Origin: Methylobacterium oryzae
GTDB lineage: Bacteria; Pseudomonadota; Alphaproteobacteria; Rhizobiales; Beijerinckiaceae
Length of the DNA: 64,000 nucleotides
Assembly: GCF_021398735.1 (NCBI RefSeq)
Contig: NZ_CP090349.1
Coordinates: 62,001 to 126,000, forward strand
Reading direction: 5' to 3'
Shown here: piece after piece, positions 1 through 64,000 of the stretch
Layout of the letters: the number at the start of each line of letters is the position of its first letter
Position numbering within the stretch: the stretch's first letter is position 1
Position numbers and translations under genes: made by a program
The notes under the pieces: generated by a model
What the model saw: only the letters and a program-made list of their open reading frames with translations
Told to the model about the DNA's origin: nothing
The model's database searches: none

Positions 1-451
1 CGATGACCTCGAGCAGTTCGCGCACCTGATCGAGATCGGTCACCAGGCCGGCGAGGTCGTCCGCCAGGGTGTCGTGGACGGCCCGCGCGGCGGCGGGGAA
101 CTCCTCCAGCACGCGGCGCATCAGCATCGGGGTGATCCGCATCACCGCGGCGCTCCCCTCGGCCCGGGCCTCGGTCGGGCGCGTCCCGCGCACGAACAGG
201 GCGAGCTGGCCGATCAGGGCCGAGCGCCCGGCCCGCACCGGCTCGGCCGTCGGAACCCGGGGCTCCAGGCGGATCGTGCCCGCCATCACCACGAAGCCGC
301 CATCGGCCGGATCGCCGCGGGCGAAGAGCAGGTCGCCGTCCGCGAGGTCGCGCCGCTCGGCCGCGAAGGTCAGCAGGCGCAGGGCGTCCCGGTCGAGGAA
401 GCCGAACAGCGGCGCGGCCGCGAGGATCGCGATATCGTCGTCGAGCCCCAA
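1..451 (-). CDS. Cyclic nucleotide-binding domain protein (partial, runs off left edge)
   Basis: Reading the minus strand from a TTG at 451 gives a protein beginning LGLDDDIAILAAAPLFGF, followed by a compact beta-roll with the segment DGDLLFARGDPADGGFVVM. This is the layout of a cNMP/Crp-type sensor domain. The last visible part is helical and acidic and contains the segment DDLAGLVTDLDQVRELLEV; no helix-turn-helix is seen before the window ends. The C-terminus is outside the window, so a DNA-binding domain cannot be excluded. The start is uncertain because there is no ATG in this frame between the upstream stop and the domain. It lies 65 bp downstream of the response regulator on the same strand and could be co-transcribed with it. 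Family assignment is from sequence pattern only. Confidence 0.6.
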   Translation of the reverse strand, partial: MGLDDDIAILAAAPLFGFLDRDALRLLTFAAERRDLADGDLLFARGDPADGGFVVMAGTIRLEPRVPTAEPVRAGRSALIGQLALFVRGTRPTEARAEGSAAVMRITPMLMRRVLEEFPAAARAVHDTLADDLAGLVTDLDQVRELLEVI

Positions 452-516
452 GAACGCCTCACCACCCTGCGCATACGCGAACCCGCCGGATCGCCTACAC
501 GTAAAGCTTCAATTCG

Positions 517-1203
517 TCAGGGCAGCAACTTGTATCCGCCGCCCTCGGTCACGAGGATCGCGGCGGTGGCGGGGTTCGGCTCGATCTTCTGGCGCAGCCG
601 GTAGATATGCGTCTCCAGCGTGTGCGTGGTCACCTGGGCGTTGTAGCCCCAGACCTCGGCCAGCAGGGTGTCGCGGTTCACCACGGCCCGGCCCGCCCGG
701 TAGAGGAAGCGCAGGATCGCGGTCTCCTTCTCGGTGAGCTTCAGCTTGGAGCCGCGCTCGCCGACGAGGAGCTTGGCGCCCGGGCGGAACGTGTACGGGC
801 CGATCTGGAAGACCGCGTCCTCGGAGGCCTCGTGGCTGCGCAGGTGGGCGCGGATCCGGGCCAGCAGGATGCCGAACTTGAACGGCTTGGTGACGTAGTC
901 GTTGGCGCCGGCCTCCAGCCCCTCGACGTGATCCGCCTCGGAATCCTGGGCGGTCAGCATGATCACCGGGCCGCGGAAGCCGGCGGCGCGCATCCGGCGC
1001 ACGGCCTCGCGCCCGTCGAGGTCGGGCAGGCCGACATCCATGACGGCGAGGTCGATCCGCTCCGCGGCGACCCGCCGGATCGCGTCGGTGGCGTTGGCCT
1101 CGGTGAAGACCGTGAACTCGTCGCAGAGATCGAGCTGCTCGGTCAGGGTATCGCGCAGGACCGCGTCGTCGTCGCAGATCAGCAGGCGGTAGACATTCGG
1201 CAT
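517..1203 (-). CDS. cenR: OmpR/PhoB-family response regulator, CenR-like
   Basis: This is a two-domain response regulator of 228 residues. The receiver domain shows the acidic pocket DDD at 11-13, the phospho-acceptor D56 in VMDVGLPD, and the conserved K106 in VTKPF. The C-terminal winged helix (about 130-228) carries LTEKE, TTHTLETHIYRLRQKIE and ends GGGYKLLP, typical of OmpR/PhoB DNA-binding domains. The overall wording closely resembles the CenR cell-envelope regulators of Rhodobacter and Rhizobiales, which are essential for envelope integrity in some species. The gene name rests on that remembered similarity and is not proven. No cognate histidine kinase is adjacent. The upstream 377 bp probably contain its promoter. 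Confidence 0.75.
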   Translation of the reverse strand: MPNVYRLLICDDDAVLRDTLTEQLDLCDEFTVFTEANATDAIRRVAAERIDLAVMDVGLPDLDGREAVRRMRAAGFRGPVIMLTAQDSEADHVEGLEAGANDYVTKPFKFGILLARIRAHLRSHEASEDAVFQIGPYTFRPGAKLLVGERGSKLKLTEKETAILRFLYRAGRAVVNRDTLLAEVWGYNAQVTTHTLETHIYRLRQKIEPNPATAAILVTEGGGYKLLP

Positions 1204-1580
1204 CGTCCGGGCCCCAATGCGTGCTGCGGGAGGGGCGAGGGCCGCCTGCCGGGTGCAGCATGCGATGATGTCAGATCTCGGCAGGATCGCGCGACGACCC
1301 TACCCAGGCTTGTGTTTCCGCATCCTTTCGCCGCCGTGACAAGCGCCCCGGCGAACGGGCTGCGGGATCGGGGGCGCGCCGCTCCGGGATCACGGCGGCG
1401 GTCCCCGCGGCGCGGCGGGGGGCTGGCGCGCTCCCGAATCCCGGCTCGGCGGCCCGGGTTCAACCGAGAGATAGAGCATCCTTTGTGGCCGGAAGTTGCC
1501 TTGTGCGCAATTTTTCACCGGTTCGAAGTACCGATCCCGGGCATAAGGCCCCGGGACCGGGCGGATTCGGGAGGACGGAG
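1204..1580. other. Divergent intergenic region, 377 bp
   Basis: This is the gap between the response regulator (minus strand) and the L,D-transpeptidase gene (plus strand). It must hold both promoters. The only clear element I see is the Shine-Dalgarno-like GAGGACGGAG directly before 1581. Open frames across it are shadows with no recognisable protein. Confidence 0.5.
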
Positions 1581-2138
1581 ATGCGGCGGCCGAGCAGGGG
1601 ACCCATCCGCCTGACCCTGGGGGAGATCCGCGTCCGCGCCCTCGTCGGGGACCGGCGGCGCGGGCAGCTCCTCGTCGGCCCGGCGGTGATTCCCTGCGCC
1701 CTCGGGGCGGGCGGGATCGTCGGCGACAAGCGCGAGGGCGACGGCGGCTCGCCGCGCGGGCGCTTCCGCCTGCGCGGCGGCGCGTACCGGCCCGACCACC
1801 TCGCGGTCCGGCCGCGCACGCTGCTGCCCCTGCGGGCGACCCGCCCCGACGACGGCTGGTGCGACGAGAGCCGGGACCGCCGCTACAACCGGCCGATCCG
1901 CCTGCCGGCCCCGGGGGTCAGCGCCGAATCGATGTGGCGGGGCGACGGGCTCTACGATGTGGTGATCGACCTCGACTACAACCGCGCCCCGATCCGGAAG
2001 GGGCGGGGCTCGGCGATCTTCCTGCACATCGCCCGGGACGGCTACCGCCCCACGGAGGGCTGCGTCGCCCTGGCCCGGGCCGATCTCCTGCGCCTGCTCG
2101 GGCGCCTCGGGCCGCGGACGCACCTGCGGATCGGCTGA
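1581..2138 (+). CDS. L,D-transpeptidase (YkuD domain) family protein
   Basis: This 185-residue protein is almost entirely one YkuD (ErfK/YbiS) domain. Such enzymes make 3-3 cross-links in peptidoglycan or anchor proteins to it. The catalytic signature is visible near residues 150-165, where a His in FLHIARDGY is followed by PTEGCVAL with the nucleophilic Cys. I chose ATG 1581 because it follows a purine-rich ribosome site and removes an arginine-poor, low-quality extension present in the longer frame. No signal peptide is obvious from this start, which is unusual for a periplasmic enzyme, although short forms of this family in Rhizobiales commonly look like this. Convergent with the YggS gene. 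Confidence 0.8.
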   Translation: MRRPSRGPIRLTLGEIRVRALVGDRRRGQLLVGPAVIPCALGAGGIVGDKREGDGGSPRGRFRLRGGAYRPDHLAVRPRTLLPLRATRPDDGWCDESRDRRYNRPIRLPAPGVSAESMWRGDGLYDVVIDLDYNRAPIRKGRGSAIFLHIARDGYRPTEGCVALARADLLRLLGRLGPRTHLRIG

Positions 2139-2203
2139 GGCCCGGGCCCAGGTTGAGGCCCGGGCCCAGGTTGAGGCCCGGGCCCAGGTTGAGGCCCGGG
2201 CCC
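2136..2203. repeat. 18-bp tandem repeat with palindromic core
   Basis: The unit TGAGGCCCGGGCCCAGGT occurs at 2136, 2154 and 2172, and a fourth partial copy starts at 2190. Each unit contains the self-complementary core GGCCCGGGCC. It starts inside the stop codon of the L,D-transpeptidase gene and ends just before the stop of the convergent YggS gene at 2208. Confidence 0.95.
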
Positions 2204-2207
2204 AGCG

Positions 2208-2960
2208 TCAGGCCTTCCGGGTCCGGGCCCCGAAGATCGCGGTCCCGACCCGGACATGGGTGGCGCCGATCTGGATCGCCGCTGGGAAGTCCGCGCTCAT
2301 GCCCATGGAGAGGATCGGCAGGTTGTGCTCGTGGGCGAGCCGGGCCAGCAGGGCGAAATGGGCCGAGGGCGGGTCGTCCGCGGGCGGGATGCACATCAGG
2401 CCCTGGATCGCCAGCCCGTGGGTCTCCTGGCACTCCGAGAGGAGGGTGGCGAGCTGGTCCGGGAGCACGCCGCCCTTCTGCGGCTCCGCGCCGGTGTTGA
2501 CCTGGATGAGCAGCTTCGGGGTCCGGCCGGACCGCTCGATCTCCTTGGCCAGGGCCGCCGCGAGCGACAGCCGGTCGAGGGAGTGGATCACGTCGAACAG
2601 CGCCACCGCCTCCCGGGCCTTGTTGGATTGCAGCGGCCCAACGAGGTGCAGCTCCACGTCCGGGAAGCGGTGGCGGAGGGCCGGCCACTTCGCGGTGGAT
2701 TCCTGGACGTAGTTCTCGCCGAAGACGCGATGGCCGGCCTTCAGCGCCGGCAGGATGCCCTCGGCCGGTACGGTCTTGGAGACCGCCACGAGTTGCACTT
2801 CGGCCGGGTCGCGCTCCGAATCCTCGGCCGCGCGGGCGATGGCGGCGCGCACCTCGGCGAGCCCGGCCGCGACATCGGCCTGACCGACGGGGAGCTTGTC
2901 GGTCCTCTGTCCCATCCCGTCGGTCGGAGGGGCGTTCGTGCCGGTCGTCGCGTCGTCCAT
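2208..2960 (-). CDS. yggS: YggS/PROSC family pyridoxal phosphate homeostasis protein
   Basis: This 250-residue protein belongs to the YggS/PLPBP family, a TIM-barrel PLP-binding protein that buffers pyridoxal phosphate and affects amino acid balance. The PLP lysine is in VAVSKTVPAE, followed by the family blocks FGENYVQE, HLVGPLQSNK and IQVNTG. Further on are GLMCIPP, LSMGMSADFPAAI, and a C-terminal phosphate-binding GATHVRVGTAIFG. Starts are possible at 2960 or 2915; both precede an Ala/Gln-rich tail before the domain. The frame remains open to 3197 but that extension is low-complexity and overlaps the leuS leader. Divergent from leuS. Convergent with the L,D-transpeptidase across the 18-bp repeat. 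Confidence 0.9.
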   Translation of the reverse strand: MDDATTGTNAPPTDGMGQRTDKLPVGQADVAAGLAEVRAAIARAAEDSERDPAEVQLVAVSKTVPAEGILPALKAGHRVFGENYVQESTAKWPALRHRFPDVELHLVGPLQSNKAREAVALFDVIHSLDRLSLAAALAKEIERSGRTPKLLIQVNTGAEPQKGGVLPDQLATLLSECQETHGLAIQGLMCIPPADDPPSAHFALLARLAHEHNLPILSMGMSADFPAAIQIGATHVRVGTAIFGARTRKA

Positions 2961-3183
2961 GGCGTGCCTGTCCTGTCGCTGCCGGGCGTCGGTCTGCGTG
3001 GTATGAGCCTCGGCGCGCGTCGTCGTCGCGCCTGATCCCCGCCGACCTATGCGTTCGCGCGCCCCGCGCAAGCCCGAATCGCGCGCCGCGTTGACCGGCT
3101 GCGGCGCAGATATGCTATCGCGGCGCGACCGTGCCGTGGTCATCCTTCGGAATGACCGACGAGCCCCTGACGCAGCCGGATCC

Positions 3184-5769
3184 ATGACCGCCAGCACCGC
3201 CCCCCAGCCCGTCGAGCGCTACAACGCCAAGGATGCCGAGCCGCGCTGGCAGGAGGCCTGGGCCGAGAAGCGGCTGTTCGAGACCGACAATGCCGACGGC
3301 CGCCCGAAATACTACGTGCTCGAGATGTTCCCCTACCCGTCGGGGCGCATCCACATGGGCCACGTCCGCAACTACGCGATGGGCGACGTGGTCGCCCGCT
3401 ACAAGCGCGCCCGCGGCTTCAACGTGCTGCACCCGATGGGCTGGGACGCCTTCGGCCTGCCGGCCGAGAACGCCGCCATGGAGCGCAAGGTCAACCCACG
3501 GGACTGGACCTACGCCAACATCGCGTCGATGCGCGACCAGCTGAAGGCCATGGGCCTGTCGCTCGACTGGAGCCGGGAGATCGCGACCTGCGATCCCGAC
3601 TACTACAAGCACCAGCAGCGCATGTTCCTGGACTTCCTGGCCAAGGGCCTCGTCACCCGCCGCACCGCGAAGGTGAACTGGGACCCGGTGGACCACACGG
3701 TGCTGGCCAACGAGCAGGTGATCGACGGCCGCGGCTGGCGCTCCGGCGCGCTGGTGGAGCAGCGCGAGCTGACCCAGTGGTTCTTCAAGATCACCGACTT
3801 CGCCGAGGACCTGCTGACCGCCCTGGACGGGCTGGACCGCTGGCCCGAGAAGGTCCGGCTGATGCAGAAGAACTGGATCGGCCGCTCGGAGGGCCTGGAG
3901 GTTCAGTTCGCCCTGGCCCGGCCGGTGGCCGGCGCGGCCGATCCGGTGACCGTCTACACGACCCGGCCCGACACCCTGTTCGGCGCCAAGTTCCTGGCGA
4001 TCGCCGCCGACCATCCCCTGGCCGCCGCGCTGGCCGAGGGACGGCCGGAGCTGCAGACCTTCATCGAGGAGTGCCGTCGCACCGGCACCGCCCAGGCCGC
4101 CATCGACACCGCCGAGAAGCACGGCTTCGACACCGGCCTGACCGTCCGCCATCCCCTGGACCCGTCCTGGGAGCTGCCGGTCTACGTGGCGAACTTCGTG
4201 CTCATGGAGTACGGCACCGGCGCGGTGTTCGGCTGCCCGGCGCACGACCAGCGCGACCTCGATTTCGCCAACAAGTACGGGCTCGGCAACACGCCCGTGG
4301 TCTGCCCGGAAGGGCAGGATCCGGCGAGCTTCGTGATCACCGACACCGCCTATGTCGAGGACGGGCGGATGATCAACTCGCGCTTCCTCGACGGGATGCG
4401 CACGGACGAGGCCTTCGAGGCCGTGGCCCGGCGCCTCGAAGGGGAGGGGGTCGCCCGGCGCAAGGTCCAGTTCCGCCTGCGCGACTGGGGCGTCTCCCGG
4501 CAGCGCTACTGGGGCTGCCCGATCCCGATCATCCACTGCGACAGCTGCGGCCCGGTCCCGGTGCCGGTGGCCGACCTGCCGGTGAAGCTCCCCGAGGAGG
4601 TGTCGTTCGATCAGCCCGGCAACCCGCTGGAGCGCGACGCGGCGTGGCGGAACGTGCCCTGCCCGCATTGCGGCGCGCCGGCCCGGCGCGAGACCGACAC
4701 GATGGACACGTTCGTCGACTCGTCCTGGTACTACGCGCGCTTCACCGCGCCCTGGCTGGCGGACGCGCCCACCGACCGGGCCGTGGTCGACCGCTGGCTG
4801 GCGGTGGACCAGTATATCGGCGGCATCGAGCACGCGATCCTGCACCTGCTCTACGCCCGGTTCTTCATGCGGGCGATGCGCGAGACCGGCTGGGCCGGCG
4901 TGGCCGAGCCGTTCGCCGGCCTGTTCACGCAGGGCATGGTCGTCCACGAGACCTACAAGGACGCGGCCGGCGCCTGGGTGCCGCCGGCCGAGATCCGCTT
5001 CGCCACCGAGGAGGGCGAGCGCCGCGCGTTTCACGTGAAAACTCAGGCGCCGATCGCGATCGGCCCGATCGAGAAGATGTCGAAGTCGAAGAAGAACGTG
5101 GTCGACCCCGACGACATCATCGCGAGCTACGGGGCCGACACGGCGCGCTGGTTCATGCTGTCCGACTCGCCGCCCGAGCGCGACGTGATCTGGACCGAGG
5201 AGGGCGTGCAGGGCGCGGCCCGGTTCGTCCAGAAGGTCTGGCGGCTGGTGAACGCGGCCGGGCAGGCGGCGGGCGACGGCGCCGCGGACCTGACCCTGCG
5301 CAAGGCCGCCCACCGGGCGCTCGCCTCCGTGCAGGACGATATCGAGCGCCTGCGCTTCAACCGCTGCGTCGCCCACATCTACACCCTGGCCAACGCCCTG
5401 GAGGACGGCCTGCGCGGGCCGGTCTCGGCCGGTGCCGCCCAGGAGGCGGCCGGCATCCTGGTGCAGCTCATCGCCCCGATGATGCCGCACCTCGCCGAGG
5501 AGTGCTGGTCCGTCCTCGGCCGCGGTGGCCTCGTCGCCCAGGCGCCCTGGCCCGAGACCGAGGCGGGGCTCCTGGTCGAGGACGAGATCACCCTGCCGGT
5601 CCAGATCAACGGCAAGAAGCGCGCGGACGTGACCGTGCCGCGGGACGCCGACGCCAAGGCCGTGGAGGCCGCGACCCTGGCGCTGGAGGCCGTCCAGAAG
5701 GTGCTGGAGGGCAAGGCGCCGCGGAAGGTGATCGTGGTGCCGGGGCGGATCGTGAACCTGGTGGTGTGA
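3184..5769 (+). CDS. leuS: Leucyl-tRNA synthetase
   Basis: This 861-residue class I aminoacyl-tRNA synthetase charges tRNA-Leu in the cytoplasm. The HIGH motif is HMGH at 57-60 within [11 protein letters not shown], and the KMSKS motif is at 631-635. Between them lies the CP1 editing domain with [12 protein letters not shown] and [12 protein letters not shown], and a zinc-like CPHCGAP segment. The anticodon-binding domain follows (about 690-800), and a C-terminal LIQING-type domain ends IVNLVV. ATG 3184 gives the expected N-terminus ([13 protein letters not shown]); upstream codons in frame are unconvincing. In many alphaproteobacteria lptE and holA follow leuS, but here it is followed by repeats and unrelated genes. 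Confidence 0.97.
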
Positions 5770-5800
5770 TCCGGCGTCCGGTTGATGGCATCGATCTGAC

Positions 5801-5890
5801 CGTCTTTGCGAGCGGAGCGAAGCAACCCAGCGGCACGACGCCCACCGAGGTCGCGCTACCCTGGGTCACTTCGCTTCGCTCGTGATGACG
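5801..5890. repeat. Dispersed intergenic repeat, copy 1
   Basis: It starts CGTCTTTGCGAGCGGAGCGA and ends CTTCGCTCGTGATGACG. The two ends are imperfect inverted repeats (GAGCGGAGCGAAG against CTTCGCTTCGCTC). A second copy with the same start and end lies at 21280-21370. This type of REP-like element is widespread between genes in Methylobacterium. Confidence 0.85.
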
Positions 5891-6050
5891 GAGCGCGTGA
5901 CGCCGGCCGAGAGCCTCCTCGGGACATGGAGAGAACCCCGGATCGTGACGTTCCGCTCGATCCTCTGTCCGTCCGTAGATCCGATCGTGAGGTGCCTGCC
6001 CCGGCAGGCCTCGAATGAGGGATCCAGTCGGCCGCACGAGCCCTGAAAGG

Positions 6051-6158
6051 GCTCCTTCGAGGCTCCTTCGAGGCTCCTTCGAGGCTCCTTCGAGGCTCCT
6101 TCGAGGCTCCTTCGAGGCTCCTTCGAGGCTCCTTCGAGGCTCCTTCGAGGCTCCTTCC
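6051..6158. repeat. 11-bp minisatellite (GCTCCTTCGAG)n
   Basis: The unit GCTCCTTCGAG repeats head to tail nine times from 6051, and a tenth degenerate copy starts at 6150. The unit is nearly self-complementary (CTCCTTCGAGG). It is flanked by GC-rich sequence that also reads as part of a dispersed element (CTCGCACCTCAGGACGAGGT). Confidence 0.97.
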
Positions 6159-6205
6159 GCTCGCACCTCAGGACGAGGTGTGCGGGTTCGATGGCCGCCG
6201 ATAAC

Positions 6206-6991
6206 TCATGGCGCCGCCAGATCCGGATCCTGTCCGCTGGCCTCCAGACCGCGCCGCACCAGCCCGTCCCGCTTCGCCCGCGCGACGAAATCCGCGAGAT
6301 ACGCGGCGCCGGCCGGATGCCCGACCGGCATTCCCATCGCCTGCGGGATCTCCATGAAGTGCCCCGGCAGCAGCCGCACCTCCGGGTGGGCCGCCGCGTA
6401 GCCGGCGAGGGGCTGGTGGACGCCGGCCGCGACGTCGAGCCCGTCCCGGGCGAAGGCCGTGACCGCCTCGGCGGAGGTCGGCGCCCGCACCAGGGTCGCG
6501 TGCTGGAGGGCGCGGGTCAGATACAGGTCGTAGGCGCTCCCGCGCCCGACCGACACGCGCACGCCGTCGCGGTCCACCGCCTCCGGGGAGCGGATCGGCG
6601 AGGCGGCCGGCACGAGGTAGCTGCCGGCGATCAGCACGTAGGGCTCCGTGAAGGCGATCCCCTCCGCCCGCTTCGGGTCGATCGCCAGGAAGCAGATGTC
6701 CCAGGTCCCGGAGCCCGCCGAGCCCGAGACCGCGCCGGCCCCCGGGAAGGTCACGAACGCCACCGGCACGCCGAGGCGGGCCGCCAGCGCCCGCGCGAGG
6801 TCGACCGACACCCCCGCGGGGCCGTCGGCGCCGGCCTGGGCCAGGACCGGATTGCCGAGGTTGATCGCCGCCCGCAGCGTGCCGGTGGGGGCGAGGTCGT
6901 GCAGGACCGTCGGATCGGGCGCCATCGGTTTCGTCTCTGCGTGGACGGCGGCGGGGAGGAGCAGGAGGAGGAGGGCCGCGCGCATCCGCAT
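6206..6991 (-). CDS. ABC-type substrate-binding protein (SBP_bac_3 family), periplasmic
   Basis: This 261-residue protein starts with a Sec signal peptide (MRMRAALLLLLLPAAVHA). It continues as a family 3 periplasmic solute-binding protein: LRAAINLGNPVLAQ, GVSVDLARALAARLG, DICFLAIDPKRAEGIAFTEPY, a hinge at about 130, then VSVGRGSAYDLYLTRAL. These are the segments of polar amino acid or organic acid binding proteins. No permease or ATPase gene is adjacent, so it may be an orphan receptor or feed a distant transporter. GGGAG lies 9 nt before ATG 6991. The ligand cannot be read from the sequence. Confidence 0.8.
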   Translation of the reverse strand: MRMRAALLLLLLPAAVHAETKPMAPDPTVLHDLAPTGTLRAAINLGNPVLAQAGADGPAGVSVDLARALAARLGVPVAFVTFPGAGAVSGSAGSGTWDICFLAIDPKRAEGIAFTEPYVLIAGSYLVPAASPIRSPEAVDRDGVRVSVGRGSAYDLYLTRALQHATLVRAPTSAEAVTAFARDGLDVAAGVHQPLAGYAAAHPEVRLLPGHFMEIPQAMGMPVGHPAGAAYLADFVARAKRDGLVRRGLEASGQDPDLAAP

Positions 6992-7006
6992 GACGGTCGC
7001 TCCCTC

Positions 7007-7777
7007 TCAGGCGCGCCGCGCCGGACCGGTCGACGCGGGGGCGCCGTCCCGGGCGGGACGGCGGCGCCGGCGGGCCAGCATGTTGAGGCCCTCGACGCCG
7101 GCCGAGAAGGCCATCGCGGTGTAGATGTAGCCCTTCGGCACGTGCGCGCCGAACCCCTCGGCGATCAGCGTCATGCCGATCATGATCAGGAAGCCGAGGG
7201 CCAGCATCACCACGGTGGGGTTTCGGGCGATGAAGGCCGAGAGCGGCTCGGCGGCGACCAGCATCACCACCACGGCGACCACCACCGCCACCATCATCAC
7301 CGGCACGTGCTCGGTCATGCCGACCGCCGTGATAATCGAGTCGATGGAGAAGACGAGGTCGAGGAGCAGGATCTGGCCGATCGCCGCGCCGAAGCCGATC
7401 GTACCCCCGGTCACGCCCGGGGTCTCGGGCTCCGGATCCACCGTGTGGTGAATCTCCTTGGTCGCCTTCCAGAGCAGGAACAGGCCGCCGCCGATCAGGA
7501 TCATGTCGCGCCAGGAGAAGTCCTGGCCCAGCACCGAGAAGACCGGCTCGGTCAGGTGCACGATGAACGCCACCGTGCCGAGCAGCCCCAGCCGCAGGAT
7601 CAGAGCCAGCCCGATCCCGATGCGCCGCGCCCGCGTCTGATGCTCGGGCGGCAGCTTGTTGGTCAGGATCGAGATGAAGATCAGGTTGTCGATGCCGAGC
7701 ACCACCTCCATCACCACGAGCGTGGCGAGGGCAGCCCAGACGGCGGGCTGACTGGCGAGCTGGAGCAGATCGGTCAC
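7007..7777 (-). CDS. TerC family integral membrane protein
   Basis: This 256-residue TerC/Alx-family protein has about seven membrane helices. The acidic membrane signatures [15 protein letters not shown] near 22-36 and [17 protein letters not shown] in the middle are the hallmark of the family, implicated in metal (Mn) export and tellurite resistance. The start is GTG 7777, whose GTGA overlaps the stop codon of the lipid kinase gene by 4 bp, so translation is probably coupled. The much longer open frame running to 9316 is only a shadow of the kinase gene and is not part of this protein. The C-terminus is Arg-rich and cytoplasmic. Confidence 0.9.
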
Positions 7778-8727
7778 GGGCGCGGTGCCTCGCTGGTCGG
7801 GAACAGGCGGCTCCCGAGGGCCGTCAGGTCGAAGGGGGCCGGTCCGCGCACCGGTTCGGGCGCCAGGACCTGCAGGATCTTCGGGAAGACCTTGAAATGG
7901 GCGGGCGTGCGCGTGGTCAGCTCGCCGTCGGTGTTCACCGGCCGGGGCCTGCGGGTCGAGAGCCGGATCTCCTGGGTGTGGAACGCCCGCACGTCGGCGG
8001 CCCGTCCATGCGTGCCCCGCCGCAGGGCGGGCAGCAGCGCGAGGAGCCGCCACCAGTGCTTGATCTCCAGGCTGTAGAAATCGAGCTTGCCGTCGTCGAC
8101 CGCGGCACTCTCCTCCACGGTCATGCCGCCGCCGTAGTGGCGCCCGTTGCCGACCGAAACCTGGATCGTGGTGACCTTCTCCACCACGCCGTCGTGCTCG
8201 ATCGTCACCGTGAAGGGCCGGACCCGGCGCAGGACCCGGACGGCCGCCACCGCGTAGCCGAGGACGCCCCAGGTCTTCTTCGATTCGGACGTCAACTCGC
8301 CCGCGAGCTCCGCCGAGAAGCCGATGCTCGCCACGTTGAAGTAGTAGTGGCCGTTGACCCAGCCGAGATCCACCGGCCGCGCCTGCGCGGTCGGGATGAA
8401 GCGGGCCGCCGCCAGGGGGTCGAGCGGCAGGTTGAGGGAGCGTGCGAGGTCGTTCGCCGTGCCGAGCGGCAGGATCGCGAAGGGCAGGCCGCTCGCCACC
8501 AGCGCGGGCGCGGCGTAGTTCATGGTGCCGTCGCCGCCGCCCAGGATCACGAGATCGACCGCGCCGGCCCGGTCGCGGATCACGTCGCGGCAATCGGCTT
8601 CCGGCGGCGGCTCCTCCGGCTCGATGCCGCCCGCACGCAGGATTTCCCGCACCTCGTCGAGATCCAGGGCGCCGTTGCGCGCCTTGGCGTTGCAGAGCAG
8701 CAGGGCCCGGCGCGGCTGCGTGCTCAT
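7774..8727 (-). CDS. Diacylglycerol kinase family lipid kinase
   Basis: This 317-residue protein of the DAGK catalytic family (YegS/BmrU type) phosphorylates a lipid such as diacylglycerol. It starts [11 protein letters not shown], where the usual NP is replaced by CNAKA. It has the nucleotide-binding [18 protein letters not shown] at about 57-74 and [12 protein letters not shown] at about 86-98. The C-terminal half carries the family beta-sandwich ([23 protein letters not shown]). ATG 8727 begins the conserved domain immediately. It forms an overlapping two-gene unit with terC. Substrate is not determinable. Confidence 0.88.
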
Positions 8728-9029
8728 CGCGCGCTCCCGGGAAGCGGGCCGGAGGGCGACTCGGTCTCAGGTCGGGCCAAGGGAGCCTCGGTGCACGGGG
8801 GAGCGGGCAGTCTGGAACGCGGTAGGGAACCCGGGACCGGCCAAAGGCCAAGTCTGTCCCCGACTTGGTACCCAAACGCACGAACGCAACCCCATCATCC
8901 CCGCAATTCCGGGCTGGTCGCCGTCGCGGAGTTCGGCAGGATGTGGGCGCGCCCGAGCCCTTCGTGGAACCCCCGACCCACGCGGGCGCGTTCTCCATGA
9001 TGCCCGCCCCGGCCGCCAGGAAGGCACCG
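8728..9029. other. Divergent intergenic region, 302 bp
   Basis: This is the gap between the lipid kinase and the exported protein gene. It must carry both promoters. I see an SD-like AGGAAGG at 9018-9024 but no other defined element. Confidence 0.5.
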
Positions 9030-9875
9030 ATGTCCGCCACACGTCCCGTCCGTCCCCAGGCCCTCGCCCTCGGCATGCTCCTGCCGTTCGCCCTCGCGGG
9101 CGGTGCCGCCGCCCAGAGCGCCTGGGTCGACCCGCCGCCCCGGGCCGCCGCGCAGGCGCAGGGTTCCGCGCAGGGTCCGGGAAAGGAATCGGCGCAGGAG
9201 GCGGCGAAGGAATCGACGAAGGACGCGGCGAAAGCGCCGGTACGCGCCGCCGAGCCGGTCCGGCAGGCCGCCAGACCCGAGCCGGGCGAGGACGCCCTGC
9301 CGAAGGCGGCGGCCACGCGGGCGCCGGGACCGAAGCGGGCGGCCGCCCTGGAGCGTCCGCCGGTCCGGGAACACCTGCACCACCCCGCGCGCCATCCGCA
9401 CCGGCTCGCCGAGACGCCGGCCGCGACCGCCCCGGCGCCGGGCGCGTCGGCGGAGCGCGTGGCCGCCGCCCGGGCGCTGACGACGAGCTACCTCGCCACC
9501 GTCTCGGGTCCAAGCGACACCATGGTCGGGGCCGCGACCCAGTACTACGCGACCCGCGTACGCTTCTACGGGCGGCCGATCACCACGGCGGCCCTGGTCG
9601 CCGAGAAGCGCAGCTTCGTCCAGCGCTGGCCCGAGCGGCGCTACGAGCCGCGGGCGATGCGCGCCGCCTGCGACACCGAGACCTGCACGATCCGCACGAT
9701 CGTCGATTTCCGCACCGCCAATCCGGGCCGGGGCGCCGTGTCCAGCGGCGAGGCCGAGCTGGTCCTGGAGGTGGGTTTCGCCGGGACGCGGCCCTACATC
9801 CTCGGCGAGACCGGTCGCGTCCTGCGGCGGAGCATCCAGGCCGGGACCCTGGCCGCCTCGCCCGGCAAGGCGTAA
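9030..9875 (+). CDS. Exported protein with Ala/Pro-rich linker and C-terminal NTF2-like domain (unknown function)
   Basis: This 281-residue protein has a Sec signal peptide ending at about AGGAAAQ. A long disordered Ala/Lys/Pro linker follows (about 30-140, with AAKEST and PAPGAS type blocks). The compact C-terminal domain (about 143-270) contains [37 protein letters not shown] and [15 protein letters not shown]. The order helix, then long curved strands with a Cys pair, fits an SnoaL/NTF2-like fold, but this is an inference. I chose ATG 9030 because AGGAAGG lies 6 nt upstream. Two ATGs at 8997 and 9000 are alternatives. No enzymatic motif is recognisable. Confidence 0.7.
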
Positions 9876-9892
9876 GAGCCGCGCGTCGCGGT

Positions 9893-9934
9893 CCGCCACC
9901 CCGCGGCGAGCACGGGCTCGCGCGGGGTGTGCGG
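9893..9934 (+). terminator. Long GC-rich hairpin after exported-protein gene
   Basis: The inner stem GCGAGC/GCTCGC (loop ACGG) is extended by CCCCGC/GCGGGG with a one-base bulge and then by CCGC/GCGG. It starts 18 bp after the stop at 9875. No U-tract follows, so termination is inferred. Confidence 0.4.
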
Positions 9935-10108
9935 CGGCCCCTACAAGAATGCCCGCAAGGGCGGCTAGGAAGGGCGCCAGCGAGGGAGCGTGCGGCGGGG
10001 CGCGTTGCGGGATCGGTCCTGCGGGTGGGGCGCCCGCGGGCGCCCTTCGTCGGGAGGCGCGATCGAGCTTCCTTCGCGCCGCGCGTCGGTGATGCCGGGA
10101 TCGGGTGA

Positions 10109-11383
10109 ATGACGTCTTCAACGGTGGTGGAGCAACAGGAGACGGAGCCGGCCCGGCCGGTTCTCGACAGTCCCGGCCGCCTCGCCCTGCGCGAGACGAT
10201 CCGGGCCGAGATCGCGCGCGCGCGTCCGCGTCCCGTCGCGGTCCGGACCCTGGAGCTCCTGGCCGAGGCCGCCTGCGCCCCCGACGAGTCCGGGACCGGC
10301 CTCCGCGTCCTCGACCGCCACGGGGCCGCGCGGCGGCGGGAGGGCACCTCCGAGCCGATGACCTTGGCGGACCTCGTCGCGGAGCTGCGCGCGCGCCATC
10401 CCGCCCTGTTCCTGCCGCCGGAGCCCGAGCCCGAACCGGCCCCGGCGACCGCCGAGGAGGCCCGGGACTCGTCCCTGCTGAGCGGCGCCTACGAGATGAA
10501 GGCCGCGACCGCCCGCTTCGTCGGGACCCAGTCCGAGCGGGCGCGCTCCCTGGCGGAGCGCTCCTCCGAGCAGGGCCGCGTGCTGGCGCAGACCGCCGCC
10601 GGCCGGTTCGCCAGCCTGCGGACGAACCTGCGCGGACGCTTCGCCCGCCCGCCCGTCGACGCGGAGGCCGGGCCGGCCGCGGGCGCGGATCCGGCGGCGG
10701 CCTGGAACAGCGGTCCCGGACGGTTCGGCGAGACGCTGCGCGACGGCCTCGGCCACGTGCGCGACCGCCTCAGCCTCGGCGGGGGCGGGATCGATGAAGG
10801 CGGGCGCCGGCAGCGCCGGCTGCTCCTCGGCGCCGTCGCCGGCACCCTGGTGGCGGTGCTCGCCGCGGGGCTCGTGCTGGACCGCTCCGCGCCGGAATCC
10901 GGGCGCCCCGCCGCCCCGACCGCTTCCCGCACGGATTCCCGCGCGGAAGCCCCGAGCGGCGCCGCGCCGAACGCGCGGCCCGCAGCCCCCCCGGCCTCGG
11001 CCCCCGACACGGTGACGCCGCCCCCCGAGACAGGCGGCGATCCCGAGCCCGACGCGCCGCTGCCGCCGAACGCCGTGACCGGACAGGCCCAGGTGATAGA
11101 TACCGCGACCCTCAAGGTCGGCGGCAAGGTCGTGCATCTGTTCGGCGTCGAGTGGGTGCGGGGCGGCCAGGCGGAGGAGCTGGCCCGGTACATCGGCAAC
11201 CGGTCGGTGACCTGCCAGCCCGCCCCCGGCAGCGCGAACATGAACTGCCTCGTGGACGGGCGCGATCTCTCCGAGGTGGTGCTGTTCAACGGCGGCGGCC
11301 GCGCCGCCCCGGAGGCGAGCCCCGAACTGGTCGCGGCCGAGGACCACGCCCGGAGCGAGCGGCTCGGGGTCTGGAAGCGCTAG
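10109..11383 (+). CDS. Single-pass membrane protein with C-terminal staphylococcal-nuclease-like domain
   Basis: This 424-residue protein has a charged cytoplasmic N-terminus of about 230 residues. One predicted membrane helix follows at about 236-256 (LLLGAVAGTLVAVLAAGLVL), then a Pro/Ala linker. The C-terminal domain of about 100 residues reads TGQAQVIDTATLKVGGKVVHLFGVEW, AEELARYIGNRSVTC and a terminal RSERLGVWKR. That pattern is the SNase-like OB fold of thermonuclease homologues, where VIDTATLKVGGKVVHLFGV replaces the catalytic VIDGDTIxxxGxxxRLxGI. The key DGDT and Arg residues are not intact, so nuclease activity is doubtful; a binding role is more likely. It is followed 4 bp later by galM, so the two are probably co-transcribed. 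Confidence 0.7.
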   Translation: MTSSTVVEQQETEPARPVLDSPGRLALRETIRAEIARARPRPVAVRTLELLAEAACAPDESGTGLRVLDRHGAARRREGTSEPMTLADLVAELRARHPALFLPPEPEPEPAPATAEEARDSSLLSGAYEMKAATARFVGTQSERARSLAERSSEQGRVLAQTAAGRFASLRTNLRGRFARPPVDAEAGPAAGADPAAAWNSGPGRFGETLRDGLGHVRDRLSLGGGGIDEGGRRQRRLLLGAVAGTLVAVLAAGLVLDRSAPESGRPAAPTASRTDSRAEAPSGAAPNARPAAPPASAPDTVTPPPETGGDPEPDAPLPPNAVTGQAQVIDTATLKVGGKVVHLFGVEWVRGGQAEELARYIGNRSVTCQPAPGSANMNCLVDGRDLSEVVLFNGGGRAAPEASPELVAAEDHARSERLGVWKR

Positions 11384-11387
11384 CCGG

Positions 11388-12428
11388 ATGCCGGCCGAAC
11401 CGTTCGGCACGACGGCGGACGGCCGACCGGTCGGCCGCCACACCCTGAGCCGGGGCAGCCTGCGCGTCGCCGTCATCGAGTACGGCGCGGCCGTCACGGC
11501 GATCGAGGTGCCCGACCGCACCGGCCGTCCGGCCAACGTCGTGCTCGGCCTCGACACCCTGGCGGGCTACGAGACCGTGAGCCCGAGCTTCGGCGCGATC
11601 GTCGGGCGCTACGCGAACCGCATCGCGGGCGGGCGCTTCAGCCTCGACGGGCACGACTACCGGCTGCCGGTGAACGAGCCCCCCAACACCCTCCACGGCG
11701 GCCCGGAGAATTTCGGCCGGCGCCTGTGGCGGGCGGAACTCAGCGACGCGACGCGCCTCGTCCTGAGCCGCCGCTCGCCGGACGGGGAGGAGGGGTTTCC
11801 GGGCACTCTCGACGTCCGCGTCACCTACAGCCTGCCCGCGGAGGGCGTGCTGCGCGTGGACTACGCCGCGGTGACCGACCGGCCCACGGTCCTGAACCTC
11901 ACGAACCACAGCTACTTCAACCTCGCCGGCGAGGGGGCGGGCGGCGTCCTCGGCCACGTCGTGCAGGTCGAGGCGGACGCCTTCGCGCCGACCGACGCGA
12001 CTCAGATCCCCACCGGCGCGCTGCTGCCGGTCGCCGGGACGCCGTTCGATTTCCGCGCGCCGCGGGCCCTGGAGGCGCGGATCCGCGCCGGGGACACGCA
12101 GCTCATCTACGCCAAGGGCTACGACCACACCTTCGCGCTGCGCGGGGCCGCCGGGACGCTGCGGCCGGCCGCCACCTGCGTCGATCCCGGCAGCGGGCGG
12201 CGGCTCGACGTCTGGACCACGCAGCCGGCGCTGCAGCTCTACAGCGGCAACACCCTCGACGGGCGCCTGATCGGCCCGTCCGGGCGGATCTACCGGTCGG
12301 GCGACGGCGTCTGCTTCGAGACGCAGGGCTTTCCGGACGCGCCGAACCAGCCCGGCTTCCCCTCTGCGGTCCTGCGGCCGGGCGAGACCTTCGCGGCCGC
12401 CACGGAGTTCCGGTTCTCGGTCGTGTGA
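11388..12428 (+). CDS. galM: Aldose 1-epimerase (galactose mutarotase)
   Basis: This 346-residue protein of the GalM family interconverts alpha and beta anomers of aldoses. The conserved blocks are GAIVGRYANRIAGGRF (sugar-binding Arg), NEPPNTLHGG with the catalytic His, LNLTNHSYFNLAG with the second His, and the catalytic Glu in CFETQGFPDAPNQPGFPSA near the C-terminus. Length is typical. The start ATG 11388 follows the previous stop by 4 bp. No other sugar pathway genes are near. Convergent with the small gene at 12454. Confidence 0.92.
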   Translation: MPAEPFGTTADGRPVGRHTLSRGSLRVAVIEYGAAVTAIEVPDRTGRPANVVLGLDTLAGYETVSPSFGAIVGRYANRIAGGRFSLDGHDYRLPVNEPPNTLHGGPENFGRRLWRAELSDATRLVLSRRSPDGEEGFPGTLDVRVTYSLPAEGVLRVDYAAVTDRPTVLNLTNHSYFNLAGEGAGGVLGHVVQVEADAFAPTDATQIPTGALLPVAGTPFDFRAPRALEARIRAGDTQLIYAKGYDHTFALRGAAGTLRPAATCVDPGSGRRLDVWTTQPALQLYSGNTLDGRLIGPSGRIYRSGDGVCFETQGFPDAPNQPGFPSAVLRPGETFAAATEFRFSVV

Positions 12429-12453
12429 TGGTCGTGTGACGGCCGCGGCGCGC

Positions 12454-12810
12454 TCAGGCCGCCGCGCGATCGAGCGCCCGGGGCGCCGGGATCGCGGCGG
12501 CCGGCGCGGCGGGATCGGGACGCCGCGCCTCGCCGAGCGCCAGGAGGGCAGCCTTCACGGCGTCGAGCCGCGACGGCTCGCCCTCGGCCATGCCCTCGGC
12601 GGCGGCGACCTCCTTCAGGTACTCGTCCCAGGCCCAGCGCCGCAGGATCTCCCGCTTGCAGCTCGGGAGCAGCCGGGGATGATCGCGCAACGCGGCCGGG
12701 GTGTCGAACACCGCGGCCGGGTTGACCAGGGCGCGCTCCATGTCGGGCAGGCGCGCGGCCGCCGGGCCGGGCGAGATGGCGTTTCGGATTCCGATCGTCC
12801 CATCTTGCAT
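12454..12810 (-). CDS. Small conserved hypothetical protein, paralogue of 13196 gene
   Basis: This 118-residue protein has no known function. Its core VFDTPAALRDHPRLLPSCKR followed by EILRRWAWDEYL is clearly related to the gene at 13196 (VFRHPREVLRYPGLSRAEKR then AILASWASDARAV). Both end with a helix ending in LLALGE or LQALDE. A strong SD (GGGAGG) lies 6 nt before ATG 12810, so the gene is real. It is the last of three closely spaced minus-strand genes (13196, 12835, 12454). Confidence 0.7.
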   Translation of the reverse strand: MQDGTIGIRNAISPGPAAARLPDMERALVNPAAVFDTPAALRDHPRLLPSCKREILRRWAWDEYLKEVAAAEGMAEGEPSRLDAVKAALLALGEARRPDPAAPAAAIPAPRALDRAAA

Positions 12811-12834
12811 GGTTGCCTCCCTGGAGGGGCGCGC

Positions 12835-13179
12835 TCAGCCGCCGAAGAGGCCGAGGCGCGCCGCCGATTGGACGGCGAAGCTCGCCGCGAAGGACAGCAG
12901 GGCCGCGTCCCAGGCGGTCAGGTGCCGGGCGTTGGCCGGCGGCCCGGCCCGCGTGATCGCCCGGCCGAGCCACGCGAAGCCCGACAGGCTCAGCAGGGCC
13001 GCCAGCACCCAGGGCAGGGCGGGCGCCGGGCAGGGCGCCGCCAGGGCGAGGCACAGGGCCACGGACAGGAACCAGCGGCCGAGCACCGTGCTGTCGGTGG
13101 TCCGCGCCGGCCCTCGGCGCCGGCCGCGCCGCGACCGGGGCAGGAGCCCGTGCCCACCCCGCAGGTCGAAGGTTGCCAT
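12835..13179 (-). CDS. Small membrane protein of unknown function
   Basis: This 114-residue protein has a basic N-terminus (about 1-32) with many Arg. Two hydrophobic helices follow (WFLSVALCLALAA at about 36-54 and LPWVLAALLSLSGFAWLG). A third weaker one lies in AWDAALLSFAASFAVQ. No family is recognised. An SD (GGGGAGG) lies upstream of ATG 13179. It sits between the two paralogous small genes, 16 and 24 bp away, so the three probably form one transcript and may act together at the membrane. Confidence 0.6.
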   Translation of the reverse strand: MATFDLRGGHGLLPRSRRGRRRGPARTTDSTVLGRWFLSVALCLALAAPCPAPALPWVLAALLSLSGFAWLGRAITRAGPPANARHLTAWDAALLSFAASFAVQSAARLGLFGG

Positions 13180-13195
13180 CGCGCGCCTCCCCGGC

Positions 13196-13624
13196 TCAGT
13201 TCAGCAGGGGCTCCGGTCCGGCCGGACCGCGCTCCCAGCGCCGGAAGAGCGCCGCGGGGACGGGGGGCTCGGGCGGCGGGGCTGCGGGCGGTGCCGAACC
13301 CTCGTCGAGCGCCTGGAGCGCCTCCAAGATCGCGCTCAGCGGCACGGGCTCGGCCCGGCAGCCCGGCAGGCAGCGCAGCGTCGGGCAGGACTCGACCGCG
13401 CGGGCGTCGGAGGCCCAGGAGGCGAGGATCGCCCGCTTCTCGGCCCGCGACAGGCCGGGATAGCGCAGCACCTCCCGGGGATGCCGGAAGACGTCGCCCG
13501 GCGCCACGAAGGCCTCGAACGGCTCGACCGCCTGCGGCCTCAGGCTGGCGGCCGCCACCGGACCGAGGCGCCCGATCTCGGGATGGAACGCGGGATGGAC
13601 GGGGTTGGTATCGATCGGCTGCAT
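13196..13624 (-). CDS. Small conserved hypothetical protein, paralogue of 12454 gene
   Basis: This 142-residue protein has a conserved middle part (about 45-110). It contains DVFRHPREVLRYPGLSRAEK, then a WASDARAVESCPTLR segment and a helix LSAILEALQALDE. The rest is Pro-rich. Related proteins are common in Methylobacterium and Rhizobiales but have no assigned function. ATG 13624 is preceded by GGAGG at good distance; the frame also continues upstream to 13666 without support. It heads the three-gene minus-strand set and has two conserved Cys in the family-specific segment. Confidence 0.7.
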   Translation of the reverse strand: MQPIDTNPVHPAFHPEIGRLGPVAAASLRPQAVEPFEAFVAPGDVFRHPREVLRYPGLSRAEKRAILASWASDARAVESCPTLRCLPGCRAEPVPLSAILEALQALDEGSAPPAAPPPEPPVPAALFRRWERGPAGPEPLLN

Positions 13625-13755
13625 GCGACCCTCCTCATCGTGAGCAAAGGCTGGGGTGGCCGGCACGCCCGATCGGGCCGCGCCGGCCGTCGCGTCATGC
13701 GTTCGGGTCCGCGACCGCGCAGGCGGTCACCCCCAGGGTCGGCCCAGGGCCCGGC

Positions 13756-14274
13756 TCAGTGCTTGGCGGCCGGCGCGCCGGTGCCGTTGATGGCGATGCG
13801 CCGGCGGCGCTCCGGCGCCTCGGCCGCGCGCGGCAGCGTCACCGTGAGGACGCCGTTGCGGAACGTCGCCTCGGCCTTGTCCTCCTCCACCGGCACGGGC
13901 AGGGCGATCGACCGCTCGAAGCGGCCGTAGCTGCGCTCGGAATAGCCGCGGCCCGTGTCGGTGGTCTCCGCGCGCTTCTCGCCCTTCAGGGTCAGGACGC
14001 CGTCCGCGATGAGCAGCTCGACGTCCTTCTCGTCGAGGCCGGGAAGCTCGGCGGAGACGCGGAGCGCGCCGTCCGCCTCCGCCAGCTCGACATGGGGCCA
14101 GCCGAAGCCGCGGCCCGCGAGGCTCGGCATCCCGCCGAACCCGCCGAACACGTCGTCGAACAGGCGGTTCATCTCCCGGTGCAGCGTCAGGAAGGGGTTG
14201 GCCGGCTCCTGCGACAGGGCGGCCGGCGCCGGGGCGGGGTTGCGGTCCCAGGGAATCAGATCTCTCACGCTCAT
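13756..14274 (-). CDS. Hsp20/alpha-crystallin small heat shock protein
   Basis: This 172-residue small heat shock protein is an ATP-independent holdase. The N-terminal arm (1-60, with NPFLTLHREMNRLFDDVFG) precedes the alpha-crystallin domain (about 60-155). That domain reads WPHVELAEADGALRVSAELPG, DVELLIADGVLTLKGEKR and SYGRFERSIALP, ending in the dimer-groove motif NGVLTVTLPR. The tail has IAI, an I-x-I type motif. I start at ATG 14274 since that begins MSVRDLIPW, the common N-terminus of this class. The longer frame reads through a GC palindrome. It is downstream of a second hsp20 gene of a different class. Confidence 0.9.
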   Translation of the reverse strand: MSVRDLIPWDRNPAPAPAALSQEPANPFLTLHREMNRLFDDVFGGFGGMPSLAGRGFGWPHVELAEADGALRVSAELPGLDEKDVELLIADGVLTLKGEKRAETTDTGRGYSERSYGRFERSIALPVPVEEDKAEATFRNGVLTVTLPRAAEAPERRRRIAINGTGAPAAKH

Positions 14275-14319
14275 GGTCCTCGCTCCATCGAATGCGGTGC
14301 AGTCGTGGGAACGGGCCCG

Positions 14320-14335
14320 CGGGTCCGCGGACCCG
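14320..14335. promoter_or_regulatory. 16-bp perfect palindrome upstream of hsp20
   Basis: CGGGTCCGCGGACCCG is perfectly self-complementary and lies 45 bp before ATG 14274, in the leader of the downstream hsp20 gene. It could be an operator or an RNA hairpin that shapes the leader. Confidence 0.4.
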
Positions 14336-14361
14336 TGAGGGATGTCATCCGTGTCGACAGG

Positions 14362-14389
14362 GGTGCCCGGGCGCGCCGCCCGGGGCACC
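14362..14389. terminator. Strong GC hairpin between hsp20 genes
   Basis: GGTGCCCGGGCG pairs almost fully with CGCCCGGGGCACC around a short loop. It lies between the stop of the upstream hsp20 (14417) and the start of the next (14274). No T-run follows on the minus strand, so it may be an attenuator or RNA-stabilising hairpin instead of a classic terminator. Confidence 0.4.
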
Positions 14390-14416
14390 GGATCAGGCCG
14401 CCATTCAGGCTGCCAT

Positions 14417-14899
14417 TCAGGCTGCCTTGGCCTCGCGGGCGATCTGCGCCGGGGCGTTGTCCTGGCCGGACGCGGCCGTCGTGCCGCCGATGGCGATGCG
14501 GCGGGGCTTCAGCGCCTCCGGCACCTCGCGCTTCAGCGCGACGGTGAGCAGGCCGTTCTCCAGCGACGCGCCCACGACCTTCACGTGCTCGGCCAGATTG
14601 AACGTCTGGCGGAACGTGCGGGCCGCGATGCCGCGGTAGAGATAGTGCTTCTCACCCTCCTGGGCGGCCTTCTGACCCGAGACGAGGAGCGTGGTGTCCT
14701 GCTGGGTCAGCTCGATCTCGTCCGGCGTGAAGCCCGCGACCGCCATGGTGATGCGGTACTGGTCCTCGGCCACCTTCTCGATGTTGTAGGGCGGCCAGGC
14801 GGCCGACGGCTCGACGCGGTCGGCTTGGTTGATCAGTTCGAACAGGCGGTCGAACCCGATGGACGACCGGAACAGGGGCGAAACGTCGTACGTCCTCAT
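14417..14899 (-). CDS. Hsp20 small heat shock protein, IbpA/HspA class
   Basis: This 160-residue small heat shock protein of the IbpA-like class is common in Rhizobiales. It starts MRTYDVSPLFRSSIGFDRLF. The alpha-crystallin domain spans about 40-135: YNIEKVAEDQYRITMAVAGF, ELTQQDTTLLVSGQK, GIAARTFRQTFNLAEHVKV and ENGLLTVALKREVPE. An IAIGG motif is in the tail. ATG 14899 is preceded by GGAGG 8 nt upstream; the GTG at 14905 is less likely. The leader contains a ROSE-like thermometer (see 14900-14985), suggesting translation opens at high temperature. Alanine-rich C-terminus. Confidence 0.92.
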   Translation of the reverse strand: MRTYDVSPLFRSSIGFDRLFELINQADRVEPSAAWPPYNIEKVAEDQYRITMAVAGFTPDEIELTQQDTTLLVSGQKAAQEGEKHYLYRGIAARTFRQTFNLAEHVKVVGASLENGLLTVALKREVPEALKPRRIAIGGTTAASGQDNAPAQIAREAKAA

Positions 14900-14985
14900 A
14901 ACCACATCCTCCGACGAGCAACGTGACTACAAGCAGCACCGGACACCGTGCCCGGCGCCCTCAGAGCGAGCCCGTTTCCAGGCCT
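14900..14985 (-). promoter_or_regulatory. ROSE-like RNA thermometer in hsp20 leader
   Basis: On the minus strand the leader ends GTTGCTCGTCGGAGGAT, at 14922-14906. The anti-SD TTGCT (14921-14917) can fold back on the SD GGAGGA (14912-14907). The pairing is C-G, U-A, C-G, then a G-G, U-A and U-U, around the loop GUCG. This U(U/C)GCU motif with a G opposite G is the signature of ROSE elements known from rhizobial hsp20 leaders. Additional GC-rich hairpins lie 5' of it, so the far edge is approximate. Melting at heat shock temperature would free the SD. Confidence 0.75.
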
Positions 14986-15153
14986 CGCACGCGCGTAACG
15001 TGCGGGCGAAGGGCCGGTTCCGCGTCGCGCGAAATTTTTCGGGTTGGGCGGGGGCTGGCCGAATACGGTGATCCGATCCGCGCGGCCTCTCCCGCTGAGC
15101 TGCCGGCTGCACGCGCTCGCGGTCTCTCTGTCCCTGAGATCGAGAGCGCGGGT

Positions 15154-15188
15154 CCCCTCTCCCGTGCGGGAGAGGGTGGGGGTGAGGG
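15154..15188 (+). repeat. CCCTCTCCC-type dispersed repeat, copy A
   Basis: It reads CCCCTCTCCCGTGCGGGAGAGGG and continues TGGGGGTGAGGG. The first part is a hairpin (CCCTCTCCCG/CGGGAGAGGG). It is a widespread intergenic element in many proteobacteria. Confidence 0.75.
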
Positions 15189-15260
15189 ACGCGAAGCTTC
15201 AGAAGACGGCGCGCCCCGTCCGCGCGTCAAACGCGTGCCCTGTCCGGAGACTTCCCATGC

Positions 15261-15297
15261 CTCCCCCCAACACTCTCCCGCTCGGGAGAGGGGGCGC
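15261..15297 (-). repeat. CCCTCTCCC-type dispersed repeat, copy B (inverted)
   Basis: It matches copy A at 15154-15188 on the opposite strand (ACTCTCCCGCTCGGGAGAG preceded by CCTCCCCCCA). The two copies face each other with about 72 bp between them. Confidence 0.7.
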
Positions 15298-15381
15298 GTC
15301 GTGCTCCGTCGCAGGGCGCACCGCGAACACGCGTCGGCCGCACGGGGGAGGGGGTGCCGCGAGCGCGGCAGGCCCGCGCTC

Positions 15382-18036
15382 TCAGCCGACCGCCTCCTCG
15401 ACCAGGATCTCGCGCTTGCCGGCGTGGTTGGCCGGGCCGACGATGCCCTCGATCTCCATCCGCTCCATGAGCGAGGCGGCGCGGTTGTAGCCGATCTGCA
15501 GGCGGCGCTGGATGTAGCTCGTCGACGCCTTCTGGTCGCGCAGCACGACCTGCACGGCCTGGTCGTAGAGGTCGCCGCCGGCCTCGCCGAAGGAGCCCTG
15601 ATCGAACACCGCGCCGTCGAGTTCGAGCTCCGCGGCGCCGGCCTTGCCCTTGCCGCCGCCCTTCTCGGGCGTCCCCTCCTCGTCGTCGGCGGTGACGGCG
15701 TCGAGGTAGCTGGGGCGGCCCTGGCGCTTGAGGTGGGCGACCACGCTCTCGACCTCGCTGTCCGAGCAGAACGGCCCGTGCACCCGCGTCGTGCGCCCGC
15801 CCCCGGCCATGAACAGCATGTCGCCCTGGCCCAGAAGCTGCTCGGCGCCCATCTCGCCCAGGATCGTGCGGCTGTCGATCTTGCTCGTCACCTGGAAGCT
15901 GATCCGGGTCGGGAAGTTCGCCTTGATCGTCCCGGTGATCACGTCCACCGACGGGCGCTGCGTCGCCATGATCAGGTGGATGCCCGCCGCGCGCGCCATC
16001 TGCGCCAGGCGCTGGATCGCCCCCTCGATGTCCTTGCCGGCCACCATCATCAGGTCGGCCATCTCGTCGACCACGATCACGATGTACGGCAGCGGCGCCA
16101 GATCCATCGCCTCGTCCTCGTACACCGCCTCGCCGGTGTGGCGGTCGAAGCCGGTCTGCACGGTCCGGGTCAGCACCTCGCCGCGCGCCGCCGCCTCGGC
16201 GACCCGGGCGTTGTAGCCGTCGATGTTCCGGACGGCGATCTTGGCCATCTTCTTGTAGCGCTCCTCCATCTCGCGCACGGCCCACTTGAGGGCGATGACC
16301 GCCTTCTTGGGGTCGGTGACGACCGGGGAGAGCAGGTGCGGGATGCCGTCGTAGACCGACAGCTCCAGCATCTTCGGGTCGACCATGATCAGGCGGCACT
16401 CCTCGGGCTTCAGCCGGTAGAGCAGCGACAGGATCATGGTGTTGATCGCCACCGACTTGCCCGAGCCGGTGGTGCCGGCGACCAAAAGGTGCGGCATGCG
16501 CGCGAGGTCGGCGATGATCGGCTCGCCGCCGATGTTCTTGCCTAAGCACAGCGCCAGCTTGTGCTTGCTCTCGGCGAAGTCCGTCGAGGCCAGGAGCTCG
16601 CGCAGGTAGACCGTCTCGCGCTTGGCGTTCGGCAGCTCGATGCCGATGGCGTTCCGGCCGGGCACGACCGCGACGCGGGCCGAGACCGCCGACATCGACC
16701 GGGCGATGTCGTCGGCGAGCGCGATCACGCGGCTGGACTTGGTGCCGGGGGCGGGCTCGAGCTCGTAGAGGGTGACGACCGGGCCCGGCCGCACCGCCAG
16801 GATGTCGCCGCGCACGCCGAAATCGCCGAGGGTCGCCTCCAGCAGCGTGGCGTTCTGCTCCAGGGCATCGGCCGAGATCAGGCTCGCCTGGGACGGGCCG
16901 CGGGGGGCCGCCAGCAGGTCGAGGGCGGGCAGGGCGTAATCCTCGGGACGGACGGGCGGCGCGGGCGCGCGCCGTGCCGGCACGGGCGCTGCGGGCGGCG
17001 GCGCCACCCGGGACGCGTTCGGCTCGGCCCGCGGCGGGACCGGGCGCTGCGGCGCCTCGAACGCCTCCGGATCGTCCTCCGCGTCGTCCCGCGGCGGCGC
17101 GGCGCGGCGGGCCGGTGCCGCGGGGGAGTCCTCGGACGCGTCGAAGACGGGCTCGCGCCGGCTCGCGCCGGCCTGCCGGCCTTCGGGCAGGTGCTCGGCC
17201 CAGGGAAGGTCGGCGTCCGTGAAGGCGCGGCGGGCTGCGAGGGCGGGCGACGCGCCGTCGATCGGCTCGGCCCGGCCGGCGCGCCACGCGGCGATCCGGT
17301 CGGCCGCGGCGCCGCGCAGGCCCATCAGCCCCTGCGCCAGGGCGCCGACACCCACGAGGCCGAGGCTCGGCTCGTCGGAATCCTCGCGCTCGTCGCGGCC
17401 CGAATCCCGGCCCCGCGCCGGCGCGCGCCGGACGGGGTAGGGATCGTCGTGCAGGCTGTCCTCCTCGACGGCGCCGAACCGGCAGGCGCCGGTCAGGCTG
17501 AGGATCGCCACGGCGGCGTAGCCGAAGCCGACGAGGTGGGCCGCCGCCGACGAGACCGCGCCGACGATCACCCGCGCCATCGACAGCAGGCCGTCGCCGG
17601 CCACGCCGCCGAGGCCGGTGGGCAGGGGCCAGCGGGTCGTCGGCGGGAGCGCGCTCGCCACCGCGCTCGCGGCGCAGAAGCCGATGATCCAGAGGGCGAT
17701 GCGCAGCCCGCCCTCGGGCAGGTTGCGCTCCCGCATCAGCCGGATGCCCCAGAGCACCGGCGGCAGCACGAAGGCCAGGGAACCCAGGCCCAGGATCTGC
17801 ATGGCGAGGTCGGCCACGACGGCGCCCGGCTGGCCGAGGACGTTGTGGGCGGCGTGGTCGGTGGCGTGGTTGAGGCTCGGGTCGTCGATCGACCACGTGG
17901 CCAGGGCCACGGTCAGCGCGACCGCGCCGGTGAACAGCACGAAGCCGCCGAGCTCCGTCAGGCGCTTGCCCAGGAAGGGGCGAACGCTGTCGACGAAAGT
18001 CTCGTAGGGCGATGCGGGACGGCGAAGCGAGCGCAT
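15382..18036 (-). CDS. ftsK: DNA translocase FtsK
   Basis: This 884-residue FtsK is a membrane-anchored septal motor that pumps chromosome ends and activates XerCD at dif. The N-terminus has four membrane helices (about 25-190; [19 protein letters not shown] is the first). A disordered linker of about 200 residues follows. The RecA-type motor has Walker [17 protein letters not shown] near 510-530 and Walker [14 protein letters not shown]. The gamma winged-helix domain (last 65 residues, [18 protein letters not shown]) recognises KOPS. ATG 18036 is preferred over the GTG at 18081 because MRSLRRPAS is the usual start in this group. Divergent from mtnA. Confidence 0.95.
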
Positions 18037-18203
18037 GCGGGACCGGACGCAGGACGGGGACTTACCCCCGAGGCTAGGCACGACCCCCTTAACGACCTGC
18101 TAAGGTTGAGGAAGGCTCACCGGCGCCCGGCCGCGCATCCCCAGGCTGTCGCCGTCCGCGCCCACGGGTGCAAAATCCGCCCCGCTGTGGCACAGGAGCG
18201 GCC

Positions 18204-19307
18204 ATGAACATCGACGGCCAGCCCTACCGCACGATCTTCCCGGACCCGGACGGCCTCAGCGTCCAGGTGATCGACCAGACCCGCCTGCCCTTCGCGTTCG
18301 AGCTGAAGCGCCTCGCCACGCTGGAGGACGCCGCGGTGGCGATCCGCACGATGATCGTGCGGGGCGCGCCGCTGATCGGCGTCACGGCCGCCTACGGGCT
18401 GGCGCTCGCCATGCGCGCCGACGCGTCCCACGACGGGATCGACCGGGCGGTGGCGACCCTCTCGGCGACGCGGCCGACAGCGATCAACCTGCGCTGGGCA
18501 CTGGACCGGGTCTCCACCAACCTGCGCCAGGTCGCGCCGGACGAGCGCTTCGCCCGCGCCTTCGCGGAGGCCGGCCGCATCGCCGAGGAGGACGTGGCGA
18601 GCTGCCGCTCGATCGGCGCCCACGGCGGCCAGATCATCGCCGACCTCCACGCGGCAAGGGGCGGCGACCGGCCGGTCACGGTCCTGACCCACTGCAATGC
18701 CGGCTGGCTGGCGACGGTGGACTGGGGCACGGCGCTCGCGCCGATCTACGCCGCCCACGAGCGGGGCGTGCCGGTCCACGTCCTGGTCGACGAGACCCGG
18801 CCGCGCAGCCAGGGTGCCGCGCTCACGGCCTTCGAGCTGAACGGCCACGGCGTGCCGCACACGGTCATCGCCGACAATGCCGGGGGCCACCTCATGCAGC
18901 ACGGCGGCGTCGATCTCTGCATCGTCGGCTCGGACCGGACCACGGCGAGCGGCGACGTCTGCAACAAGATCGGCACCTACCTGAAGGCGCTGGCGGCCCA
19001 CGACAACGGCGTGCCGTTCTACGCCGCCCTGCCGTTCTCGACCATCGACTGGACCCTCGACGACGGGGTGAAGGAGATCCCGATCGAGGAGCGCGACGGG
19101 CGCGAGGTCACCCACATGACCGGCCGGCTGCCCGACGGCGGCTTCGCCACGATCGAGGTCGTCTCCCCCGGCAGCCCGGTGGCCAACCCCGCCTTCGACG
19201 TGACTCCGTCGCGCCTCGTGACCGGGATCATCACCGAGCGCGGCATCTGCGCGGCGAGCCGCGAGGGCCTGTACGAGCTCTACCCGGAGCGCCGCCGGGC
19301 GGCGTGA
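18204..19307 (+). CDS. mtnA: S-methyl-5-thioribose-1-phosphate isomerase
   Basis: This 367-residue MtnA belongs to the methionine salvage pathway. It isomerises MTR-1-P to MTRu-1-P. The conserved blocks are [37 protein letters not shown] with the catalytic Cys, [12 protein letters not shown], and [21 protein letters not shown] with the catalytic Asp. Also present is [13 protein letters not shown]. It belongs to the aIF-2B-like family. ATG 18204 follows AGGAGCG at 18194. No other mtn gene is in the window, so the rest of the pathway lies elsewhere. Confidence 0.95.
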
Positions 19308-19541
19308 GGGCGGATTCTCCCGCAGCCGCGGCCGCCCGGCGCAGTATCCGGGTCTTCCCGAACGCGGTGTGACCGAAAAGGCAGCCTCGGGGGCAATTCG
19401 CGCCCCGTATCCGCGCGGCCGCTTTCGCGGCTCGACGGTGTTCGGCAGAACGGATGCCGGAGCGCCGTGGGGAAGAACAAATCTCGACGGCGGATGGACT
19501 GATCATCCCAGTCCGATCTCGACACCTTCGAGGTGGCCGCG

Positions 19542-20237
19542 ATGGCGAAATTTCATTTCGTCGAGGATTACGAGGCGTACGTCCGCCAACTGATGCGCGA
19601 CTTGCCCCTGGATGAGGCGATGAGCGTGGCGGTGGGCGGCGACTACGACCGCATCGGCGCGATCGAGTGCGAGATCCTCCAGCATTTCGGGCTCCGGGAC
19701 GGCCAGTCGGTGGTCGATTTCGGGTGCGGCTCCGGGCGCCTGGCGGTGCATCTCGCCCGCACCGCGAGCGTCGCGTATCTGGGCCTCGACGTCGTTCAGG
19801 ACCTGCTGGACTACGCGAAGCGCCGCTGTCCCAGGGACTACCGCTTCGCCCGGAACACGGCGCTGTCGCTGCCGGTCGCCGACGGCAGCGTCGACCTCGT
19901 CTCGGCCTTCAGCGTGTTCACGCATCTCCTGCACACGGAGTGCTACATCTACCTGGAGGAGATGCACCGCGCCCTCAGGCCCGGGGGCCGCGTCGTGGCC
20001 TCGTTCCTCGAGTTCGGCATGGCCTCGCACTGGGGTGTCTTCACCAAGACGGTCGGCGAGCAGCGCACCAGCACGGTGCCGCACCTCAACACGTTCATCG
20101 AGCGCAGCGTCTGGCAGACCTGGGCCGACCATATCGGCTTCGACAGCGTGACGTTCCTCGACGGCACGGCGGCGCCGTGGCCGTCGGGCGTGTATCTGGG
20201 TCAGTCCCTCGCGGTGCTCGGCAAGGCGCCGGCCTGA
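19542..20237 (+). CDS. Class I SAM-dependent methyltransferase
   Basis: This 231-residue protein is a methyltransferase of the Methyltransf_11/25 type. Motif I is VVDFGCGSGRLAVHLA at about 57-72, followed by motif II YLGLDVVQDLLDYAK and motif III VDLVSAFSVFTHLL. The typical LRPGGRVVASFLEF strand comes later. The start ATG 19542 has GAGGTGG 8 nt upstream. The C-terminal part (WQTWADHIGFDSVTFLDG) may hold the acceptor. The substrate is unknown. It is isolated in its own transcription unit, opposite to the double-MaoC gene at its 3' end. Confidence 0.8.
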   Translation: MAKFHFVEDYEAYVRQLMRDLPLDEAMSVAVGGDYDRIGAIECEILQHFGLRDGQSVVDFGCGSGRLAVHLARTASVAYLGLDVVQDLLDYAKRRCPRDYRFARNTALSLPVADGSVDLVSAFSVFTHLLHTECYIYLEEMHRALRPGGRVVASFLEFGMASHWGVFTKTVGEQRTSTVPHLNTFIERSVWQTWADHIGFDSVTFLDGTAAPWPSGVYLGQSLAVLGKAPA

Positions 20238-20244
20238 GGCCCGC

Positions 20245-21234
20245 TCACGGCTCCCACTGGTGGAAGACCGCGCTGTCGAAGGCGAAGACCGCCTCGCCGC
20301 GCTGGTTCACCCCGGTGTTGCGCGCGAAGGCCAAGCCCCAGCCCGGCCGCGACGCCGAGGCGCGCTTGTCGGTGAGCTTGGCGCTGAACCGGACCGTGTC
20401 GCCCGCGTAGACCGGCTTCAGCCAGCGCAGGTTCTTGAACCCGGGGGAGGGGCCCGCCTCCGGGACCGGCCCCCGGGCGGCCGTGTAGGCGGCGTCCCGG
20501 GCGCGGGTCGTCAGCATCCGGTTCATGTAGGCGGCCGCCGTGTGCCAGCCGGAGGCGCAGAGGCCGCCGAAATGGCTGCGCTTGGCCGCGTCGTGGTCGA
20601 GGTGGAAGGCCTGCGGGTCGTAGGCCCGCGCGAAGGCCACGATCGCCTCGGCGCTGAACGGGTAGGCGCCTAGCTCCCGCACGGCCCCGATCTCGGCGTC
20701 CCGCAGGAACGGCAGGATCTCGGCATCCTCCGGCTCGGTGACCGGCCCCGGCACGCCGATCTCCACGGGCCGCGGGGGCAGGGGATCGGTGCCGCGGCGG
20801 GCCAGCATGAAGGTGAAGCGCTGGGTCAGGACCGTCTCGCCGCGCTGGTTGGCGAGGGCGACCTCGGCGGTCAGGAAGCCGAGGCCCGGCTTCGAGGCCG
20901 AGTCGCGCAGGCCCGCGACCCGGAAGGTCAGCGTCAGCGCGTCCCCCGGCAGGACCGGCGCGAGCCACCGCAGCTCGTCGATGCCGGGCGCGCCCAGCGA
21001 CGAGCCGCCCCGGAACGGCCCCTGCTGGAGCAGGCGCATGCCCAGGGCCGCCGTGTGCCAGCCCGAGCCGATCAGCCGGCCCGCGAAGGTCGTCTCCGCC
21101 GCCGCCTCGTCGAGGTGAAAGGGCTGAAAGTCGAAATCCTTCGCGAAGCCCACGATGTCGTCGCGGGTCACCGTCAGCGGCTCCCCGACGATCACGTCGC
21201 CGACGGAGAAGTCTTCCAGGGCGGGATCGGGCAT
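20245..21234 (-). CDS. Double hot-dog MaoC-like dehydratase
   Basis: This 329-residue protein consists of two consecutive MaoC-like hot-dog domains. The first spans about 10-150 (DDIVGFAKDFDFQPFHLDEA, LIGSGWHTAALGMRLL). The second spans about 180-325 (AIVAFARAYDPQAFHLDHDA, LCASGWHTAAAYMNRML). Both keep the Asp/His hydratase pair in the FAxxFDxQxFHLD-type motif. Such proteins hydrate enoyl-CoA or similar thioesters. Fused double-MaoC forms of this length occur in Rhizobiales as peroxisomal-like hydratases. Substrate is unknown. Starts at ATG 21234. Confidence 0.85.
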   Translation of the reverse strand: MPDPALEDFSVGDVIVGEPLTVTRDDIVGFAKDFDFQPFHLDEAAAETTFAGRLIGSGWHTAALGMRLLQQGPFRGGSSLGAPGIDELRWLAPVLPGDALTLTFRVAGLRDSASKPGLGFLTAEVALANQRGETVLTQRFTFMLARRGTDPLPPRPVEIGVPGPVTEPEDAEILPFLRDAEIGAVRELGAYPFSAEAIVAFARAYDPQAFHLDHDAAKRSHFGGLCASGWHTAAAYMNRMLTTRARDAAYTAARGPVPEAGPSPGFKNLRWLKPVYAGDTVRFSAKLTDKRASASRPGWGLAFARNTGVNQRGEAVFAFDSAVFHQWEP

Positions 21235-21279
21235 GGCGGGCTCGTCACGTTGATCAGTGGGGCAGGCGATTGGGATCGC

Positions 21280-21370
21280 CGTCTTTGCGAGCGGAGCGAA
21301 GCGATCCAGGCGGCGCCGCGCTCACCGGGGTCGCGCTGCCCTGGGTCGCGTCGCTGCGCGCGCGATGACG
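21280..21370. repeat. Dispersed intergenic repeat, copy 2
   Basis: It shares with copy 1 (5801-5890) the start CGTCTTTGCGAGCGGAGCGA, the middle GGTCGCGCT.CCCTGGGTC and the end GATGACG. It lies between the MaoC start and the ychF stop. Confidence 0.85.
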
Positions 21371-21384
21371 GGGTGAGGCCGACC

Positions 21385-22482
21385 TCAGTTGGCGAAGCGG
21401 AAGTGCAGCACGTCGCCGTCCTGCACCACGTAATCCTTGCCCTCCAGCCGGAGCTTGCCGGCGTCCCGGGCCCCGGCCTCGCCGTTGAGCGCCGTGTAGT
21501 CCTTGAACGCGATGGTCTCGGCCCGGATGAAGCCCTTCTCGAAATCCGAGTGGATCACCCCGGCCGCGCCCGGCGCTCGGGTGCCCTTGGTGATCGTCCA
21601 GGCGCGGGCCTCCTTGGGGCCGACCGTGAAGTAGGTGACGAGGCCGAGCAGGTCGTAGCCGGCGCGGATCACCCGGTTCAGGCCCGGCTCGGCGAGGCCC
21701 ACCGCCTCCAGGAACTCGGCCTGGTCGGCCTCCGGCATCACGGCGATCTCGCTCTCGATCTTGGCCGAGACCACCACCGCCACGGCGCCCTCCGCCTTGG
21801 CGCGGGCGAAGACCGCGTCCGAGTAGGCGTTGCCCTTGTCGGCGTCGCCCTCGTCGACGTTGCAGACGTAGAGGACGGGCTTGGCCGTCATCAGGCCGAG
21901 CGACTGGAACAGCTTCTCCTCGTCGGGCTTGCGCTCCACGAGGCGGGCGGGCTTGCCGTCGCGCAGCAGCGGCAGGGCGCGGTTGACGAGGTCGAGGGTC
22001 TCCTTGGCCTCCTTGTCGGCGCCCTTGGCCTTCTTCTCCAGCGCCTGGGCGCGGCGCTCCAGGCTGTCGAGGTCGGCGAGCATCAGCTCGGTCTCGATGG
22101 TCTCGATGTCGGCGGCCGGATCGACCTTGCCCTCCACGTGGGTGACGTCGCCGTCCGTGAAGCAGCGGACCACGTGGGCGATGGCGTCGACCTCGCGGAT
22201 ATTGGCCAGGAACTGGTTGCCCAGGCCCTCGCCCTTGGAGGCGCCGCGCACGAGGCCGGCGATGTCCACGAAGGTCAGCCGCGTCGGGATGATCTCCTTC
22301 GAGGAGGCGATCCGGGCGAGGTCATTCAGCCGCGGATCCGGCACCGCCACCTCGCCGACATTCGGCTCGATGGTGCAGAACGGGTAGTTCGCCGCCTGGG
22401 CGGCCGCCGTCTGCGTCAGCGCGTTGAAGAGGGTCGACTTGCCGACGTTCGGCAGGCCGACGATGCCGCATTTGAAGCCCAT
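21385..22482 (-). CDS. ychF: Redox-regulated ATPase YchF (Obg-like)
   Basis: This 365-residue protein belongs to the OBG-HflX-like GTPase family but prefers ATP. It has G1 GLPNVGKSTLFNALT at about 8-22, G3 FVDIAGLV, a coiled-coil insertion (about 130-200) with LIxxD type repeats, and a C-terminal TGS domain of about 85 residues (LVTYFTVGPKEARAW, DFEKGFIRAE). YchF binds ribosomes and is linked to stress response. Upstream lies pth, a common pair in alphaproteobacteria. Here rplY (L25), which often precedes pth, is absent from the window. Confidence 0.96.
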   Translation of the reverse strand: MGFKCGIVGLPNVGKSTLFNALTQTAAAQAANYPFCTIEPNVGEVAVPDPRLNDLARIASSKEIIPTRLTFVDIAGLVRGASKGEGLGNQFLANIREVDAIAHVVRCFTDGDVTHVEGKVDPAADIETIETELMLADLDSLERRAQALEKKAKGADKEAKETLDLVNRALPLLRDGKPARLVERKPDEEKLFQSLGLMTAKPVLYVCNVDEGDADKGNAYSDAVFARAKAEGAVAVVVSAKIESEIAVMPEADQAEFLEAVGLAEPGLNRVIRAGYDLLGLVTYFTVGPKEARAWTITKGTRAPGAAGVIHSDFEKGFIRAETIAFKDYTALNGEAGARDAGKLRLEGKDYVVQDGDVLHFRFAN

Positions 22483-22712
22483 GGGTCAGTTCCGTCGCAG
22501 CGCGTCGTCGGGCGACGCGCGGAATGGGTTGATGAGAATCGGGCCCGCGAACACGACGCCGCGCGCCCCGTCCTCGGTCGAGCGCGCGCGACACCGACGC
22601 GCCGGGCCGCGGCGGCCGGGAGGCAATCGAACCGCCGACAGCCGGGCGCGACGCGCACCGCCTTCATCGGACCCTCTCGCCCGCCCCGATATCCCGTCCC
22701 CGTGTGGGCGTG

Positions 22713-23321
22713 TCAATTTCTGGCGCCCAGCGTCTTCACGTCGTCCCAGCCGCGGCCGGCCATGGCGAGGTGGACCTTGTTCTGGAAGCTCGCGTCCTCG
22801 CCGGCGGCGAGCAGGGCGGCGTGGTCGGCCACCGCCCGGCAGAGATCCTCGACCCAGGGCAGCTCGGCCTTGCCGAAATCGTTGAGCACGTAGGCATGGA
22901 CCAGCGCCTTGTCGCCGGGATGGCCGATGCCGAGCCGCACCCGGCGGTAATCGTTGCCGCACTGCGCGGTGATCGAGCGCAGGCCGTTATGGCCGGCATT
23001 GCCGCCGCCGAGCTTCACCCGGAGCTTGGCGGGCGCGAGGTCGAGCTCGTCGTGCAGCACGATCACGTCGCTGAGCGGGATCTTGTAGAAGCGCTGCGCC
23101 TCCGAGACCGCGCGGCCGGACTCGTTCATGAAGGTCGAGGGCTTCAGCAGGATCGCCCGCTCGGTGCCCAGCACCACCTCGGCGGCCTCGCCCTGGAACC
23201 GGTGGCGGAACGGGCTCGCCCGGTGCTGTCGGGCGATCGCGTCGACGGCGAGGAAGCCGATATTGTGGCGGTTGCCCGCGTAGCGCGCGCCCGGGTTTCC
23301 GAGGCCGACGATCAGCCGCAT
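22713..23321 (-). CDS. pth: Peptidyl-tRNA hydrolase
   Basis: This 202-residue Pth recycles peptidyl-tRNAs released from stalled ribosomes. The active site motifs are visible: [20 protein letters not shown] with the catalytic His, [10 protein letters not shown] with the substrate-binding Asn, and [20 protein letters not shown] with the key Asp. GHNGLRS and [12 protein letters not shown] follow. I use ATG 23321; ATG 23330, three codons upstream, is an alternative with nearly no spacing to the ribosome site. It is followed by ychF with 230 bp between, which contains nothing I recognise. Confidence 0.96.
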
Positions 23322-23573
23322 GGTCTGCATCCCTCTCAGGCCGCGGTCTGTGCCACGCTTCGGCGCGGGACGCATCCCCGGCCGTGCCTGGACCCGTCGC
23401 GCGCCTTCCGGCCCGCGCCGCGTCTCCCCGTGCGCCAGCGCACGGCGGCGGTCGAACCCGGGGCAGAGTATCTCCGTTGAGAGGTCACATTCGGCCAAGC
23501 AAAGCCGGAGCGATCAAGACCGCCGCCCAGCGCATCGCGACGACGATCTTCCTCACTCGACACGGTTGACCGG

Positions 23574-23594
23574 ATGACTTCCCGCTGAAGTCAT
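23574..23594. promoter_or_regulatory. Hairpin in the leader of the small exported protein gene
   Basis: ATGACTTC and GAAGTCAT form a perfect 8-bp inverted repeat with a 5-nt loop, 22 bp before ATG 23617. It may be an operator or an RNA hairpin. Confidence 0.45.
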
Positions 23595-23616
23595 ACGAAG
23601 ACACTCGGAGATCATC

Positions 23617-23847
23617 ATGACCGTTCGCATGCTCGCTGCCGCCGCCCTGGTCGCCGCGGTCGCCACGCCCGCCCTCGCGCAGGGCCTGGACTCGAAGCAC
23701 TCGCCCTACCCGGCCTCGGCCTATTCGGGCTGGGTCGGCAACGCCCCCGTCCTGTACCGGGACGCCGCCGGCCCGGCCCGGCCGGCCGCCTACCGCTACA
23801 GCGGCCCGCATGCCGGCGGCCCGGCCAACGCCCTGCCGCGGTTCTGA
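23617..23847 (+). CDS. Small exported protein, unknown function
   Basis: This 76-residue protein has a clear Sec signal peptide (MTVRMLAAAALVAAVATPALA, cleaved after ALA). The mature peptide is short (about 55 residues), polar and rich in Tyr, Pro, Ala and Gly (SPYPASAYSGWVG, YRYSGPHAGG). No Cys is in the mature part. An SD-like GGAGA lies before ATG. No family is recognised. Such small soluble exported proteins are common in Methylobacterium, but no function is known. Convergent with the FUSC gene 15 bp away. Confidence 0.65.
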   Translation: MTVRMLAAAALVAAVATPALAQGLDSKHSPYPASAYSGWVGNAPVLYRDAAGPARPAAYRYSGPHAGGPANALPRF

Positions 23848-23861
23848 CGGGGGGCCGTCCG

Positions 23862-26087
23862 TCAGGACGGCAGGACGGGCTGACCGGCCCGCGCCGCGGT
23901 CCCGTTGCTCGAAGCCGGGGCTCCGCCATCCGCAACCGTCGCGGCCCGGATCTCCCCGGGCCGCAGGGTTCCCACCAGAAGATCGACCTGGCTGACGAGG
24001 CGCACGAGCGACTGTCCGCGATCCAGCGCCGGCCGCTCGGGCACGGGCCTGTCCGCGCCCAGGGCCGCCAGGGTCGCGGTGATCCAGGCCCGCCAGGGCT
24101 CCGCCTCGGGGGCGGCCGCCTCCGGGGCGTGCCGCAGGACGATCAGCCGGGCGCTGATCCGGCGCAGAGTCGCGTCGGCCACCAGGGCGGATTCCACCTC
24201 CGGGTGGCTGCCGGCCCGGGGCTGCTGCAGGGCGCGGGACAGCGCCGCCTCCAGATCGTTGAGGGCGAGTCCGGCCTCGCGGCTCTGCGCCGCGATCGCG
24301 GCCTCGCGGCCCTCGCCGGGCGGCGCGCGGAGCACCGCCTCGGCGAGCCCGGCCTGGGCCTTCAGCGCTCGGCGCAGCTCCTGCCGGACCTGATCGGGCT
24401 CCCAGATCGGCCAGAGCACCAGGCAGCTCGCCACCGCGATCACGCCGCCCAGCACCGTGAAGCCGCCCCGCATGGCGACGATCTCCCAGGAGCTGTGGCC
24501 GGGCTCCAGCAACTCGACGAGCAGCACCACGAGGGGCGTCAGGCAGGTGACGAAGAACCCGTACGAGATCTGGCGCGCCGCGAAGCCGACGATGCTGAGC
24601 ACGAGGATGAGCCCGGCCTCCGCCAGCGGGCTCGTGGCGCAGTAGGCGAGCACGGCCCCCACGAGGCCGCCCAGCACCGTGCCGCCGATCCGCTCCAGGG
24701 CCCGCTGCCACGTCGCCGCGTAGAAGGGCTGCATGGTGAGCACCACGGTCATCACCAGCCAGTGCGTGAAGGCGCCCGCGTAGGTCAGGGTGGCGGCGAG
24801 CGCCGGCGCCGCGACCGCGCTCGCCCGCAGGGCGTGCCGCAGGTTGGGCGAGGCCAGGGTGAAGTTCTGCGCCAGCGGCCCGACGTAGCGGGTCCAGCGG
24901 TCGAGGCTGCCGCCCTCCGTGATCGTGCCACCGGGCCGGTAGCCCTCCGGCGTCGACAGCTTGGCGCCGAGCCGCACGCGCCCGGCGATCCGGTCGGCGA
25001 GACGGGCCAGGGTCGGGTCCTCCGACAGGCCGTCGGCCACCCGGACGATGGAGTGCTCCAGGCGGCCGAGGTCGAGGTTGACGTCGTCGCGGATCGCCCG
25101 GGCGATGGTCACCAGCAGGGGGCGCAGGCGCCGCAGGAAGACCTTGGCGAGCGCCCGGCGGCGCGCGTCGGGCCGGCTGTCGATCAACTCGCCCACGGCG
25201 ATCAGCGCGGCGAAGATCTGCTCGGCGCTCTCCAGGCGCAGCAGGGCCTGGGCGGTGCGGTCCGAGACCCGCTCGCGGGAGCGGGCGAGGTCGAGGATCA
25301 TGGTCCGCGCGGTCTCGATGCTCGCCCGCACGCCGCGGCGGTGGCCCCGCGCGTGGCCGTCGAAGGCGGCCGTGTCGGGCTCCGGCAGGGCGACGAGCCG
25401 CTCGAGGTCGCCGCAGAGCCGGGCGAGATTGTGCCAGACCTCCGCCACCGCCCGGTGGGCCGGTCGGTACGGGTGCAGCCGCCAGATGACCAGGGCCAGG
25501 AAGGTCGCCCAGAGACCGCCGGCCGCGAACATCGCCGCGGTGACGGCCGCCTGCGCGACGTCGAGCGGCCGGTCGAGAGCGATGCACAGCACCACCACGA
25601 GCACGTTGCCGGCCGACTGGGCCTGCACGCTCCAGACGCGCGCGTACGAGCAGGCGAAGATCAGCGCGCAGGCGACCGGGACGACCACCGGCAGGCCGAG
25701 GGGCTGGATCAGGCCGAGGCCGGCCCAGAGCAGGCCGCCGAGGAACGAGAAGGCGGTGAGGACGCGCAGGCGCGCCCGCATCGGGCCGCCGTTGTCGCAG
25801 AAGCAGGCGAGGTTGGCGGCGAGCGCCATGGTCAGCAGCGGCGACCACTGGATCCAGATGTTGAGGAGGATGACGACGCCGAACGCGAAGGCGGCGCGCA
25901 CGCCCTCCACGAGCCGCACGTTCCGGAGGTCGAGGCCCGTGGGCAGGCGCCGCAGATCGCCGCCCGGCCGGCTCAGGCTGCCCCGGCCGGCGGCGAGGCG
26001 GCGGCGCCGGACATGTCCGGAGGGCGAGGCTGTGGGACTCGGCGCGGTCAAGCTCGGTCTCCCGACGGGGGCGCGGCGCCCCGGCAT
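23862..26087 (-). CDS. FUSC-family membrane protein (aromatic acid / fusaric acid efflux type)
   Basis: This roughly 741-residue protein has the FUSC family layout: an N-terminal block of about six membrane helices (about 75-200, with IWIQWSPLLTMALAANLACF), a large cytoplasmic domain of about 200 residues, a second block of membrane helices (about 400-530, with WLVMTVVLTMQPFYAATWQR), and a cytoplasmic tail. The hallmark P-F-Y-A-A-T-W-Q-R-A and the RxxGTxLGGxxG motif (RIGGTVLGGLVGA) are present. It likely expels aromatic or weak acids with a partner MFP not present here. I use ATG 26087; the frame extends to 26129. Codon use is normal. Confidence 0.8.
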   Translation of the reverse strand: MPGRRAPVGRPSLTAPSPTASPSGHVRRRRLAAGRGSLSRPGGDLRRLPTGLDLRNVRLVEGVRAAFAFGVVILLNIWIQWSPLLTMALAANLACFCDNGGPMRARLRVLTAFSFLGGLLWAGLGLIQPLGLPVVVPVACALIFACSYARVWSVQAQSAGNVLVVVLCIALDRPLDVAQAAVTAAMFAAGGLWATFLALVIWRLHPYRPAHRAVAEVWHNLARLCGDLERLVALPEPDTAAFDGHARGHRRGVRASIETARTMILDLARSRERVSDRTAQALLRLESAEQIFAALIAVGELIDSRPDARRRALAKVFLRRLRPLLVTIARAIRDDVNLDLGRLEHSIVRVADGLSEDPTLARLADRIAGRVRLGAKLSTPEGYRPGGTITEGGSLDRWTRYVGPLAQNFTLASPNLRHALRASAVAAPALAATLTYAGAFTHWLVMTVVLTMQPFYAATWQRALERIGGTVLGGLVGAVLAYCATSPLAEAGLILVLSIVGFAARQISYGFFVTCLTPLVVLLVELLEPGHSSWEIVAMRGGFTVLGGVIAVASCLVLWPIWEPDQVRQELRRALKAQAGLAEAVLRAPPGEGREAAIAAQSREAGLALNDLEAALSRALQQPRAGSHPEVESALVADATLRRISARLIVLRHAPEAAAPEAEPWRAWITATLAALGADRPVPERPALDRGQSLVRLVSQVDLLVGTLRPGEIRAATVADGGAPASSNGTAARAGQPVLPS

Positions 26088-26287
26088 GAACCGCGCTCCG
26101 CGCCTGACCGGATCCGCGGCGGCGCGCAACCCCGGCCCGCTCCCGGCGCCGGATCGCTAAGGCGCGTCCGGCGCATCGCCGCGGGGCAGTCTCTCCATCC
26201 TCGGCCCGATCCGGGACGCCGCGCCGGTCCTCGCCCCGCGCGCTTGACCCTCGGGCGAGCCCGTGGCTTCTGGGGCCGCCTGGCCCC

Positions 26288-26364
26288 GACTCCGTAGCTC
26301 AGCTGGATAGAGCAGCCGCCTTCTAAGCGGCAGGTCGTAGGTTCGAGCCCTACCGGGGTCGCCA
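26288..26364 (+). tRNA. tRNA-Arg(TCT)
   Basis: A complete cloverleaf is visible: acceptor GACTCCG pairs with CGGGGTC (one G-T wobble), D-arm GCTC.AGCTGGAT, anticodon stem GCCGC/GCGGC with loop CTTCTAA (anticodon TCT, Arg), and T-arm GTAGG/CCTAC with loop TTCGAGC. CCA is encoded at 26362-26364. The 3' end lies 58 bp from the stop codon of an integrase, so this gene is probably the attachment site of the adjoining mobile element. Confidence 0.95.
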
Positions 26365-26422
26365 GGAATTACAACGACTTAACTCGGCCCTCGGGGCGCC
26401 GTTCCGACAAGCGGGCGGCTGC

Positions 26423-27712
26423 TCATTCCGACAAATCACCCCGATTTGTTCGAGTAAGGCGGCGCTTGCGCGTGCCGGCGATGATCTGGCGTTGCGTCCT
26501 TTTAACGTAGCGAGGCAGGGTTCGAGCGTTCTTGTGCCGGCTGATGGCCCGGATTTGGGCGTCGGTAAGCTCAGCATCCCCAAGCTCGGTCATGCCTCCA
26601 TGCCGCCACGAGCGGAAAGACAGATCGAGCGGCAGATCGGCTGCCCGGATCATGTCCTTGGTGATGTGACGCATGTACGTGAGGTCGCCGGACCGGGCGA
26701 GCCAAGGCACCGGCACTCCGGAGGTCTTGTCCACCCAATCACGAACGATGAGCAGGCCACCGATCCGCCCTCGCTTGATGGAATCGAGGCGCTCCATCAA
26801 CTCGGGGAACAGGGGCTCGCCCGCGTCGAACAGCGGGATCCAGACCTCCTCTCCCGTCTTCGGGTGGATGATGAACACCTCGTCGGGGCGCCCACGCGGA
26901 CGGTAGTGCTCGACGGTCAGCACGCCGAAAATGTGCTCCTCGCGTTGCAGCCATTCCCAAGCGACCATGGCAGCGGAGCCGAGGGATGCATGCCCGTTGG
27001 CGTCACAGGCTGCCACGAAGGCGAGAAGCTGCTCGTAGGAGCCGGTCGGCGTCTCCTTCGAGGTGTCCTTCAGGCCCATCCGGCTGAATGGGTTCTGCTC
27101 GGGCACGATCTTCGGGTTGCCGCGACGCACGACGTTCCAGGCCCGGCGGCAGGATTTCATGGCGTGGTTGACGGTGGTTCGCCGCTCGCGAGGACGCGTG
27201 ACGGGCTGACCCTTGCCGTCGAGGACCGGCTTGCCGTCAGTGCCGAGTACCGGCTCATGGACCATTAGGAGCTTGTCGAAGAGGCGGTCGACTACATCGG
27301 TGGTGATGCTCTTCAGAGACAGTGACCCGAACCGCCTGCCGTCCCGCAGGGTGTAGCCGGCGACGAGCGAGAACCCGAGATCGTGGTTGGTACGCTGGCT
27401 GCGGCTGAGCTTGGTGTACTTCTCCGACGCCTTGTAGGTCGCTGCGAGCCAGTCGAATGATCCTTCAGCGGTCCGGTCCGGGATGAGGTCTGACCGGCCG
27501 GCGGTGCGCCAGGAGTCGAGCTGTTTCAGCAGCACCGTTTCGGCTCGCCGGCAGGCGAGATCGTAGTCGGTCCCGAGGGCCTCATTGCGGACCGGACAGC
27601 CCGCCTGTTTTGCCCAGGTCGGCACCTCGAAGAAGTGGCCCCACGCCCGCTCCCCGCGCAGCCATTTCCGGCGCACGTAGCGGGGTAGGGGAAGGCGGGG
27701 CTGGCGCACCAT
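26423..27712 (-). CDS. Tyrosine recombinase (site-specific integrase)
   Basis: This 429-residue integrase has a core-binding domain (about 65-220, with WLAATYKASEKYTKLSRSQR) and a catalytic domain (about 220-420). The visible catalytic signature is SFRSWRHGGMTELGDAEL (Arg and His), then SRHKNARTLPRYVKRTQ with His and the Tyr nucleophile. The usual first Arg region lies in the mid segment (LQREEHIFGVLTVEHYRPR). It joins the element to the tRNA-Arg gene. Its ATG overlaps the stop of the excisionase-like gene by one base (TGATG), so the two are translationally coupled. The stop lies 58 bp from the tRNA. Confidence 0.9.
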   Translation of the reverse strand: MVRQPRLPLPRYVRRKWLRGERAWGHFFEVPTWAKQAGCPVRNEALGTDYDLACRRAETVLLKQLDSWRTAGRSDLIPDRTAEGSFDWLAATYKASEKYTKLSRSQRTNHDLGFSLVAGYTLRDGRRFGSLSLKSITTDVVDRLFDKLLMVHEPVLGTDGKPVLDGKGQPVTRPRERRTTVNHAMKSCRRAWNVVRRGNPKIVPEQNPFSRMGLKDTSKETPTGSYEQLLAFVAACDANGHASLGSAAMVAWEWLQREEHIFGVLTVEHYRPRGRPDEVFIIHPKTGEEVWIPLFDAGEPLFPELMERLDSIKRGRIGGLLIVRDWVDKTSGVPVPWLARSGDLTYMRHITKDMIRAADLPLDLSFRSWRHGGMTELGDAELTDAQIRAISRHKNARTLPRYVKRTQRQIIAGTRKRRLTRTNRGDLSE

Positions 27713-27990
27713 CAGATCAAATCCACGACGCTCTCAGCGACGGCCTCATGTTCGGAGATCTGATGGCGGCGCGCAATGAACCGTTGGCAGGACTCGAGCG
27801 CCCAAACCGGCTCGCGCTTCCGCCCCATACCCCGGAGCGCTGTCGGGGGTGGGACGTCCCCGTCGCGGACCCGACGAGCGAGTTCACCGGTATCCCGGCA
27901 GTCGAAGAAAGCTGCCACGAGATCGGCGCGCATGACGCCGGGCCAAGCGCCGTGAGGCGGAAAGCGGGCAGGGAGAGCGCGATCGCGCAT
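27712..27990 (-). CDS. Excisionase-like small DNA-binding protein
   Basis: This 92-residue protein directly precedes the integrase and shares one base with it. The N-terminal part is FPPHGAWPGVMRADLVAAFF and then RDTGELARRVRDGDVPPP, ending ALESCQRFIARRHQ. Proteins with this exact layout, LVAAFF-DCRDTGEL-ARRV, occur upstream of tyrosine integrases in Rhizobiales and carry a compact winged or MerR/AlpA-like helix-turn-helix. The role as recombination directionality factor is inferred from position. The upstream gene stops 3 bp before its ATG. Confidence 0.65.
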   Translation of the reverse strand: MRDRALPARFPPHGAWPGVMRADLVAAFFDCRDTGELARRVRDGDVPPPTALRGMGRKREPVWALESCQRFIARRHQISEHEAVAESVVDLI

Positions 27991-27993
27991 CGG

Positions 27994-28932
27994 CTACCGA
28001 GCCCCCGACAGCTTGAGCATGGCTGGATTTTCGTCGTGGCGACCGATGCCGAACTCCTCGAGGATTGCCGCCGGAACAAGGGTTTTCGGGCTGTTCGGCG
28101 CTTCGCTGTCCCGCCACGGCCAGTGCCCTCGAGTGTCCTGCCAACGCTGTACCCGATCGCGCCACGAATCGTCCGCAACGGACGCTGGCGCTGCTGCAGC
28201 GAGCTTCACTGGGGCAGCCGTGTAGTCCCGCGAGCGCTGCTGGTTCAGCCACGCGTCGGCAGTTTTCACAAACTCGGTGCCGACCTTGCCGATGCGGCTC
28301 TGCTCGGCGGCGTAGGCTGTGGCTCCAGCAATGATCTCATCCGGGCTGGCGCCTCGTCGGCATGCCTCCAGCCAACGTTTCCGGGCAAGCGTTGTCGAAA
28401 ACGCGACGTTCCGCTTCGGGTACATCGCCTTGAATTTGAAGAAGCCTTCGGGCTCATCCCCAGTGGGGACTATAGCGGTATATGTAGCTTTAGCCGCTTT
28501 CGTTTCGCTTTCCGTTTGCTTCTCAATTTCAGAACCTAATGCTTCCCCTGCATCCTGTAATTCCAATGACTTAGGCCGAACGCCAAGCTTCCCAGCAGCG
28601 CGTTTCCGCTCGACTTTTTCGCTGACGAATTGATGCTCGCGAGCGACCTGATCGTTACGCCAATTGCCCTCAATTAAGGTCCAATTGGCCAGGACGATTG
28701 GCTTCAAATTGGCCCAACGCTTGGGCGTGATGCCGAGCATCCGGGCCAGCCGAACGTCGTCGTCAGGCAGGCAGCAACGGGGCGACCGCCATGTGAAAAG
28801 CTGCAGGCGGAAGTGGCTGATCGACGACGGAGCGAGATGGTCGATGACGACCCTGAGCCCGTCGCGCTTGCCCCGAGCCGGCCGCTTCCGCTTTACGATC
28901 GAGGCAGGGGAGGTACGGGCGGGCTCAGCCAT
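27994..28932 (-). CDS. DUF1376-like replication/mobilization accessory protein
   Basis: This 312-residue protein has, after a basic N-terminus, the sequence LQLFTWRSPRCCLPDDDVRLARMLGITPKRWANLKP, which fits the DUF1376 signature (W..DAREC..DDD..LA...G...W). That family resembles primosomal or replication initiator proteins. The central part (about 120-190, DNA 28470-28690) is noticeably AT-richer than the rest. The C-terminal region contains a helical AT segment (KRNVAFSTTLARKRWLEA). Start ATG 28932 overlaps the relaxase stop (ATGGCTGA, 8 bp), so they are translated in tandem. Role inferred. Confidence 0.65.
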   Translation of the reverse strand: MAEPARTSPASIVKRKRPARGKRDGLRVVIDHLAPSSISHFRLQLFTWRSPRCCLPDDDVRLARMLGITPKRWANLKPIVLANWTLIEGNWRNDQVAREHQFVSEKVERKRAAGKLGVRPKSLELQDAGEALGSEIEKQTESETKAAKATYTAIVPTGDEPEGFFKFKAMYPKRNVAFSTTLARKRWLEACRRGASPDEIIAGATAYAAEQSRIGKVGTEFVKTADAWLNQQRSRDYTAAPVKLAAAAPASVADDSWRDRVQRWQDTRGHWPWRDSEAPNSPKTLVPAAILEEFGIGRHDENPAMLKLSGAR

Positions 28933-31675
28933 CGAGGGCGAGCCCTTTGCCGCGACGGCGGTCGTGCGTCGATCGTTGAGCGTCCGTCGCGCCTCTCTGC
29001 TCGACGGCGGGGACTCGCGTCTCAGATATGCCGCCAACGGATCGAGGTGGGTCCATCAGTTCCCGGCTCACGCCGATCGCGGCGGGATGATCGAGCGTCG
29101 AGGCCTTCTCCCCCGAGCGAGCGAGGAGCCGCGCGAGCGCGATCCGGCGCTCGTCGGGGCCGACCGAACGGCTCCGCTCGCTCAGAGACCGGCCTTGACG
29201 GACCGCGGCGTCGAGACTGACGCGGTCAACGAACAACCGGGTGATCTCGCGTGCCCGGCTCGCAGCTACGAAGGCGTGGTGCCGATCGAGCCCGGCATCG
29301 ACCCAGACCAGCGCTTCGTCGGTGGTCAGCCCCTGAGCCCCGAAGCAGGTCGTGGCGTAAGCGTGCCCGAGGCGCACACGGCCTCGATGGTCGGCCAGCT
29401 CGGCAGGCGCGAAGCCGACCTCGCGGTCGCCGATCCTAGCTGTCAGGCGCAGCCCGGCTTCGTCGTGGCCACCGTGCCGCTCGATCCTGGTGAGGACAGC
29501 TTCCGTGCCGTTGATCGCGCCGATTGTGTCGAGGCGGGCGAGGAAGCGGATCCGGTCGCCCACGGCCAAGCCGAGCCGGTGCGGGTGACCCGAGGCGGTG
29601 ACCGCCGTCAGGCTCGCGTCATCCTCTGCCGCGAGACGCCCCTCGCCCCGCAGAACTTCGCGCGCAGCCGCGTTCAGTGCCAGCACCTGACGGTTGGTCC
29701 GCGCGATCAGAAGCGGTTCCGCCGTGTTTCGGGCTGACTCGCGCGCCGAGACCCAGGCGGCGATCATCGCCGTGACGGTGGCGCGGGGGCCGGCACACGC
29801 GTTGACGACGCCGTGGCGATCGAACAGCGCGAGGGCTTCTCCGGCACGCCCTGCGCCGAGATGCGTCACCGCCTCGCGTGCCCAGCCGTGACGCTGACGT
29901 ACGATGGTGTCGACCCGCTGCGTCCCGATCGCATCGGCGACGATACGAAGGCCAGGGCCACCGATCGGCTGCAGCTGCTTGCGGTCGCCGACGAGACGCA
30001 ACGCCACCTGCTCACCCCGAGCCCAGGCGTGCTCGACCTCCTGCAGGATCCGATGAAGCTGCCGGCTGCCGGTGAGGCCGGCCTCGTCGATCAGCAGCAG
30101 GGTCTTGTCCTGCAGGAACGGCCGTCCCTGATCCGCGCCCGCCAGCCAGCTGTCGATGGCCCGCGCCTCGATCGCGAGGTCGTCGCGCAGAGCGTGGGCG
30201 ACCTTCCAGGCGCTCGCCGCGCCGATGACGCGCCAACCGGTCTCCCGCCAAGCCTGCGCCACCGGCGCGAGCAGCGTCGTCTTGCCGACCCCTGGCGCGC
30301 CTTCGATGATGCCGAGAACTGGAGCGGCTGCAGCGAACCGTACGGCCTGCGCCTGTTCCGGGTTGAGGTCGGCGAGGCGCACGAGTTCCGCGACCCGCGC
30401 CGTGGCCGGAGAGTTGTCCACGCTGCATGCGGCGAGGTCGAGCGCGGCGGCCTGCAGACCGCGCTCGATGCCGATCATCTCCCGTGTCGAGTAGACCGGG
30501 TGCGGCCAGCGCGCGTCACGCCCGAGTGCCACGACTTCGCCGGCCGCGACCAGCCGGTCGACCTCAGCCGCGGCGCGCTCGGCCCCGGTACCGGTGCCGA
30601 CGAGAGCCGATGCGACGGCGGCGACCAGATGCCGGTGTTCGAACAGGCTCTGCGTCTGGGTGAGCGCGCTCGGGATCGCCTCGACCTGAGCGCGGATCAA
30701 GGCCTCCCGCTCGTCATGCGACAGAACAGGAACCTCACGCCCCCGGTCGACGGCCGCGCGCAGCACTGCCTCCGGTTCGAACCCACGCGCCGCGGCGCGC
30801 TCGCGCCAGAAGGCGTGACGATCCTCGCCCGCGTGGGTCGCCGGCTCCTTAGCCCGTCGGGAGGCCCGCGCCTTGGCGGCGGCGAAAGCGGGCGCCTCGG
30901 CGCTGCTGCCGATGCCGGCCTGCGCGAGCTCGTCCTCAATCTCGTTGCGACGGGCCGAGAAGTACGCGCACAGGCCACGGTCGACGCCGGCGACCTCGAA
31001 CAGGCCATTCGAGCCGGCGGGCTCGATCGCAAGCCCGATCCGCTGCAGGCCACGGGCTAACTCGGCGTGGTAGACCGCGCCGGCCGCCATCTTCCAGGCA
31101 AACAGGGCCTTGCCGTCAAGGGCACCAAAACTGCCGTCGGCCCGCTGCGCCAGAGACAATACACAGTTGTGCGCATGACACGCCATGTCGGCGAAGATCA
31201 GGCCATCTTCATGCTCAGCCGGACGCGCCTCGCCATGCTGGAACAGCGCCACCGTGAGTTTGACCCGCTCGCGGATCAGTCCACCTTTACCGCGGCGGCA
31301 GAAAGCCGCGTTCCGGTCGAGCAGGTCAACCGCGGCAGCGACCGCCGCCGCCTGCGCCACCTCCACCGCGACCCGCATCTCCGGGTCGCCGAGCGCCCAG
31401 AGCAGAGACACGGATTTGGGCGCGCTGAAGGTGACGTCGTAGCCGCCGACCCGCTCGGCCCGGCCATCGCGGTGGCTGAGCAGTGGACGACCATGCTCGT
31501 CCCGGGCGGCATGCAGGCGCTCGAACGGTACGCGCTCGACCTGTGTACCGGCCTCTACGCCGAGACCGGGACCGACGCTGAGCCACCGTCCGGCCGGCTC
31601 GCGACCGCCGAGATAGTACTCGACCTGAGCGAGATAGTAGCGAGGGGATGTTCCTGCCGCGATCGACGCGACCAT
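28925..31675 (-). CDS. MobF-family conjugative relaxase with helicase domain (TrwC/TraA-like)
   Basis: This 916-residue protein is the nicking enzyme that starts DNA transfer. The N-terminal relaxase domain (1-300) carries YYLAQVEYYLGGREPAG with catalytic-type Tyr, GYDVTFSAPKSVSLLWALG, and FADMACHAHNCVLSLAQR, the metal-binding His cluster. The SF1 helicase part (about 420-780) has Walker A GIIEGAPGVGKTTLLAPV, LLLIDEAGLTG, and motif VGDRKQLQPIGGPGLR. Sequence type is MobF. I use ATG 31675 with GGAGG upstream; the TTG at 31687 is less likely. It heads an operon with the DUF1376, excisionase and integrase genes. Confidence 0.9.
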   Translation of the reverse strand: MVASIAAGTSPRYYLAQVEYYLGGREPAGRWLSVGPGLGVEAGTQVERVPFERLHAARDEHGRPLLSHRDGRAERVGGYDVTFSAPKSVSLLWALGDPEMRVAVEVAQAAAVAAAVDLLDRNAAFCRRGKGGLIRERVKLTVALFQHGEARPAEHEDGLIFADMACHAHNCVLSLAQRADGSFGALDGKALFAWKMAAGAVYHAELARGLQRIGLAIEPAGSNGLFEVAGVDRGLCAYFSARRNEIEDELAQAGIGSSAEAPAFAAAKARASRRAKEPATHAGEDRHAFWRERAAARGFEPEAVLRAAVDRGREVPVLSHDEREALIRAQVEAIPSALTQTQSLFEHRHLVAAVASALVGTGTGAERAAAEVDRLVAAGEVVALGRDARWPHPVYSTREMIGIERGLQAAALDLAACSVDNSPATARVAELVRLADLNPEQAQAVRFAAAAPVLGIIEGAPGVGKTTLLAPVAQAWRETGWRVIGAASAWKVAHALRDDLAIEARAIDSWLAGADQGRPFLQDKTLLLIDEAGLTGSRQLHRILQEVEHAWARGEQVALRLVGDRKQLQPIGGPGLRIVADAIGTQRVDTIVRQRHGWAREAVTHLGAGRAGEALALFDRHGVVNACAGPRATVTAMIAAWVSARESARNTAEPLLIARTNRQVLALNAAAREVLRGEGRLAAEDDASLTAVTASGHPHRLGLAVGDRIRFLARLDTIGAINGTEAVLTRIERHGGHDEAGLRLTARIGDREVGFAPAELADHRGRVRLGHAYATTCFGAQGLTTDEALVWVDAGLDRHHAFVAASRAREITRLFVDRVSLDAAVRQGRSLSERSRSVGPDERRIALARLLARSGEKASTLDHPAAIGVSRELMDPPRSVGGISETRVPAVEQRGATDAQRSTHDRRRGKGLALDG

Positions 31676-31863
31676 GGCTGCCTCCAAATTTGGAAGCAGT
31701 TCAGTAGGCGTACCTCGGGCGGCCCAATTGCATTGCTAGACACATCATCGCGTGGCTACGGCTCGCCAGAAAATAAGCTGCAATGCAATTCCAGGCCGTG
31801 AGCCTGATGCTCAATCTGCTCCGTCCACGGACCCGTGTCCGCGGCACCGACCAGGAGCAGACC
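31676..31863. promoter_or_regulatory. Divergent control region of the mobilization genes
   Basis: The relaxase operon (minus) and the ParA-like operon (plus) start from opposite sides of this 188-bp stretch. It contains the perfect palindrome CCAAATTTGG (31684-31693), overlapping the relaxase SD. It also has an 11-bp inverted repeat AATTGCATTGC (31726-31736) / GCAATGCAATT (31780-31790). Such symmetric sites suggest a dimeric repressor controlling both directions, and the AT-rich stretch may also contain oriT. Confidence 0.6.
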
Positions 31864-32748
31864 ATGCCAGCCAGACCTTCGCAGCCCGCTCGGCCGACCG
31901 GCGACACCGGTTCTCATCCACCGCCCGCCTCCATCGCTCCGCGCCCCCAGTTCGTCACGGTGGCCAGCGGCAAAGGCGGCGTCGGCAAGTCCACGCTGGC
32001 GACCCTGATCGCCGATCTCTGGACGCTGGCCGGACGGCCCTACCGCCCTTTCCAGGTCGACGATCAGCGCCGGCTCGGGGCGATGCTCGGGGCCCGCGTA
32101 GCCACCATCGTGCCGGACTACGAGGCCGCGATGCGGGCGCCTCGGGCGCTGACCGGCCCGTTCGCACCGCTCTACGACGCCTGCGCCGAGGCGCCTCGGA
32201 CCGAGGCCTGCGTCCTGCTCGATGTCGGCGCCAACCGGGTCGAGCTGACGGCGCTCTGGGCGCGCAAGGCCGAGTTGCAGGAGGATTTGGCCGCCTGGGG
32301 CATGTCCGCCGTCGTGCTCGTGCCCGCGCCGATCGAGAGCGAGGCGCTGCGACAGGCGGCCGCGACGATTCGGGCCTTCGCGCAGGCTCTGCCGCAGGCG
32401 AGCATCGTCTTCGTCGAGAACCAGCGCGACGGTCGCCTGTCGGAACTCAAGCCGCGCTCGGACGCTGCCCTCGTCTGGCGCTCGGAACTCGCGCCGCTCC
32501 TCGACGGCCCCGGCCGACACCATCGCGTCATGCCGCTCATCGAGGCGGATGCCTGGAGCGCCTACGAGAACCACGCGTTGCGCTTCATCAAGGCCATGAG
32601 CCTCGCGCCAATCGAGGCCGCCGCGCTGCTCGGCGAGGAGGTATCCGAGGCCAAGATCATGCGCTCGGCGGTGACCGCCTTCGTGCGCACGATGCGGGCG
32701 GAGCTCGCGCCCCTCCTGCCGGGCATCGTCGCCCCCGGAGAGGCGTGA
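31864..32748 (+). CDS. ParA/MinD-like ATPase of the mobilization cluster
   Basis: This 294-residue deviant Walker ATPase begins, after a Pro-rich tail, QFVTVASGKGGVGKSTLATLIADLWTLAG (about 35-60). The Lys in GKGGVGKS is the deviant Walker A signature of the ParA/MinD family. VLLDVGANRVELT forms the Walker B strand. Such proteins position plasmid or conjugation complexes (VirC1, ParA types). ATG 31864 has AGGAG 6 nt upstream. The stop shares one base with the next ATG (TGATG), so the downstream protein is translationally coupled. Which complex it positions cannot be read from the sequence. Confidence 0.8.
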   Translation: MPARPSQPARPTGDTGSHPPPASIAPRPQFVTVASGKGGVGKSTLATLIADLWTLAGRPYRPFQVDDQRRLGAMLGARVATIVPDYEAAMRAPRALTGPFAPLYDACAEAPRTEACVLLDVGANRVELTALWARKAELQEDLAAWGMSAVVLVPAPIESEALRQAAATIRAFAQALPQASIVFVENQRDGRLSELKPRSDAALVWRSELAPLLDGPGRHHRVMPLIEADAWSAYENHALRFIKAMSLAPIEAAALLGEEVSEAKIMRSAVTAFVRTMRAELAPLLPGIVAPGEA

Positions 32749-33251
32749 TGCCCGCCGACCTCGGCCGCGGCAGGCATGAGGAAGTCCCCGGACCATCGAC
32801 GCACGCTCCTGGTTCGGGCCTGCCACGATCGGGATCCGCGCGGGAGGCCGTCGAGGAGGCGATCCTCGACGAAGGGCGGGCCGCCCGCCTCGCCCTGGCG
32901 CGGCGAACCGCACGGGAAGCGCTGACGGATCCCGGGGCAATCAGTGCGCGGCGGCTCAGCCGCCTCGGCCCAGACGGCCTCGCCCGGTTCATCAGGGAAC
33001 TGCGGCGCGAGGCGCGGACAGCGGTCGGGCAGAACCCGATCGGGAGCGGAGAGCGCTCGGCCGGGGCGACACCGGTCGCGCCCCGGCCGCGGCGGCCCGC
33101 GAAGCCGGCTGCCGCGAGGATCAAGGGCTGGTGGTGCGCGTGCCGAGAGGATGCTCCCGGCTTCGAGGCCCGGGCACGGCGCTGGGGCTACGCCACCGGC
33201 GCGCTGCTGGCGGCCGTCTGCGTCGTGCTGCTCCGCCTGAGCAACTTCTGA
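32748..33251 (+). CDS. Small protein with one C-terminal membrane helix, unknown function
   Basis: This 167-residue protein is coupled to the ParA-like gene by a one-base overlap. It is mostly charged and helical (REAVEEAILDEGRAARLALARR; RLSRLGPDGLARFIRELRRE), then Pro/Arg-rich. It ends in a single hydrophobic helix YATGALLAAVCVVLLRLSNF at the very C-terminus. No family is recognised. As a membrane-anchored partner it could tether the ATPase to the membrane near the coupling protein encoded 81 bp downstream. Confidence 0.6.
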   Translation: MPADLGRGRHEEVPGPSTHAPGSGLPRSGSAREAVEEAILDEGRAARLALARRTAREALTDPGAISARRLSRLGPDGLARFIRELRREARTAVGQNPIGSGERSAGATPVAPRPRRPAKPAAARIKGWWCACREDAPGFEARARRWGYATGALLAAVCVVLLRLSNF

Positions 33252-33332
33252 ACCCCGACGAGACCATCGAAAACCAAACGCGGACGCCCTCCGGGACGCC
33301 CGCGGCCCTCCTTCTCTGTCCAGGAACGAACG

Positions 33333-35072
33333 ATGTCCGCATTCCTCCAACCGCATCTTGGCATCGCGCCGCGCCGCTCATCGGCACCGTCGATCAGGAC
33401 GGCACTCCTCGCCATGGTTGTGATCGCGGTCGCCACGATGCCTGCGCTGACGGTGCTGGCGCTGCCCTTCACCGATCCCGGTGACGGCGCCTACCGGATC
33501 CCGCTTCGCCAGTTTGCAGCCTACCTCGACTATCCCTGGGTCGAACTCAGCATGCAGCGCCGGGCCGGCCTCGCTCTGCTCTGTGCCCTCGCCGGAGGGC
33601 TTGTCGCCGGCTTCCTCGCGCGCCGGAACACGCCGCTGAGCGATTGCGGGGTCATGCAACCCCATGCCGACGAGCCCCGACATTATCGAGACGAGGATGC
33701 TGCACGGATGCTGACCGGGCGCCTACGGCGCATTTACGGGGCCACGTCCAGGATGGGCCTCTGGCTCGCACCCGGCGTGCGGCTGCCGCGCGAGGCGGAG
33801 GGTCTGGGTCTGCTGGTCGTCGGCGACAGGGGTTCAGGTAAGTCGAACATCCTGCGGGCTCTGGCCAGTCAGGCCATGGCCCGCGGAGACCGGGTCCTCC
33901 TGCATTGCGTCAAGGGCGACGTCGCTCAGTCCTTTGATCGCGAGGAAACGGCGCTGATCGGCGCGCATCATGCCGAAGGCTGGGCCTGGGACGCGGCCGC
34001 CGACCTCGGCGGCGACGCGGCCTACATGGATCTGGCTGCCGCCGTCATTCCGATGTCGGAAGGCGGTGCATTCTGGGCGCAGAGCGCGCGAGCGGTGTTC
34101 GTTGACGTCCTGCACGACCTTGCCGCCGAGCAAGGAGGCCGCTGGACATTCCTGGACCTTTTCGAGCGTCTGCTCGACGAGCCCGACGCGATCCGCGCCA
34201 GGGTCGCCCGCCTCGACCTCTCCGCCAGCCCGCTGCTCGGTCAAGGCGAGGACGGGATCAGCAACACCACCTTCGGCGTGATGGCGACGCTGTGGTCCGG
34301 TGCCCTCGCCGGCATACGTCCGCTCGCTCTGGCCTGGGCCAACACGCCGCGGGAGCGGCGCTTCTCTGTCAGGCGCTGGTTGCGGGGGCAAGGACCGCGC
34401 ACAGTCGTCCTGCAGACGACGTCCGAGTACGAGGTTTTGTCGAGCTTGGTCTCGACGACCGTGCTCGGCCGGGTCGTGGTCGGGATCAGCGATCCGAGCC
34501 TGCCAGTCGACTCGCAACGCCGTGTGACCCTAGTGCTCGACGAGTTCGCAGCTCTCGGCCGGATCCCGCGCATCGAGACCGCCCTGGCCCTGGGTCGGGA
34601 GAAGGGCCTCGTGGTCGTCGCCGCGCTTCAGAGCCTCGCACAGCTTCCGGCCGTCTATGGCGCCGAGCAGGGACAGGTCGTGCAGGACCTGTTCCGACTG
34701 CGGATCTTCTCGGCTCTCGCCACGGGTGCCTCGGCGGAGCGGGCGGAGGCGCTTATCGGACGGCGGACGCTCGTCTGGCACGAGCGTAACGATGACCCGG
34801 ACCGCAAGGCTGCCTATCGGACCTTGCGCGGCGAGCGACCGCTTCTGTCGACGACGGCGCTGACCCGCGATCTCGGCGTCCGTCTGAGCGGCACCGATCC
34901 GGAGGACCCGACGCACAAGTGCCTACGCGCCGCGATCACCGGGCTCGGCGACGTCTACGAACTCGACTGGCCGCTGACGGTCTGGCCGAAGAAGCGGGAG
35001 GGCTACGTTGCCGCGCCCTGGCTGACCGCGCCACGCAAGGCCGGTCATGGCGTCAGGGCCGCGCAAGCCTAG
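33333..35072 (+). CDS. Type IV coupling protein (VirD4/TrwB/TraD-like ATPase)
   Basis: This 579-residue protein links a relaxase-DNA complex to a secretion channel. Two N-terminal membrane helices (ALLAMVVIAVATMPALTVLA at about 25-45; AGLALLCALAGGLVAGFLA at about 72-90) precede an AAA+ motor. Walker A is LLVVGDRGSGKSNILRALAS (about 160-180) and Walker B is VTLVLDEFAALGRI (about 400). The late blocks LVVVAALQSLAQLPAVYG and RIFSALATGASA are typical of TrwB. The protein is shorter than most family members and lacks a recognisable all-alpha domain. No VirB genes are nearby, so it must work with a helper system. Confidence 0.88.
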   Translation: MSAFLQPHLGIAPRRSSAPSIRTALLAMVVIAVATMPALTVLALPFTDPGDGAYRIPLRQFAAYLDYPWVELSMQRRAGLALLCALAGGLVAGFLARRNTPLSDCGVMQPHADEPRHYRDEDAARMLTGRLRRIYGATSRMGLWLAPGVRLPREAEGLGLLVVGDRGSGKSNILRALASQAMARGDRVLLHCVKGDVAQSFDREETALIGAHHAEGWAWDAAADLGGDAAYMDLAAAVIPMSEGGAFWAQSARAVFVDVLHDLAAEQGGRWTFLDLFERLLDEPDAIRARVARLDLSASPLLGQGEDGISNTTFGVMATLWSGALAGIRPLALAWANTPRERRFSVRRWLRGQGPRTVVLQTTSEYEVLSSLVSTTVLGRVVVGISDPSLPVDSQRRVTLVLDEFAALGRIPRIETALALGREKGLVVVAALQSLAQLPAVYGAEQGQVVQDLFRLRIFSALATGASAERAEALIGRRTLVWHERNDDPDRKAAYRTLRGERPLLSTTALTRDLGVRLSGTDPEDPTHKCLRAAITGLGDVYELDWPLTVWPKKREGYVAAPWLTAPRKAGHGVRAAQA

Positions 35073-35110
35073 CCGCTCGACACGACGCCGACCCCGAACA
35101 GCAAAAGGCC

Positions 35111-35134
35111 GCGGGTGGAAGGGTTTCCACCCGC
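35111..35134 (-). terminator. Hairpin terminator between convergent genes
   Basis: GCGGGTGGAA / TTCCACCCGC is a perfect 10-bp stem with loop GGGT. On the minus strand it is followed by GGCCTTTTGCTGTT, a T-rich tail, so it terminates the small gene at 35159. The stem would also stop plus-strand transcripts from the coupling protein gene. Confidence 0.75.
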
Positions 35135-35158
35135 AGCCCTGCTCACGTGGTCGTCAGA

Positions 35159-35428
35159 TCACAGGCCACGTTGCTCGAGCACGGCCGCCAGGACCGCGAC
35201 GGCCACACGGGCCGCCTCGACCTTCGGCAGCAATGCCTGGACCTGAGCGTCGCTCAGCTTATTGAGGCCGTCGCCGATCGGCAGGGCGCCGAGGGCGTCC
35301 TGGCAGGTTCTGACTGCGAAGCGGTGAGACTCGACCGCTTCGAGCCCACTGAGGGCTCGGAGCCTGCCGACGAGGTCGTCTCCGACCGCCTTGACCTTCA
35401 TGTCCAGTTCCATGTCGTATCCCGGCAT
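35159..35428 (-). CDS. Small helical protein of unknown function
   Basis: This 89-residue protein is predicted to be all-helical, with no membrane segment: ELDMKVKAVGDDLVGRLRAL, then SHRFAVRTCQDAL, and KVEAARVAVAVLAAVLEQRG. I begin at ATG 35428, preceded by AAGGAG at 10 nt; the longer open frame upstream is a shadow. No family is recognised. Located between the coupling protein and an unknown 495-residue gene, it may be part of the element's accessory set. Confidence 0.55.
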   Translation of the reverse strand: MPGYDMELDMKVKAVGDDLVGRLRALSGLEAVESHRFAVRTCQDALGALPIGDGLNKLSDAQVQALLPKVEAARVAVAVLAAVLEQRGL

Positions 35429-35574
35429 GAGCTTGCACTCCTTCCGTACGGGTCGAGCCGTCCCGGGCTTGGGAGCGGCTCGCGCGGGCTGCTCGGCCCA
35501 GCGCCCGCCCTGGATACGGGTGCTTGGTCCCGACGAATTGCAGTGCAGCAGAAGACCCCGGAAGAGCGCGCCCG

Positions 35575-37062
35575 TCAGTCGACGTACAATCCGCGAGGGG
35601 AGATCACTCGTGCCTGATCCCGAAGCGCGGATCCGTTCTCGATCGGCAACAGCAGTGCCGGACCGAACACCGTCACGTGCCGGTTCGGAAGATCCACGGT
35701 CGCGCCCGGCAATCGCTGCCCTTGGCCGCTCAAGGCGTACGAGACGCTGAACGGCACCGACCGTTCGACGACGCGAAGTGCCGCCTTCCGGAGGACGTTC
35801 CAGCCGGCCCCGCCGATCATCGAGTCGAGAACGGCGAAAGCAGACCATGCGGCCGGGTGGTCGAAGAGGTCCTGGAACTCGGGCGACGGGCGCTCGAAGA
35901 TCCCGAGGATGTCCGCCGCGGTCGCGGGATCGAGATCAGCGTGGCAGCCTCGACGCAGTTCGCCCACCCAGCGGGCAAGCCGCTCGATCCGCAAAGCTTC
36001 GCTCGTTGAATCGTGGCTCCGGACCGGGGCGCTGCCACCATAGAAGCCGATCAGAGTTCGCGCCGCAAGCGTCGGCTCCCAGTGCTCGATCTGCAGACGG
36101 ACCCGGCCAGGATCGATGTCGTGCGCGCCTTCGATCTTCAGGCTCAGATTGAGATCCTCATGATCGCAAACGCGCCGTTCGTCGTCGTATTGATCGCGGG
36201 AGGCCGCGAACCGGCGCCGCACCGCTTCAGCGGCGAGCCGCAACATCATGACGTTCTGGCACATGAACAGGGCGAGGGCCGGCAGGTCGAAGCCGTCGAC
36301 ACCGTTGTCGAGGCAGTCCGTCAGCTCGCGACGGATCTGCGCTCTCATCTTCTCTTGGCTCAGCCCGTACCAGCGGACACGAACCTCGCGTCCCTTCGTG
36401 ACGGCTGTCGCGGGCGTGGCCGCGATCGCTGGGAAGACGACTTGGCTATGCTTGAAATCATCGCAGCCGAGCCAGAGGTCGCCCTGTCGCGTCAGGGGGA
36501 TCCCGAGCTTATCCTCCCCGTTCCTGGGCAGGCAGCCGCAGACGGGCTGGAGGATCTCAGCCGGATCGCGCCGTAGCCACGCCGGAAGAGCGCCTGCCGG
36601 TCTGATGTCCTGGATCGCCCTCAGGGTCGCATTCAGTTTTGCGGCGAGGCCGTAGAAAGCATCGTAGTTGAGATTGAGCGTCCGGTTCTTCTCGGGCGAT
36701 CCGACCGGACGCGGCGGACGCGGAATGCCGGATGAGAGCCCGACGGGCGCTCGGCCATAGCCATGGCGCAGGAAGGCGCGTTCGGCCTCTGCCGTCAGGA
36801 ACGGCGACCAACTCGCCATGTTCGCCTCGGTCAGTGGCTCGAACCGGAACACCCGATGGCGCGGCGCGAGGTCTGCGGCGATTTTCTCTTCGATCCGATC
36901 GAAGTCGAGAGACTCTCGCCGCTGCGGATCGAAGTAGATAACGCATTCGAGGCTGGTGCGGGCTGGCGTAACGACCAGATGATCGTCGATCAGGTCGTAT
37001 TTCTCCCAGGACCGCAGACCATATGGATCGTCATCGCGCATCATATTACTGCGGAATGCCAC
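35575..37062 (-). CDS. Uncharacterised 495-residue protein (element cargo)
   Basis: No known family is recognised. The N-terminal part has DDDPYGLRSWEKYDLIDDHL, LECVIYFDPQRRESLDFDRI and RHRVFRFEPLTEANMASW. Later are LNLNYDAFYGLAAKLNATL and VRVRWYGLSQEKMRAQIRRE, then PALALFMCQNVMMLRLAAEA near the middle. No transmembrane segment and no catalytic signature are obvious. The start is uncertain: GTG 37062 has AGGAAAGGG upstream; ATG 37044 and 37041 are alternatives. It is followed on the same strand by the small gene at 35159 and preceded by the gene at 37091, so all three may be one unit. Perhaps a phage- or conjugation-associated protein. Confidence 0.6.
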   Translation of the reverse strand: MAFRSNMMRDDDPYGLRSWEKYDLIDDHLVVTPARTSLECVIYFDPQRRESLDFDRIEEKIAADLAPRHRVFRFEPLTEANMASWSPFLTAEAERAFLRHGYGRAPVGLSSGIPRPPRPVGSPEKNRTLNLNYDAFYGLAAKLNATLRAIQDIRPAGALPAWLRRDPAEILQPVCGCLPRNGEDKLGIPLTRQGDLWLGCDDFKHSQVVFPAIAATPATAVTKGREVRVRWYGLSQEKMRAQIRRELTDCLDNGVDGFDLPALALFMCQNVMMLRLAAEAVRRRFAASRDQYDDERRVCDHEDLNLSLKIEGAHDIDPGRVRLQIEHWEPTLAARTLIGFYGGSAPVRSHDSTSEALRIERLARWVGELRRGCHADLDPATAADILGIFERPSPEFQDLFDHPAAWSAFAVLDSMIGGAGWNVLRKAALRVVERSVPFSVSYALSGQGQRLPGATVDLPNRHVTVFGPALLLPIENGSALRDQARVISPRGLYVD

Positions 37063-37090
37063 AGGGATACCCTTTCCTAGAGAAGACTCG

Positions 37091-37579
37091 TTACAGGCTT
37101 GTCTGCCGAAGGCGGGCTCGAACCGACGCAAGTTCGGAATCGGTCGGCTCCGGATCCGTCGTCCGGCCGGATCGCTCCGGGCGTCGCTGGCCCGAAGGTT
37201 CGACGTCTCCGGCATTGGTCGGCTCAGAAGGTGCCATCGCGGACCGGTCAAGGAAGCCTGCGCTCGGAAGGGGCCTCGTTGCCCGAACCTGGGCTTCAGC
37301 CCTCTCGACAGGTATCGTTTGAATGCGAAGGCGATGACGAGCAGCCCGCGAATAGCTCGCGCGGAGCTGATCGGCCGAGATGGCACCTCCGTCCGAGCGT
37401 CGTGCCCCTGCCTCGGCGAGAAGCCTCGCGAGGCTTGTCCAGCGTAGCCGCGCCGCGCGCGCCTCGCTGAGCAGCGGCAGATGACGCGCGACCACGACAT
37501 CGAGCGCGATCGGCTCTCCAGCCAGGTTCAGGTCGGAGGCAAGTCGTTCCAAGCCTGATCGAAGGTGGTCCGTGTCCAT
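37091..37579 (-). CDS. Uncharacterised 162-residue protein (possible DNA-binding accessory)
   Basis: The middle contains LRWTSLARLLAEAGARRSDG then GAISADQLRASYSRAARH, a pattern reminiscent of small DNA-binding accessory proteins of mobilizable elements. The N-terminus (MDTDHLRSGLERLASDL) is helical and acidic. The C-terminal third is Pro/Ser-rich and likely disordered. It starts at ATG 37579 just inside an AT-rich region with repeats and is followed 28 bp later by the 495-residue gene. Function not recognised; DNA binding is only an inference from motif resemblance. Confidence 0.5.
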   Translation of the reverse strand: MDTDHLRSGLERLASDLNLAGEPIALDVVVARHLPLLSEARAARLRWTSLARLLAEAGARRSDGGAISADQLRASYSRAARHRLRIQTIPVERAEAQVRATRPLPSAGFLDRSAMAPSEPTNAGDVEPSGQRRPERSGRTTDPEPTDSELASVRARLRQTSL

Positions 37580-38086
37580 GCCCTAGGATCTAAAACGTAG
37601 CTGTTGTCATCCTATCACAGAAAACGTAGCAATTCGAAGCATTCTGAAACCGTTCGAAACGCTGCAAAACGCTTCTGAAAGATCCATTTTTTGTGCACAC
37701 CTGTGCACCTTTGATGCGTGAGCCTTTTGAGGGAAGTGCGCTTGAGGGTAAGTGCAGGGCGACTGCGCCGTCCTTTTGCGTAAGGGAATGGTAGGTGGCG
37801 GCGCTGTGCCCTGCGAGGCCTTCAGCACCTACGTGCCCCTGGAAGGGCCGGTTCCCGGGCTGCTGGAGAGGCCGGCGCCTATGTCCGAGATGGGCGGGAT
37901 TTTTGCCGTTCCACTCTCGGGCGCGAAGCCGAACGTCCGCTTCGAAGCGCGATGATGGCCTAGCCTGACGTAGTCTGGCCGAAATCAGAATGACCGCTCT
38001 GGAGCACGCTCTTCGCGTAAGCGGACGAGTTGCCATAGGTAGTGATGGCTGTCCGGATTGTTTCAATGAGGACGATATTGAAAGCG
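37580..38086. other. AT-rich intergenic region with short repeats, 507 bp
   Basis: It contains two AAAACGTAGC copies (37592-37601 and 37621-37630), related CTGAAA-type motifs at 37643-37680, and two GTGCAC palindromes spaced by one helical turn (37693-37698 and 37703-37708). A degenerate copy of a dispersed 32-bp repeat follows (37976-38007). The minus-strand frame here has no protein support. It is probably the control region of the 37091 operon and the right margin of the element. Confidence 0.6.
37976..38007 (+). repeat. Degenerate dispersed repeat, copy A
   Basis: TGGCCGAAATCAGAATGACC and then GCTCTGGAGC matches, with a few changes, 49857-49888 (TGGCCGAAAGCAGAATGGCT GCTCTAGAGC), in the same orientation. 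Confidence 0.6.
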
Positions 38087-38608
38087 CTATGTTGAAGTGT
38101 CGTCGTAGGAACCAAGGTAGTCCCGCTTGCCGACCGGAACGCCTTTATGCCGCAGAATGTCGTAGGCCGTGGTGACGTGGAAGAAAAAGTTCGGCAGCGC
38201 GAACTGAAGGACGTAGCGATCGGCGGATAGGGTCCGCTCGTTGGCGCCGCCGCCGAAGGTGACCGGTCGCGTATCGCTGCCCTCAAACGTGGCTGGTGCA
38301 AGGGTACTGAGGTAGGCGGCCGTCTTCGTGCAGCGCTCCCGCAGCTGATCGAACGTGGTCTCGTCGTCTGCAAATGACGGAGCCGCGGCGCCGGTCAGTC
38401 GCGCTCCACCGAACTTCGCGGTGTCGGAGGCGCGCTGCACTTGGCCAACCAGCGTCAGCATATCGGGCGCGAGCCGGGTCTCAAGGTAGGTCTCAAGTGG
38501 CTCACCGGTCTCGGACGCGTGCGCCTCCGCCTTATCGAGTAGGGTCGAGAGGATCGTCAGACCGCGCATGAACACAGGGACGGAGACATCGTACAGAGAG
38601 AGGGACAT
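38087..38608 (-). CDS. DUF1993 family protein
   Basis: This 173-residue protein matches the DUF1993 family of small cytoplasmic proteins: MSLSLYDVSVPVFMRGLTIL, LAPDMLTLVGQVQRASDTAK, and the C-terminal QFALPNFFFHVTTAYDILRH with GVPVGKRDYLG. The family has a DinB-like helical fold. ATG 38608 is preceded by AGGAG; the long upstream extension of the frame is not supported. It is the last gene of the unit read from the MFS gene's strand, but is separated by 106 bp. Function unknown. Confidence 0.85.
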   Translation of the reverse strand: MSLSLYDVSVPVFMRGLTILSTLLDKAEAHASETGEPLETYLETRLAPDMLTLVGQVQRASDTAKFGGARLTGAAAPSFADDETTFDQLRERCTKTAAYLSTLAPATFEGSDTRPVTFGGGANERTLSADRYVLQFALPNFFFHVTTAYDILRHKGVPVGKRDYLGSYDDTST

Positions 38609-38714
38609 GCGAACTCCTGTTGAAAGGACTCTAATGAGGACCCTGGAACCGTCCCGCCGGTAGCCTGGGGTAGGTTGGCTCACGTTCGCGGTTGAGCAAT
38701 TGAGATGACGGGTC

Positions 38715-40178
38715 TCATCGCGTGGTCGCACGCGGTAGCCTCAGCAGCGCAAGCGGCAGGAGGCAGGCGAGAGTCAAACCAGCCATCAGCCACCATGCCC
38801 GTTCGTATGCCACCAACCGGGCGATGGGCGTGTCCGGCGCGCCCGTCACGGCCACAAAGACCGCCACGCCCAGCGCCAGGGCAGTCTGCCGTGCCATGTT
38901 CAGGATTCCGGAGCCGGTGGCGAAGGCGGATGAGGGGAGCGCCGCCGTGCCCGCCCCCATCAGGGTCGGGAAGGTCAGGCCGACGCCGATGCCCAGCAAC
39001 GACATACCGACGAGCGCAGCCGGCATGTTCGGCTCCAACCCGGGTACGACCGCCCACCACGCTAGGCCCGCTGCGAAAAGGAGGATCCCGAGGCCGACGA
39101 CGGGCGCTGGCCCGAACCGAGCGATCAGCCTGCCCGCGATCAAGAGTGACGTGACGGGCACGAGAAACGGCCCTGGCGCTATGGTCAGGCCGGCCTTGAG
39201 CGCCGACCAGCCCCAGCCCTCCTGCAGCCAGAGCGCGATGGACAGCAGCATGGCGCCGAAGGCGACGGAATAAGGTGTCATGATCAGGGTCGCGCTGGTG
39301 AACGGCGCGATCCGAAACAGCACCGGGTCGACGAGCGGGTTATCCGACCGGAGGCAATCGACGACGAACAACGCGAGGAGCGCCGACGCGAGAACCAGCG
39401 TCGCGATGATGGCCGCCGACTCCCAGCCCCACTCGGCAGACTTCATGATGCCGAAGGTGAGAACCGCGACGCCGCACGTGACGAGGAGCGCCCCCCAGGC
39501 GTCCGGCCGACGCGCGGCGTGGCCGGGGATATTCGGCAGTTTCCTGATGCCGACGAGAAGGGCCAGCACGCCGATGGGGACGTTGACGAGGAAGATCCAG
39601 CGCCAATTCCAAGCCAGGAGCAGCCCACCGACCACGGGACCGAGCGCCGCGGCAAAGCCACCTACGGCAGTCCAAGTCCGAACAGCATGACCGCGCCGGT
39701 TTGCCGGGAAGGTCGCCAAGAGCAAGCCGAGCGACGTCGGCGTCATCAGCGCGGCGCCGGCGGCTTGGACGATGCGGAACGCCACGAGCATCAGGACGCT
39801 CGTCGCTGCGGCGCAGGCCGCCGACGACAGCGTGAAAAGCGCGACACCGAGCAGGAAGCTGACGTCGCGACGGTAGCGTTCGGCGAGCCGGCCGAAGAAC
39901 ACCAACAGCGCGGCATAGACGATGGCGTAGCCGTTCAGGATCCATGACAGCTGTTGCAATCCCGCGTCTGGAAATTCCTGGGCGATGTCGGGCAGCGCGA
40001 CGTTGACGATGAACAGGTCGAGATTGGCCAACACCATGCCGACGCAGACGATGGCGAGGACTTGGTTCGGTCGGACCGGTCGCGTCGCGCGAGCGAATTG
40101 TGGTTCCAGCGGGCCGGAGTTCTGGACCACCTTCTCCACATTACCGGGATGCAGAACCTGAGGGCTTGGTCGCATCAT
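38715..40178 (-). CDS. MFS drug/proton antiporter, DHA2 (14-helix) family
   Basis: This 487-residue transporter resembles EmrB/QacA-type DHA2 exporters, with about 14 membrane helices. Near the N-terminus it has IVCVGMVLANLDLFIVNVAL (motif D1) and the loop motif GRLAERYRRD. The C motif is AALGPVVGGLLLAWNWRW, and DFL-like IFLVNVPIG follows. Several later helices are Gly/Ala-rich. The start is ATG 40178, with TTTGGAG upstream. It is divergent from nothing; the Rrf2-type regulator lies 72 bp upstream on the same strand, so the two probably form one transcription unit controlled by it. Confidence 0.88.
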   Translation of the reverse strand: MMRPSPQVLHPGNVEKVVQNSGPLEPQFARATRPVRPNQVLAIVCVGMVLANLDLFIVNVALPDIAQEFPDAGLQQLSWILNGYAIVYAALLVFFGRLAERYRRDVSFLLGVALFTLSSAACAAATSVLMLVAFRIVQAAGAALMTPTSLGLLLATFPANRRGHAVRTWTAVGGFAAALGPVVGGLLLAWNWRWIFLVNVPIGVLALLVGIRKLPNIPGHAARRPDAWGALLVTCGVAVLTFGIMKSAEWGWESAAIIATLVLASALLALFVVDCLRSDNPLVDPVLFRIAPFTSATLIMTPYSVAFGAMLLSIALWLQEGWGWSALKAGLTIAPGPFLVPVTSLLIAGRLIARFGPAPVVGLGILLFAAGLAWWAVVPGLEPNMPAALVGMSLLGIGVGLTFPTLMGAGTAALPSSAFATGSGILNMARQTALALGVAVFVAVTGAPDTPIARLVAYERAWWLMAGLTLACLLPLALLRLPRATTR

Positions 40179-40250
40179 CAGCTCCAAATCCAATACGTAA
40201 CAATCTACGTTTGGTTTTGCGTCGTTAAAGGGCTCTTGCAGGCCTGATGC

Positions 40251-40673
40251 TCACGATCGAACCTCCTCGAGGAGCATAGCGAGTGTCGTTTGCTGCAGCA
40301 CGCCATCGACCGCCTGGTTCGCCGCCTCGAACACCGGTGGCAATGCGGACACCATCGCCTTCTGCACGGCGCACCGCGGATTGCGGCGCTCACGCAGCGT
40401 AAACAGCGCCCCGTCCGGCTCGACAGCACGGTAGACGTCCTGGAGCGTGATCGCGTCCGGGGCACGCACGAGTTCGACGCCGCCATGCCGACCTGGACGC
40501 AGCCGCACGAGCCCCTTGTGCTCCAGCGCCTTGAGAAGGCGACGGACGACGACTGGATTGGTGTTCAGGCTTCTGGCCAGCAGCTCAGAGTTGGCGCCCT
40601 CCGCCCCTCGCCATGCGAGAACGCAGAGAGCCTGGACGGCGCTGGCGAGAAGGCTGTTGGCTGCCATAACCAT
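40251..40673 (-). CDS. Rrf2-family transcriptional regulator
   Basis: This 140-residue winged-helix regulator has SLLASAVQALCVLAW, the recognition-helix region LARSLNTNPVVVRRLLKALEH, the wing GRHGGVELVRAPDAI and ITLQDVYRAVEP. Rrf2 members such as NsrR and IscR hold an Fe-S cluster by three Cys, but here only one Cys (in NPRCAV) remains in that segment, so an iron-sulfur cluster is unlikely and it may sense another signal. ATG 40673 overlaps the inverted repeat CATAAC..GTTATG. It lies directly upstream of the DHA2 exporter on the same strand. Confidence 0.85.
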   Translation of the reverse strand: MVMAANSLLASAVQALCVLAWRGAEGANSELLARSLNTNPVVVRRLLKALEHKGLVRLRPGRHGGVELVRAPDAITLQDVYRAVEPDGALFTLRERRNPRCAVQKAMVSALPPVFEAANQAVDGVLQQTTLAMLLEEVRS

Positions 40674-40689
40674 AACCTGTTCTGTTATG
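40671..40689. promoter_or_regulatory. Operator-like inverted repeat at the Rrf2 start
   Basis: CATAAC CTGTTCT GTTATG is a perfect 6-bp inverted repeat spanning 19 bp. It includes the start codon region of the Rrf2 gene, a place where an autoregulator would block both transcription and translation. Confidence 0.55.
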
Positions 40690-40823
40690 TTTATGGTGTC
40701 AAGCGCTCCACCGCTATGGCGGCAATGTCCGCCTCGGCCATTCTGCACCGACGAGGGCTTCCTCAAGAGCAAGCGTGCAGGGCAGCATCGTTGCCTGTGT
40801 GGGTTTAACGCGGACGGGTTCAG

Positions 40824-41777
40824 TTAAGCATTCGCCGGATCTGCGTTTCCACGCGCGTTGCGCCGGATGACCTGCGGCGGCTGTCCGAACGCCCGGAGAA
40901 AGGCCCGACGCATCCGATTGCGATCCGCGAAGCCGGTCTGGTCGGCGACGGCGTCGATGGGATGTCGGCTGCGCTCCATCAACACGCGCGCGGCCTCGAC
41001 GCGCAGGTTCTCAACCGCCTTCGCCGGCGACTGGCCAGTCTCGGCATGGAAGACGCGGCTGAACTGGCGCGGGCTCAGATGGGCGGCCTCCGCCAACTCC
41101 TCCACCGACAGCGGGCGGTGGAGGTTCCGCTTGGCGTAGGTCAGGGCCGCCTGGATGCGGTCCGACTTCGCGTCGAGGTCGAGCAGGGTCGAGAACTGCG
41201 ACTGGCCCCCTGCACGACGGTGGTAGAGCACGAGCTTCCTGGCGATCTCCTTCGTCACGTCGTGGCCGAGATCCGCCTCAATCAGAGCGAGCGCGAGGTC
41301 GATGCCGGCGCTCATGCCCGCCGACGTCCAGATCGGGCCGTCGTTGATGAAAATGCGATCCGTGTCAGCCGAACACTTCGGGAATTGGGTCTGTAGCTCC
41401 CGCGCATGCATCCAGTGCGTCGTAACTCGCCGGCCGTCGAGCAGCCCGGCCTCGCCAAGAACGAAGGCCCCCGTGCAGATGGCGGCGACGCGCCGGGCTT
41501 GAGGGGCCGCACGCTGAACGAGTGCGACGAGGCCCGGCGTCGACGGTTGCACGAAGGTGCCGCCGCCGATGACGAGCGTGTCGAAAGGCGTTTCGCCGAA
41601 CGCCTCCGTCTCCACGTTCATGCCGGCCGAGGTGCTGACCGAACCTCCATGTTCGGAGACGAAGCGGATGTCGTAGGTCGCCTCTTCCGCCGCGAGGTTG
41701 GCGACCTCGAAGGCCGGCACGGCCGCCAGCGCCATAATCGAGTAGCCTGGATAGACGACGAACCCGACGCGCTGCAT
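40824..41777 (-). CDS. GlxA-family regulator (DJ-1/PfpI domain plus AraC helix-turn-helix)
   Basis: This 317-residue protein has an N-terminal DJ-1/PfpI-type amidotransferase-like domain (about 1-185), starting RVGFVVYPGYSIMALA. The nucleophile-type Cys is in AAICTGAFVLGEAGLLDG. The C-terminal AraC domain (about 210-300) has two helix-turn-helices (LSVEELAEAAHLSPRQFSRVF and PIDAVADQTGFADRNRMRRAF). The DJ-1 half of such regulators is usually inactive as an enzyme and serves as a ligand sensor. It is divergent from the SDR-tautomerase operon, whose gap holds a direct repeat. Likely activator of that operon. Confidence 0.9.
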   Translation of the reverse strand: MQRVGFVVYPGYSIMALAAVPAFEVANLAAEEATYDIRFVSEHGGSVSTSAGMNVETEAFGETPFDTLVIGGGTFVQPSTPGLVALVQRAAPQARRVAAICTGAFVLGEAGLLDGRRVTTHWMHARELQTQFPKCSADTDRIFINDGPIWTSAGMSAGIDLALALIEADLGHDVTKEIARKLVLYHRRAGGQSQFSTLLDLDAKSDRIQAALTYAKRNLHRPLSVEELAEAAHLSPRQFSRVFHAETGQSPAKAVENLRVEAARVLMERSRHPIDAVADQTGFADRNRMRRAFLRAFGQPPQVIRRNARGNADPANA

Positions 41778-41786
41778 GCCCGTCTC

Positions 41787-41814
41787 CTATGACCTAAAAC
41801 GACGCAACTATGAC
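41787..41814. promoter_or_regulatory. Direct repeats in the GlxA/SDR intergenic region
   Basis: CTATGAC occurs at 41787-41793 and 41808-41814, 21 bp apart, i.e. two helical turns on the same face. Such direct repeats are the usual AraC-family target. The start ATG of the SDR is 79 bp further on. Confidence 0.5.
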
Positions 41815-41892
41815 ATTTGCGCCGCATGCAGGCAACGGTAGCTTCCTCCCATCGAACGCCGCCAACCCGTGGCGCGAGGCAAGAGGAGAACG

Positions 41893-42708
41893 ATGATGGC
41901 TACCCAAACTGGCAAGGGCCTTGCCGTCGTGACCGGCGCATCCGCCGGCATCGGCGCGATCTACGCCGACCGTCTCGCCAAGCGGGGCTATGACCTCCTG
42001 CTGGTCGCCCGGAACGGTGAACGTCTGCAGGCACTGGCCGACCGCCTGACCAACGAGACTGGGCGCAAGGTCGAGCTGTTGAAGGCCGACTTGGGCCGAA
42101 AGGACGATCTCGCACGCTTGGAGGCTCGCCTGCGCGAAGACGCGAGCATCACCATGCTCGTCAACAACGCCGGCATCGGCTCCGTCGCCTCGACCCTTCA
42201 GGCCGACGTGGAGACGATGGACGCGATGATCCAGCTCAACATCACCGCGCTGACCCGTTTGACCTATGCGGTCGCGCCGGCTTTCGTGGCGCGCGGATCG
42301 GGGACCATCATCAACATCTCGTCCATCGTCGGCATCGCGGTCGAGATGCTCAACGGCGTCTACAGCGCCTCGAAGTCCTATGTCCTCAGCTTCGGCCACG
42401 CGCTGCAGAAGGACCTCGCGGACAAGGGCGTGCGCGTCCAGACCGTGCTGCCCGGCGCGACCGCCACCGAGTTCTGGGATATCGCAGGATACGCGGCGCA
42501 GAAGACGTCAGCGATCACCATGTCGGCGGCCGATCTGGTCGATGCAGCCTTGGCCGGTCTCGATCAGGGCGAGCTTGTCACCATCCCGGGCCTGCAGGAC
42601 GCGGCCGATTGGACGCGCTGGGAGGAGGATCGCCGGGCCATGGCCGCTAAGTTCGGCAACGCCAAGCCGTCGGCGCGCTACGGGCTTGCGACCGCGAACG
42701 CCGCCTGA
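41893..42708 (+). CDS. Short-chain dehydrogenase/reductase
   Basis: This 271-residue classical SDR has the NAD(P)-binding VVTGASAGIGAIYADRLAKRG near the N-terminus, NNAGIGS, and the catalytic Tyr/Lys in YSASKSYV. ATG 41893 follows AGAGGAG. The C-terminal LPGATATEFWDIAGY forms the mobile loop. It is the first gene of an operon with two tautomerases (42723 and 43243), suggesting one pathway: oxidation or reduction of a carbonyl plus enol-keto isomerisation. Substrate unknown. It is divergent from the GlxA-type regulator, which likely controls it. Confidence 0.9.
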   Translation: MMATQTGKGLAVVTGASAGIGAIYADRLAKRGYDLLLVARNGERLQALADRLTNETGRKVELLKADLGRKDDLARLEARLREDASITMLVNNAGIGSVASTLQADVETMDAMIQLNITALTRLTYAVAPAFVARGSGTIINISSIVGIAVEMLNGVYSASKSYVLSFGHALQKDLADKGVRVQTVLPGATATEFWDIAGYAAQKTSAITMSAADLVDAALAGLDQGELVTIPGLQDAADWTRWEEDRRAMAAKFGNAKPSARYGLATANAA

Positions 42709-42722
42709 ACCTGGGGGCCTCC

Positions 42723-43118
42723 ATGCCGTACCTTCAACTCGACGTCATCGGCCCGCATTCCATGGCCTCCAAGAAGCGCCTCGCGGCGCAGATGAGCCAG
42801 ACCTATGCGGAGATGATGTCGGTCGACATCAGGCGGATCAGCGTCGCCATCCGCGAACTCGGCGAGGGTGGCGTGTGGCGGATACCCGAAGCCGGTGGCG
42901 AGCCGGTGCCGGTCTCCGTGATGATGCTGGACATCCGCAAGGGACGCCCGGCCGAGCTGCGGATGGAGGTCGCCAAGGCGCTGTGCGCCCACTGCGTCGA
43001 GATCCTCGGGCTGAGCGAGGATCGCCTCAACGTGGAGTTCACGCAGCATTCCGGCGACGAGATGTATCATCCGACCCTCGGGGGCTACAGCCCCGATTGG
43101 TCGCCGGATGAGCGGTAA
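42723..43118 (+). CDS. Tautomerase-superfamily protein (4-OT/MIF-like), Pro1 conserved
   Basis: This 131-residue protein starts MPYLQLDVIGPHSM, so the N-terminal Pro that acts as the general base is present after Met removal. Tautomerases of this class isomerise enol-keto acids. The middle has RLAAQMSQTYAEMMSVDIRR and IRELGEGGVWRI, and the C-terminal half has CAHCVEILGLSEDRLNVEFT followed by DEMYHPTLGGYSPDW. It lies 14 bp after the SDR, in the same operon. Not identical to either nearby tautomerase. Its substrate is not known. Confidence 0.8.
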   Translation: MPYLQLDVIGPHSMASKKRLAAQMSQTYAEMMSVDIRRISVAIRELGEGGVWRIPEAGGEPVPVSVMMLDIRKGRPAELRMEVAKALCAHCVEILGLSEDRLNVEFTQHSGDEMYHPTLGGYSPDWSPDER

Positions 43119-43170
43119 CCGGTATCGCGCACGATCCTGGGCACAGCAGACGTCCGTTCTCGACCTTCAC

Positions 43171-43197
43171 CTCGGTCGGCCGTCACAGCCGACCGAG
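43171..43197 (+). promoter_or_regulatory. Hairpin between the two operon tautomerases
   Basis: CTCGGTCGGC / GCCGACCGAG is a perfect 10-bp stem with a 7-nt loop, between the stop at 43118 and the start at 43243. It could terminate or attenuate the operon or stabilise its mRNA. Confidence 0.5.
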
Positions 43198-43242
43198 TTC
43201 CAGTCATTGAGATCTGCACCACCTTAGCCCAGGGAGCATCAT

Positions 43243-43626
43243 ATGCCACTCGCCCGGATCGATCTCGCCAAGGGCAAGTCCGCCGAGTACCGCCGAACGA
43301 TTGGCGAGGTCGTCTACGACGCCATGCTCGAAGCCCTGAACGTGCCCAAGGACGACCGCTTCCAGGTCATCAATGAGCACGAGCCGGAGAACTTCGTCAT
43401 CGACCCGAGCTACCTTGGCATCCACCGGACGGGCGACTGCATCGTCATCCAGCTCACCCTCAATGCGGGGCGCGGGGTCGAGCAGAAGCGGAGCTTCTAC
43501 AAGGCGGTGGCGGATGGCCTACACGAGCGCCTGGGTCTGCGCCGCGAGGACGTGTTCATCAGCCTCGTCGAGGTCGCCAAGGAGAACTGGTCCTTCGGCA
43601 ACGGCGAGGCTCAGTACGCGAGTTGA
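43243..43626 (+). CDS. Tautomerase-superfamily protein, paralogue of 55898 gene
   Basis: This 127-residue protein begins MPLARIDLAKGKSAEYRRTI, keeping Pro1. It contains VIDPSYLGI, VIQLTLNAGR and the tail LVEVAKENWSFGNGEAQ. It is closely related along the whole length to the tautomerase at 55898 (IIDPSYLGI, VIVQVFLNAGR, and RDDWSFGNGEAQ). The family is the tautomerase_2 type. The SD AGGGAG lies before the ATG. It is the last gene of the SDR operon. Two similar copies in different contexts suggest duplication or transfer. Confidence 0.88.
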   Translation: MPLARIDLAKGKSAEYRRTIGEVVYDAMLEALNVPKDDRFQVINEHEPENFVIDPSYLGIHRTGDCIVIQLTLNAGRGVEQKRSFYKAVADGLHERLGLRREDVFISLVEVAKENWSFGNGEAQYAS

Positions 43627-43661
43627 CCGAAGATCGCGGACCCGCCCGATGGCGATGCGCT

Positions 43662-44090
43662 CTATGTCGCCACCAGCAGCACGCCCGCGATCGCAAGCAG
43701 CATCCCCAGGGCGCGCTTGGCCGTCATCGGTTCGCCGAGGACCAGCACCCCGAGGACTGCACCGCCGACGATGAACATGCCGTAGACCGGCACGACGATG
43801 CTCGCCGGCCCGAGCGAAAGGCCCTTGAAAAGGGACCCGACAGCGACAGTCAGCGCGGTACCCGCCGCGTAGGCGTACAAGGCGCCGGGCTTCAGGAAGT
43901 CTGCGCCCGTCTTCCCGGCGAAGGAGCCACCGAGCCAGGCGTTCAGCACGGCGGCGACGGCGACCATCGACGTGGCGATGGCCAGGACCGCGAAGGCGTT
44001 CAGGTCGCCCGTGCGGGTCGCGAGTTTCACCATCAGTGTGACGGTCGAGTAGCCGACCATCCCGAGAACGGCCCAGGCCAGGTAGTGCAT
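43662..44090 (-). CDS. Half-size EamA (DMT)-family membrane protein
   Basis: This 142-residue protein has about five hydrophobic helices (LAWAVLGMVGYSTVTLMVKL, AFAVLAIATSMVAVAAVLNA, YAYAAGTALTVAVGSLF and the last ALGMLLAIAGVLLVAT). It is one EamA repeat of the usual ten-helix drug/metabolite transporter and ends in the typical KRALGMLLAIAGVLL. Half-size forms usually work as dimers. It directly follows the tautomerase gene at 44094 with a 3-bp gap, so the two are probably co-transcribed; it may export or import the tautomerase's substrate. Confidence 0.75.
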   Translation of the reverse strand: MHYLAWAVLGMVGYSTVTLMVKLATRTGDLNAFAVLAIATSMVAVAAVLNAWLGGSFAGKTGADFLKPGALYAYAAGTALTVAVGSLFKGLSLGPASIVVPVYGMFIVGGAVLGVLVLGEPMTAKRALGMLLAIAGVLLVAT

Positions 44091-44093
44091 TGG

Positions 44094-44540
44094 TTAGATC
44101 GCTACTCCGGCGCGCCGGAAGTCCTCGATCTTCTCCGGCGAGAAGCCCTCTCGCCATTCGGCCTCGCGCCCCGGCTCGGGAAGGATGCGGCCGAATTCGA
44201 TCATCTGCTCGGCCGCAATCTCCTGCACATAGACCCAGATGTCTTCGGCCCCCACCCCCGCGATGTCGTGGACGCGGTCTCTGATACCCTCCAGCAGACT
44301 GCGCTTCTGGTCCGCGGTGCGACCGGCACGGATCAGGCCGTGCACGTAGACGTGGGGAATGGGGTTCGGCCGACCGCCGACGAAGTGTGCCGCTTCAGGC
44401 GCAGCGTCGAAGAAGATCTGCGCGAAGTACCCCGGCGCTCCGGTGCTGCCGCTGTGAGTCTCCGTAATCGCGCTGGCGATCCGCTGCCGCTGGTCGTCGT
44501 CGAGGCTGAGGTTAGCGGTCCTGACGGTGTAGGTCGGCAT
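44094..44540 (-). CDS. Tautomerase-superfamily protein (148 aa), Pro1 conserved
   Basis: It starts MPTYTVRTANLSLDDDQRQR, with Pro1. The segment AITETHSGSTGAPGYFAQIF and then the PHVYVHGLIRAGRTADQKRS and DIWVYVQEIAAEQMIEFGR blocks match the tautomerase fold. The last 20 residues form a separate tail (EWREGFSPEKIEDFRRAGV). ATG 44540 is used; the frame extends to 44708 without support. Its 3' neighbour is the half-size EamA gene (3-bp gap). It is divergent from the MarR gene with a 16-bp palindrome between, so MarR is the likely repressor of this pair. Confidence 0.82.
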   Translation of the reverse strand: MPTYTVRTANLSLDDDQRQRIASAITETHSGSTGAPGYFAQIFFDAAPEAAHFVGGRPNPIPHVYVHGLIRAGRTADQKRSLLEGIRDRVHDIAGVGAEDIWVYVQEIAAEQMIEFGRILPEPGREAEWREGFSPEKIEDFRRAGVAI

Positions 44541-44585
44541 GGATTCGCCCTGCGTCGGACGTTGGCTCAATCGCCCTGGCACGAT

Positions 44586-44601
44586 ATCAGCATATGCTGA
44601 T
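44586..44601. promoter_or_regulatory. 16-bp palindromic MarR-type operator
   Basis: ATCAGCATATGCTGAT is a perfect palindrome (18 bp with the flanking T/A). It lies centrally between the divergent tautomerase gene (start 44540) and the MarR gene (start 44635), overlapping where promoters are expected. Confidence 0.75.
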
Positions 44602-44634
44602 AATACTGTAAAGCTGTCGCGTCCGGAGCGTGAG

Positions 44635-45063
44635 ATGACGAGTATGACGACGAGCGAGCCTTGCCACTGCAACCTGCTACGCAAGGCAGCCCGGCGGGTC
44701 TCGGCCATCTACGATCAGGAATTGGCGGGCAGCGGATTGCGCATCACGCAGTACGCCCTGTTGGCCGAGATTGAGCGGTCGGGCCCCATCTCGATCACCC
44801 ATCTCGCCGCCATCATGGTTATGGAGCGCAACGGGCTCGGCCACACCTTGCGGCTGTTGGAGAGGGATGGCCTTCTCGTGACCGTCACGGGCAAGGACCG
44901 GCGAAGCCGCACAGTGACTTTGACGGAGCTGGGCCAACGGCGGCTGGCTGACCTACATCATCGCTGGCAACAGGCTCAACGGCGGGTCGAAGCCACGGGC
45001 TTGATGAATGCCATCCGACAGCCGCTCGCATCGTTCGTAGCGCGGGACATCACGGTCTGGTAG
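44635..45063 (+). CDS. MarR-family transcriptional regulator
   Basis: This 142-residue protein has the MarR winged helix: ARRVSAIYDQELAGSGLRIT, ITHLAAIMVMERNGLGHTLRLLERDGL, and the wing VTVTGKDRRSRTVTLTELG. A C-terminal helix (RRVEATGLMNAI) supplies dimer contacts. ATG 44635 follows GGAG. It is divergent from the tautomerase/EamA unit and binds in all likelihood to the palindrome at 44586. MarR proteins typically release DNA upon binding phenolic or other aromatic ligands, which suggests the unit handles aromatic or enol acids. A Cys pair in SEPCHCNLL near the N-terminus may respond to oxidation. Confidence 0.88.
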   Translation: MTSMTTSEPCHCNLLRKAARRVSAIYDQELAGSGLRITQYALLAEIERSGPISITHLAAIMVMERNGLGHTLRLLERDGLLVTVTGKDRRSRTVTLTELGQRRLADLHHRWQQAQRRVEATGLMNAIRQPLASFVARDITVW

Positions 45064-45215
45064 CTCTACGCTGCGTCTGCTGCCGGCGCCTGCGCTTCGA
45101 AAACGGAAATTCGCAAATCCACCCATATGAGTCGCTTGAGCAGGCGGACTGAGGCGGCTGTTGGCCGTAAGCGGAGCGGCCGCTTCGAAGAAGGGCGGCC
45201 AGAAAAGCAGATGGG

Positions 45216-46588
45216 GTGGATGGCTCCCGCTCCGACTGACGGCATCTCGGTGCCAAGATGTGGTCGCTGTCGAAGCAGCAGCCACGCTCATGCAGGAGCC
45301 ATCCCCATGGAGATCACCACCGTCGGCATCGATCTGGCCAAAAGCATCTTTCAGGTTCACGCCGTCGATGCAGCTGGGCACGTCGTCGTTCGGAAGGCGC
45401 TGCGGCGGGCGCAGGTCACGCCGTTCTTCGCCAAGCTGCCACGGTGCCTGATCGGCATGGAGGCGTGCGGCACAGCGCACCACTGGGCCCGGGAACTCAT
45501 AAAGCTCGGCCATGACGTGCGGCTGATGCCGCCGGCTTACGTGAAGCCGTACGTCAAGCGCGGCAAGACCGATGCGAACGATGCCGCTGCCATCTGTGAG
45601 GCGGTGACGCGCCCCAGCATGCGCTTCGTGCCCGTGAAGGCGACCGAGCAGCAGGCGGCGCTGGCGCTGCACCGGACGCGCGACCTGCTGGTCAAGCAAC
45701 GCACGCAGCTGGTGAACATGATCCGAGGCCTGCTCGCCGAGTTTGGGATCGAGATGGCGCGGGGCCTGCGGCACGCGCTCGAACTGGCGGCCCGGCTCTC
45801 GGCCGGAGACGCGGCCGAGGTGCCGCCGTTAGCCCAGCGCGTGGTGACCGGGTTGGCCGATCAGATCGGTGCCTTGCAGATTCAGCTCACCCGACTGGAG
45901 AAGGAGTTGCTCACCTGGCATCGAGACAGCGACCTGTCGCAGCGGCTTGCGACGATCCCGGGTGTCGGCATCGTGTCGGCAACCGCGCTGGCCGCCTCGG
46001 TGAGCGAGCCCGAGCGCTTCCGTTCCGGTCGGCAGTTCGCTGCCTCGTTGGGCCTGACACCGCTGCAGAACTGCAGTGGCGGCAAGGAGCGCCTGGGCCG
46101 GATCTCACGCATGGGCGACCGCTACCTGCGCCGGCTGCTCGTGGTCGGCATGACGTCTCTGATCCGGCGCGCGAAGACGACACCGACCTCGGTCGACCCG
46201 CGGCTGCCGGCGCTGCTGCAGCGTAAGCCAGTGCGCGTGGTGACTGTGGCGGCGGCCAATCGCACGGCGCGGGTCGCCTGGGCGATCATGACCCGCGGCG
46301 GCACCTACCGCGCACCGGCGGCCACGGCCGCCTGACAGCACGTAGAGGAGACGTTTCCAGGTTGCGAGGACGATGAGAGTTGATGGCGAACCGGTCAGAC
46401 CGGGAGCCGGGACACCCCGCCGGCTGTCCAGGGCGTCATAGCCCGCAAAGCAGAGTGGGACCCAGCTCACGGATACCATCAGGGCCAGCAGTCAACATGA
46501 ACGACTGCATCAACAGGCCGGACACAAGACTGCACCCGACCAACGCGTCAGAAGCTCAATTCGCCACTTGCAATGCGGGAGCCATCCA
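45216..46588 (+). mobile_element. IS1111-type insertion sequence (IS110 family)
   Basis: The transposase gene is flanked by perfect 15-bp subterminal inverted repeats: GTGGATGGCTCCCGC at 45216-45230 and its complement GCGGGAGCCATCCAC at 46574-46588. IS1111-group elements have such subterminal repeats and no target duplication. True ends are a few bases outside these repeats, so the element is about 1.4 kb. The non-coding 46336-46573 stretch is the expected site of a guide (bridge) RNA. Confidence 0.85.
45307..46335 (+). CDS. IS110-family (IS1111 group) transposase
   Basis: This 342-residue DEDD transposase carries an N-terminal RuvC-like domain (ITTVGIDLAKSIFQVHAVD, GMEACGTAHHWARELI, KTDANDAAAICEAV), with Asp and Glu at the catalytic places. 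Its C-terminal transposase_20 domain (IPGVGIVSATALAASVSE then FRSGRQFAASLGLTP) contains the essential Ser region. ATG 45307 gives the conserved N-terminus MEITTVG; the upstream extension lies within the IS left end. It appears intact. The element is inserted 3' of the MarR gene and does not disrupt any gene I recognise. Confidence 0.93.
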   Translation: MEITTVGIDLAKSIFQVHAVDAAGHVVVRKALRRAQVTPFFAKLPRCLIGMEACGTAHHWARELIKLGHDVRLMPPAYVKPYVKRGKTDANDAAAICEAVTRPSMRFVPVKATEQQAALALHRTRDLLVKQRTQLVNMIRGLLAEFGIEMARGLRHALELAARLSAGDAAEVPPLAQRVVTGLADQIGALQIQLTRLEKELLTWHRDSDLSQRLATIPGVGIVSATALAASVSEPERFRSGRQFAASLGLTPLQNCSGGKERLGRISRMGDRYLRRLLVVGMTSLIRRAKTTPTSVDPRLPALLQRKPVRVVTVAAANRTARVAWAIMTRGGTYRAPAATAA

Positions 46589-46693
46589 CACAGGACGGCC
46601 TCCTATCGACCCATACCAGCTGACTGAACCACCTGCGGGGCTTCCTGAAAGCAGCCATCCGGCGATTTCGGTACGGGCTGGAACGCAATGCGC
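46336..46693. other. Non-coding region: IS right end and flank, 358 bp
   Basis: It contains the 238-bp 3' non-coding part of the IS with GC-rich folds (e.g. GGGAGCCGGGACACCCCGCC) and the right inverted repeat. About 105 bp then remain before the stop of the receiver-domain gene. No gene seen. Confidence 0.6.
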
Positions 46694-47068
46694 CTACGCC
46701 GAAAACCGACGGATCGCGGCGACGATCTTCCGGCGGTCGAAAGGCTTGCCGAGCACGACCCCGCGATCCGGGATCTGGGCTGCGTCCCACGGCTGCGAGG
46801 AGATCATCAGCAGTTCGATCGGTGGCCAGCGGTCGCGGATCGATAGCGCCAGCTTCATACCGGCGGTCGAACCGCGCATGTCCAAGTCGGTGAACACCGT
46901 GCGGATGTCGGTGCGCGTCTCAAGCAGCCGGATCGCCTCAACGACGGTGGTCGCCTCCACCGCCTCGCATCCGGCGTTCTCGACGTAATCAACCAGCGCC
47001 ATCATCAGGATGGGGTCGTCCTCGACGACCAGCACGTAGGTCGGCCGCGACGGATCAACTTGTGCCAT
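46694..47068 (-). CDS. Single-domain response regulator (receiver)
   Basis: This 124-residue stand-alone receiver has acidic residues in VLVVEDDPILMM, phospho-acceptor Asp in VFTDLDMRGS, and the Lys of VVLGKPFDRRKI. It has no output domain, so it relays phosphate to another protein, typical for receivers paired with HWE kinases in alphaproteobacterial general stress or light responses. Its ATG lies 2 bp after the kinase stop, on the same strand, so kinase and receiver are co-expressed. Confidence 0.88.
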   Translation of the reverse strand: MAQVDPSRPTYVLVVEDDPILMMALVDYVENAGCEAVEATTVVEAIRLLETRTDIRTVFTDLDMRGSTAGMKLALSIRDRWPPIELLMISSQPWDAAQIPDRGVVLGKPFDRRKIVAAIRRFSA

Positions 47069-47070
47069 GA

Positions 47071-49557
47071 TCAGTGTACTTGAACCTGCATGTCCGCCAA
47101 CGGCGCGCGGAACTCAGCGTGCAAGCCCACGGGATCGTAACGGAGGTCGGCGGCGCGCGTTCCCACCAAGCCCATTCGGATCAGCTTCAAGCCGAACCCG
47201 CCGCGCCCGCTCGGCGCGGCCACCACTGGGCCGCCGCTCTCGTTCCAGCCGAGCACGAGGCTAGGCACCTGTCCGTCCTCGGTACGCCACCCGATCCGCA
47301 CGGTCCCGGTCTCGGCCGACAGCGCGCCGTACTTGAGTGCGTTGGTCGCCAACTCGTGCAGGAGCAGCGACAGGGACAGCGCCGCCTGCGGGGAAATGTC
47401 CATGTCCGGCCCGTCGAGCGCGAAGCGGTCGAGGTCGGCCTGCATGCTCAGCACGCTCTCCATCACCGCCCGCATCTTGGCCGCGGTCCAGCTCTTCTGC
47501 ATCAGCACGTCGTGAGCGCGTGAGAGCGCCAGCACCCGGCGCTCAAACGCCTCCACCGGCTCGCGATCAGTGATCCCGCGCAGGGTTTGCGTCGCGATCG
47601 ACTGGACGATGGAGAGGGTGTTCTTCAGCCGGTGAGCCAGCTCCTTGTTGAGCACGCCCTGCAACTCCTCGGCGCGCACCCGCGCCACCCCGACCTCGAC
47701 ACGGTCGGCGACGTTGCGCAGGAAAGCCAACTCCTCGACGGTCCACCGCCGTGCCTGCACGTCGTGGACGATAAACACTGCCACGGTGCGCCCTCGCTCG
47801 CGCACCGGCATGTGGACGAAGGCGTTGATGTCAAGGTTCTGCCAGATCGCGGCATCATCGCGGGTGCGAGGATCCTCGGCCACGTCGTCCACGATCAGCG
47901 GCTCGCCGCGCCGCAGGTGCTCGCGGATGTCACCGTAGTCGTCGTAGCGATGCCGCCCGGCGACGCTGGCGTGGCCGGGCGCCGTCCAATCCGGTTCGAT
48001 GTTGATGAACTCGACGTCGCCCTCGACACGCCCGAAGCCAGCGCGCGTCGCCCCCAGCGTGCGGCCAACGATCTCGGCGGCCGCGTGCGTCATCTCGGTG
48101 GTCGTACTCAGATCGCGCAGGCGGTCGCCCAGGGCCAGCAGCGCGAGGCGGCGAGCGTCTGCCTCGACGCGGCCGGTCACCTCCAAGAAGATCAGCCCGA
48201 AGCGGTCGGCGTCGATCCGGAACGCCCGCCCCTCGTACCAGCGCCCCAAGGCACCGACTTGACGGGTGAAGCCATGCACCACGCCGGTCTCGACCACTTC
48301 GGCGAACTCGCTGATCCACGCCTCCTCAATGGTGGGGATCAACTCGCGGACCGTGCGGCCGACTGCTTGCGTGGGGTCGAAGCCAACCAGTTCGCCCCAA
48401 GCGGGATTGACCTCGATGTAACGCCAGTCGTGGACCTGTCCCGTGGCATCCCGCACCATCTCGCCGATCACGAACCCCTCGCTGAGGCGGTCGAACATTT
48501 CGCGCCAGTAGGCGTCCTTCGCGCGGACTTCGGCGCGAGCGGCTGCTTCGGTCAGCCCAGCCGTAGCCACACCGGCGAATAGGCCGAGCAAGGCGAGATC
48601 CGCCTCGCCGAAGGCAAATGGGTGGGCAGCCTGGAGCTTGAGCACGCCCAGCACCTGACCGAGGCGCGCGATCGGTGCGTGAACCGCCGACCCAAGGCCG
48701 ATGCGTGCCGCCAGCACAGCATTGACACGCGGGTCGGTGCGGGCGTCCGTGAGCAGGATCGAAGCGTTGGTCTTTGCGCAGGCGCCTGAGGTGCTGCCGT
48801 CGAGCCGCACTCGGATCCCTTGATGGGCGGCGAGGCTGCCGCGTACGGCGCTATACTCCAAGGCATCGCCGTCGATCAGTTCGACCACGCCGCCTTCGGC
48901 CGCCGGCATCGCCCGCATGGCCCCGGCCACCACGGCGTGCATGATCGCGGTCAAATCGCCCTCCGCAGCAGCGATGCCCGCATGCGTGTCACGCAGCGCT
49001 TCGCGTGCACGATAGGCTTCGGCTTCGGCGCTCCTCAGTGCATCGCGCGAGGTTAGCGCACGGCGCAGTTCGAGCTGGCTCATCACCTGCTCGGCCAGCA
49101 GTCGCAGGCCGTTCTGCTGTGCGTCGGTCAGCCCGCCGGGGCGGGGCACCTTGTCGATGACGCACAGGCTGCCGAGCACCAAGTTGCTGGCTGTGCGTAG
49201 CGGTGCGCCAGCATAGAACCGGATGAACGGCTCTCCGATCACCAGGGGATTGTTCGCCGTGCGCGGATCCCGCGTCAGGTCCGGGATGATTAGCATCTCG
49301 TCCGGCTGGGCCAGCGCGTGGGCGCACACCGAGCGGTCGAGGTCCGTCTCGCACGGGGGAAAGCCAATCCGCGCCTTGAACCATTGGCGGTCCCCAGAGA
49401 CCAAGCTGACGAGCGCTACCGGCACATCACAAAGCTGACAGGCGAGCTGCACGATGCCGTCGAAACCCGGCTCTGCCGGGGTATCGAGGATCGCGTAGCC
49501 TTCCAGCGCATCCAAGCGCGCTGGGTCGTGGACGGCGGGTGAGGGAGGATACGGCAT
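47071..49557 (-). CDS. HWE-family sensor histidine kinase with GAF-GAF-PAS-GAF input
   Basis: This 828-residue soluble kinase has successive sensory domains. The first GAF-like domain (about 10-160) is followed by a second GAF (about 200-330), a PAS domain (about 345-450, VNPAWGELVGFDP), and a third GAF (about 465-610). The HWE kinase domain follows, with HisKA_2 type His in LNKELAHRLKNTLSIVQSIA and N box HELATNALKYGAL. The WxE signature is in LVLGWNESGGPVV and GGFGLKLI is the G box. No membrane helix, so it senses a cytoplasmic signal. It is upstream of its receiver protein by 2 bp. Confidence 0.9.
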   Translation of the reverse strand: MPYPPSPAVHDPARLDALEGYAILDTPAEPGFDGIVQLACQLCDVPVALVSLVSGDRQWFKARIGFPPCETDLDRSVCAHALAQPDEMLIIPDLTRDPRTANNPLVIGEPFIRFYAGAPLRTASNLVLGSLCVIDKVPRPGGLTDAQQNGLRLLAEQVMSQLELRRALTSRDALRSAEAEAYRAREALRDTHAGIAAAEGDLTAIMHAVVAGAMRAMPAAEGGVVELIDGDALEYSAVRGSLAAHQGIRVRLDGSTSGACAKTNASILLTDARTDPRVNAVLAARIGLGSAVHAPIARLGQVLGVLKLQAAHPFAFGEADLALLGLFAGVATAGLTEAAARAEVRAKDAYWREMFDRLSEGFVIGEMVRDATGQVHDWRYIEVNPAWGELVGFDPTQAVGRTVRELIPTIEEAWISEFAEVVETGVVHGFTRQVGALGRWYEGRAFRIDADRFGLIFLEVTGRVEADARRLALLALGDRLRDLSTTTEMTHAAAEIVGRTLGATRAGFGRVEGDVEFINIEPDWTAPGHASVAGRHRYDDYGDIREHLRRGEPLIVDDVAEDPRTRDDAAIWQNLDINAFVHMPVRERGRTVAVFIVHDVQARRWTVEELAFLRNVADRVEVGVARVRAEELQGVLNKELAHRLKNTLSIVQSIATQTLRGITDREPVEAFERRVLALSRAHDVLMQKSWTAAKMRAVMESVLSMQADLDRFALDGPDMDISPQAALSLSLLLHELATNALKYGALSAETGTVRIGWRTEDGQVPSLVLGWNESGGPVVAAPSGRGGFGLKLIRMGLVGTRAADLRYDPVGLHAEFRAPLADMQVQVH

Positions 49558-50138
49558 CGCCTTTGAGATCAGCCTTCTACACGGCTTAGCGCGGCCGACC
49601 GTGTTTAGCCACTCGGAATGACCGGTCGCACAGTTGGCCTACTGGATGGGCTAGGTCTCGCTGATGCGGCACCGCTGATCGCTTTTTCCGGTCTGTGCGG
49701 GTCGGCGACTGGGTTCCGCGATGACGTATGGATTTGTGGAGCGGTGCGGGCGAGTAGGACCACAATGTCTGCCCCGGTATCTCTGCCGCTTGGAAGCGGA
49801 CGGACCGAAATCTACCCACCCCGGTCATCCAGAGGCACATTCTAGCGGGCTGGGCTTGGCCGAAAGCAGAATGGCTGCTCTAGAGCTGAACTGGTGAGAT
49901 AGCGGACGCTCCTGTGCTGACACAACAACCGGCCTCTTGCCAACTTGGCAAAAGTACAAGCCGAGATGCTGATTTGGCGGCGGGCGGTTGACACAAATCA
50001 ACATCACATCGACAGAGATGAATTTGGCTATAGTTGTCGTACGAGATCGATTATTGTATTGCTCCGATCACTGCTTCACTAAATGAAAGCCGGCCGACAA
50101 GTACTACAATTACGAATTCTGGGCGACATAACATCAAA
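49558..50138. other. Intergenic region, 581 bp, partly AT-rich
   Basis: It lies between the kinase gene start and the ThrE stop. The left half looks like degenerate mobile-element sequence and holds a degenerate repeat copy at 49857-49888. The right half (about 49970-50130) is AT-rich. No gene is supported in either strand. Confidence 0.6.
49857..49888 (+). repeat. Degenerate dispersed repeat, copy B
   Basis: Related to copy A at 37976-38007 in the same orientation (TGGCCGAAA.CAGAATG.C.GCTCT.GAGC). The two copies bracket a block of about 11.9 kb. Confidence 0.6.
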
Positions 50139-51413
50139 TTAATTCGGCTGCTGACTTAAGCGATTGAGTGTCATCTTAGGAACAATCAGACCAGCGCCCA
50201 TCGCTATCACGACCAGGCCGGCCGTCGCGATGTTGCCCAGAAGGTCGACGAGCATCGAGGGAGGTGCTGCTGATCCGAGGCCGGTGAGGGCGACGGCGTC
50301 GGACGCCGCCTGGAACATGAAGACGCCGGGGACGAGGGACACGACGCAGGCGAAGGCGCATGCGCCGAACGGCAGCTTGCGGCGGTCTGACAGCGGAGTG
50401 ATGAGGCTCCCGACCAGCAGACACGCCGCGAGGGCGCCGAGCGGCACGCTCGCACCCGCGGCGAGCGACGCCCAGCGCACTGCATGCGCCACCATCCCGA
50501 CGCCGATCAGGATTGGGAGTGCGCGCCAGGGCATATTGAAGAACGACCCGTAGGCCGCGACCGCGACGCCGGCCGACACAACGTCGAGAACCAGCGGGAC
50601 TGCGCGCGTCGGCCCTGCGGTGGGAAAGGACGTACCGGTCAAGGCGAGGCCGATCAGGAGGCCGGCGCAGATCGCGAGGACGACGAGCGCGGCGAAGGCG
50701 AGCCGGGACAGGCCGATCGGGAGGCGCCCGCGCACGAGATCGATTGCGCCGTTCAGGAAGTGCGGCCCGGGCACCAGCACCATGCAGGGGCACGCGGCAA
50801 CGAGGCGATGCACGACACCGAGATCGAGCAGCATGGCCGCCCCCGCGCACGCGCCGCTCAGAAGCGCGGCCGAGAACGGCTGCAGGAACGGGTTGCCGCT
50901 TAGATGCGACAGGGCCCGCCGCAGGCACGCCCCGGCACCCGCGATCAGGGTGATCAGACCGAGCGTGGCGACGTCCTTCGCGCCGAACACCACGCCCAGA
51001 GCGGCTGCACCCGCCGCGGCCATGATGGCGAACCGGAGCAGCGAGACCGGGGACCGTCCGGGGACGGCCAGAAGCGCGCTCTGCGCGTCGCTCACGGCCA
51101 TCCGTCCCCCACATACGGCATCGACGATCGTCTCCGCGGCGATGACCCGGCCGATATCGACCCCGAAGGGTTCGGTGAACGCGCCTTGGGCGCTCCGACA
51201 GCCATCGAGCTGGATCGTCGTGACGCCCCACGCGACCGATACCTGCACGTCGTGACCGAACTTGCGGCCGAGACGGATGAGCGCGAGACGCGTGCCTTCA
51301 CTGGTCTGGCCGTTCGCCAGGAGGATCGTCGCGACCTCCGCGAGGAGCGCGTGCACGGCATCGGCGCTGGGGCCGGGGCTGGTCAGGCAGGCTTTCGCGG
51401 CGTCGGGTGTCAC
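50139..51413 (-). CDS. Threonine/serine exporter (ThrE) family protein
   Basis: This 424-residue fused ThrE-type protein has a cytoplasmic N-terminal domain (LLAEVATILLANGQTSEGTR and KFGHDVQVSVAWGVTTIQ; about 20-120), followed by about ten membrane helices. Proteins of this family export Thr/Ser or small carboxylates. GTG 51413 is the start, 4 bp from the cydB stop, so it is co-translated with cydAB. That pairing with a bd-type oxidase is uncommon. It may export a metabolite, for example an organic acid, made under the condition in which the oxidase is used. Substrate is not determined. Confidence 0.8.
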   Translation of the reverse strand: MTPDAAKACLTSPGPSADAVHALLAEVATILLANGQTSEGTRLALIRLGRKFGHDVQVSVAWGVTTIQLDGCRSAQGAFTEPFGVDIGRVIAAETIVDAVCGGRMAVSDAQSALLAVPGRSPVSLLRFAIMAAAGAAALGVVFGAKDVATLGLITLIAGAGACLRRALSHLSGNPFLQPFSAALLSGACAGAAMLLDLGVVHRLVAACPCMVLVPGPHFLNGAIDLVRGRLPIGLSRLAFAALVVLAICAGLLIGLALTGTSFPTAGPTRAVPLVLDVVSAGVAVAAYGSFFNMPWRALPILIGVGMVAHAVRWASLAAGASVPLGALAACLLVGSLITPLSDRRKLPFGACAFACVVSLVPGVFMFQAASDAVALTGLGSAAPPSMLVDLLGNIATAGLVVIAMGAGLIVPKMTLNRLSQQPN

Positions 51414-51416
51414 GGC

Positions 51417-52403
51417 TCAGTCGTACCCTTCCGTCACCGCCACCTTGCCCTTGAAGACGCGATAGACGACCAGGGTGTAGACCAGGGTGATCGGCAGGAC
51501 CACGACGCCCGCCCCCCAGAACATGAAGGACAGGCTCGCCTCCGGCGCCGCCGCCTCGGTCACCGTCACGCTGAACGGCACCATGTAGGGCAGGAACGAG
51601 GCGGCGAGCGTCGCGAAGGCGGCGGCGAAGATCAGCGCCACCAACGGGAAAGGCAGCGCGTCGATCCGGCGCCGCGCCGCGTAGAGGAGGCCGGCGCAGG
51701 CCGCGGCGCCCACGAGCGGCAGGACCAGCATCTCGGGCCGCTCGAGCCAGCGGTGCAGCACCCGCAGGTTCATCGCCAGCGCGTACGCGAAGGCCGCGCC
51801 GAGGAAGACCAGCACCCCGAGCAGGAGGCGCGGTAGCAGCCGGAAGCCGAGGTCGCGCACATCGGACTCGGTCTTACCGCACAGCCACGCGGCGCCGAGC
51901 AGCGCGTAGCCGAGGCACAGGCCGAGCCCGCAGAGCAGCGAGAAGGGCGTGAGCCACGTGAACGCCCCGCCGGCGTAGAGCCCGTCGCGGACCGGCAGCT
52001 CCTGCACCAGCGCCCCGACCGTCACGCCCTGCACGAAGGCCGCGCAGTAGGAGCCGCCGACTAAGCCCGCGTCCCAGACCCGCCGCAGCCGCCGGGACTT
52101 GTAGCGGAACTCGAAGGCGACGCCGCGCAGGATCAGGGCCGCGAGCATCAGGAGGAGCGGCAGGTAGAAGGCCGAGAGCAGCAGCGCGTAGACCGTCGGG
52201 AAGGCGCCGAACAGGATCGTGGCGGCGAGCACCAGCCAGGTCTCGTTGCCGTCCCAGACGGGGGCGATCGCCTGCATCATGTGCCGGCGCGCGGTCTCGT
52301 CCGGGGCGATCCCGAACAGCATGCCGACGCCGAGGTCGAACCCGTCGAGCAGCACGTAGAGCATCAGGGTGAGGGCGAGGGCGGCGGCCCAGAACGCGAT
52401 CAT
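51417..52403 (-). CDS. cydB: Cytochrome bd-type (cyanide-insensitive) ubiquinol oxidase subunit II
   Basis: This 328-residue subunit II of a bd-type quinol oxidase has eight to nine membrane helices. It starts MIAFWAAALALTLMLYVLLDG, with the conserved FDLGVGMLFG block, followed by DGNETWLVLAATILFGAFP. These are the CydB/CioB signatures. It is downstream of cydA by 6 bp and upstream of the ThrE-like gene by 3 bp, all in one transcription unit. It works with CydA in the inner membrane to reduce oxygen to water using quinol. Confidence 0.95.
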   Translation of the reverse strand: MIAFWAAALALTLMLYVLLDGFDLGVGMLFGIAPDETARRHMMQAIAPVWDGNETWLVLAATILFGAFPTVYALLLSAFYLPLLLMLAALILRGVAFEFRYKSRRLRRVWDAGLVGGSYCAAFVQGVTVGALVQELPVRDGLYAGGAFTWLTPFSLLCGLGLCLGYALLGAAWLCGKTESDVRDLGFRLLPRLLLGVLVFLGAAFAYALAMNLRVLHRWLERPEMLVLPLVGAAACAGLLYAARRRIDALPFPLVALIFAAAFATLAASFLPYMVPFSVTVTEAAAPEASLSFMFWGAGVVVLPITLVYTLVVYRVFKGKVAVTEGYD

Positions 52404-52409
52404 GGCCGC

Positions 52410-53822
52410 TCACTCCGCCGGTGTGCCGCTGGGGGCGCCGGGACTGCTGCCCGGCACCGCCAGAGGTCGTTTCGGATTGGCGGCGCCGCCGGCATGGGCC
52501 GGGGTCGGCAGGATGCCGGCCTTGAGCATGCGGTAGATGTAGACGGTGCCGGCCGCGAAGATCAGCGCGTAGACCGCGCCGAACACGGCGAGGGAGGTCG
52601 CCACCTGCGGGGAGGTCAGGAACGGGGTCGCCGCGTCGGCGGTGCGCAGCTGGCCGTAGACCGTCCAGGGCTGGCGCCCGACCTCGGCGGTGAACCACCC
52701 GGTCAGCGTCGCGACGAAGCCCAGGGGGAACGACAGGAAGATCGCCCATTGCAGCCAGCGCGCCCGCTCCAGCCGCCCGGTGGCGTAGAAGGCCATCCCG
52801 CCCCAGGCCAGGGCCAGCATCAGCAGCCCGCAGCCGACCATGATCCGGAAGGCGAAGAACGGGATCAGCACCGGCGGCCGGTCGGCCTTGGGGATGTCCT
52901 TGATGCCGATCACCTTGCCGGTGAGGGTGCCGTCGTCGATCAGGCTGCCGATCGGGGCGGGCAGCGCGATGACGAAGTGGTTCTTCTCCTGCGCCTCGTC
53001 GGGCCAGGCGAACAGGATCTCGCCGGCCGGCGCCCGGCTCTCCCAGTGGCCCTCGATCGCGGCGATCTTCGAGGGCTGGTGCTTGACGACGTAGTCGCCG
53101 GTGAGGTGGCCGAAGAAGAGCTGCAGCGGCACCAGGATCGCGGCGAGGCCGAGCCCCATCCGGACCATGGCGCGGGCCTCGGCGCGGTCCCGGTTCCGCA
53201 GCATCGACCACGCCCCCGTCGCGGCCACGCAGAAGCTGGTGGTGACGTAGGCGGCCAGGACCATGTGAGGAAAGCGGACCCAGACGACGGCGTTGAAGAT
53301 GATCGCCCACCAATCGGTCGGCACGAACACGCCGTCCGGCCGCAGGGCGAAGCCGGTGGGGTACTGCATCCACGAGTTGTTCACGAGGATCCAGAACGAC
53401 GACAGGCTGGTGCCGAGGCAGACCATCAGGCAGGCGAACAGGTAGAACCAGCGCGGCACCCGCCTGCGGCCGAACATCAGCACCCCGAAGAACGAGGCCT
53501 CGAGCGCGAAGGCCGTGAAGCTCTCGTAGCCGAGGAGCGGCCCCTGGATCGGGCCGGTGCGGCGGGCGAGCTCGCTCCAGTTCGTGCCGAACTGGAAAGC
53601 CATGACGATGCCGGAGACGACGCCGAGGCCGAAGGCGACGGCGAAGATCTTGAGCCAGAAGTCGAACAGGCGGTCGTAGACCGGCTCGCCCGAGATCATC
53701 GCCCGCGCCTGGAGGAAGGCGAGCCAGGCCGCCAGCCCGACCGTGAAGGCCGGGAAGATGATGTGGAACGAGATCGTGAAGGCGAACTGGATGCGCGAGA
53801 GCATCAGGGCGGAGAGGTCCAT
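52410..53822 (-). CDS. cydA: Cytochrome bd-type (cyanide-insensitive) ubiquinol oxidase subunit I
   Basis: This 470-residue subunit I holds the hemes and quinol site. The heme ligand His is at about 20 (FTISFHIIFPAFT); another His is in VVWVRFPHMVLAAY. The Q-loop between helices 6 and 7 (around GHLTGDYVVKHQPSKIAAIE) is short, the mark of the CIO-type, low-cyanide-sensitivity branch. GWFTAEVGRQPW is the conserved later motif. I use ATG 53822 with GAGG upstream; the TTG before it is unlikely. Spaced 6 bp from cydB. The upstream 107 bp has no FNR box I can recognise. Confidence 0.95.
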   Translation of the reverse strand: MDLSALMLSRIQFAFTISFHIIFPAFTVGLAAWLAFLQARAMISGEPVYDRLFDFWLKIFAVAFGLGVVSGIVMAFQFGTNWSELARRTGPIQGPLLGYESFTAFALEASFFGVLMFGRRRVPRWFYLFACLMVCLGTSLSSFWILVNNSWMQYPTGFALRPDGVFVPTDWWAIIFNAVVWVRFPHMVLAAYVTTSFCVAATGAWSMLRNRDRAEARAMVRMGLGLAAILVPLQLFFGHLTGDYVVKHQPSKIAAIEGHWESRAPAGEILFAWPDEAQEKNHFVIALPAPIGSLIDDGTLTGKVIGIKDIPKADRPPVLIPFFAFRIMVGCGLLMLALAWGGMAFYATGRLERARWLQWAIFLSFPLGFVATLTGWFTAEVGRQPWTVYGQLRTADAATPFLTSPQVATSLAVFGAVYALIFAAGTVYIYRMLKAGILPTPAHAGGAANPKRPLAVPGSSPGAPSGTPAE

Positions 53823-53929
53823 CAATCCTCGCTTCGAGGCATCGGCGTACGTTCCGCAGCCCGGGGCTGCGTGCGGTGGTTATTGGGATGAGCGGAGAGG
53901 CGGCGGGGGAACCGCGCCTCGCGAACCTG

Positions 53930-55441
53930 TCAGATGTTCTCGATTCTCAAGATCGGCGCGGTCTCGGCCCGGCTGCGCCGGCAGGCCTCGGCGTCCCGCT
54001 TGAGGTCGATGCCGTAGGTCGGGATCACGGCCTTGAGGCGGGGCAGCCAGCCGTCCGGCGTCAGCCGGTCGGCGAAGCACTTCTCCAGCACCTCGACCGC
54101 GATGTAGGCCGCCGTCGAGGCGCCGGGCGAGGCGCCGAGCAGCGCGCAGATTGAGTTGTCCGCCGCGGCCACCAGCTCGGTGCCGAATTCCAGGTCGCCT
54201 TCCTCCAGCGGGTTCGACCGGCCGGTCGGCTTGATCGTCTGCACCCGCTGGCCGGCGACCGCCAACGTCCAGTCCTGCTTCAGCGCCTTGGGAAAGAACT
54301 GCTTCAGGGTCGCGAACTGGTGGTCGGAACTCTGGAGCACCTGGCCCACGAGGTACTCGGTGAGCGCGACATTGTCCTTGGCGACGTCGAGCAGCGGCAC
54401 GACGTTGTGCGGCGTCAGCGCGGTGAACAGGTCGGTGAGCGACCCGTGCTTGAGGAAGCGCGACGAGAAGCCCGCGTAGGGCCCGAACAGCAGCGAGCGC
54501 TTGCCGCCGATGATGCGGGTGTCGAGGTGGGGGACCGACATCGGCGGCGAGCCGGAGGCGGCCTTGCCGTAGACCTTGGCGTGGTGGCGCGCGCTGACCG
54601 CGTCGACGTCGCAGCGCAGCCAGATCCCCGAGACCGGGAAGCCGCCGTAGCCGCGCCCCTCGGGGATCTTCGAGGCCTGCAGCAGCGGCAGCGAGCCGCC
54701 GCCCGCGCCGATGAACACGAACTTGGCCGTCACGGTGCGGCGCGTGCCGTCGTAGGTGTCCTCGACGGTCACGGCCCAGCGGCCGTCGTCGACCCGGTCC
54801 AGGGCGACGACCTTGCGGTTGTAGTGGACGGCGAAGCCGGGCTGCGCCGCGAGCTGCTTCACCAGCAGGTGCGTCAGGGCGCCGTAATCGACGTCCGTCC
54901 CGGTGACGATCCGGGTGGCGGCGATCGGCTCGCCGGGATCGCGGCCCTCGATGATCAGCGGCGCCCAGCCGGCGATGACCTGCGGGTCCTCGCTGTACTC
55001 CATGCCGTGGTAGCAGTGGTGGGCCGACATCGCGGCGTAGCGCGCCTTGAGGAAGGCGACGTTCTCGGCCCCCCAGACGAAGCTCATGTGCGGGCAGGGA
55101 TGGATGAAGGCGCGCGGATCCGGGATCGCGCCCTTCCGCACGAGGTGCGCCCAGAGCTGGCGCGAGATGTCGAACTCGGTGTTGACCTCGAGCGCCTTGG
55201 CGATGTCGACGCTGCCGTCGGAGCGCTGGGGTGTGTAGTTCAGCTCGCAATTGGCGGCATGGCCGGTGCCGGCGTTGTTCCAGCCCTCCGAGCTCTCCTG
55301 CGCGCAGTCGTGCAGCGTCTCGAACATCGCGATCCTGAGCGACGGCTCCAGCTCCTTCAGCATCGTGCCGAAGGTCGCGCTCATGATCCCGGCGCCGATC
55401 AGCACCACGTCGGGAGCGTCGTCGAAGCTCATCTCGGCCAT
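53930..55441 (-). CDS. mqo: Malate:quinone oxidoreductase
   Basis: This 503-residue FAD enzyme oxidises malate to oxaloacetate and passes electrons directly to quinone at the membrane. The N-terminus carries VVLIGAGIMSATFGTMLKEL, then NNAGTGHAANCELNYTP. Further are FVFIGAGGGSLPLLQASKIP and FLKHGSLTDLF, and SPGASTAAYIAVEVLE at the C-terminus. ATG 55441 has GAGGAGGGG upstream. Neighbours: cydAB downstream (same strand), cupin, tautomerase and poxB upstream. Here it provides electrons for the quinol oxidase. Confidence 0.95.
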   Translation of the reverse strand: MAEMSFDDAPDVVLIGAGIMSATFGTMLKELEPSLRIAMFETLHDCAQESSEGWNNAGTGHAANCELNYTPQRSDGSVDIAKALEVNTEFDISRQLWAHLVRKGAIPDPRAFIHPCPHMSFVWGAENVAFLKARYAAMSAHHCYHGMEYSEDPQVIAGWAPLIIEGRDPGEPIAATRIVTGTDVDYGALTHLLVKQLAAQPGFAVHYNRKVVALDRVDDGRWAVTVEDTYDGTRRTVTAKFVFIGAGGGSLPLLQASKIPEGRGYGGFPVSGIWLRCDVDAVSARHHAKVYGKAASGSPPMSVPHLDTRIIGGKRSLLFGPYAGFSSRFLKHGSLTDLFTALTPHNVVPLLDVAKDNVALTEYLVGQVLQSSDHQFATLKQFFPKALKQDWTLAVAGQRVQTIKPTGRSNPLEEGDLEFGTELVAAADNSICALLGASPGASTAAYIAVEVLEKCFADRLTPDGWLPRLKAVIPTYGIDLKRDAEACRRSRAETAPILRIENI

Positions 55442-55452
55442 CGGGCCCCTCC

Positions 55453-55851
55453 TCAGGCGGTCTTGTTCGGGACGAAGGGGAGCTGGGCCTCGGCGCCGGG
55501 GGCGAGGATCACGTAGGCCCGGCACCAGGGCTCGTCGTCGACGAGGCGCCAGGAATGGCCGGAGCCGGCCGTGTCCTCGGCGATGAGGATGTCGCCGGGG
55601 CGGATCGTGAAGTGCGCGCCGGCCCTCGTCTGGAAGTCGAGGGTGCCGCGCAGGGTGATGACGAACTGCCGGGTCGGCGCCGCGTGCCACGCGTAGGTGC
55701 CGCCGGGCTGCGTTTCCCGGAAGGAGATCGAGACCACGTCGGTCGTGCCGCTGAGGATGTCGCCGCGCTCGCCGTGGGGCAGGTCGATAGCGCCTTCCTC
55801 GAAGTAGGAATTGTCGTCGTCACCGGTCCAGATGCGAACGCAGCGGATCAT
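55453..55851 (-). CDS. Small cupin-domain protein
   Basis: This 132-residue single-domain cupin has strands with the metal-binding-like pattern: SISFRETQPGGTYAWHAAPT (a His and Thr in place of H-x-H), RQFVITLRGTLDFQTRAG and ITIAED-like IRPGDILIAEDTAGSGHSW. The family binds small molecules or metal ions. It lies 11 bp before mqo in the same operon. Start ATG 55851 has GGAGG upstream. Function unknown; it may be a small-molecule sensor or enzyme attached to the respiratory unit. Confidence 0.75.
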   Translation of the reverse strand: MIRCVRIWTGDDDNSYFEEGAIDLPHGERGDILSGTTDVVSISFRETQPGGTYAWHAAPTRQFVITLRGTLDFQTRAGAHFTIRPGDILIAEDTAGSGHSWRLVDDEPWCRAYVILAPGAEAQLPFVPNKTA

Positions 55852-55897
55852 CGGGATGGCCTCCAGGTTCGAGAAGCGGGGATCAGGGGCGTGAACA

Positions 55898-56278
55898 TCA
55901 GGCGAGTTGCGCCTCGCCGTTGCCGAAGGACCAGTCGTCGCGCTGCACCTCGACCAGGCTGACGAGGACGTCCTCCCGGCGCATCCCGACTCGCTCGTGC
56001 AGCGCATCGGCGAGGGTTCTGAAGAACAGGCGCTTCTTCGGCGCGTCGCGGCCCGCATTGAGGAAGACTTGGACGATGACCGCCTCTGAGCTGCGCACGA
56101 TGCCGAGGTAGGACGGATCGATGATCAGCCCCGCAGGCGGGTGCTCGGTGACGATCTGGAAGCGCTCCGCCATCGGAACGCCGAGGGCCGCGTGAAGCGC
56201 TTGCTGGACGGTATCGGCGACGTCACGGCCATAGGCTGCGGGCTTGCCGGCCGGGATCTCAATGCGGGCGAGCGGCAT
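55898..56278 (-). CDS. Tautomerase-superfamily protein, paralogue of 43243 gene
   Basis: This 126-residue protein starts MPLARIEIPAGKPAAYGRDV when ATG 56278 is chosen, two codons inside the open frame, so Pro1 is preserved; the TTG before it would hide it. Blocks: LIIDPSYLGIVRS, VQVFLNAGRD, LHERVGMRREDVLVSLVEVQ and WSFGNGEAQ. It is related along its entire length to the tautomerase at 43243. It lies between poxB (8 bp) and the cupin (46 bp), so it is part of the respiratory cluster, an unusual place for a tautomerase. Confidence 0.88.
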   Translation of the reverse strand: MPLARIEIPAGKPAAYGRDVADTVQQALHAALGVPMAERFQIVTEHPPAGLIIDPSYLGIVRSSEAVIVQVFLNAGRDAPKKRLFFRTLADALHERVGMRREDVLVSLVEVQRDDWSFGNGEAQLA

Positions 56279-56285
56279 AGCCAAA

Positions 56286-58013
56286 TCACCGCCAGAGATT
56301 GGTCTTGGCGAGATCGATGATCTCGGTGCCGCGCCCGTCGATCACCGCCTTAGCAAGCCAAAGCCCGAAACCCATCGCCTGCTCGACGCCGATCTTCGGC
56401 GGCATCGCCAGCTCCTGGCGGGCCGAGACGACGTCGAGCAGCGCCGGCCCGTCATGGGCGAGCATCTCGGCCAGCGCACCGGGTAACTCGGCCGGGTCCT
56501 CGACGCGCTGGGCATGGATCCCGGCCCCGCGGGCCATGGCGGCGAAGTCCGGGTTCATCAACGCCACGCCAGTGTCGAGGAAGCCCGCGGCCTTCATCTC
56601 CATCTCGACGAAGCCCAGCGTGCCGTTGTTCAGCACCACGATCTTCACCGGCAGCTTGTGCTGGTTGAGGGTCAGCAGGTCGCCCATCAGCATGGCGAAG
56701 CCGCCATCGCCGGAGAACGAGATGATCTGCCGCCCGGGATAGGCCGCCTGCGCGCCGATCGCCTGCGGCAGGGCGTTGGCCATCGAGCCGTGGTTCAGCG
56801 AGCCGATCAGCCGGCGCTTGCCGTTCATGGCGAGGTAGCGCGCCGCCCAGATCGTCGGCGTGCCGACGTCGAAGGTGAAGACCGCGTCCTCGGCGGCCGC
56901 CTCGCTGAGCGTCCGGGCGACGTATTGCGGGTGGATCTTGCCGCCGGGCTTGCCCACCGCGAGCGCGTCGAGCCCGGCGCGGGCCTTGCGGTAATGGGCG
57001 AGGCTGTCGTCGAGATGCGCCCGGTCGGTCTTGCTCTGCAGCCGCGGCAGCAGCGCCGTAATGGTCGCGCCGACATCGCCGATCAGGCCGAGATCGATCC
57101 GGCAGTGGCGCCCGAGGCTCTCGGCCCGCAGGTCGACCTGCGCGACCTTCGCGTCCTCCGGGTAGAACTGGCGGTAGGGGAAGCCGGTGCCGAGCAGCAG
57201 CAGGGTGTCGCAGTCGAGCATCGCCCGGTAGCCCGACGAGAAGCCGATCAGGCCGGTCATGCCGACGTCGTAGGGATTGTCCCACTCGACGTGCTCCTTG
57301 CCGCCGAGCGCGTGGACGACAGGGGCCTTCAGCGCCTCGGCGAGTTGCAGCAGCTCCGCGTGGGCGCCGGCGCATCCGCGGCCGCAGAACAGGGTCAAGC
57401 GTCCGGCTCCGTTAAGCATCCCGGCGAGTGCGTCGAGGTCGGCGTCGTGCGGTCGCACCACGGCCGGGGCTGGCGCGAGGGCCGCCGATAGTTCGGGCGC
57501 GTCGCTCGGCATGGCCATGAGGCCGACATCGCCGGGGATCACCACGACGGCGACCCCGCGCTCGGCGATGGCGACGCGGATCGCGGTCTCGATCACGCCG
57601 GGCAGCTGGGCCGGCGAGGAGACCAACTCGCAGTAGTGGCTGCATTCCTGGAACAGGTTCTGCGGATGCGTCTCCTGAAAGTAGCCCCGGCCGATCTCCG
57701 CGGAGGGGATCTGGGCCGCGATGGCCAGCACGGGCACGCGGGAGCGGTGCGCGTCGAACAGGCCGTTGATCAGGTGCAGGTTGCCGGGCCCGCAGGAGCC
57801 GGCGCAGACGGCGAGCGCGCCGGTCAGGTGCGCCTCGGCGCCGGCCGCGAAGGCGGCGCTCTCCTCGTGGCGCGTGTGGATCCAGGCGATCGAGCCGTCC
57901 TGGCGCAGGGCCTCGGTGAGGCCGTTCAGACTGTCCCCGACGACCCCGTAGATCCGATTCACGCCGGCCTGGGCCAGCGCCTGGACCATCAGGTCCGCCA
58001 CCTTCTTCGCCAC
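56286..58013 (-). CDS. poxB: Pyruvate:quinone oxidoreductase (thiamine diphosphate dependent)
   Basis: This 575-residue ThDP-dependent peripheral membrane enzyme oxidises pyruvate to acetate and CO2 and reduces quinone. The catalytic Glu is in [15 protein letters not shown] near the N-terminus. The FAD-binding part (about 190-340) contains [13 protein letters not shown] and [10 protein letters not shown]. The ThDP motif [17 protein letters not shown] and NNGTLGF fits the GDG...NN signature. The start is GTG 58013 with GAGGAGG upstream. It stands 8 bp before the tautomerase gene. Typical length is 572-575 residues. Confidence 0.93.
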
Positions 58014-58055
58014 GCTTTTCGCCTCCTCTTCAGACCGCCTCGGCTTCGTTCCGGA

Positions 58056-58307
58056 TCACTTCGGGCTGCAGCCGATGCAGATGCTGTCGTCGATCCGGTC
58101 CATCGCGCGTTCGTCGCGCGTGGGCTTGTCGGGATGTTCGGTTGCTGTGGGGCTGTCGGCGCGGTCAGGCGGCATCGTCGTGCCAGTCGCCGTCGTATTC
58201 GGGGCCGTCTGGGTGGAGAGGGGCCCACCCCCGGTCCCGGTCTGGTCGACCTGCGCTTGAGCGTGGGCAGCGGTCAGGAGGAGTGCGGCTGTCAGTATGG
58301 TGCGCAT
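58056..58307 (-). CDS. Small exported protein, unknown function
   Basis: This 83-residue protein has a Sec signal peptide (MRTILTAALLLTAAHAQA). The mature part is short, polar and Thr/Pro/Asp-rich (TGTGGGPLSTQTAPNTTATG, DRADSPTATEHPDK), and ends DDSICIGCSPK with a Cys pair CIGC. That CxxC end could bind metal or form a disulfide. GAGGGT lies before ATG 58307. It sits between fumC and poxB on the same strand. No family recognised. Confidence 0.55.
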   Translation of the reverse strand: MRTILTAALLLTAAHAQAQVDQTGTGGGPLSTQTAPNTTATGTTMPPDRADSPTATEHPDKPTRDERAMDRIDDSICIGCSPK

Positions 58308-58356
58308 AGTAGACCCTCATGGAATCTGAGGAGTTGATGACCGGCGTCGGGTGCTC

Positions 58357-59820
58357 CTAGGCCCCGGCCAGCCCGTGGCCGATCATGGTCCTGGGATCGC
58401 AGACCGCGTCGAAGCGCTCGGCCGGGACGCCCTCGGCCAGGGCGGCCTCGCGCAGGGTCGTGCCCTCGTCGTTGGCGCGGTGGGCGATCTTCGAGGCGAG
58501 GTCGTAGCCGATCACCGGCGACAGGGCCGTGACCAGCATCAGCGACTGGTTCACCGTCTCGTCGATCCGCGTCCGGTTGAGTTCCGTGCCCGCGACCGAG
58601 TAGGTCCGGAACTTCTCGCAGGCGTCGCCCAGCACGCGGATGGCGTGCAGCGTGTTGTTGATGATGATCGGGCGCATCGCGTTGAGCTCGAAGTTGCCCT
58701 GCGCGCCCGCGAAGGCGACCGCGTTGTCCTCGCCGATTACCTGGATGCAGACCATCACCAGGGCCTCGCACTGGGTCGGGTTGACCTTGCCGGGCATGAT
58801 CGAGGAGCCCGGCTCGTTGGCGGGCAGCAGCAACTCGCCGAGGCCGCAGCGCGGACCCGAGGCGAGCCAGCGCATGTCGTTGGCGATCTTCATCAGCGCG
58901 ACCGCGAGCCCGCGCACCGCCGCCATGGCGGCGACCATGGCGTCCAGCGACCCCTGCGCGGCGAACTTGTTGGGCGCCGTGACGAACGGCTTGCCGGTGA
59001 GATCGGCGATCTTGGCGGCGATCTCCGCGCTGAAGCCCTTCGGGGCGTTGAGGCCGGTGCCGACCGCGGTGCCGCCGGCCGCCAACTCGTACAGCCCGGC
59101 GCGCGACGCCTCGACGAGGGCCAGCGCGTCGCGCATCTGTGCCACGTAGCCCGACCATTCCTGGCCGACGGTAAGCGGGGTCGCGTCCTGCAGGTGGGTC
59201 CGGCCGGTCTTGACCACGTCCATCCAGGCCTGGGCCTTGGCGTCGATCGCGTCGGCCAGCGCCCGCGCCTTGGGGAGCAGGACCTCGTCGAGTTCGAGCA
59301 CCGTGGCGATGTGCATCGCGGTCGGGAAGGTGTCGTTCGACGACTGGCCCATGTTGACGTGGTCGTTCGGGTGAACCGGGCTCTTGGAGCCGAGCGCACC
59401 GCCGAGGAGCTGGATCGCGCGGTTCGACAGCACCTCGTTGACGTTCATGTTGGACTGGGTGCCGGAGCCGGTCTGCCAGACGTAGAGCGGATAGTGCGCG
59501 TCGAGCTTGCCCGCGATCGTCTCGTCGGCGGCCTGGACGATGGCCTGCGCGCGCCAATCCTCCAGGCGGCCGGCGGCCGCGTTGACCAGGGCGGCGGCCT
59601 TCTTGACGTAGCCGTAGGCGTGGTAGACCCGTTTGGGCATGCGATCGTCGCCGATCGAGAAGTGCTGGAGCGAGCGCTGCGTCTGCGCGCCCCAGTAGCG
59701 GTCCGCCGGCACGTCGATCCCGCCCATCGAATCCGTCTCACGCCGCATCCCCGTGGCGGAGATGCCGATAGTTCGTTCCGGTTGCTTCGTGGGCCTCGGT
59801 CGATGCTCGTCCAACGGCAC
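58357..59820 (-). CDS. fumC: Fumarate hydratase, class II
   Basis: This 487-residue FumC hydrates fumarate to malate. The characteristic motifs are [36 protein letters not shown], and the signature [18 protein letters not shown]-terminal domain ends GHGLAGA. The conserved start in other FumC proteins lies at [20 protein letters not shown] (ATG 59748), but the ribosome site GGAG favours GTG 59820, which adds 24 residues; both are possible. It heads the respiratory cluster and supplies malate to Mqo. Confidence 0.94.
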
Positions 59821-60000
59821 TGTTCCAGCTCCAATACAGTTTCGGCAGGGATCCGACGGAATATGACCGCCGCGGAGGCGCGTCCCGGGCTTCGCGATGA
59901 GCTTTCAGAGCGTCGCGATCTTGGCTAATGCGCTCGGCCTCGGAGGAGCCGCGCGCGACGCCAGCATCCCGAGCCAGCAGAGAAACGCTCGGCAGGCCGC

Positions 60001-60411
60001 CTAATGGGTCCTTAGGTCTGCCAACGAGACCTGATGGCCGAACATGCCCCAGTTCTTCTCCGCGACCTCATGGATGACGACATAGATCGGCGGGGGACCT
60101 TCCCCCATGTTCCCATACCTCGCGATGATCTCGGTCGCCTTAAAGATCATCTTGCCGCGTGCGCTGTCGTCTAGGCCCCCGGTCAGCGCGTAGATGACGA
60201 GGGCCACGATCGATGCCGACGTCGCCTTCCCCCCAACAAAGACGCTGTCATCCCCTTGGTCGACGAAGAACGTCCAAATTCCGTTTCGAACGCCATCAGC
60301 CGGCGAGAGGCGCTCGCACGAAATTGCCAGTTCGGTCAGCTCGGCCGCGACGCGCGACCGGGCGGCCAAGGGTATCGCGTGGGGCGAGGCGTGTATGAAC
60401 ATTTTCGGCAT
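60001..60411 (-). CDS. Tautomerase-superfamily protein (136 aa), Pro1 conserved
   Basis: With ATG 60411 the protein begins MPKMFIHASPHAIPLAARSR, preserving Pro1; the frame extends to 60423 (four extra residues) but that would bury it. Blocks are GIWTFFVDQGDDSVFVGGKA, VALVIYALTGGLDDSARGKM and PPPIYVVIHEVAEKNWGMFG, fitting a tautomerase fold. It lies between fumC (180 bp) and the dehydrogenase genes. It is distant from the other four tautomerases. Substrate unknown. Confidence 0.75.
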   Translation of the reverse strand: MPKMFIHASPHAIPLAARSRVAAELTELAISCERLSPADGVRNGIWTFFVDQGDDSVFVGGKATSASIVALVIYALTGGLDDSARGKMIFKATEIIARYGNMGEGPPPIYVVIHEVAEKNWGMFGHQVSLADLRTH

Positions 60412-60621
60412 GGCGAAACTCATTTCCGTTCAAACTTACGAAGCAGTTGGCTCTGTCCACGACCGCTATCGATGTCGGTTCGGCCCCAAGCGCGTGGTCA
60501 CCGAAAGGATGTCGGCATCCTCGACCTATCGTCCGGGGATACGGCCACGCGCTCCGCCGCTGCCAGATCTCCCGGGGCGCTCCTCGCCCGCGAATTCCAT
60601 TTCGATCGACCGGTGGTGGCG

Positions 60622-61497
60622 CTAGCCGCGGGCGGAGGCTTCTTGCACCCTGATGACGGAGGCGTAGTCCTCGTCGGGATACTTGTGGGCAGCGTAAGCG
60701 TAGAGCTGCGCGGCGGCCGCCATGCTCGTCATCGGTGCGCCGCGTTCGCGCGCGTCGTCGAGGAGCAGGCCTAGGTCCTTCGACATGAGCTTGCCCGGGA
60801 ACTGCGAGGGGTAGTCGTCCACTCTCGCCATCGTCAGCTTGCGCTTGTGGTGTTCGGAAATCAGAATGAGGTCCGAAAGCACGTCGATGAGCATGCCGCG
60901 ATCGAGTTGCGCACGCGCTCCGTAGGCCAGTCCCTCTGCCAACGCGGCGGTCCCGAGCGCCATGACGCCGTTGACGATCAGCTTGGTCACAGCACCTTGA
61001 CCAACCGGCCCGATGTGAGTGGTCTTGCGTCCGAGGACGTCGAGCATCGGTCTTGCCGCGTCAACAGCCCGGGCGGAGCCGCCCGCGAGGAACACGAGCT
61101 GCCCATCCTTCGCCTCCGGGGTGCTTCCCGACATCGGTGCCTCGACATAGGCCACCGCCTTGGCTGCGGCGGCCTCGGCGAGGGCAATCGATGCCGACGG
61201 CGAGACTGTGCTGAAGTTTACAACGAGCTGTCCCGCCCGGGTTCCATCCAAGGCTCCCCCTTCCGCTATCATTGATTGATGCAGCGCGGCATCATTCGGC
61301 ACGGCCACCAGGATGGCGTCGACCCGCTTAGCCAGGGCTGCAGGGGAGGCTGTCAGCTCGAAACCGTCGAAGGCGTCTCCGTCGTGCGCGGGATCGAATG
61401 CGATCACAGAGTAGGATGCTGCCTTTAAGCGCGCGGCCATCAAGCGAGACATCGCGCCCAGGCCGACGAATCCCACCTGTCCGAAAGCGTGTTGCAT
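60622..61497 (-). CDS. Beta-hydroxyacid dehydrogenase family NAD(P) oxidoreductase
   Basis: This 291-residue protein belongs to the 3-hydroxyisobutyrate/6-phosphogluconate dehydrogenase superfamily. The Rossmann motif is GFVGLGAMSRLMAARLKAAS (here Ser replaces the usual Gly after Met). The substrate-binding VEAPMSGSTPEAKDGQLVFL and the catalytic Lys in GAVTKLIVNGVMALG are present. ATG 61497 follows AAGGAA. It lies 84 bp downstream of a semialdehyde dehydrogenase gene, on the same strand. Together they suggest interconversion of a hydroxyacid, a semialdehyde and a carboxylate (e.g. gamma-hydroxybutyrate/succinate semialdehyde); the substrate is not proven. Confidence 0.85.
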   Translation of the reverse strand: MQHAFGQVGFVGLGAMSRLMAARLKAASYSVIAFDPAHDGDAFDGFELTASPAALAKRVDAILVAVPNDAALHQSMIAEGGALDGTRAGQLVVNFSTVSPSASIALAEAAAAKAVAYVEAPMSGSTPEAKDGQLVFLAGGSARAVDAARPMLDVLGRKTTHIGPVGQGAVTKLIVNGVMALGTAALAEGLAYGARAQLDRGMLIDVLSDLILISEHHKRKLTMARVDDYPSQFPGKLMSKDLGLLLDDARERGAPMTSMAAAAQLYAYAAHKYPDEDYASVIRVQEASARG

Positions 61498-61581
61498 GCT
61501 GTGTTCCTTCCCGAGGGCGCATGGCTGGAGTTCCTGCACTTCGACCGCCTCCAAGCGGCGAGGAGCCTGTCGGACCGCCGA

Positions 61582-62982
61582 CTACGCGGGCGCCTTCACC
61601 CAGACCGTCTGCGCGTTCGTGAACTCGCGCAGGCCGAAGTGCGAGAGCTCGCGCCCGAAGCCGCTTTTCTTGACGCCGCCGACCGGAACGCGCGCATTGG
61701 AGGCAGTGAAGCCGTTGACGAACACGCCCCCGGTCTCCAGTCGCCGCGCCATGGCTTGAGCCTTCCCGACGTCTGCCGTCCAAACGTTGCCGGAGAGCCC
61801 GTACTCGCTTGCGTTGGCAAGCCGGATCGCATCCTCGACGTCCTCCGCGACCACGAGCGCGCCAACGGGTCCGAAGATCTCTTCGTCGAATGCCGCCATC
61901 CCGGGCCTGACATCCGCCAGGACGGTCGGCTCGTAGAAGTACCCGGGACCATTCATCTTGTGGCCGCCCAGCAGCAATCTTGCGCCGGCTTTAATCGAAC
62001 GCTCGACCTGATCGTGGATCCCGTCGCGCAGGTCGCCCCGGGCGATAGGCCCGACGAACGTCGCCTCGTGCATTGGGTCGCCCACCTTCAGCGCAGCGGC
62101 TGCGTCGACGAACTTGCGCGTGAATTCCTCTGCAATCGGTCGTTCTAAGATGATGCGCTTGGCGGCGAGGCAAACCTGCCCGGCATTTTCGTAGCGGGAC
62201 TGGACCGCGGCCTTCACGGCCCCATCGAGGTCCGCGTCGACAAGAACGATGAAGGGATCCGCGCCGCCGAGTTCGAGCACGCTCTTTTTGATTACCCGCG
62301 CGGCGGTCGCAGCCACCGCCGAGCCCGCTCGCACGCTCCCTGTGACCGAGACCGCCGCGATCCGGGGGTCCTCGATCACCCGGGCTACGGTGTCGTTGTC
62401 CGTGTTCAGGTTGGCGAATAGACCTTTGGGGAAAGCGCTTGCCTCGTAGACTTCTTGCAGGGCGAAAGCGCAACCCATGACGTTGGTCGCATGCTTCAGC
62501 AGGAACCCGTTGCCCGATAGGAGGATCGGTCCCGCCGCGCGGATAGCCTGCCACAATGGCAGGTTCCACGGCATTACGCCGAGCACCGTGCCGATCGGAA
62601 GGAACGACACGTAAACGTTGTCGCCGTCCACCGGGGCGGGCTCGTCCGCCAGGACCGCAGGCCCGTGCTCGGCGAACCACTCTATCGTCGCGGCGCACTT
62701 CTCGACCTCATAACGGGCGAGTGCCAAGGTTCGACCCATCTCGGCGGTGATCAGCCGCGCGAGCGGCTCCGCGCGGGCTCGCAGCGTGGCGGCCAAGCGC
62801 CCGTAGCAGGCCACGCGCTCCTCCATCGGGGTCGCACGCCAAGTCGCGTATGCGGCGGCGCAGCCAGCGAGCGTGGACTCGATCGCCTCTGCTGTCTGGA
62901 ACGGGTAGGTCGCGATCAGCGAGCCATCGGCAGGGTTGCGCGAAGTCGCGCCTCTAGCAGGTTCTAAGGCTTGGTCGGGCAT
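61582..62982 (-). CDS. NAD(P)-dependent succinate-semialdehyde-type aldehyde dehydrogenase
   Basis: This 466-residue aldehyde dehydrogenase is of the Sad/GabD-like group. N-terminal RNPADGSLIATYPF, then GVMPWNLPLWQAIRAAGPIL, the catalytic Glu in LELGGADPFIVLVDADLD, and Cys in YENAGQVCLAAKRI. The later NARVPVGGVKKSGFGRELS is family typical. ATG 62982 has GAGG at about 9 nt. It oxidises a semialdehyde to the acid. It stands next to the beta-hydroxyacid dehydrogenase and next to an XRE/MmyB regulator, likely its controller. Confidence 0.9.
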   Translation of the reverse strand: MPDQALEPARGATSRNPADGSLIATYPFQTAEAIESTLAGCAAAYATWRATPMEERVACYGRLAATLRARAEPLARLITAEMGRTLALARYEVEKCAATIEWFAEHGPAVLADEPAPVDGDNVYVSFLPIGTVLGVMPWNLPLWQAIRAAGPILLSGNGFLLKHATNVMGCAFALQEVYEASAFPKGLFANLNTDNDTVARVIEDPRIAAVSVTGSVRAGSAVAATAARVIKKSVLELGGADPFIVLVDADLDGAVKAAVQSRYENAGQVCLAAKRIILERPIAEEFTRKFVDAAAALKVGDPMHEATFVGPIARGDLRDGIHDQVERSIKAGARLLLGGHKMNGPGYFYEPTVLADVRPGMAAFDEEIFGPVGALVVAEDVEDAIRLANASEYGLSGNVWTADVGKAQAMARRLETGGVFVNGFTASNARVPVGGVKKSGFGRELSHFGLREFTNAQTVWVKAPA

Positions 62983-63063
62983 CCGCTATCCTCACCGAGT
63001 CGGCGTCGTTTCGCGGATCCGAGGTACGGCGGCGGCGATACTCCAAACAGGCGTGCGCTTAAC

Positions 63064-63864
63064 CTATGAGCAGGACTCATAGGCTGCCGATCGCAGCACG
63101 TACGAAACCATCGTCAGCTCCGGTTGTCCCGCTGACGTCAACGTCACGTAGGTGTACTCGACAAGGCCGAGCGAATGGTGCCGGAGGCGCTTGGTCCCCT
63201 CGTCGAACACATCGACGTCGACACCCGACCACCACTCCCGGAACTCGCGGCTTCCCTCGGTGAGCTGTGTCACCAATTCATCAAAGTGCGCCTTGTCTCC
63301 CGCCCGCACCCGGGCCGCACGGAAGGCGGCCACGTAGCGGCGGGCCAGCGTCTCCCAATTGACGATCAGGTTGCGGTAGGGCGGATGCAGGAACAGGAGC
63401 CAAAGCGTGTTGCGTTGAAAGGGCGGCAACGTATCGTAATCGACGAATTGGTCAGCAGCAGCGGCGTTCCAAGCCAAGATGTCGAACCGGGCGTTGCGGA
63501 CGTAGGCAGGAATCGGGTCGACGGCTTGGACAAGCATGACTAGCCCGTCGCTCGGCCGCTCACTCTTCTCGGCAAACAGCACGCCGGGCACGGAAAGTGC
63601 TAGGAGATGAGCTGCCTCGACGCGGTCGAGCCGAAGCACCTTGGCGATCCGCCGGAGCGTGTCTGCGGAGGCGCGGATGTCGCGTCCCTGCTCAAGCCAC
63701 GTGTACCAACTGACGCTGACGCCGGCGAGGACAGCGACCTCCTCGCGGCGCAAGCCCGGTGTGCGGCGGTTACCTGTTGGCAGTCCGAACTCTTTCGGGT
63801 CACAACGCGCGCGCCGGCTCGCTAAAAAGGCGCCCAAATCGCGACGCTGCTCTATCGAGGTCAT
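63064..63864 (-). CDS. XRE-family regulator with MmyB-like ligand domain
   Basis: This 266-residue protein has an N-terminal helix-turn-helix (LGAFLASRRARCDPKEFGLP, LRREEVAVLAGVSVSWYTWL, ADTLRRIAKVLRLDRVEAAH) of the HTH_31/XRE type. A larger C-terminal MmyB-like domain follows (about 100-266: IPAYVRNARFDILAWNAAAA, FLHPPYRNLIVNWETLARRY, LTEGSREFREWWSGVDV). These actinobacterial- and rhizobial-type regulators bind a ligand, perhaps a fatty acid-like molecule. It lies 81 bp upstream of the aldehyde dehydrogenase on the same strand. Starts at ATG 63864. Confidence 0.87.
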   Translation of the reverse strand: MTSIEQRRDLGAFLASRRARCDPKEFGLPTGNRRTPGLRREEVAVLAGVSVSWYTWLEQGRDIRASADTLRRIAKVLRLDRVEAAHLLALSVPGVLFAEKSERPSDGLVMLVQAVDPIPAYVRNARFDILAWNAAAADQFVDYDTLPPFQRNTLWLLFLHPPYRNLIVNWETLARRYVAAFRAARVRAGDKAHFDELVTQLTEGSREFREWWSGVDVDVFDEGTKRLRHHSLGLVEYTYVTLTSAGQPELTMVSYVLRSAAYESCS

Positions 63865-64000
63865 ATGAAACTTTGCACTTCCGAATGTTGATCAAGACCG
63901 AACCGAACGATGGCGTCGTCCCCGTCGATGCGACAGGTCGTTGCTCCTCGGCTGGCTCACAGACTCTCGAACTAGCGCAGACTATCAAAGCATGCCATCG

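Follow-up and report, generated by a model that had tools for sequence, protein, structure and literature searches.

A Methylobacterium gene cluster that may encode a quinone-linked respiratory route from fumarate to acetate with its own bd-type oxidase

Do the genes next to a bd-type oxidase in Methylobacterium oryzae encode one short respiratory chain, or do they merely lie side by side? The window analysed here (64,000 nucleotides in its full length) carries nine neighbouring genes on the minus strand, which code for a fumarase, a small protein, PoxB, a tautomerase, a cupin, Mqo, CydA, CydB and a ThrE-type exporter (Table 1). The seven genes from fumC to cydB, which the initial annotation had placed on one strand, are all present as open frames between 59748 and 51417, and profile searches agree with their names. 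That annotation had missed the ThrE gene, the 83-aa ORF and a duplicate copy of the module. The identities and the arrangement of the genes are established, as are the second copy and the recurrence of the genes in other genomes.

Table 1. Genes of the cluster, with positions in the window.
Gene	Positions	Strand	Basis
fumC, class II fumarase	58357..59748	-	TIGR00979
small ORF, 83 aa	58056..58307	-	translation
poxB, ubiquinone-dependent pyruvate dehydrogenase	56286..58013	-	NF006591, alignment to 3ey9
tautomerase-superfamily protein, nearest malonate semialdehyde decarboxylase	55898..56278	-	PF14552, 3mjz match
cupin	55453..55851	-	predicted structure, alignment, position 5' of mqo
mqo, malate:quinone oxidoreductase	53930..55441	-	TIGR01320, NF003608
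cydA/cioA, bd oxidase subunit I	52410..53825	-	PF01654, 6rko alignment
cydB/cioB, bd oxidase subunit II	51417..52403	-	PF02322, TIGR00203
ThrE-type exporter, both halves in one chain	50139..51413	-	PF06738, PF12821

By profile, the redox enzymes of the cluster belong to quinone-linked families, as had been proposed. Mqo exceeded the cut-offs of TIGR01320 (666.4 bits, cut-off 549.95) and NF003608 (912 bits, cut-off 733), and its start was placed at 55441. The exception model NF040844, for quinone-dependent lactate dehydrogenase, was not reached (543 of 915). PoxB scored 988 bits against NF006591 (cut-off 792). Its residue 573 is the last one aligned to E. coli PoxB (3ey9), where it pairs with residue 570 of a chain of 572, so the membrane-binding C-terminal end is present. 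FumC passed TIGR00979 with 685 bits (cut-off 664.75). In the longer ORF, which starts at 59820, the match to this profile sets in only at residue 25, and the ATG at 59748 is the more likely start. The same genome holds a 97% identical copy of fumC (C1:888285-889706) and a 56% identical relative elsewhere. Both oxidase subunits were recognized clearly (CydA, PF01654, 507 bits, cut-off 26; CydB, PF02322, 286 bits, cut-off 36, and TIGR00203, 161 bits, cut-off 117); cydA starts with the TTG at 53825 or perhaps the ATG at 53822. Residues 311 and 312 of CydA align to residues 310 and 376 of E. coli bd-I subunit 1 (6rko), with about 65 Q-loop residues absent. Judged by this alignment, CydA is of the CIO type, with a short Q-loop that lacks the long extension.

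The tautomerase scored 96 bits against PF14552 (cut-off 28) and matched the malonate semialdehyde decarboxylase (MSAD) of FG41, 3mjz, with an E value of 8e-21. The two proteins have in common their length, a DWSFG stretch and the proline after the start methionine, which the window protein reads from the ATG at 56278. However, Asp37, which has a catalytic role in MSAD and is Asp in 3mjz and 2aag, is replaced by Glu in the window protein, as it is in three of four aligned relatives. Our guess is that the tautomerase is a candidate oxaloacetate decarboxylase/tautomerase; its solved relatives being malonate semialdehyde decarboxylases, the Asp37 exchange and the lack of a tautomerase gene in the second module copy argue against this. 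The cupin stays below the Pfam cut-off (25.5 bits, cut-off 27.2), whereas its predicted structure is a confident cupin fold (pLDDT 92.4). His56 is invariant, and in all 27 aligned members no histidine follows two residues on, as it would in HxH, the metal motif of cupin hydroxynitrile lyases. This incomplete motif and a score of 23 bits against NF049940 (cut-off 140) argue against an assignment as (R)-mandelonitrile lyase. Foldseek placed the Mn-dependent hydroxynitrile lyase 4bif at rank 39, among generic cupins.

The ThrE gene lies 3 bp after cydB, and both halves of its product were found (PF06738, 106.7 bits, cut-off 26.3; PF12821, 51.9 bits, cut-off 27). Four of the 16 other mqo loci contain a relative with 28-57% identity, and ThrE is a candidate C4-dicarboxylate transporter. 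The small ORF after fumC has an N-terminus that, judged by eye, resembles a signal peptide; in the fetched loci, tblastn at E<=1 matched it only in two slices of the same place (L085, L090).

Gaps between the genes measure 3-104 bp, a spacing compatible with a single transcription unit. A search of the minus strand found no sigma-70-like promoter, and two overlapping terminator-like sites inside cydA score below the shuffled mean. The second module copy in the same genome shows 93.7-97.7% identity per gene and lacks the small ORF and ThrE as well as the tautomerase. It is this other copy that is syntenic with genome G359, while that of the window occupies a different location. An IS110 element is found 3.8 kb from the window cluster. 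This Mqo subtype occurs in 6 of 119 genomes of the family (>75% identity) and, at E<=1e-190, in 4 of 397 genomes drawn from the order and 2 of 289 drawn from the class.

We compared 17 loci with this Mqo subtype, six found through the cupin and the other 11 either through Mqo or because they are copies in this genome. Each of the 17 has the cupin gene immediately upstream of mqo; fumC is nearby in 13, full poxB in seven, cydAB in six, ThrE in five and the tautomerase in three, in varying orders. The 11 loci not found through the cupin contain the cupin 11 times, fumC eight times, poxB four times and cydAB three times. A fixed clustering, as originally suggested, was not borne out because both content and order vary, with cydAB absent from 11 of 17 loci, full poxB from ten and the tautomerase from 14. 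On the other hand, the co-occurrence check recommended at the time turned out in favour of the cluster: as the genes recur together across genomes in different orders, random co-location is unlikely. The probabilities of chance proximity at the 17 loci (about 2e-22 for fumC, 2e-7 for cydA and 4e-11 for poxB, with 5-Mb genomes, three fumC, four cydA and two poxB copies and a 20-kb stretch) overstate the significance, since copy numbers were assumed and the loci are not independent, the window copy, the second copy and that of G359 being near-identical. Three Mqo loci that do not belong to the subtype were fetched with 19-20 kb each, and in none of the three does this stretch contain a further gene of the module. 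Pairwise identities of Mqo, in pairs that are not independent, are followed by those of CydA (Spearman 0.91, n=6), CydB (0.80, n=6), PoxB (0.78, n=7) and FumC (0.50, n=11), weakly by those of the cupin (0.27, n=17) and not by those of ThrE (-0.01, n=5).

The pairing of poxB with the oxidase extends beyond mqo loci. Nine of 11 family loci with CydA at >=64% identity have poxB in the cluster, five of them mqo loci already counted; the other four (G125, G076, G079 and G038) carry poxB with cydAB but without mqo, and in two of these PoxB is only about 44% identical. At 55-60% CydA identity, none of five fetched family loci has poxB adjacent. Plasmids carry further versions: an ADC-family gene, poxB, a tautomerase, cydA and cydB in Aminobacter; an FAD oxidoreductase, poxB, cydA, cydB and an AEC transporter in R. 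leguminosarum; the same genes plus malic enzyme in R. ruizarguesonis TP15; and cydAB, lactate genes, malic enzyme and fumC in Bradyrhizobium Ash2021. The plasmid malic enzymes exceed the NF010052 cut-off and, as they convert malate to pyruvate, take the place that Mqo plus a decarboxylase would have here. The same CydA type is also found with other partners, namely SDR and GH15 genes (G354, G013), efflux genes in two plasmids, and FdhD and FdhF/YdeP in one plasmid. That the same genes are reshuffled or partly swapped elsewhere suggests a joint function.

On balance we lean slightly towards reading the nine genes as one operon for a self-contained chain of organic-acid respiration that skips NADH. 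ThrE would move a C4-dicarboxylate, FumC would convert fumarate to malate, and Mqo would oxidize malate to oxaloacetate while reducing quinone. Oxaloacetate may then be decarboxylated to pyruvate and CO2 by the MSAD-like tautomerase or, where its gene is absent, spontaneously or by a housekeeping enzyme; this carbon route joining Mqo to PoxB had been left out of the initial proposal. PoxB would turn pyruvate into acetate and CO2 and reduce a second quinone, and the CIO-type CydAB would re-oxidize both quinols with oxygen. The net reaction, by our own bookkeeping, would be fumaric acid and O2 to acetic acid and two CO2, with no NADH. We know of no iron-sulfur enzyme among these families. The cupin might serve Mqo or its substrate or product, and the whole could be an exchangeable accessory set of genes for conditions in which acids abound, oxygen is low or respiration is inhibited. 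A single bypass free of NADH dehydrogenase, as first proposed, fits the window version; the R. ruizarguesonis counterpart has malic enzyme and a protein barely above the Pfam NDH2_C cut-off. A broader idea, which we hold tentatively and with some doubt, is that of a portable fumarate/malate-to-acetate pathway with its own terminal oxidase that evolved in at least three ways (Mqo with a tautomerase-type oxaloacetate decarboxylase, malic enzyme with an NDH-2-like enzyme, and malic enzyme with lactate dehydrogenase genes), the cupin being a constant partner of one Mqo subfamily.

The cluster might instead serve tolerance of cyanide or NO, with the CIO sustaining respiration, Mqo supplying electrons and oxaloacetate that traps cyanide as cyanohydrin, FumC and PoxB replacing inhibited metal-dependent enzymes and the cupin perhaps handling cyanohydrins. 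A 2011 paper reportedly dealt with Mqo, aconitase and fumarase isoenzymes under cyanide. In strain CECT 5344, according to PMC11049912 and PMC12294151, Mqo is coupled to a cyanide-insensitive oxidase, and cyanide reacts with the oxaloacetate that Mqo forms. The CIO type of CydA agrees with such a role, as does (R)-mandelonitrile lyase being the sole NCBIfam match of the cupin; yet the low score of that match, the second histidine missing in 27 of 27 members and the rank of 4bif speak against it. The CECT 5344 system is accompanied by nitrilase genes (nitC, or nit4 in the cio cluster); among the subset of neighbours scanned with Pfam no nitrilase or cyanase was seen. Transporter genes and malic-enzyme versions would be left unexplained. 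We regard this explanation as unlikely.

Still less likely is a guard against organic acids. It would draw on the consumption of one proton per fumarate dianion, by our own reckoning, on cupin and mqo remnants near oxalate decarboxylase and a formate/nitrite transporter in Agrobacterium plasmids, and on cydAB beside FdhF/YdeP in Bosea (CydA 43% identity) and Bradyrhizobium 184 (63%), YdeP being linked to acid resistance. These neighbours belong to other genomes, however, the oxidase of Bosea falls outside this close type, and the window's cluster contained no recognizable acid-response gene. An opportunistic island of independent central-metabolism genes, sharing only horizontal transfer, would suit the patchy distribution of the Mqo subtype, the second place of the window copy and the nearby IS110; we consider it improbable, as these partners come together in more than one order and with replacements that are only distantly related.

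If the organic-acid chain is real, bacteria would package a complete short respiratory chain, from substrate transport and the carbon route through a pair of quinone-linked dehydrogenases to an oxidase, in a form that they can acquire, lose and reassemble as a whole. Respiratory modularity would then have a clear example. An unnamed cupin and a tautomerase of the MSAD type would receive a function, and it would become directly testable whether CIO-type bd oxidases own dedicated dehydrogenases or draw on the general quinol pool.

Parts of this scheme have counterparts in known systems. E. coli PoxB is of the same family as window PoxB, which is full length including the C-terminal end. To our knowledge, E. 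coli poxB is not beside a bd oxidase, unlike poxB in the window, R. leguminosarum, R. ruizarguesonis and Aminobacter (one gene apart). The PF06738 and PF12821 halves of ThrE are those of YjjP and YjjB. YjjPB is a succinate transporter of E. coli (PMC7236211). Window ThrE combines both halves in one chain and reaches only 40 bits against the exporter model PRK09917 (cut-off 249). CIO-type bd oxidases of Proteobacteria (PMC5322542) have a catalytic subunit that lacks the Q-loop extension, as in window CydA. Passages of that paper describe clusters of the cydABDC and ythABC types; its main text contains the words mqo, malate and pyruvate 0 times. Our literature searches found neither this gene layout nor the cupin-Mqo pair. 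That Mqo feeds a CIO-type oxidase is already known in Pseudomonas: in P. pseudoalcaligenes/oleovorans CECT 5344, according to PMC11049912, Mqo passes on malate electrons that a CIO-type bd oxidase uses with oxygen, the same pairing as proposed here. By that account, its mqo genes (BN5_0860, BN5_1358) lie apart from cioA3B3 (BN5_1902-1903), which share their cluster with amino-acid genes, maeB and nit4, whereas the window has mqo, fumC, poxB, the cupin gene and cydAB side by side.

The window covers positions 62001-126000 of contig C1 (G000), and the host, judged from the cupin and from an IS110 element, is probably a Methylobacterium. Gene identities in the module of the 6.65-Mb host genome (five contigs) were assigned with curated profiles, and all genes listed in the initial annotation, from fumC to cydB, were correct. 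The gene set is richer than was stated there, as the small ORF and the last gene, encoding a ThrE-type exporter, had been overlooked. Downstream of the module lies the gene of an HWE histidine kinase, which is a possible regulator. The region also carries an IS110-family element with 94-96% identity to Methylobacterium plasmid copies.

Coordinates of the module and of related features (window positions unless stated otherwise)
Feature	Position	Strand	Remark
fumC	start 59748	-	49 bp to next gene
small ORF		-	42 bp to next gene
poxB		-	7 bp to next gene
tautomerase		-	46 bp to next gene
cupin		-	11 bp to next gene
mqo		-	104 bp to next gene
cydA		-	6 bp to next gene
cydB		-	3 bp to next gene
ThrE		-	last gene
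HWE histidine kinase	47071-49557	-	GAF and PAS domains
IS110-family transposase	45127-46335	+	element about 45.2-46.6 kb
tautomerase superfamily	43243-43626	+	54% identical to module tautomerase
tautomerase superfamily	44094-44708	-	Tautomerase_3
tautomerase superfamily	60001-60423	-	
second copy	about C1:882000-889700		same contig, contig positions
G013 remnant	9429-10249		positions in fetched locus L128
Agrobacterium plasmid remnants	9001-9758		positions in fetched loci L074 and L077

Gene neighbourhoods were compared at 17 loci with this Mqo subtype, namely the window, a second copy in the same genome, 14 further genomes and one Proteus mirabilis record (Mqo 67% identity). The cupin gene was immediately upstream of mqo in all 17. 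Six of these loci (G359, G386, G133, G193, G1338 and G1348) had been found with the cupin probe and are no test of the pairing; when they were excluded, the cupin was upstream in 11/11 loci found with Mqo. Nearby fumC was present in 13 of the 17 loci (G193, at a contig end, and G513 hold partial genes; the G1051 gene is on the opposite strand), full-length poxB in seven (the G082 gene is on the opposite strand, and the G103 remnant was left out of this count), cydAB in six, ThrE in five (28-57% identity outside the window) and the tautomerase in three. Gene orders vary as well, for instance fumC-cupin-mqo-ThrE-poxB-cydA-cydB in G386 and poxB-tautomerase-cupin-mqo-cydA-cydB-fumC-ThrE in G133. 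Three control loci with an Mqo outside the subtype (49-53% identity) contained none of the other module genes in the 19-20 kb fetched. The neighbour analysis leaves out 194 plasmid records with Mqo matches below 60%, and the chance estimates for co-location assume copy numbers and ignore shared descent. The cluster had initially been read as a fixed, NADH-independent and quinone-linked respiratory bypass. That reading is right in outline, but instead of fixed the module is better described as a variable chain that, judging from sequence and gene context, would lead from organic acids to acetate.

The Mqo subtype of the window is rare. With the window genome counted each time, identities above 75% were found in 6/119 family genomes and any Mqo match at 1e-30 in 7/119, while matches with E<=1e-190 occurred in 4/397 genomes of the order draw and 2/289 of the class draw. 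The cupin was detected in 25/397 family and 12/388 phylum genomes. All 25 family loci were fetched, and mqo was beside the cupin in ten. In 12 of the 25, a more divergent cupin (identity of 55% or less) adjoins a family-3 solute-binding-protein-like gene, assigned by clustering with Pfam checked for 3/12, and no mqo was near the cupin in these loci (L048-L059). A cut-short cupin, tautomerase and poxB fragment in G013 are apparently a decaying module; in G351 the contig ends just past the cupin, and the cupin locus of G095 is without mqo. Among the phylum genomes, mqo was beside the cupin in 5/5 with a cupin identity of at least 53%, and in none of the four loci fetched from the seven with lower identity. 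On two Agrobacterium plasmids, a cupin gene with a broken reading frame and a truncated mqo match adjoin oxalate decarboxylase and formate/nitrite transporter genes.

CydA of the bd oxidase, which is of the cyanide-insensitive oxidase (CIO) type, had matches at E<=1e-150 in 20/387 family genomes (21 loci). Twelve loci were at least 64% identical, of which 11 were inspected (G129, at a contig end, was left out), and poxB was in the same cluster in nine. Five of these nine are mqo loci counted before; the clusters of G125, G076, G079 and G038 are without mqo. In G354 and G013 (L117, L121), close-type CIO genes are flanked on one side by an SDR gene and on the other by that of a GH15/trehalase-like hydrolase in place of poxB, which is another recurring partnership. 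At 55-60% CydA identity, no adjacent poxB was seen in the five loci fetched out of nine (G231, G282, G184, G154 and G197), and G282 has a 35% relative 4.4 kb away. Of 296 matching plasmid records, 14 had a CydA of 60-80% identity, and neighbours were read for seven, whose gene tables are incomplete. poxB adjoins cydA on plasmids of R. leguminosarum and R. ruizarguesonis TP15 and is one gene away on an Aminobacter plasmid. On the Bradyrhizobium Ash2021 plasmid cydA lies with lactate genes, malic enzyme and fumC, on the Bradyrhizobium 184 plasmid with FdhD and FdhF/YdeP, and on those of Sinorhizobium B11 and R. ruizarguesonis TP23 with efflux genes.

Counterpart clusters bear on the carbon route. 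In TP15, a run of malic enzyme, FAD protein, poxB, cydA, cydB and AEC transporter genes was found, with fumC 4.0 kb beyond malic enzyme; the FAD protein is NDH-2-like (NDH2_C 27.9 bits against a cut-off of 27.7; no NCBIfam cut-off passed). In Bradyrhizobium Ash2021 one strand carries, in succession, the gene of an AEC transporter, two other genes, cydA and cydB, three genes for lactate utilisation, and then malic enzyme and fumC. One of the three lactate proteins is similar to the product of the gene that follows cydB in G038, as the two share their best NCBIfam matches, though below the cut-off. Malic enzyme converts malate to pyruvate. This step corresponds to the gap between Mqo, yielding oxaloacetate, and PoxB, using pyruvate, and we therefore propose that in the window oxaloacetate from Mqo would be decarboxylated to pyruvate, feeding PoxB. 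Because malic enzyme fills this gap in the counterparts, the tautomerase encoded between poxB and the cupin, of the malonate semialdehyde decarboxylase type, is a candidate for the decarboxylation. The Aminobacter poxB, flanked by an acetoacetate-decarboxylase-family gene and another tautomerase, points toward decarboxylation too, without proving it. Since the tautomerase is absent from 14/17 loci, decarboxylation must often occur otherwise; oxaloacetate also decarboxylates spontaneously. Three further tautomerase-superfamily genes lie near the module within one 17-kb stretch.

The second copy in the genome, fumC-poxB-cupin-mqo-cydA-cydB, is 93.7-97.7% identical to the window copy at the DNA level, gene by gene. 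It is without the small ORF, and neither tautomerase nor ThrE was detected (tblastn, E<=1e-8). Its surroundings match the congeneric genome G359 over at least about 14 kb; the match of the window copy to that place is confined to the module itself. For five of the six genes, identity between the two copies exceeds that between the second copy and G359 by 0.2-3.6 points, with poxB as the exception (93.7% between the copies versus 95.7% between second copy and G359). The window copy may thus have arisen either by duplication or by transfer from a near relative. The genome contains four cydA, three mqo, five fumC-like matches (one partial, two at most 39% identical) and, besides the two close poxB copies, four poxB relatives of at most 31% identity; most module functions therefore have copies elsewhere.

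The cupin is the least understood part of the module. It is 93% identical to a Methylobacterium sp. OAE515 protein, and its predicted structure is confident (pLDDT 92.4), with generic cupins as fold neighbours. Among 27 aligned sequences the invariant residues include H56, P59, D93 and H99; no His occurs two residues past H56, and either Gln or Arg occupies position 62. Cupin identities track Mqo identities only weakly (Spearman 0.27), a result compatible both with an obligate partner and with an accessory under loose constraint. As it is constant beside this Mqo, the cupin is perhaps the most informative part to test.

Judged from titles and passages, the literature searched held no recognisable description of the module cluster or of the cupin-Mqo pair. 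In Pseudomonas pseudoalcaligenes/oleovorans CECT 5344, Mqo is reported to be coupled to the cyanide-insensitive oxidase, and the oxaloacetate that it forms to react with cyanide (PMC11049912, PMC12294151). In a survey of bd oxidases the CIO is defined by a missing Q-loop extension (PMC5322542), and E. coli yjjPB has been called a succinate transporter (PMC7236211). For Asaia bogorensis, a PoxB-like primary dehydrogenase has been described as part of an operon (PMC4596401), in passages that do not mention an oxidase among its genes.
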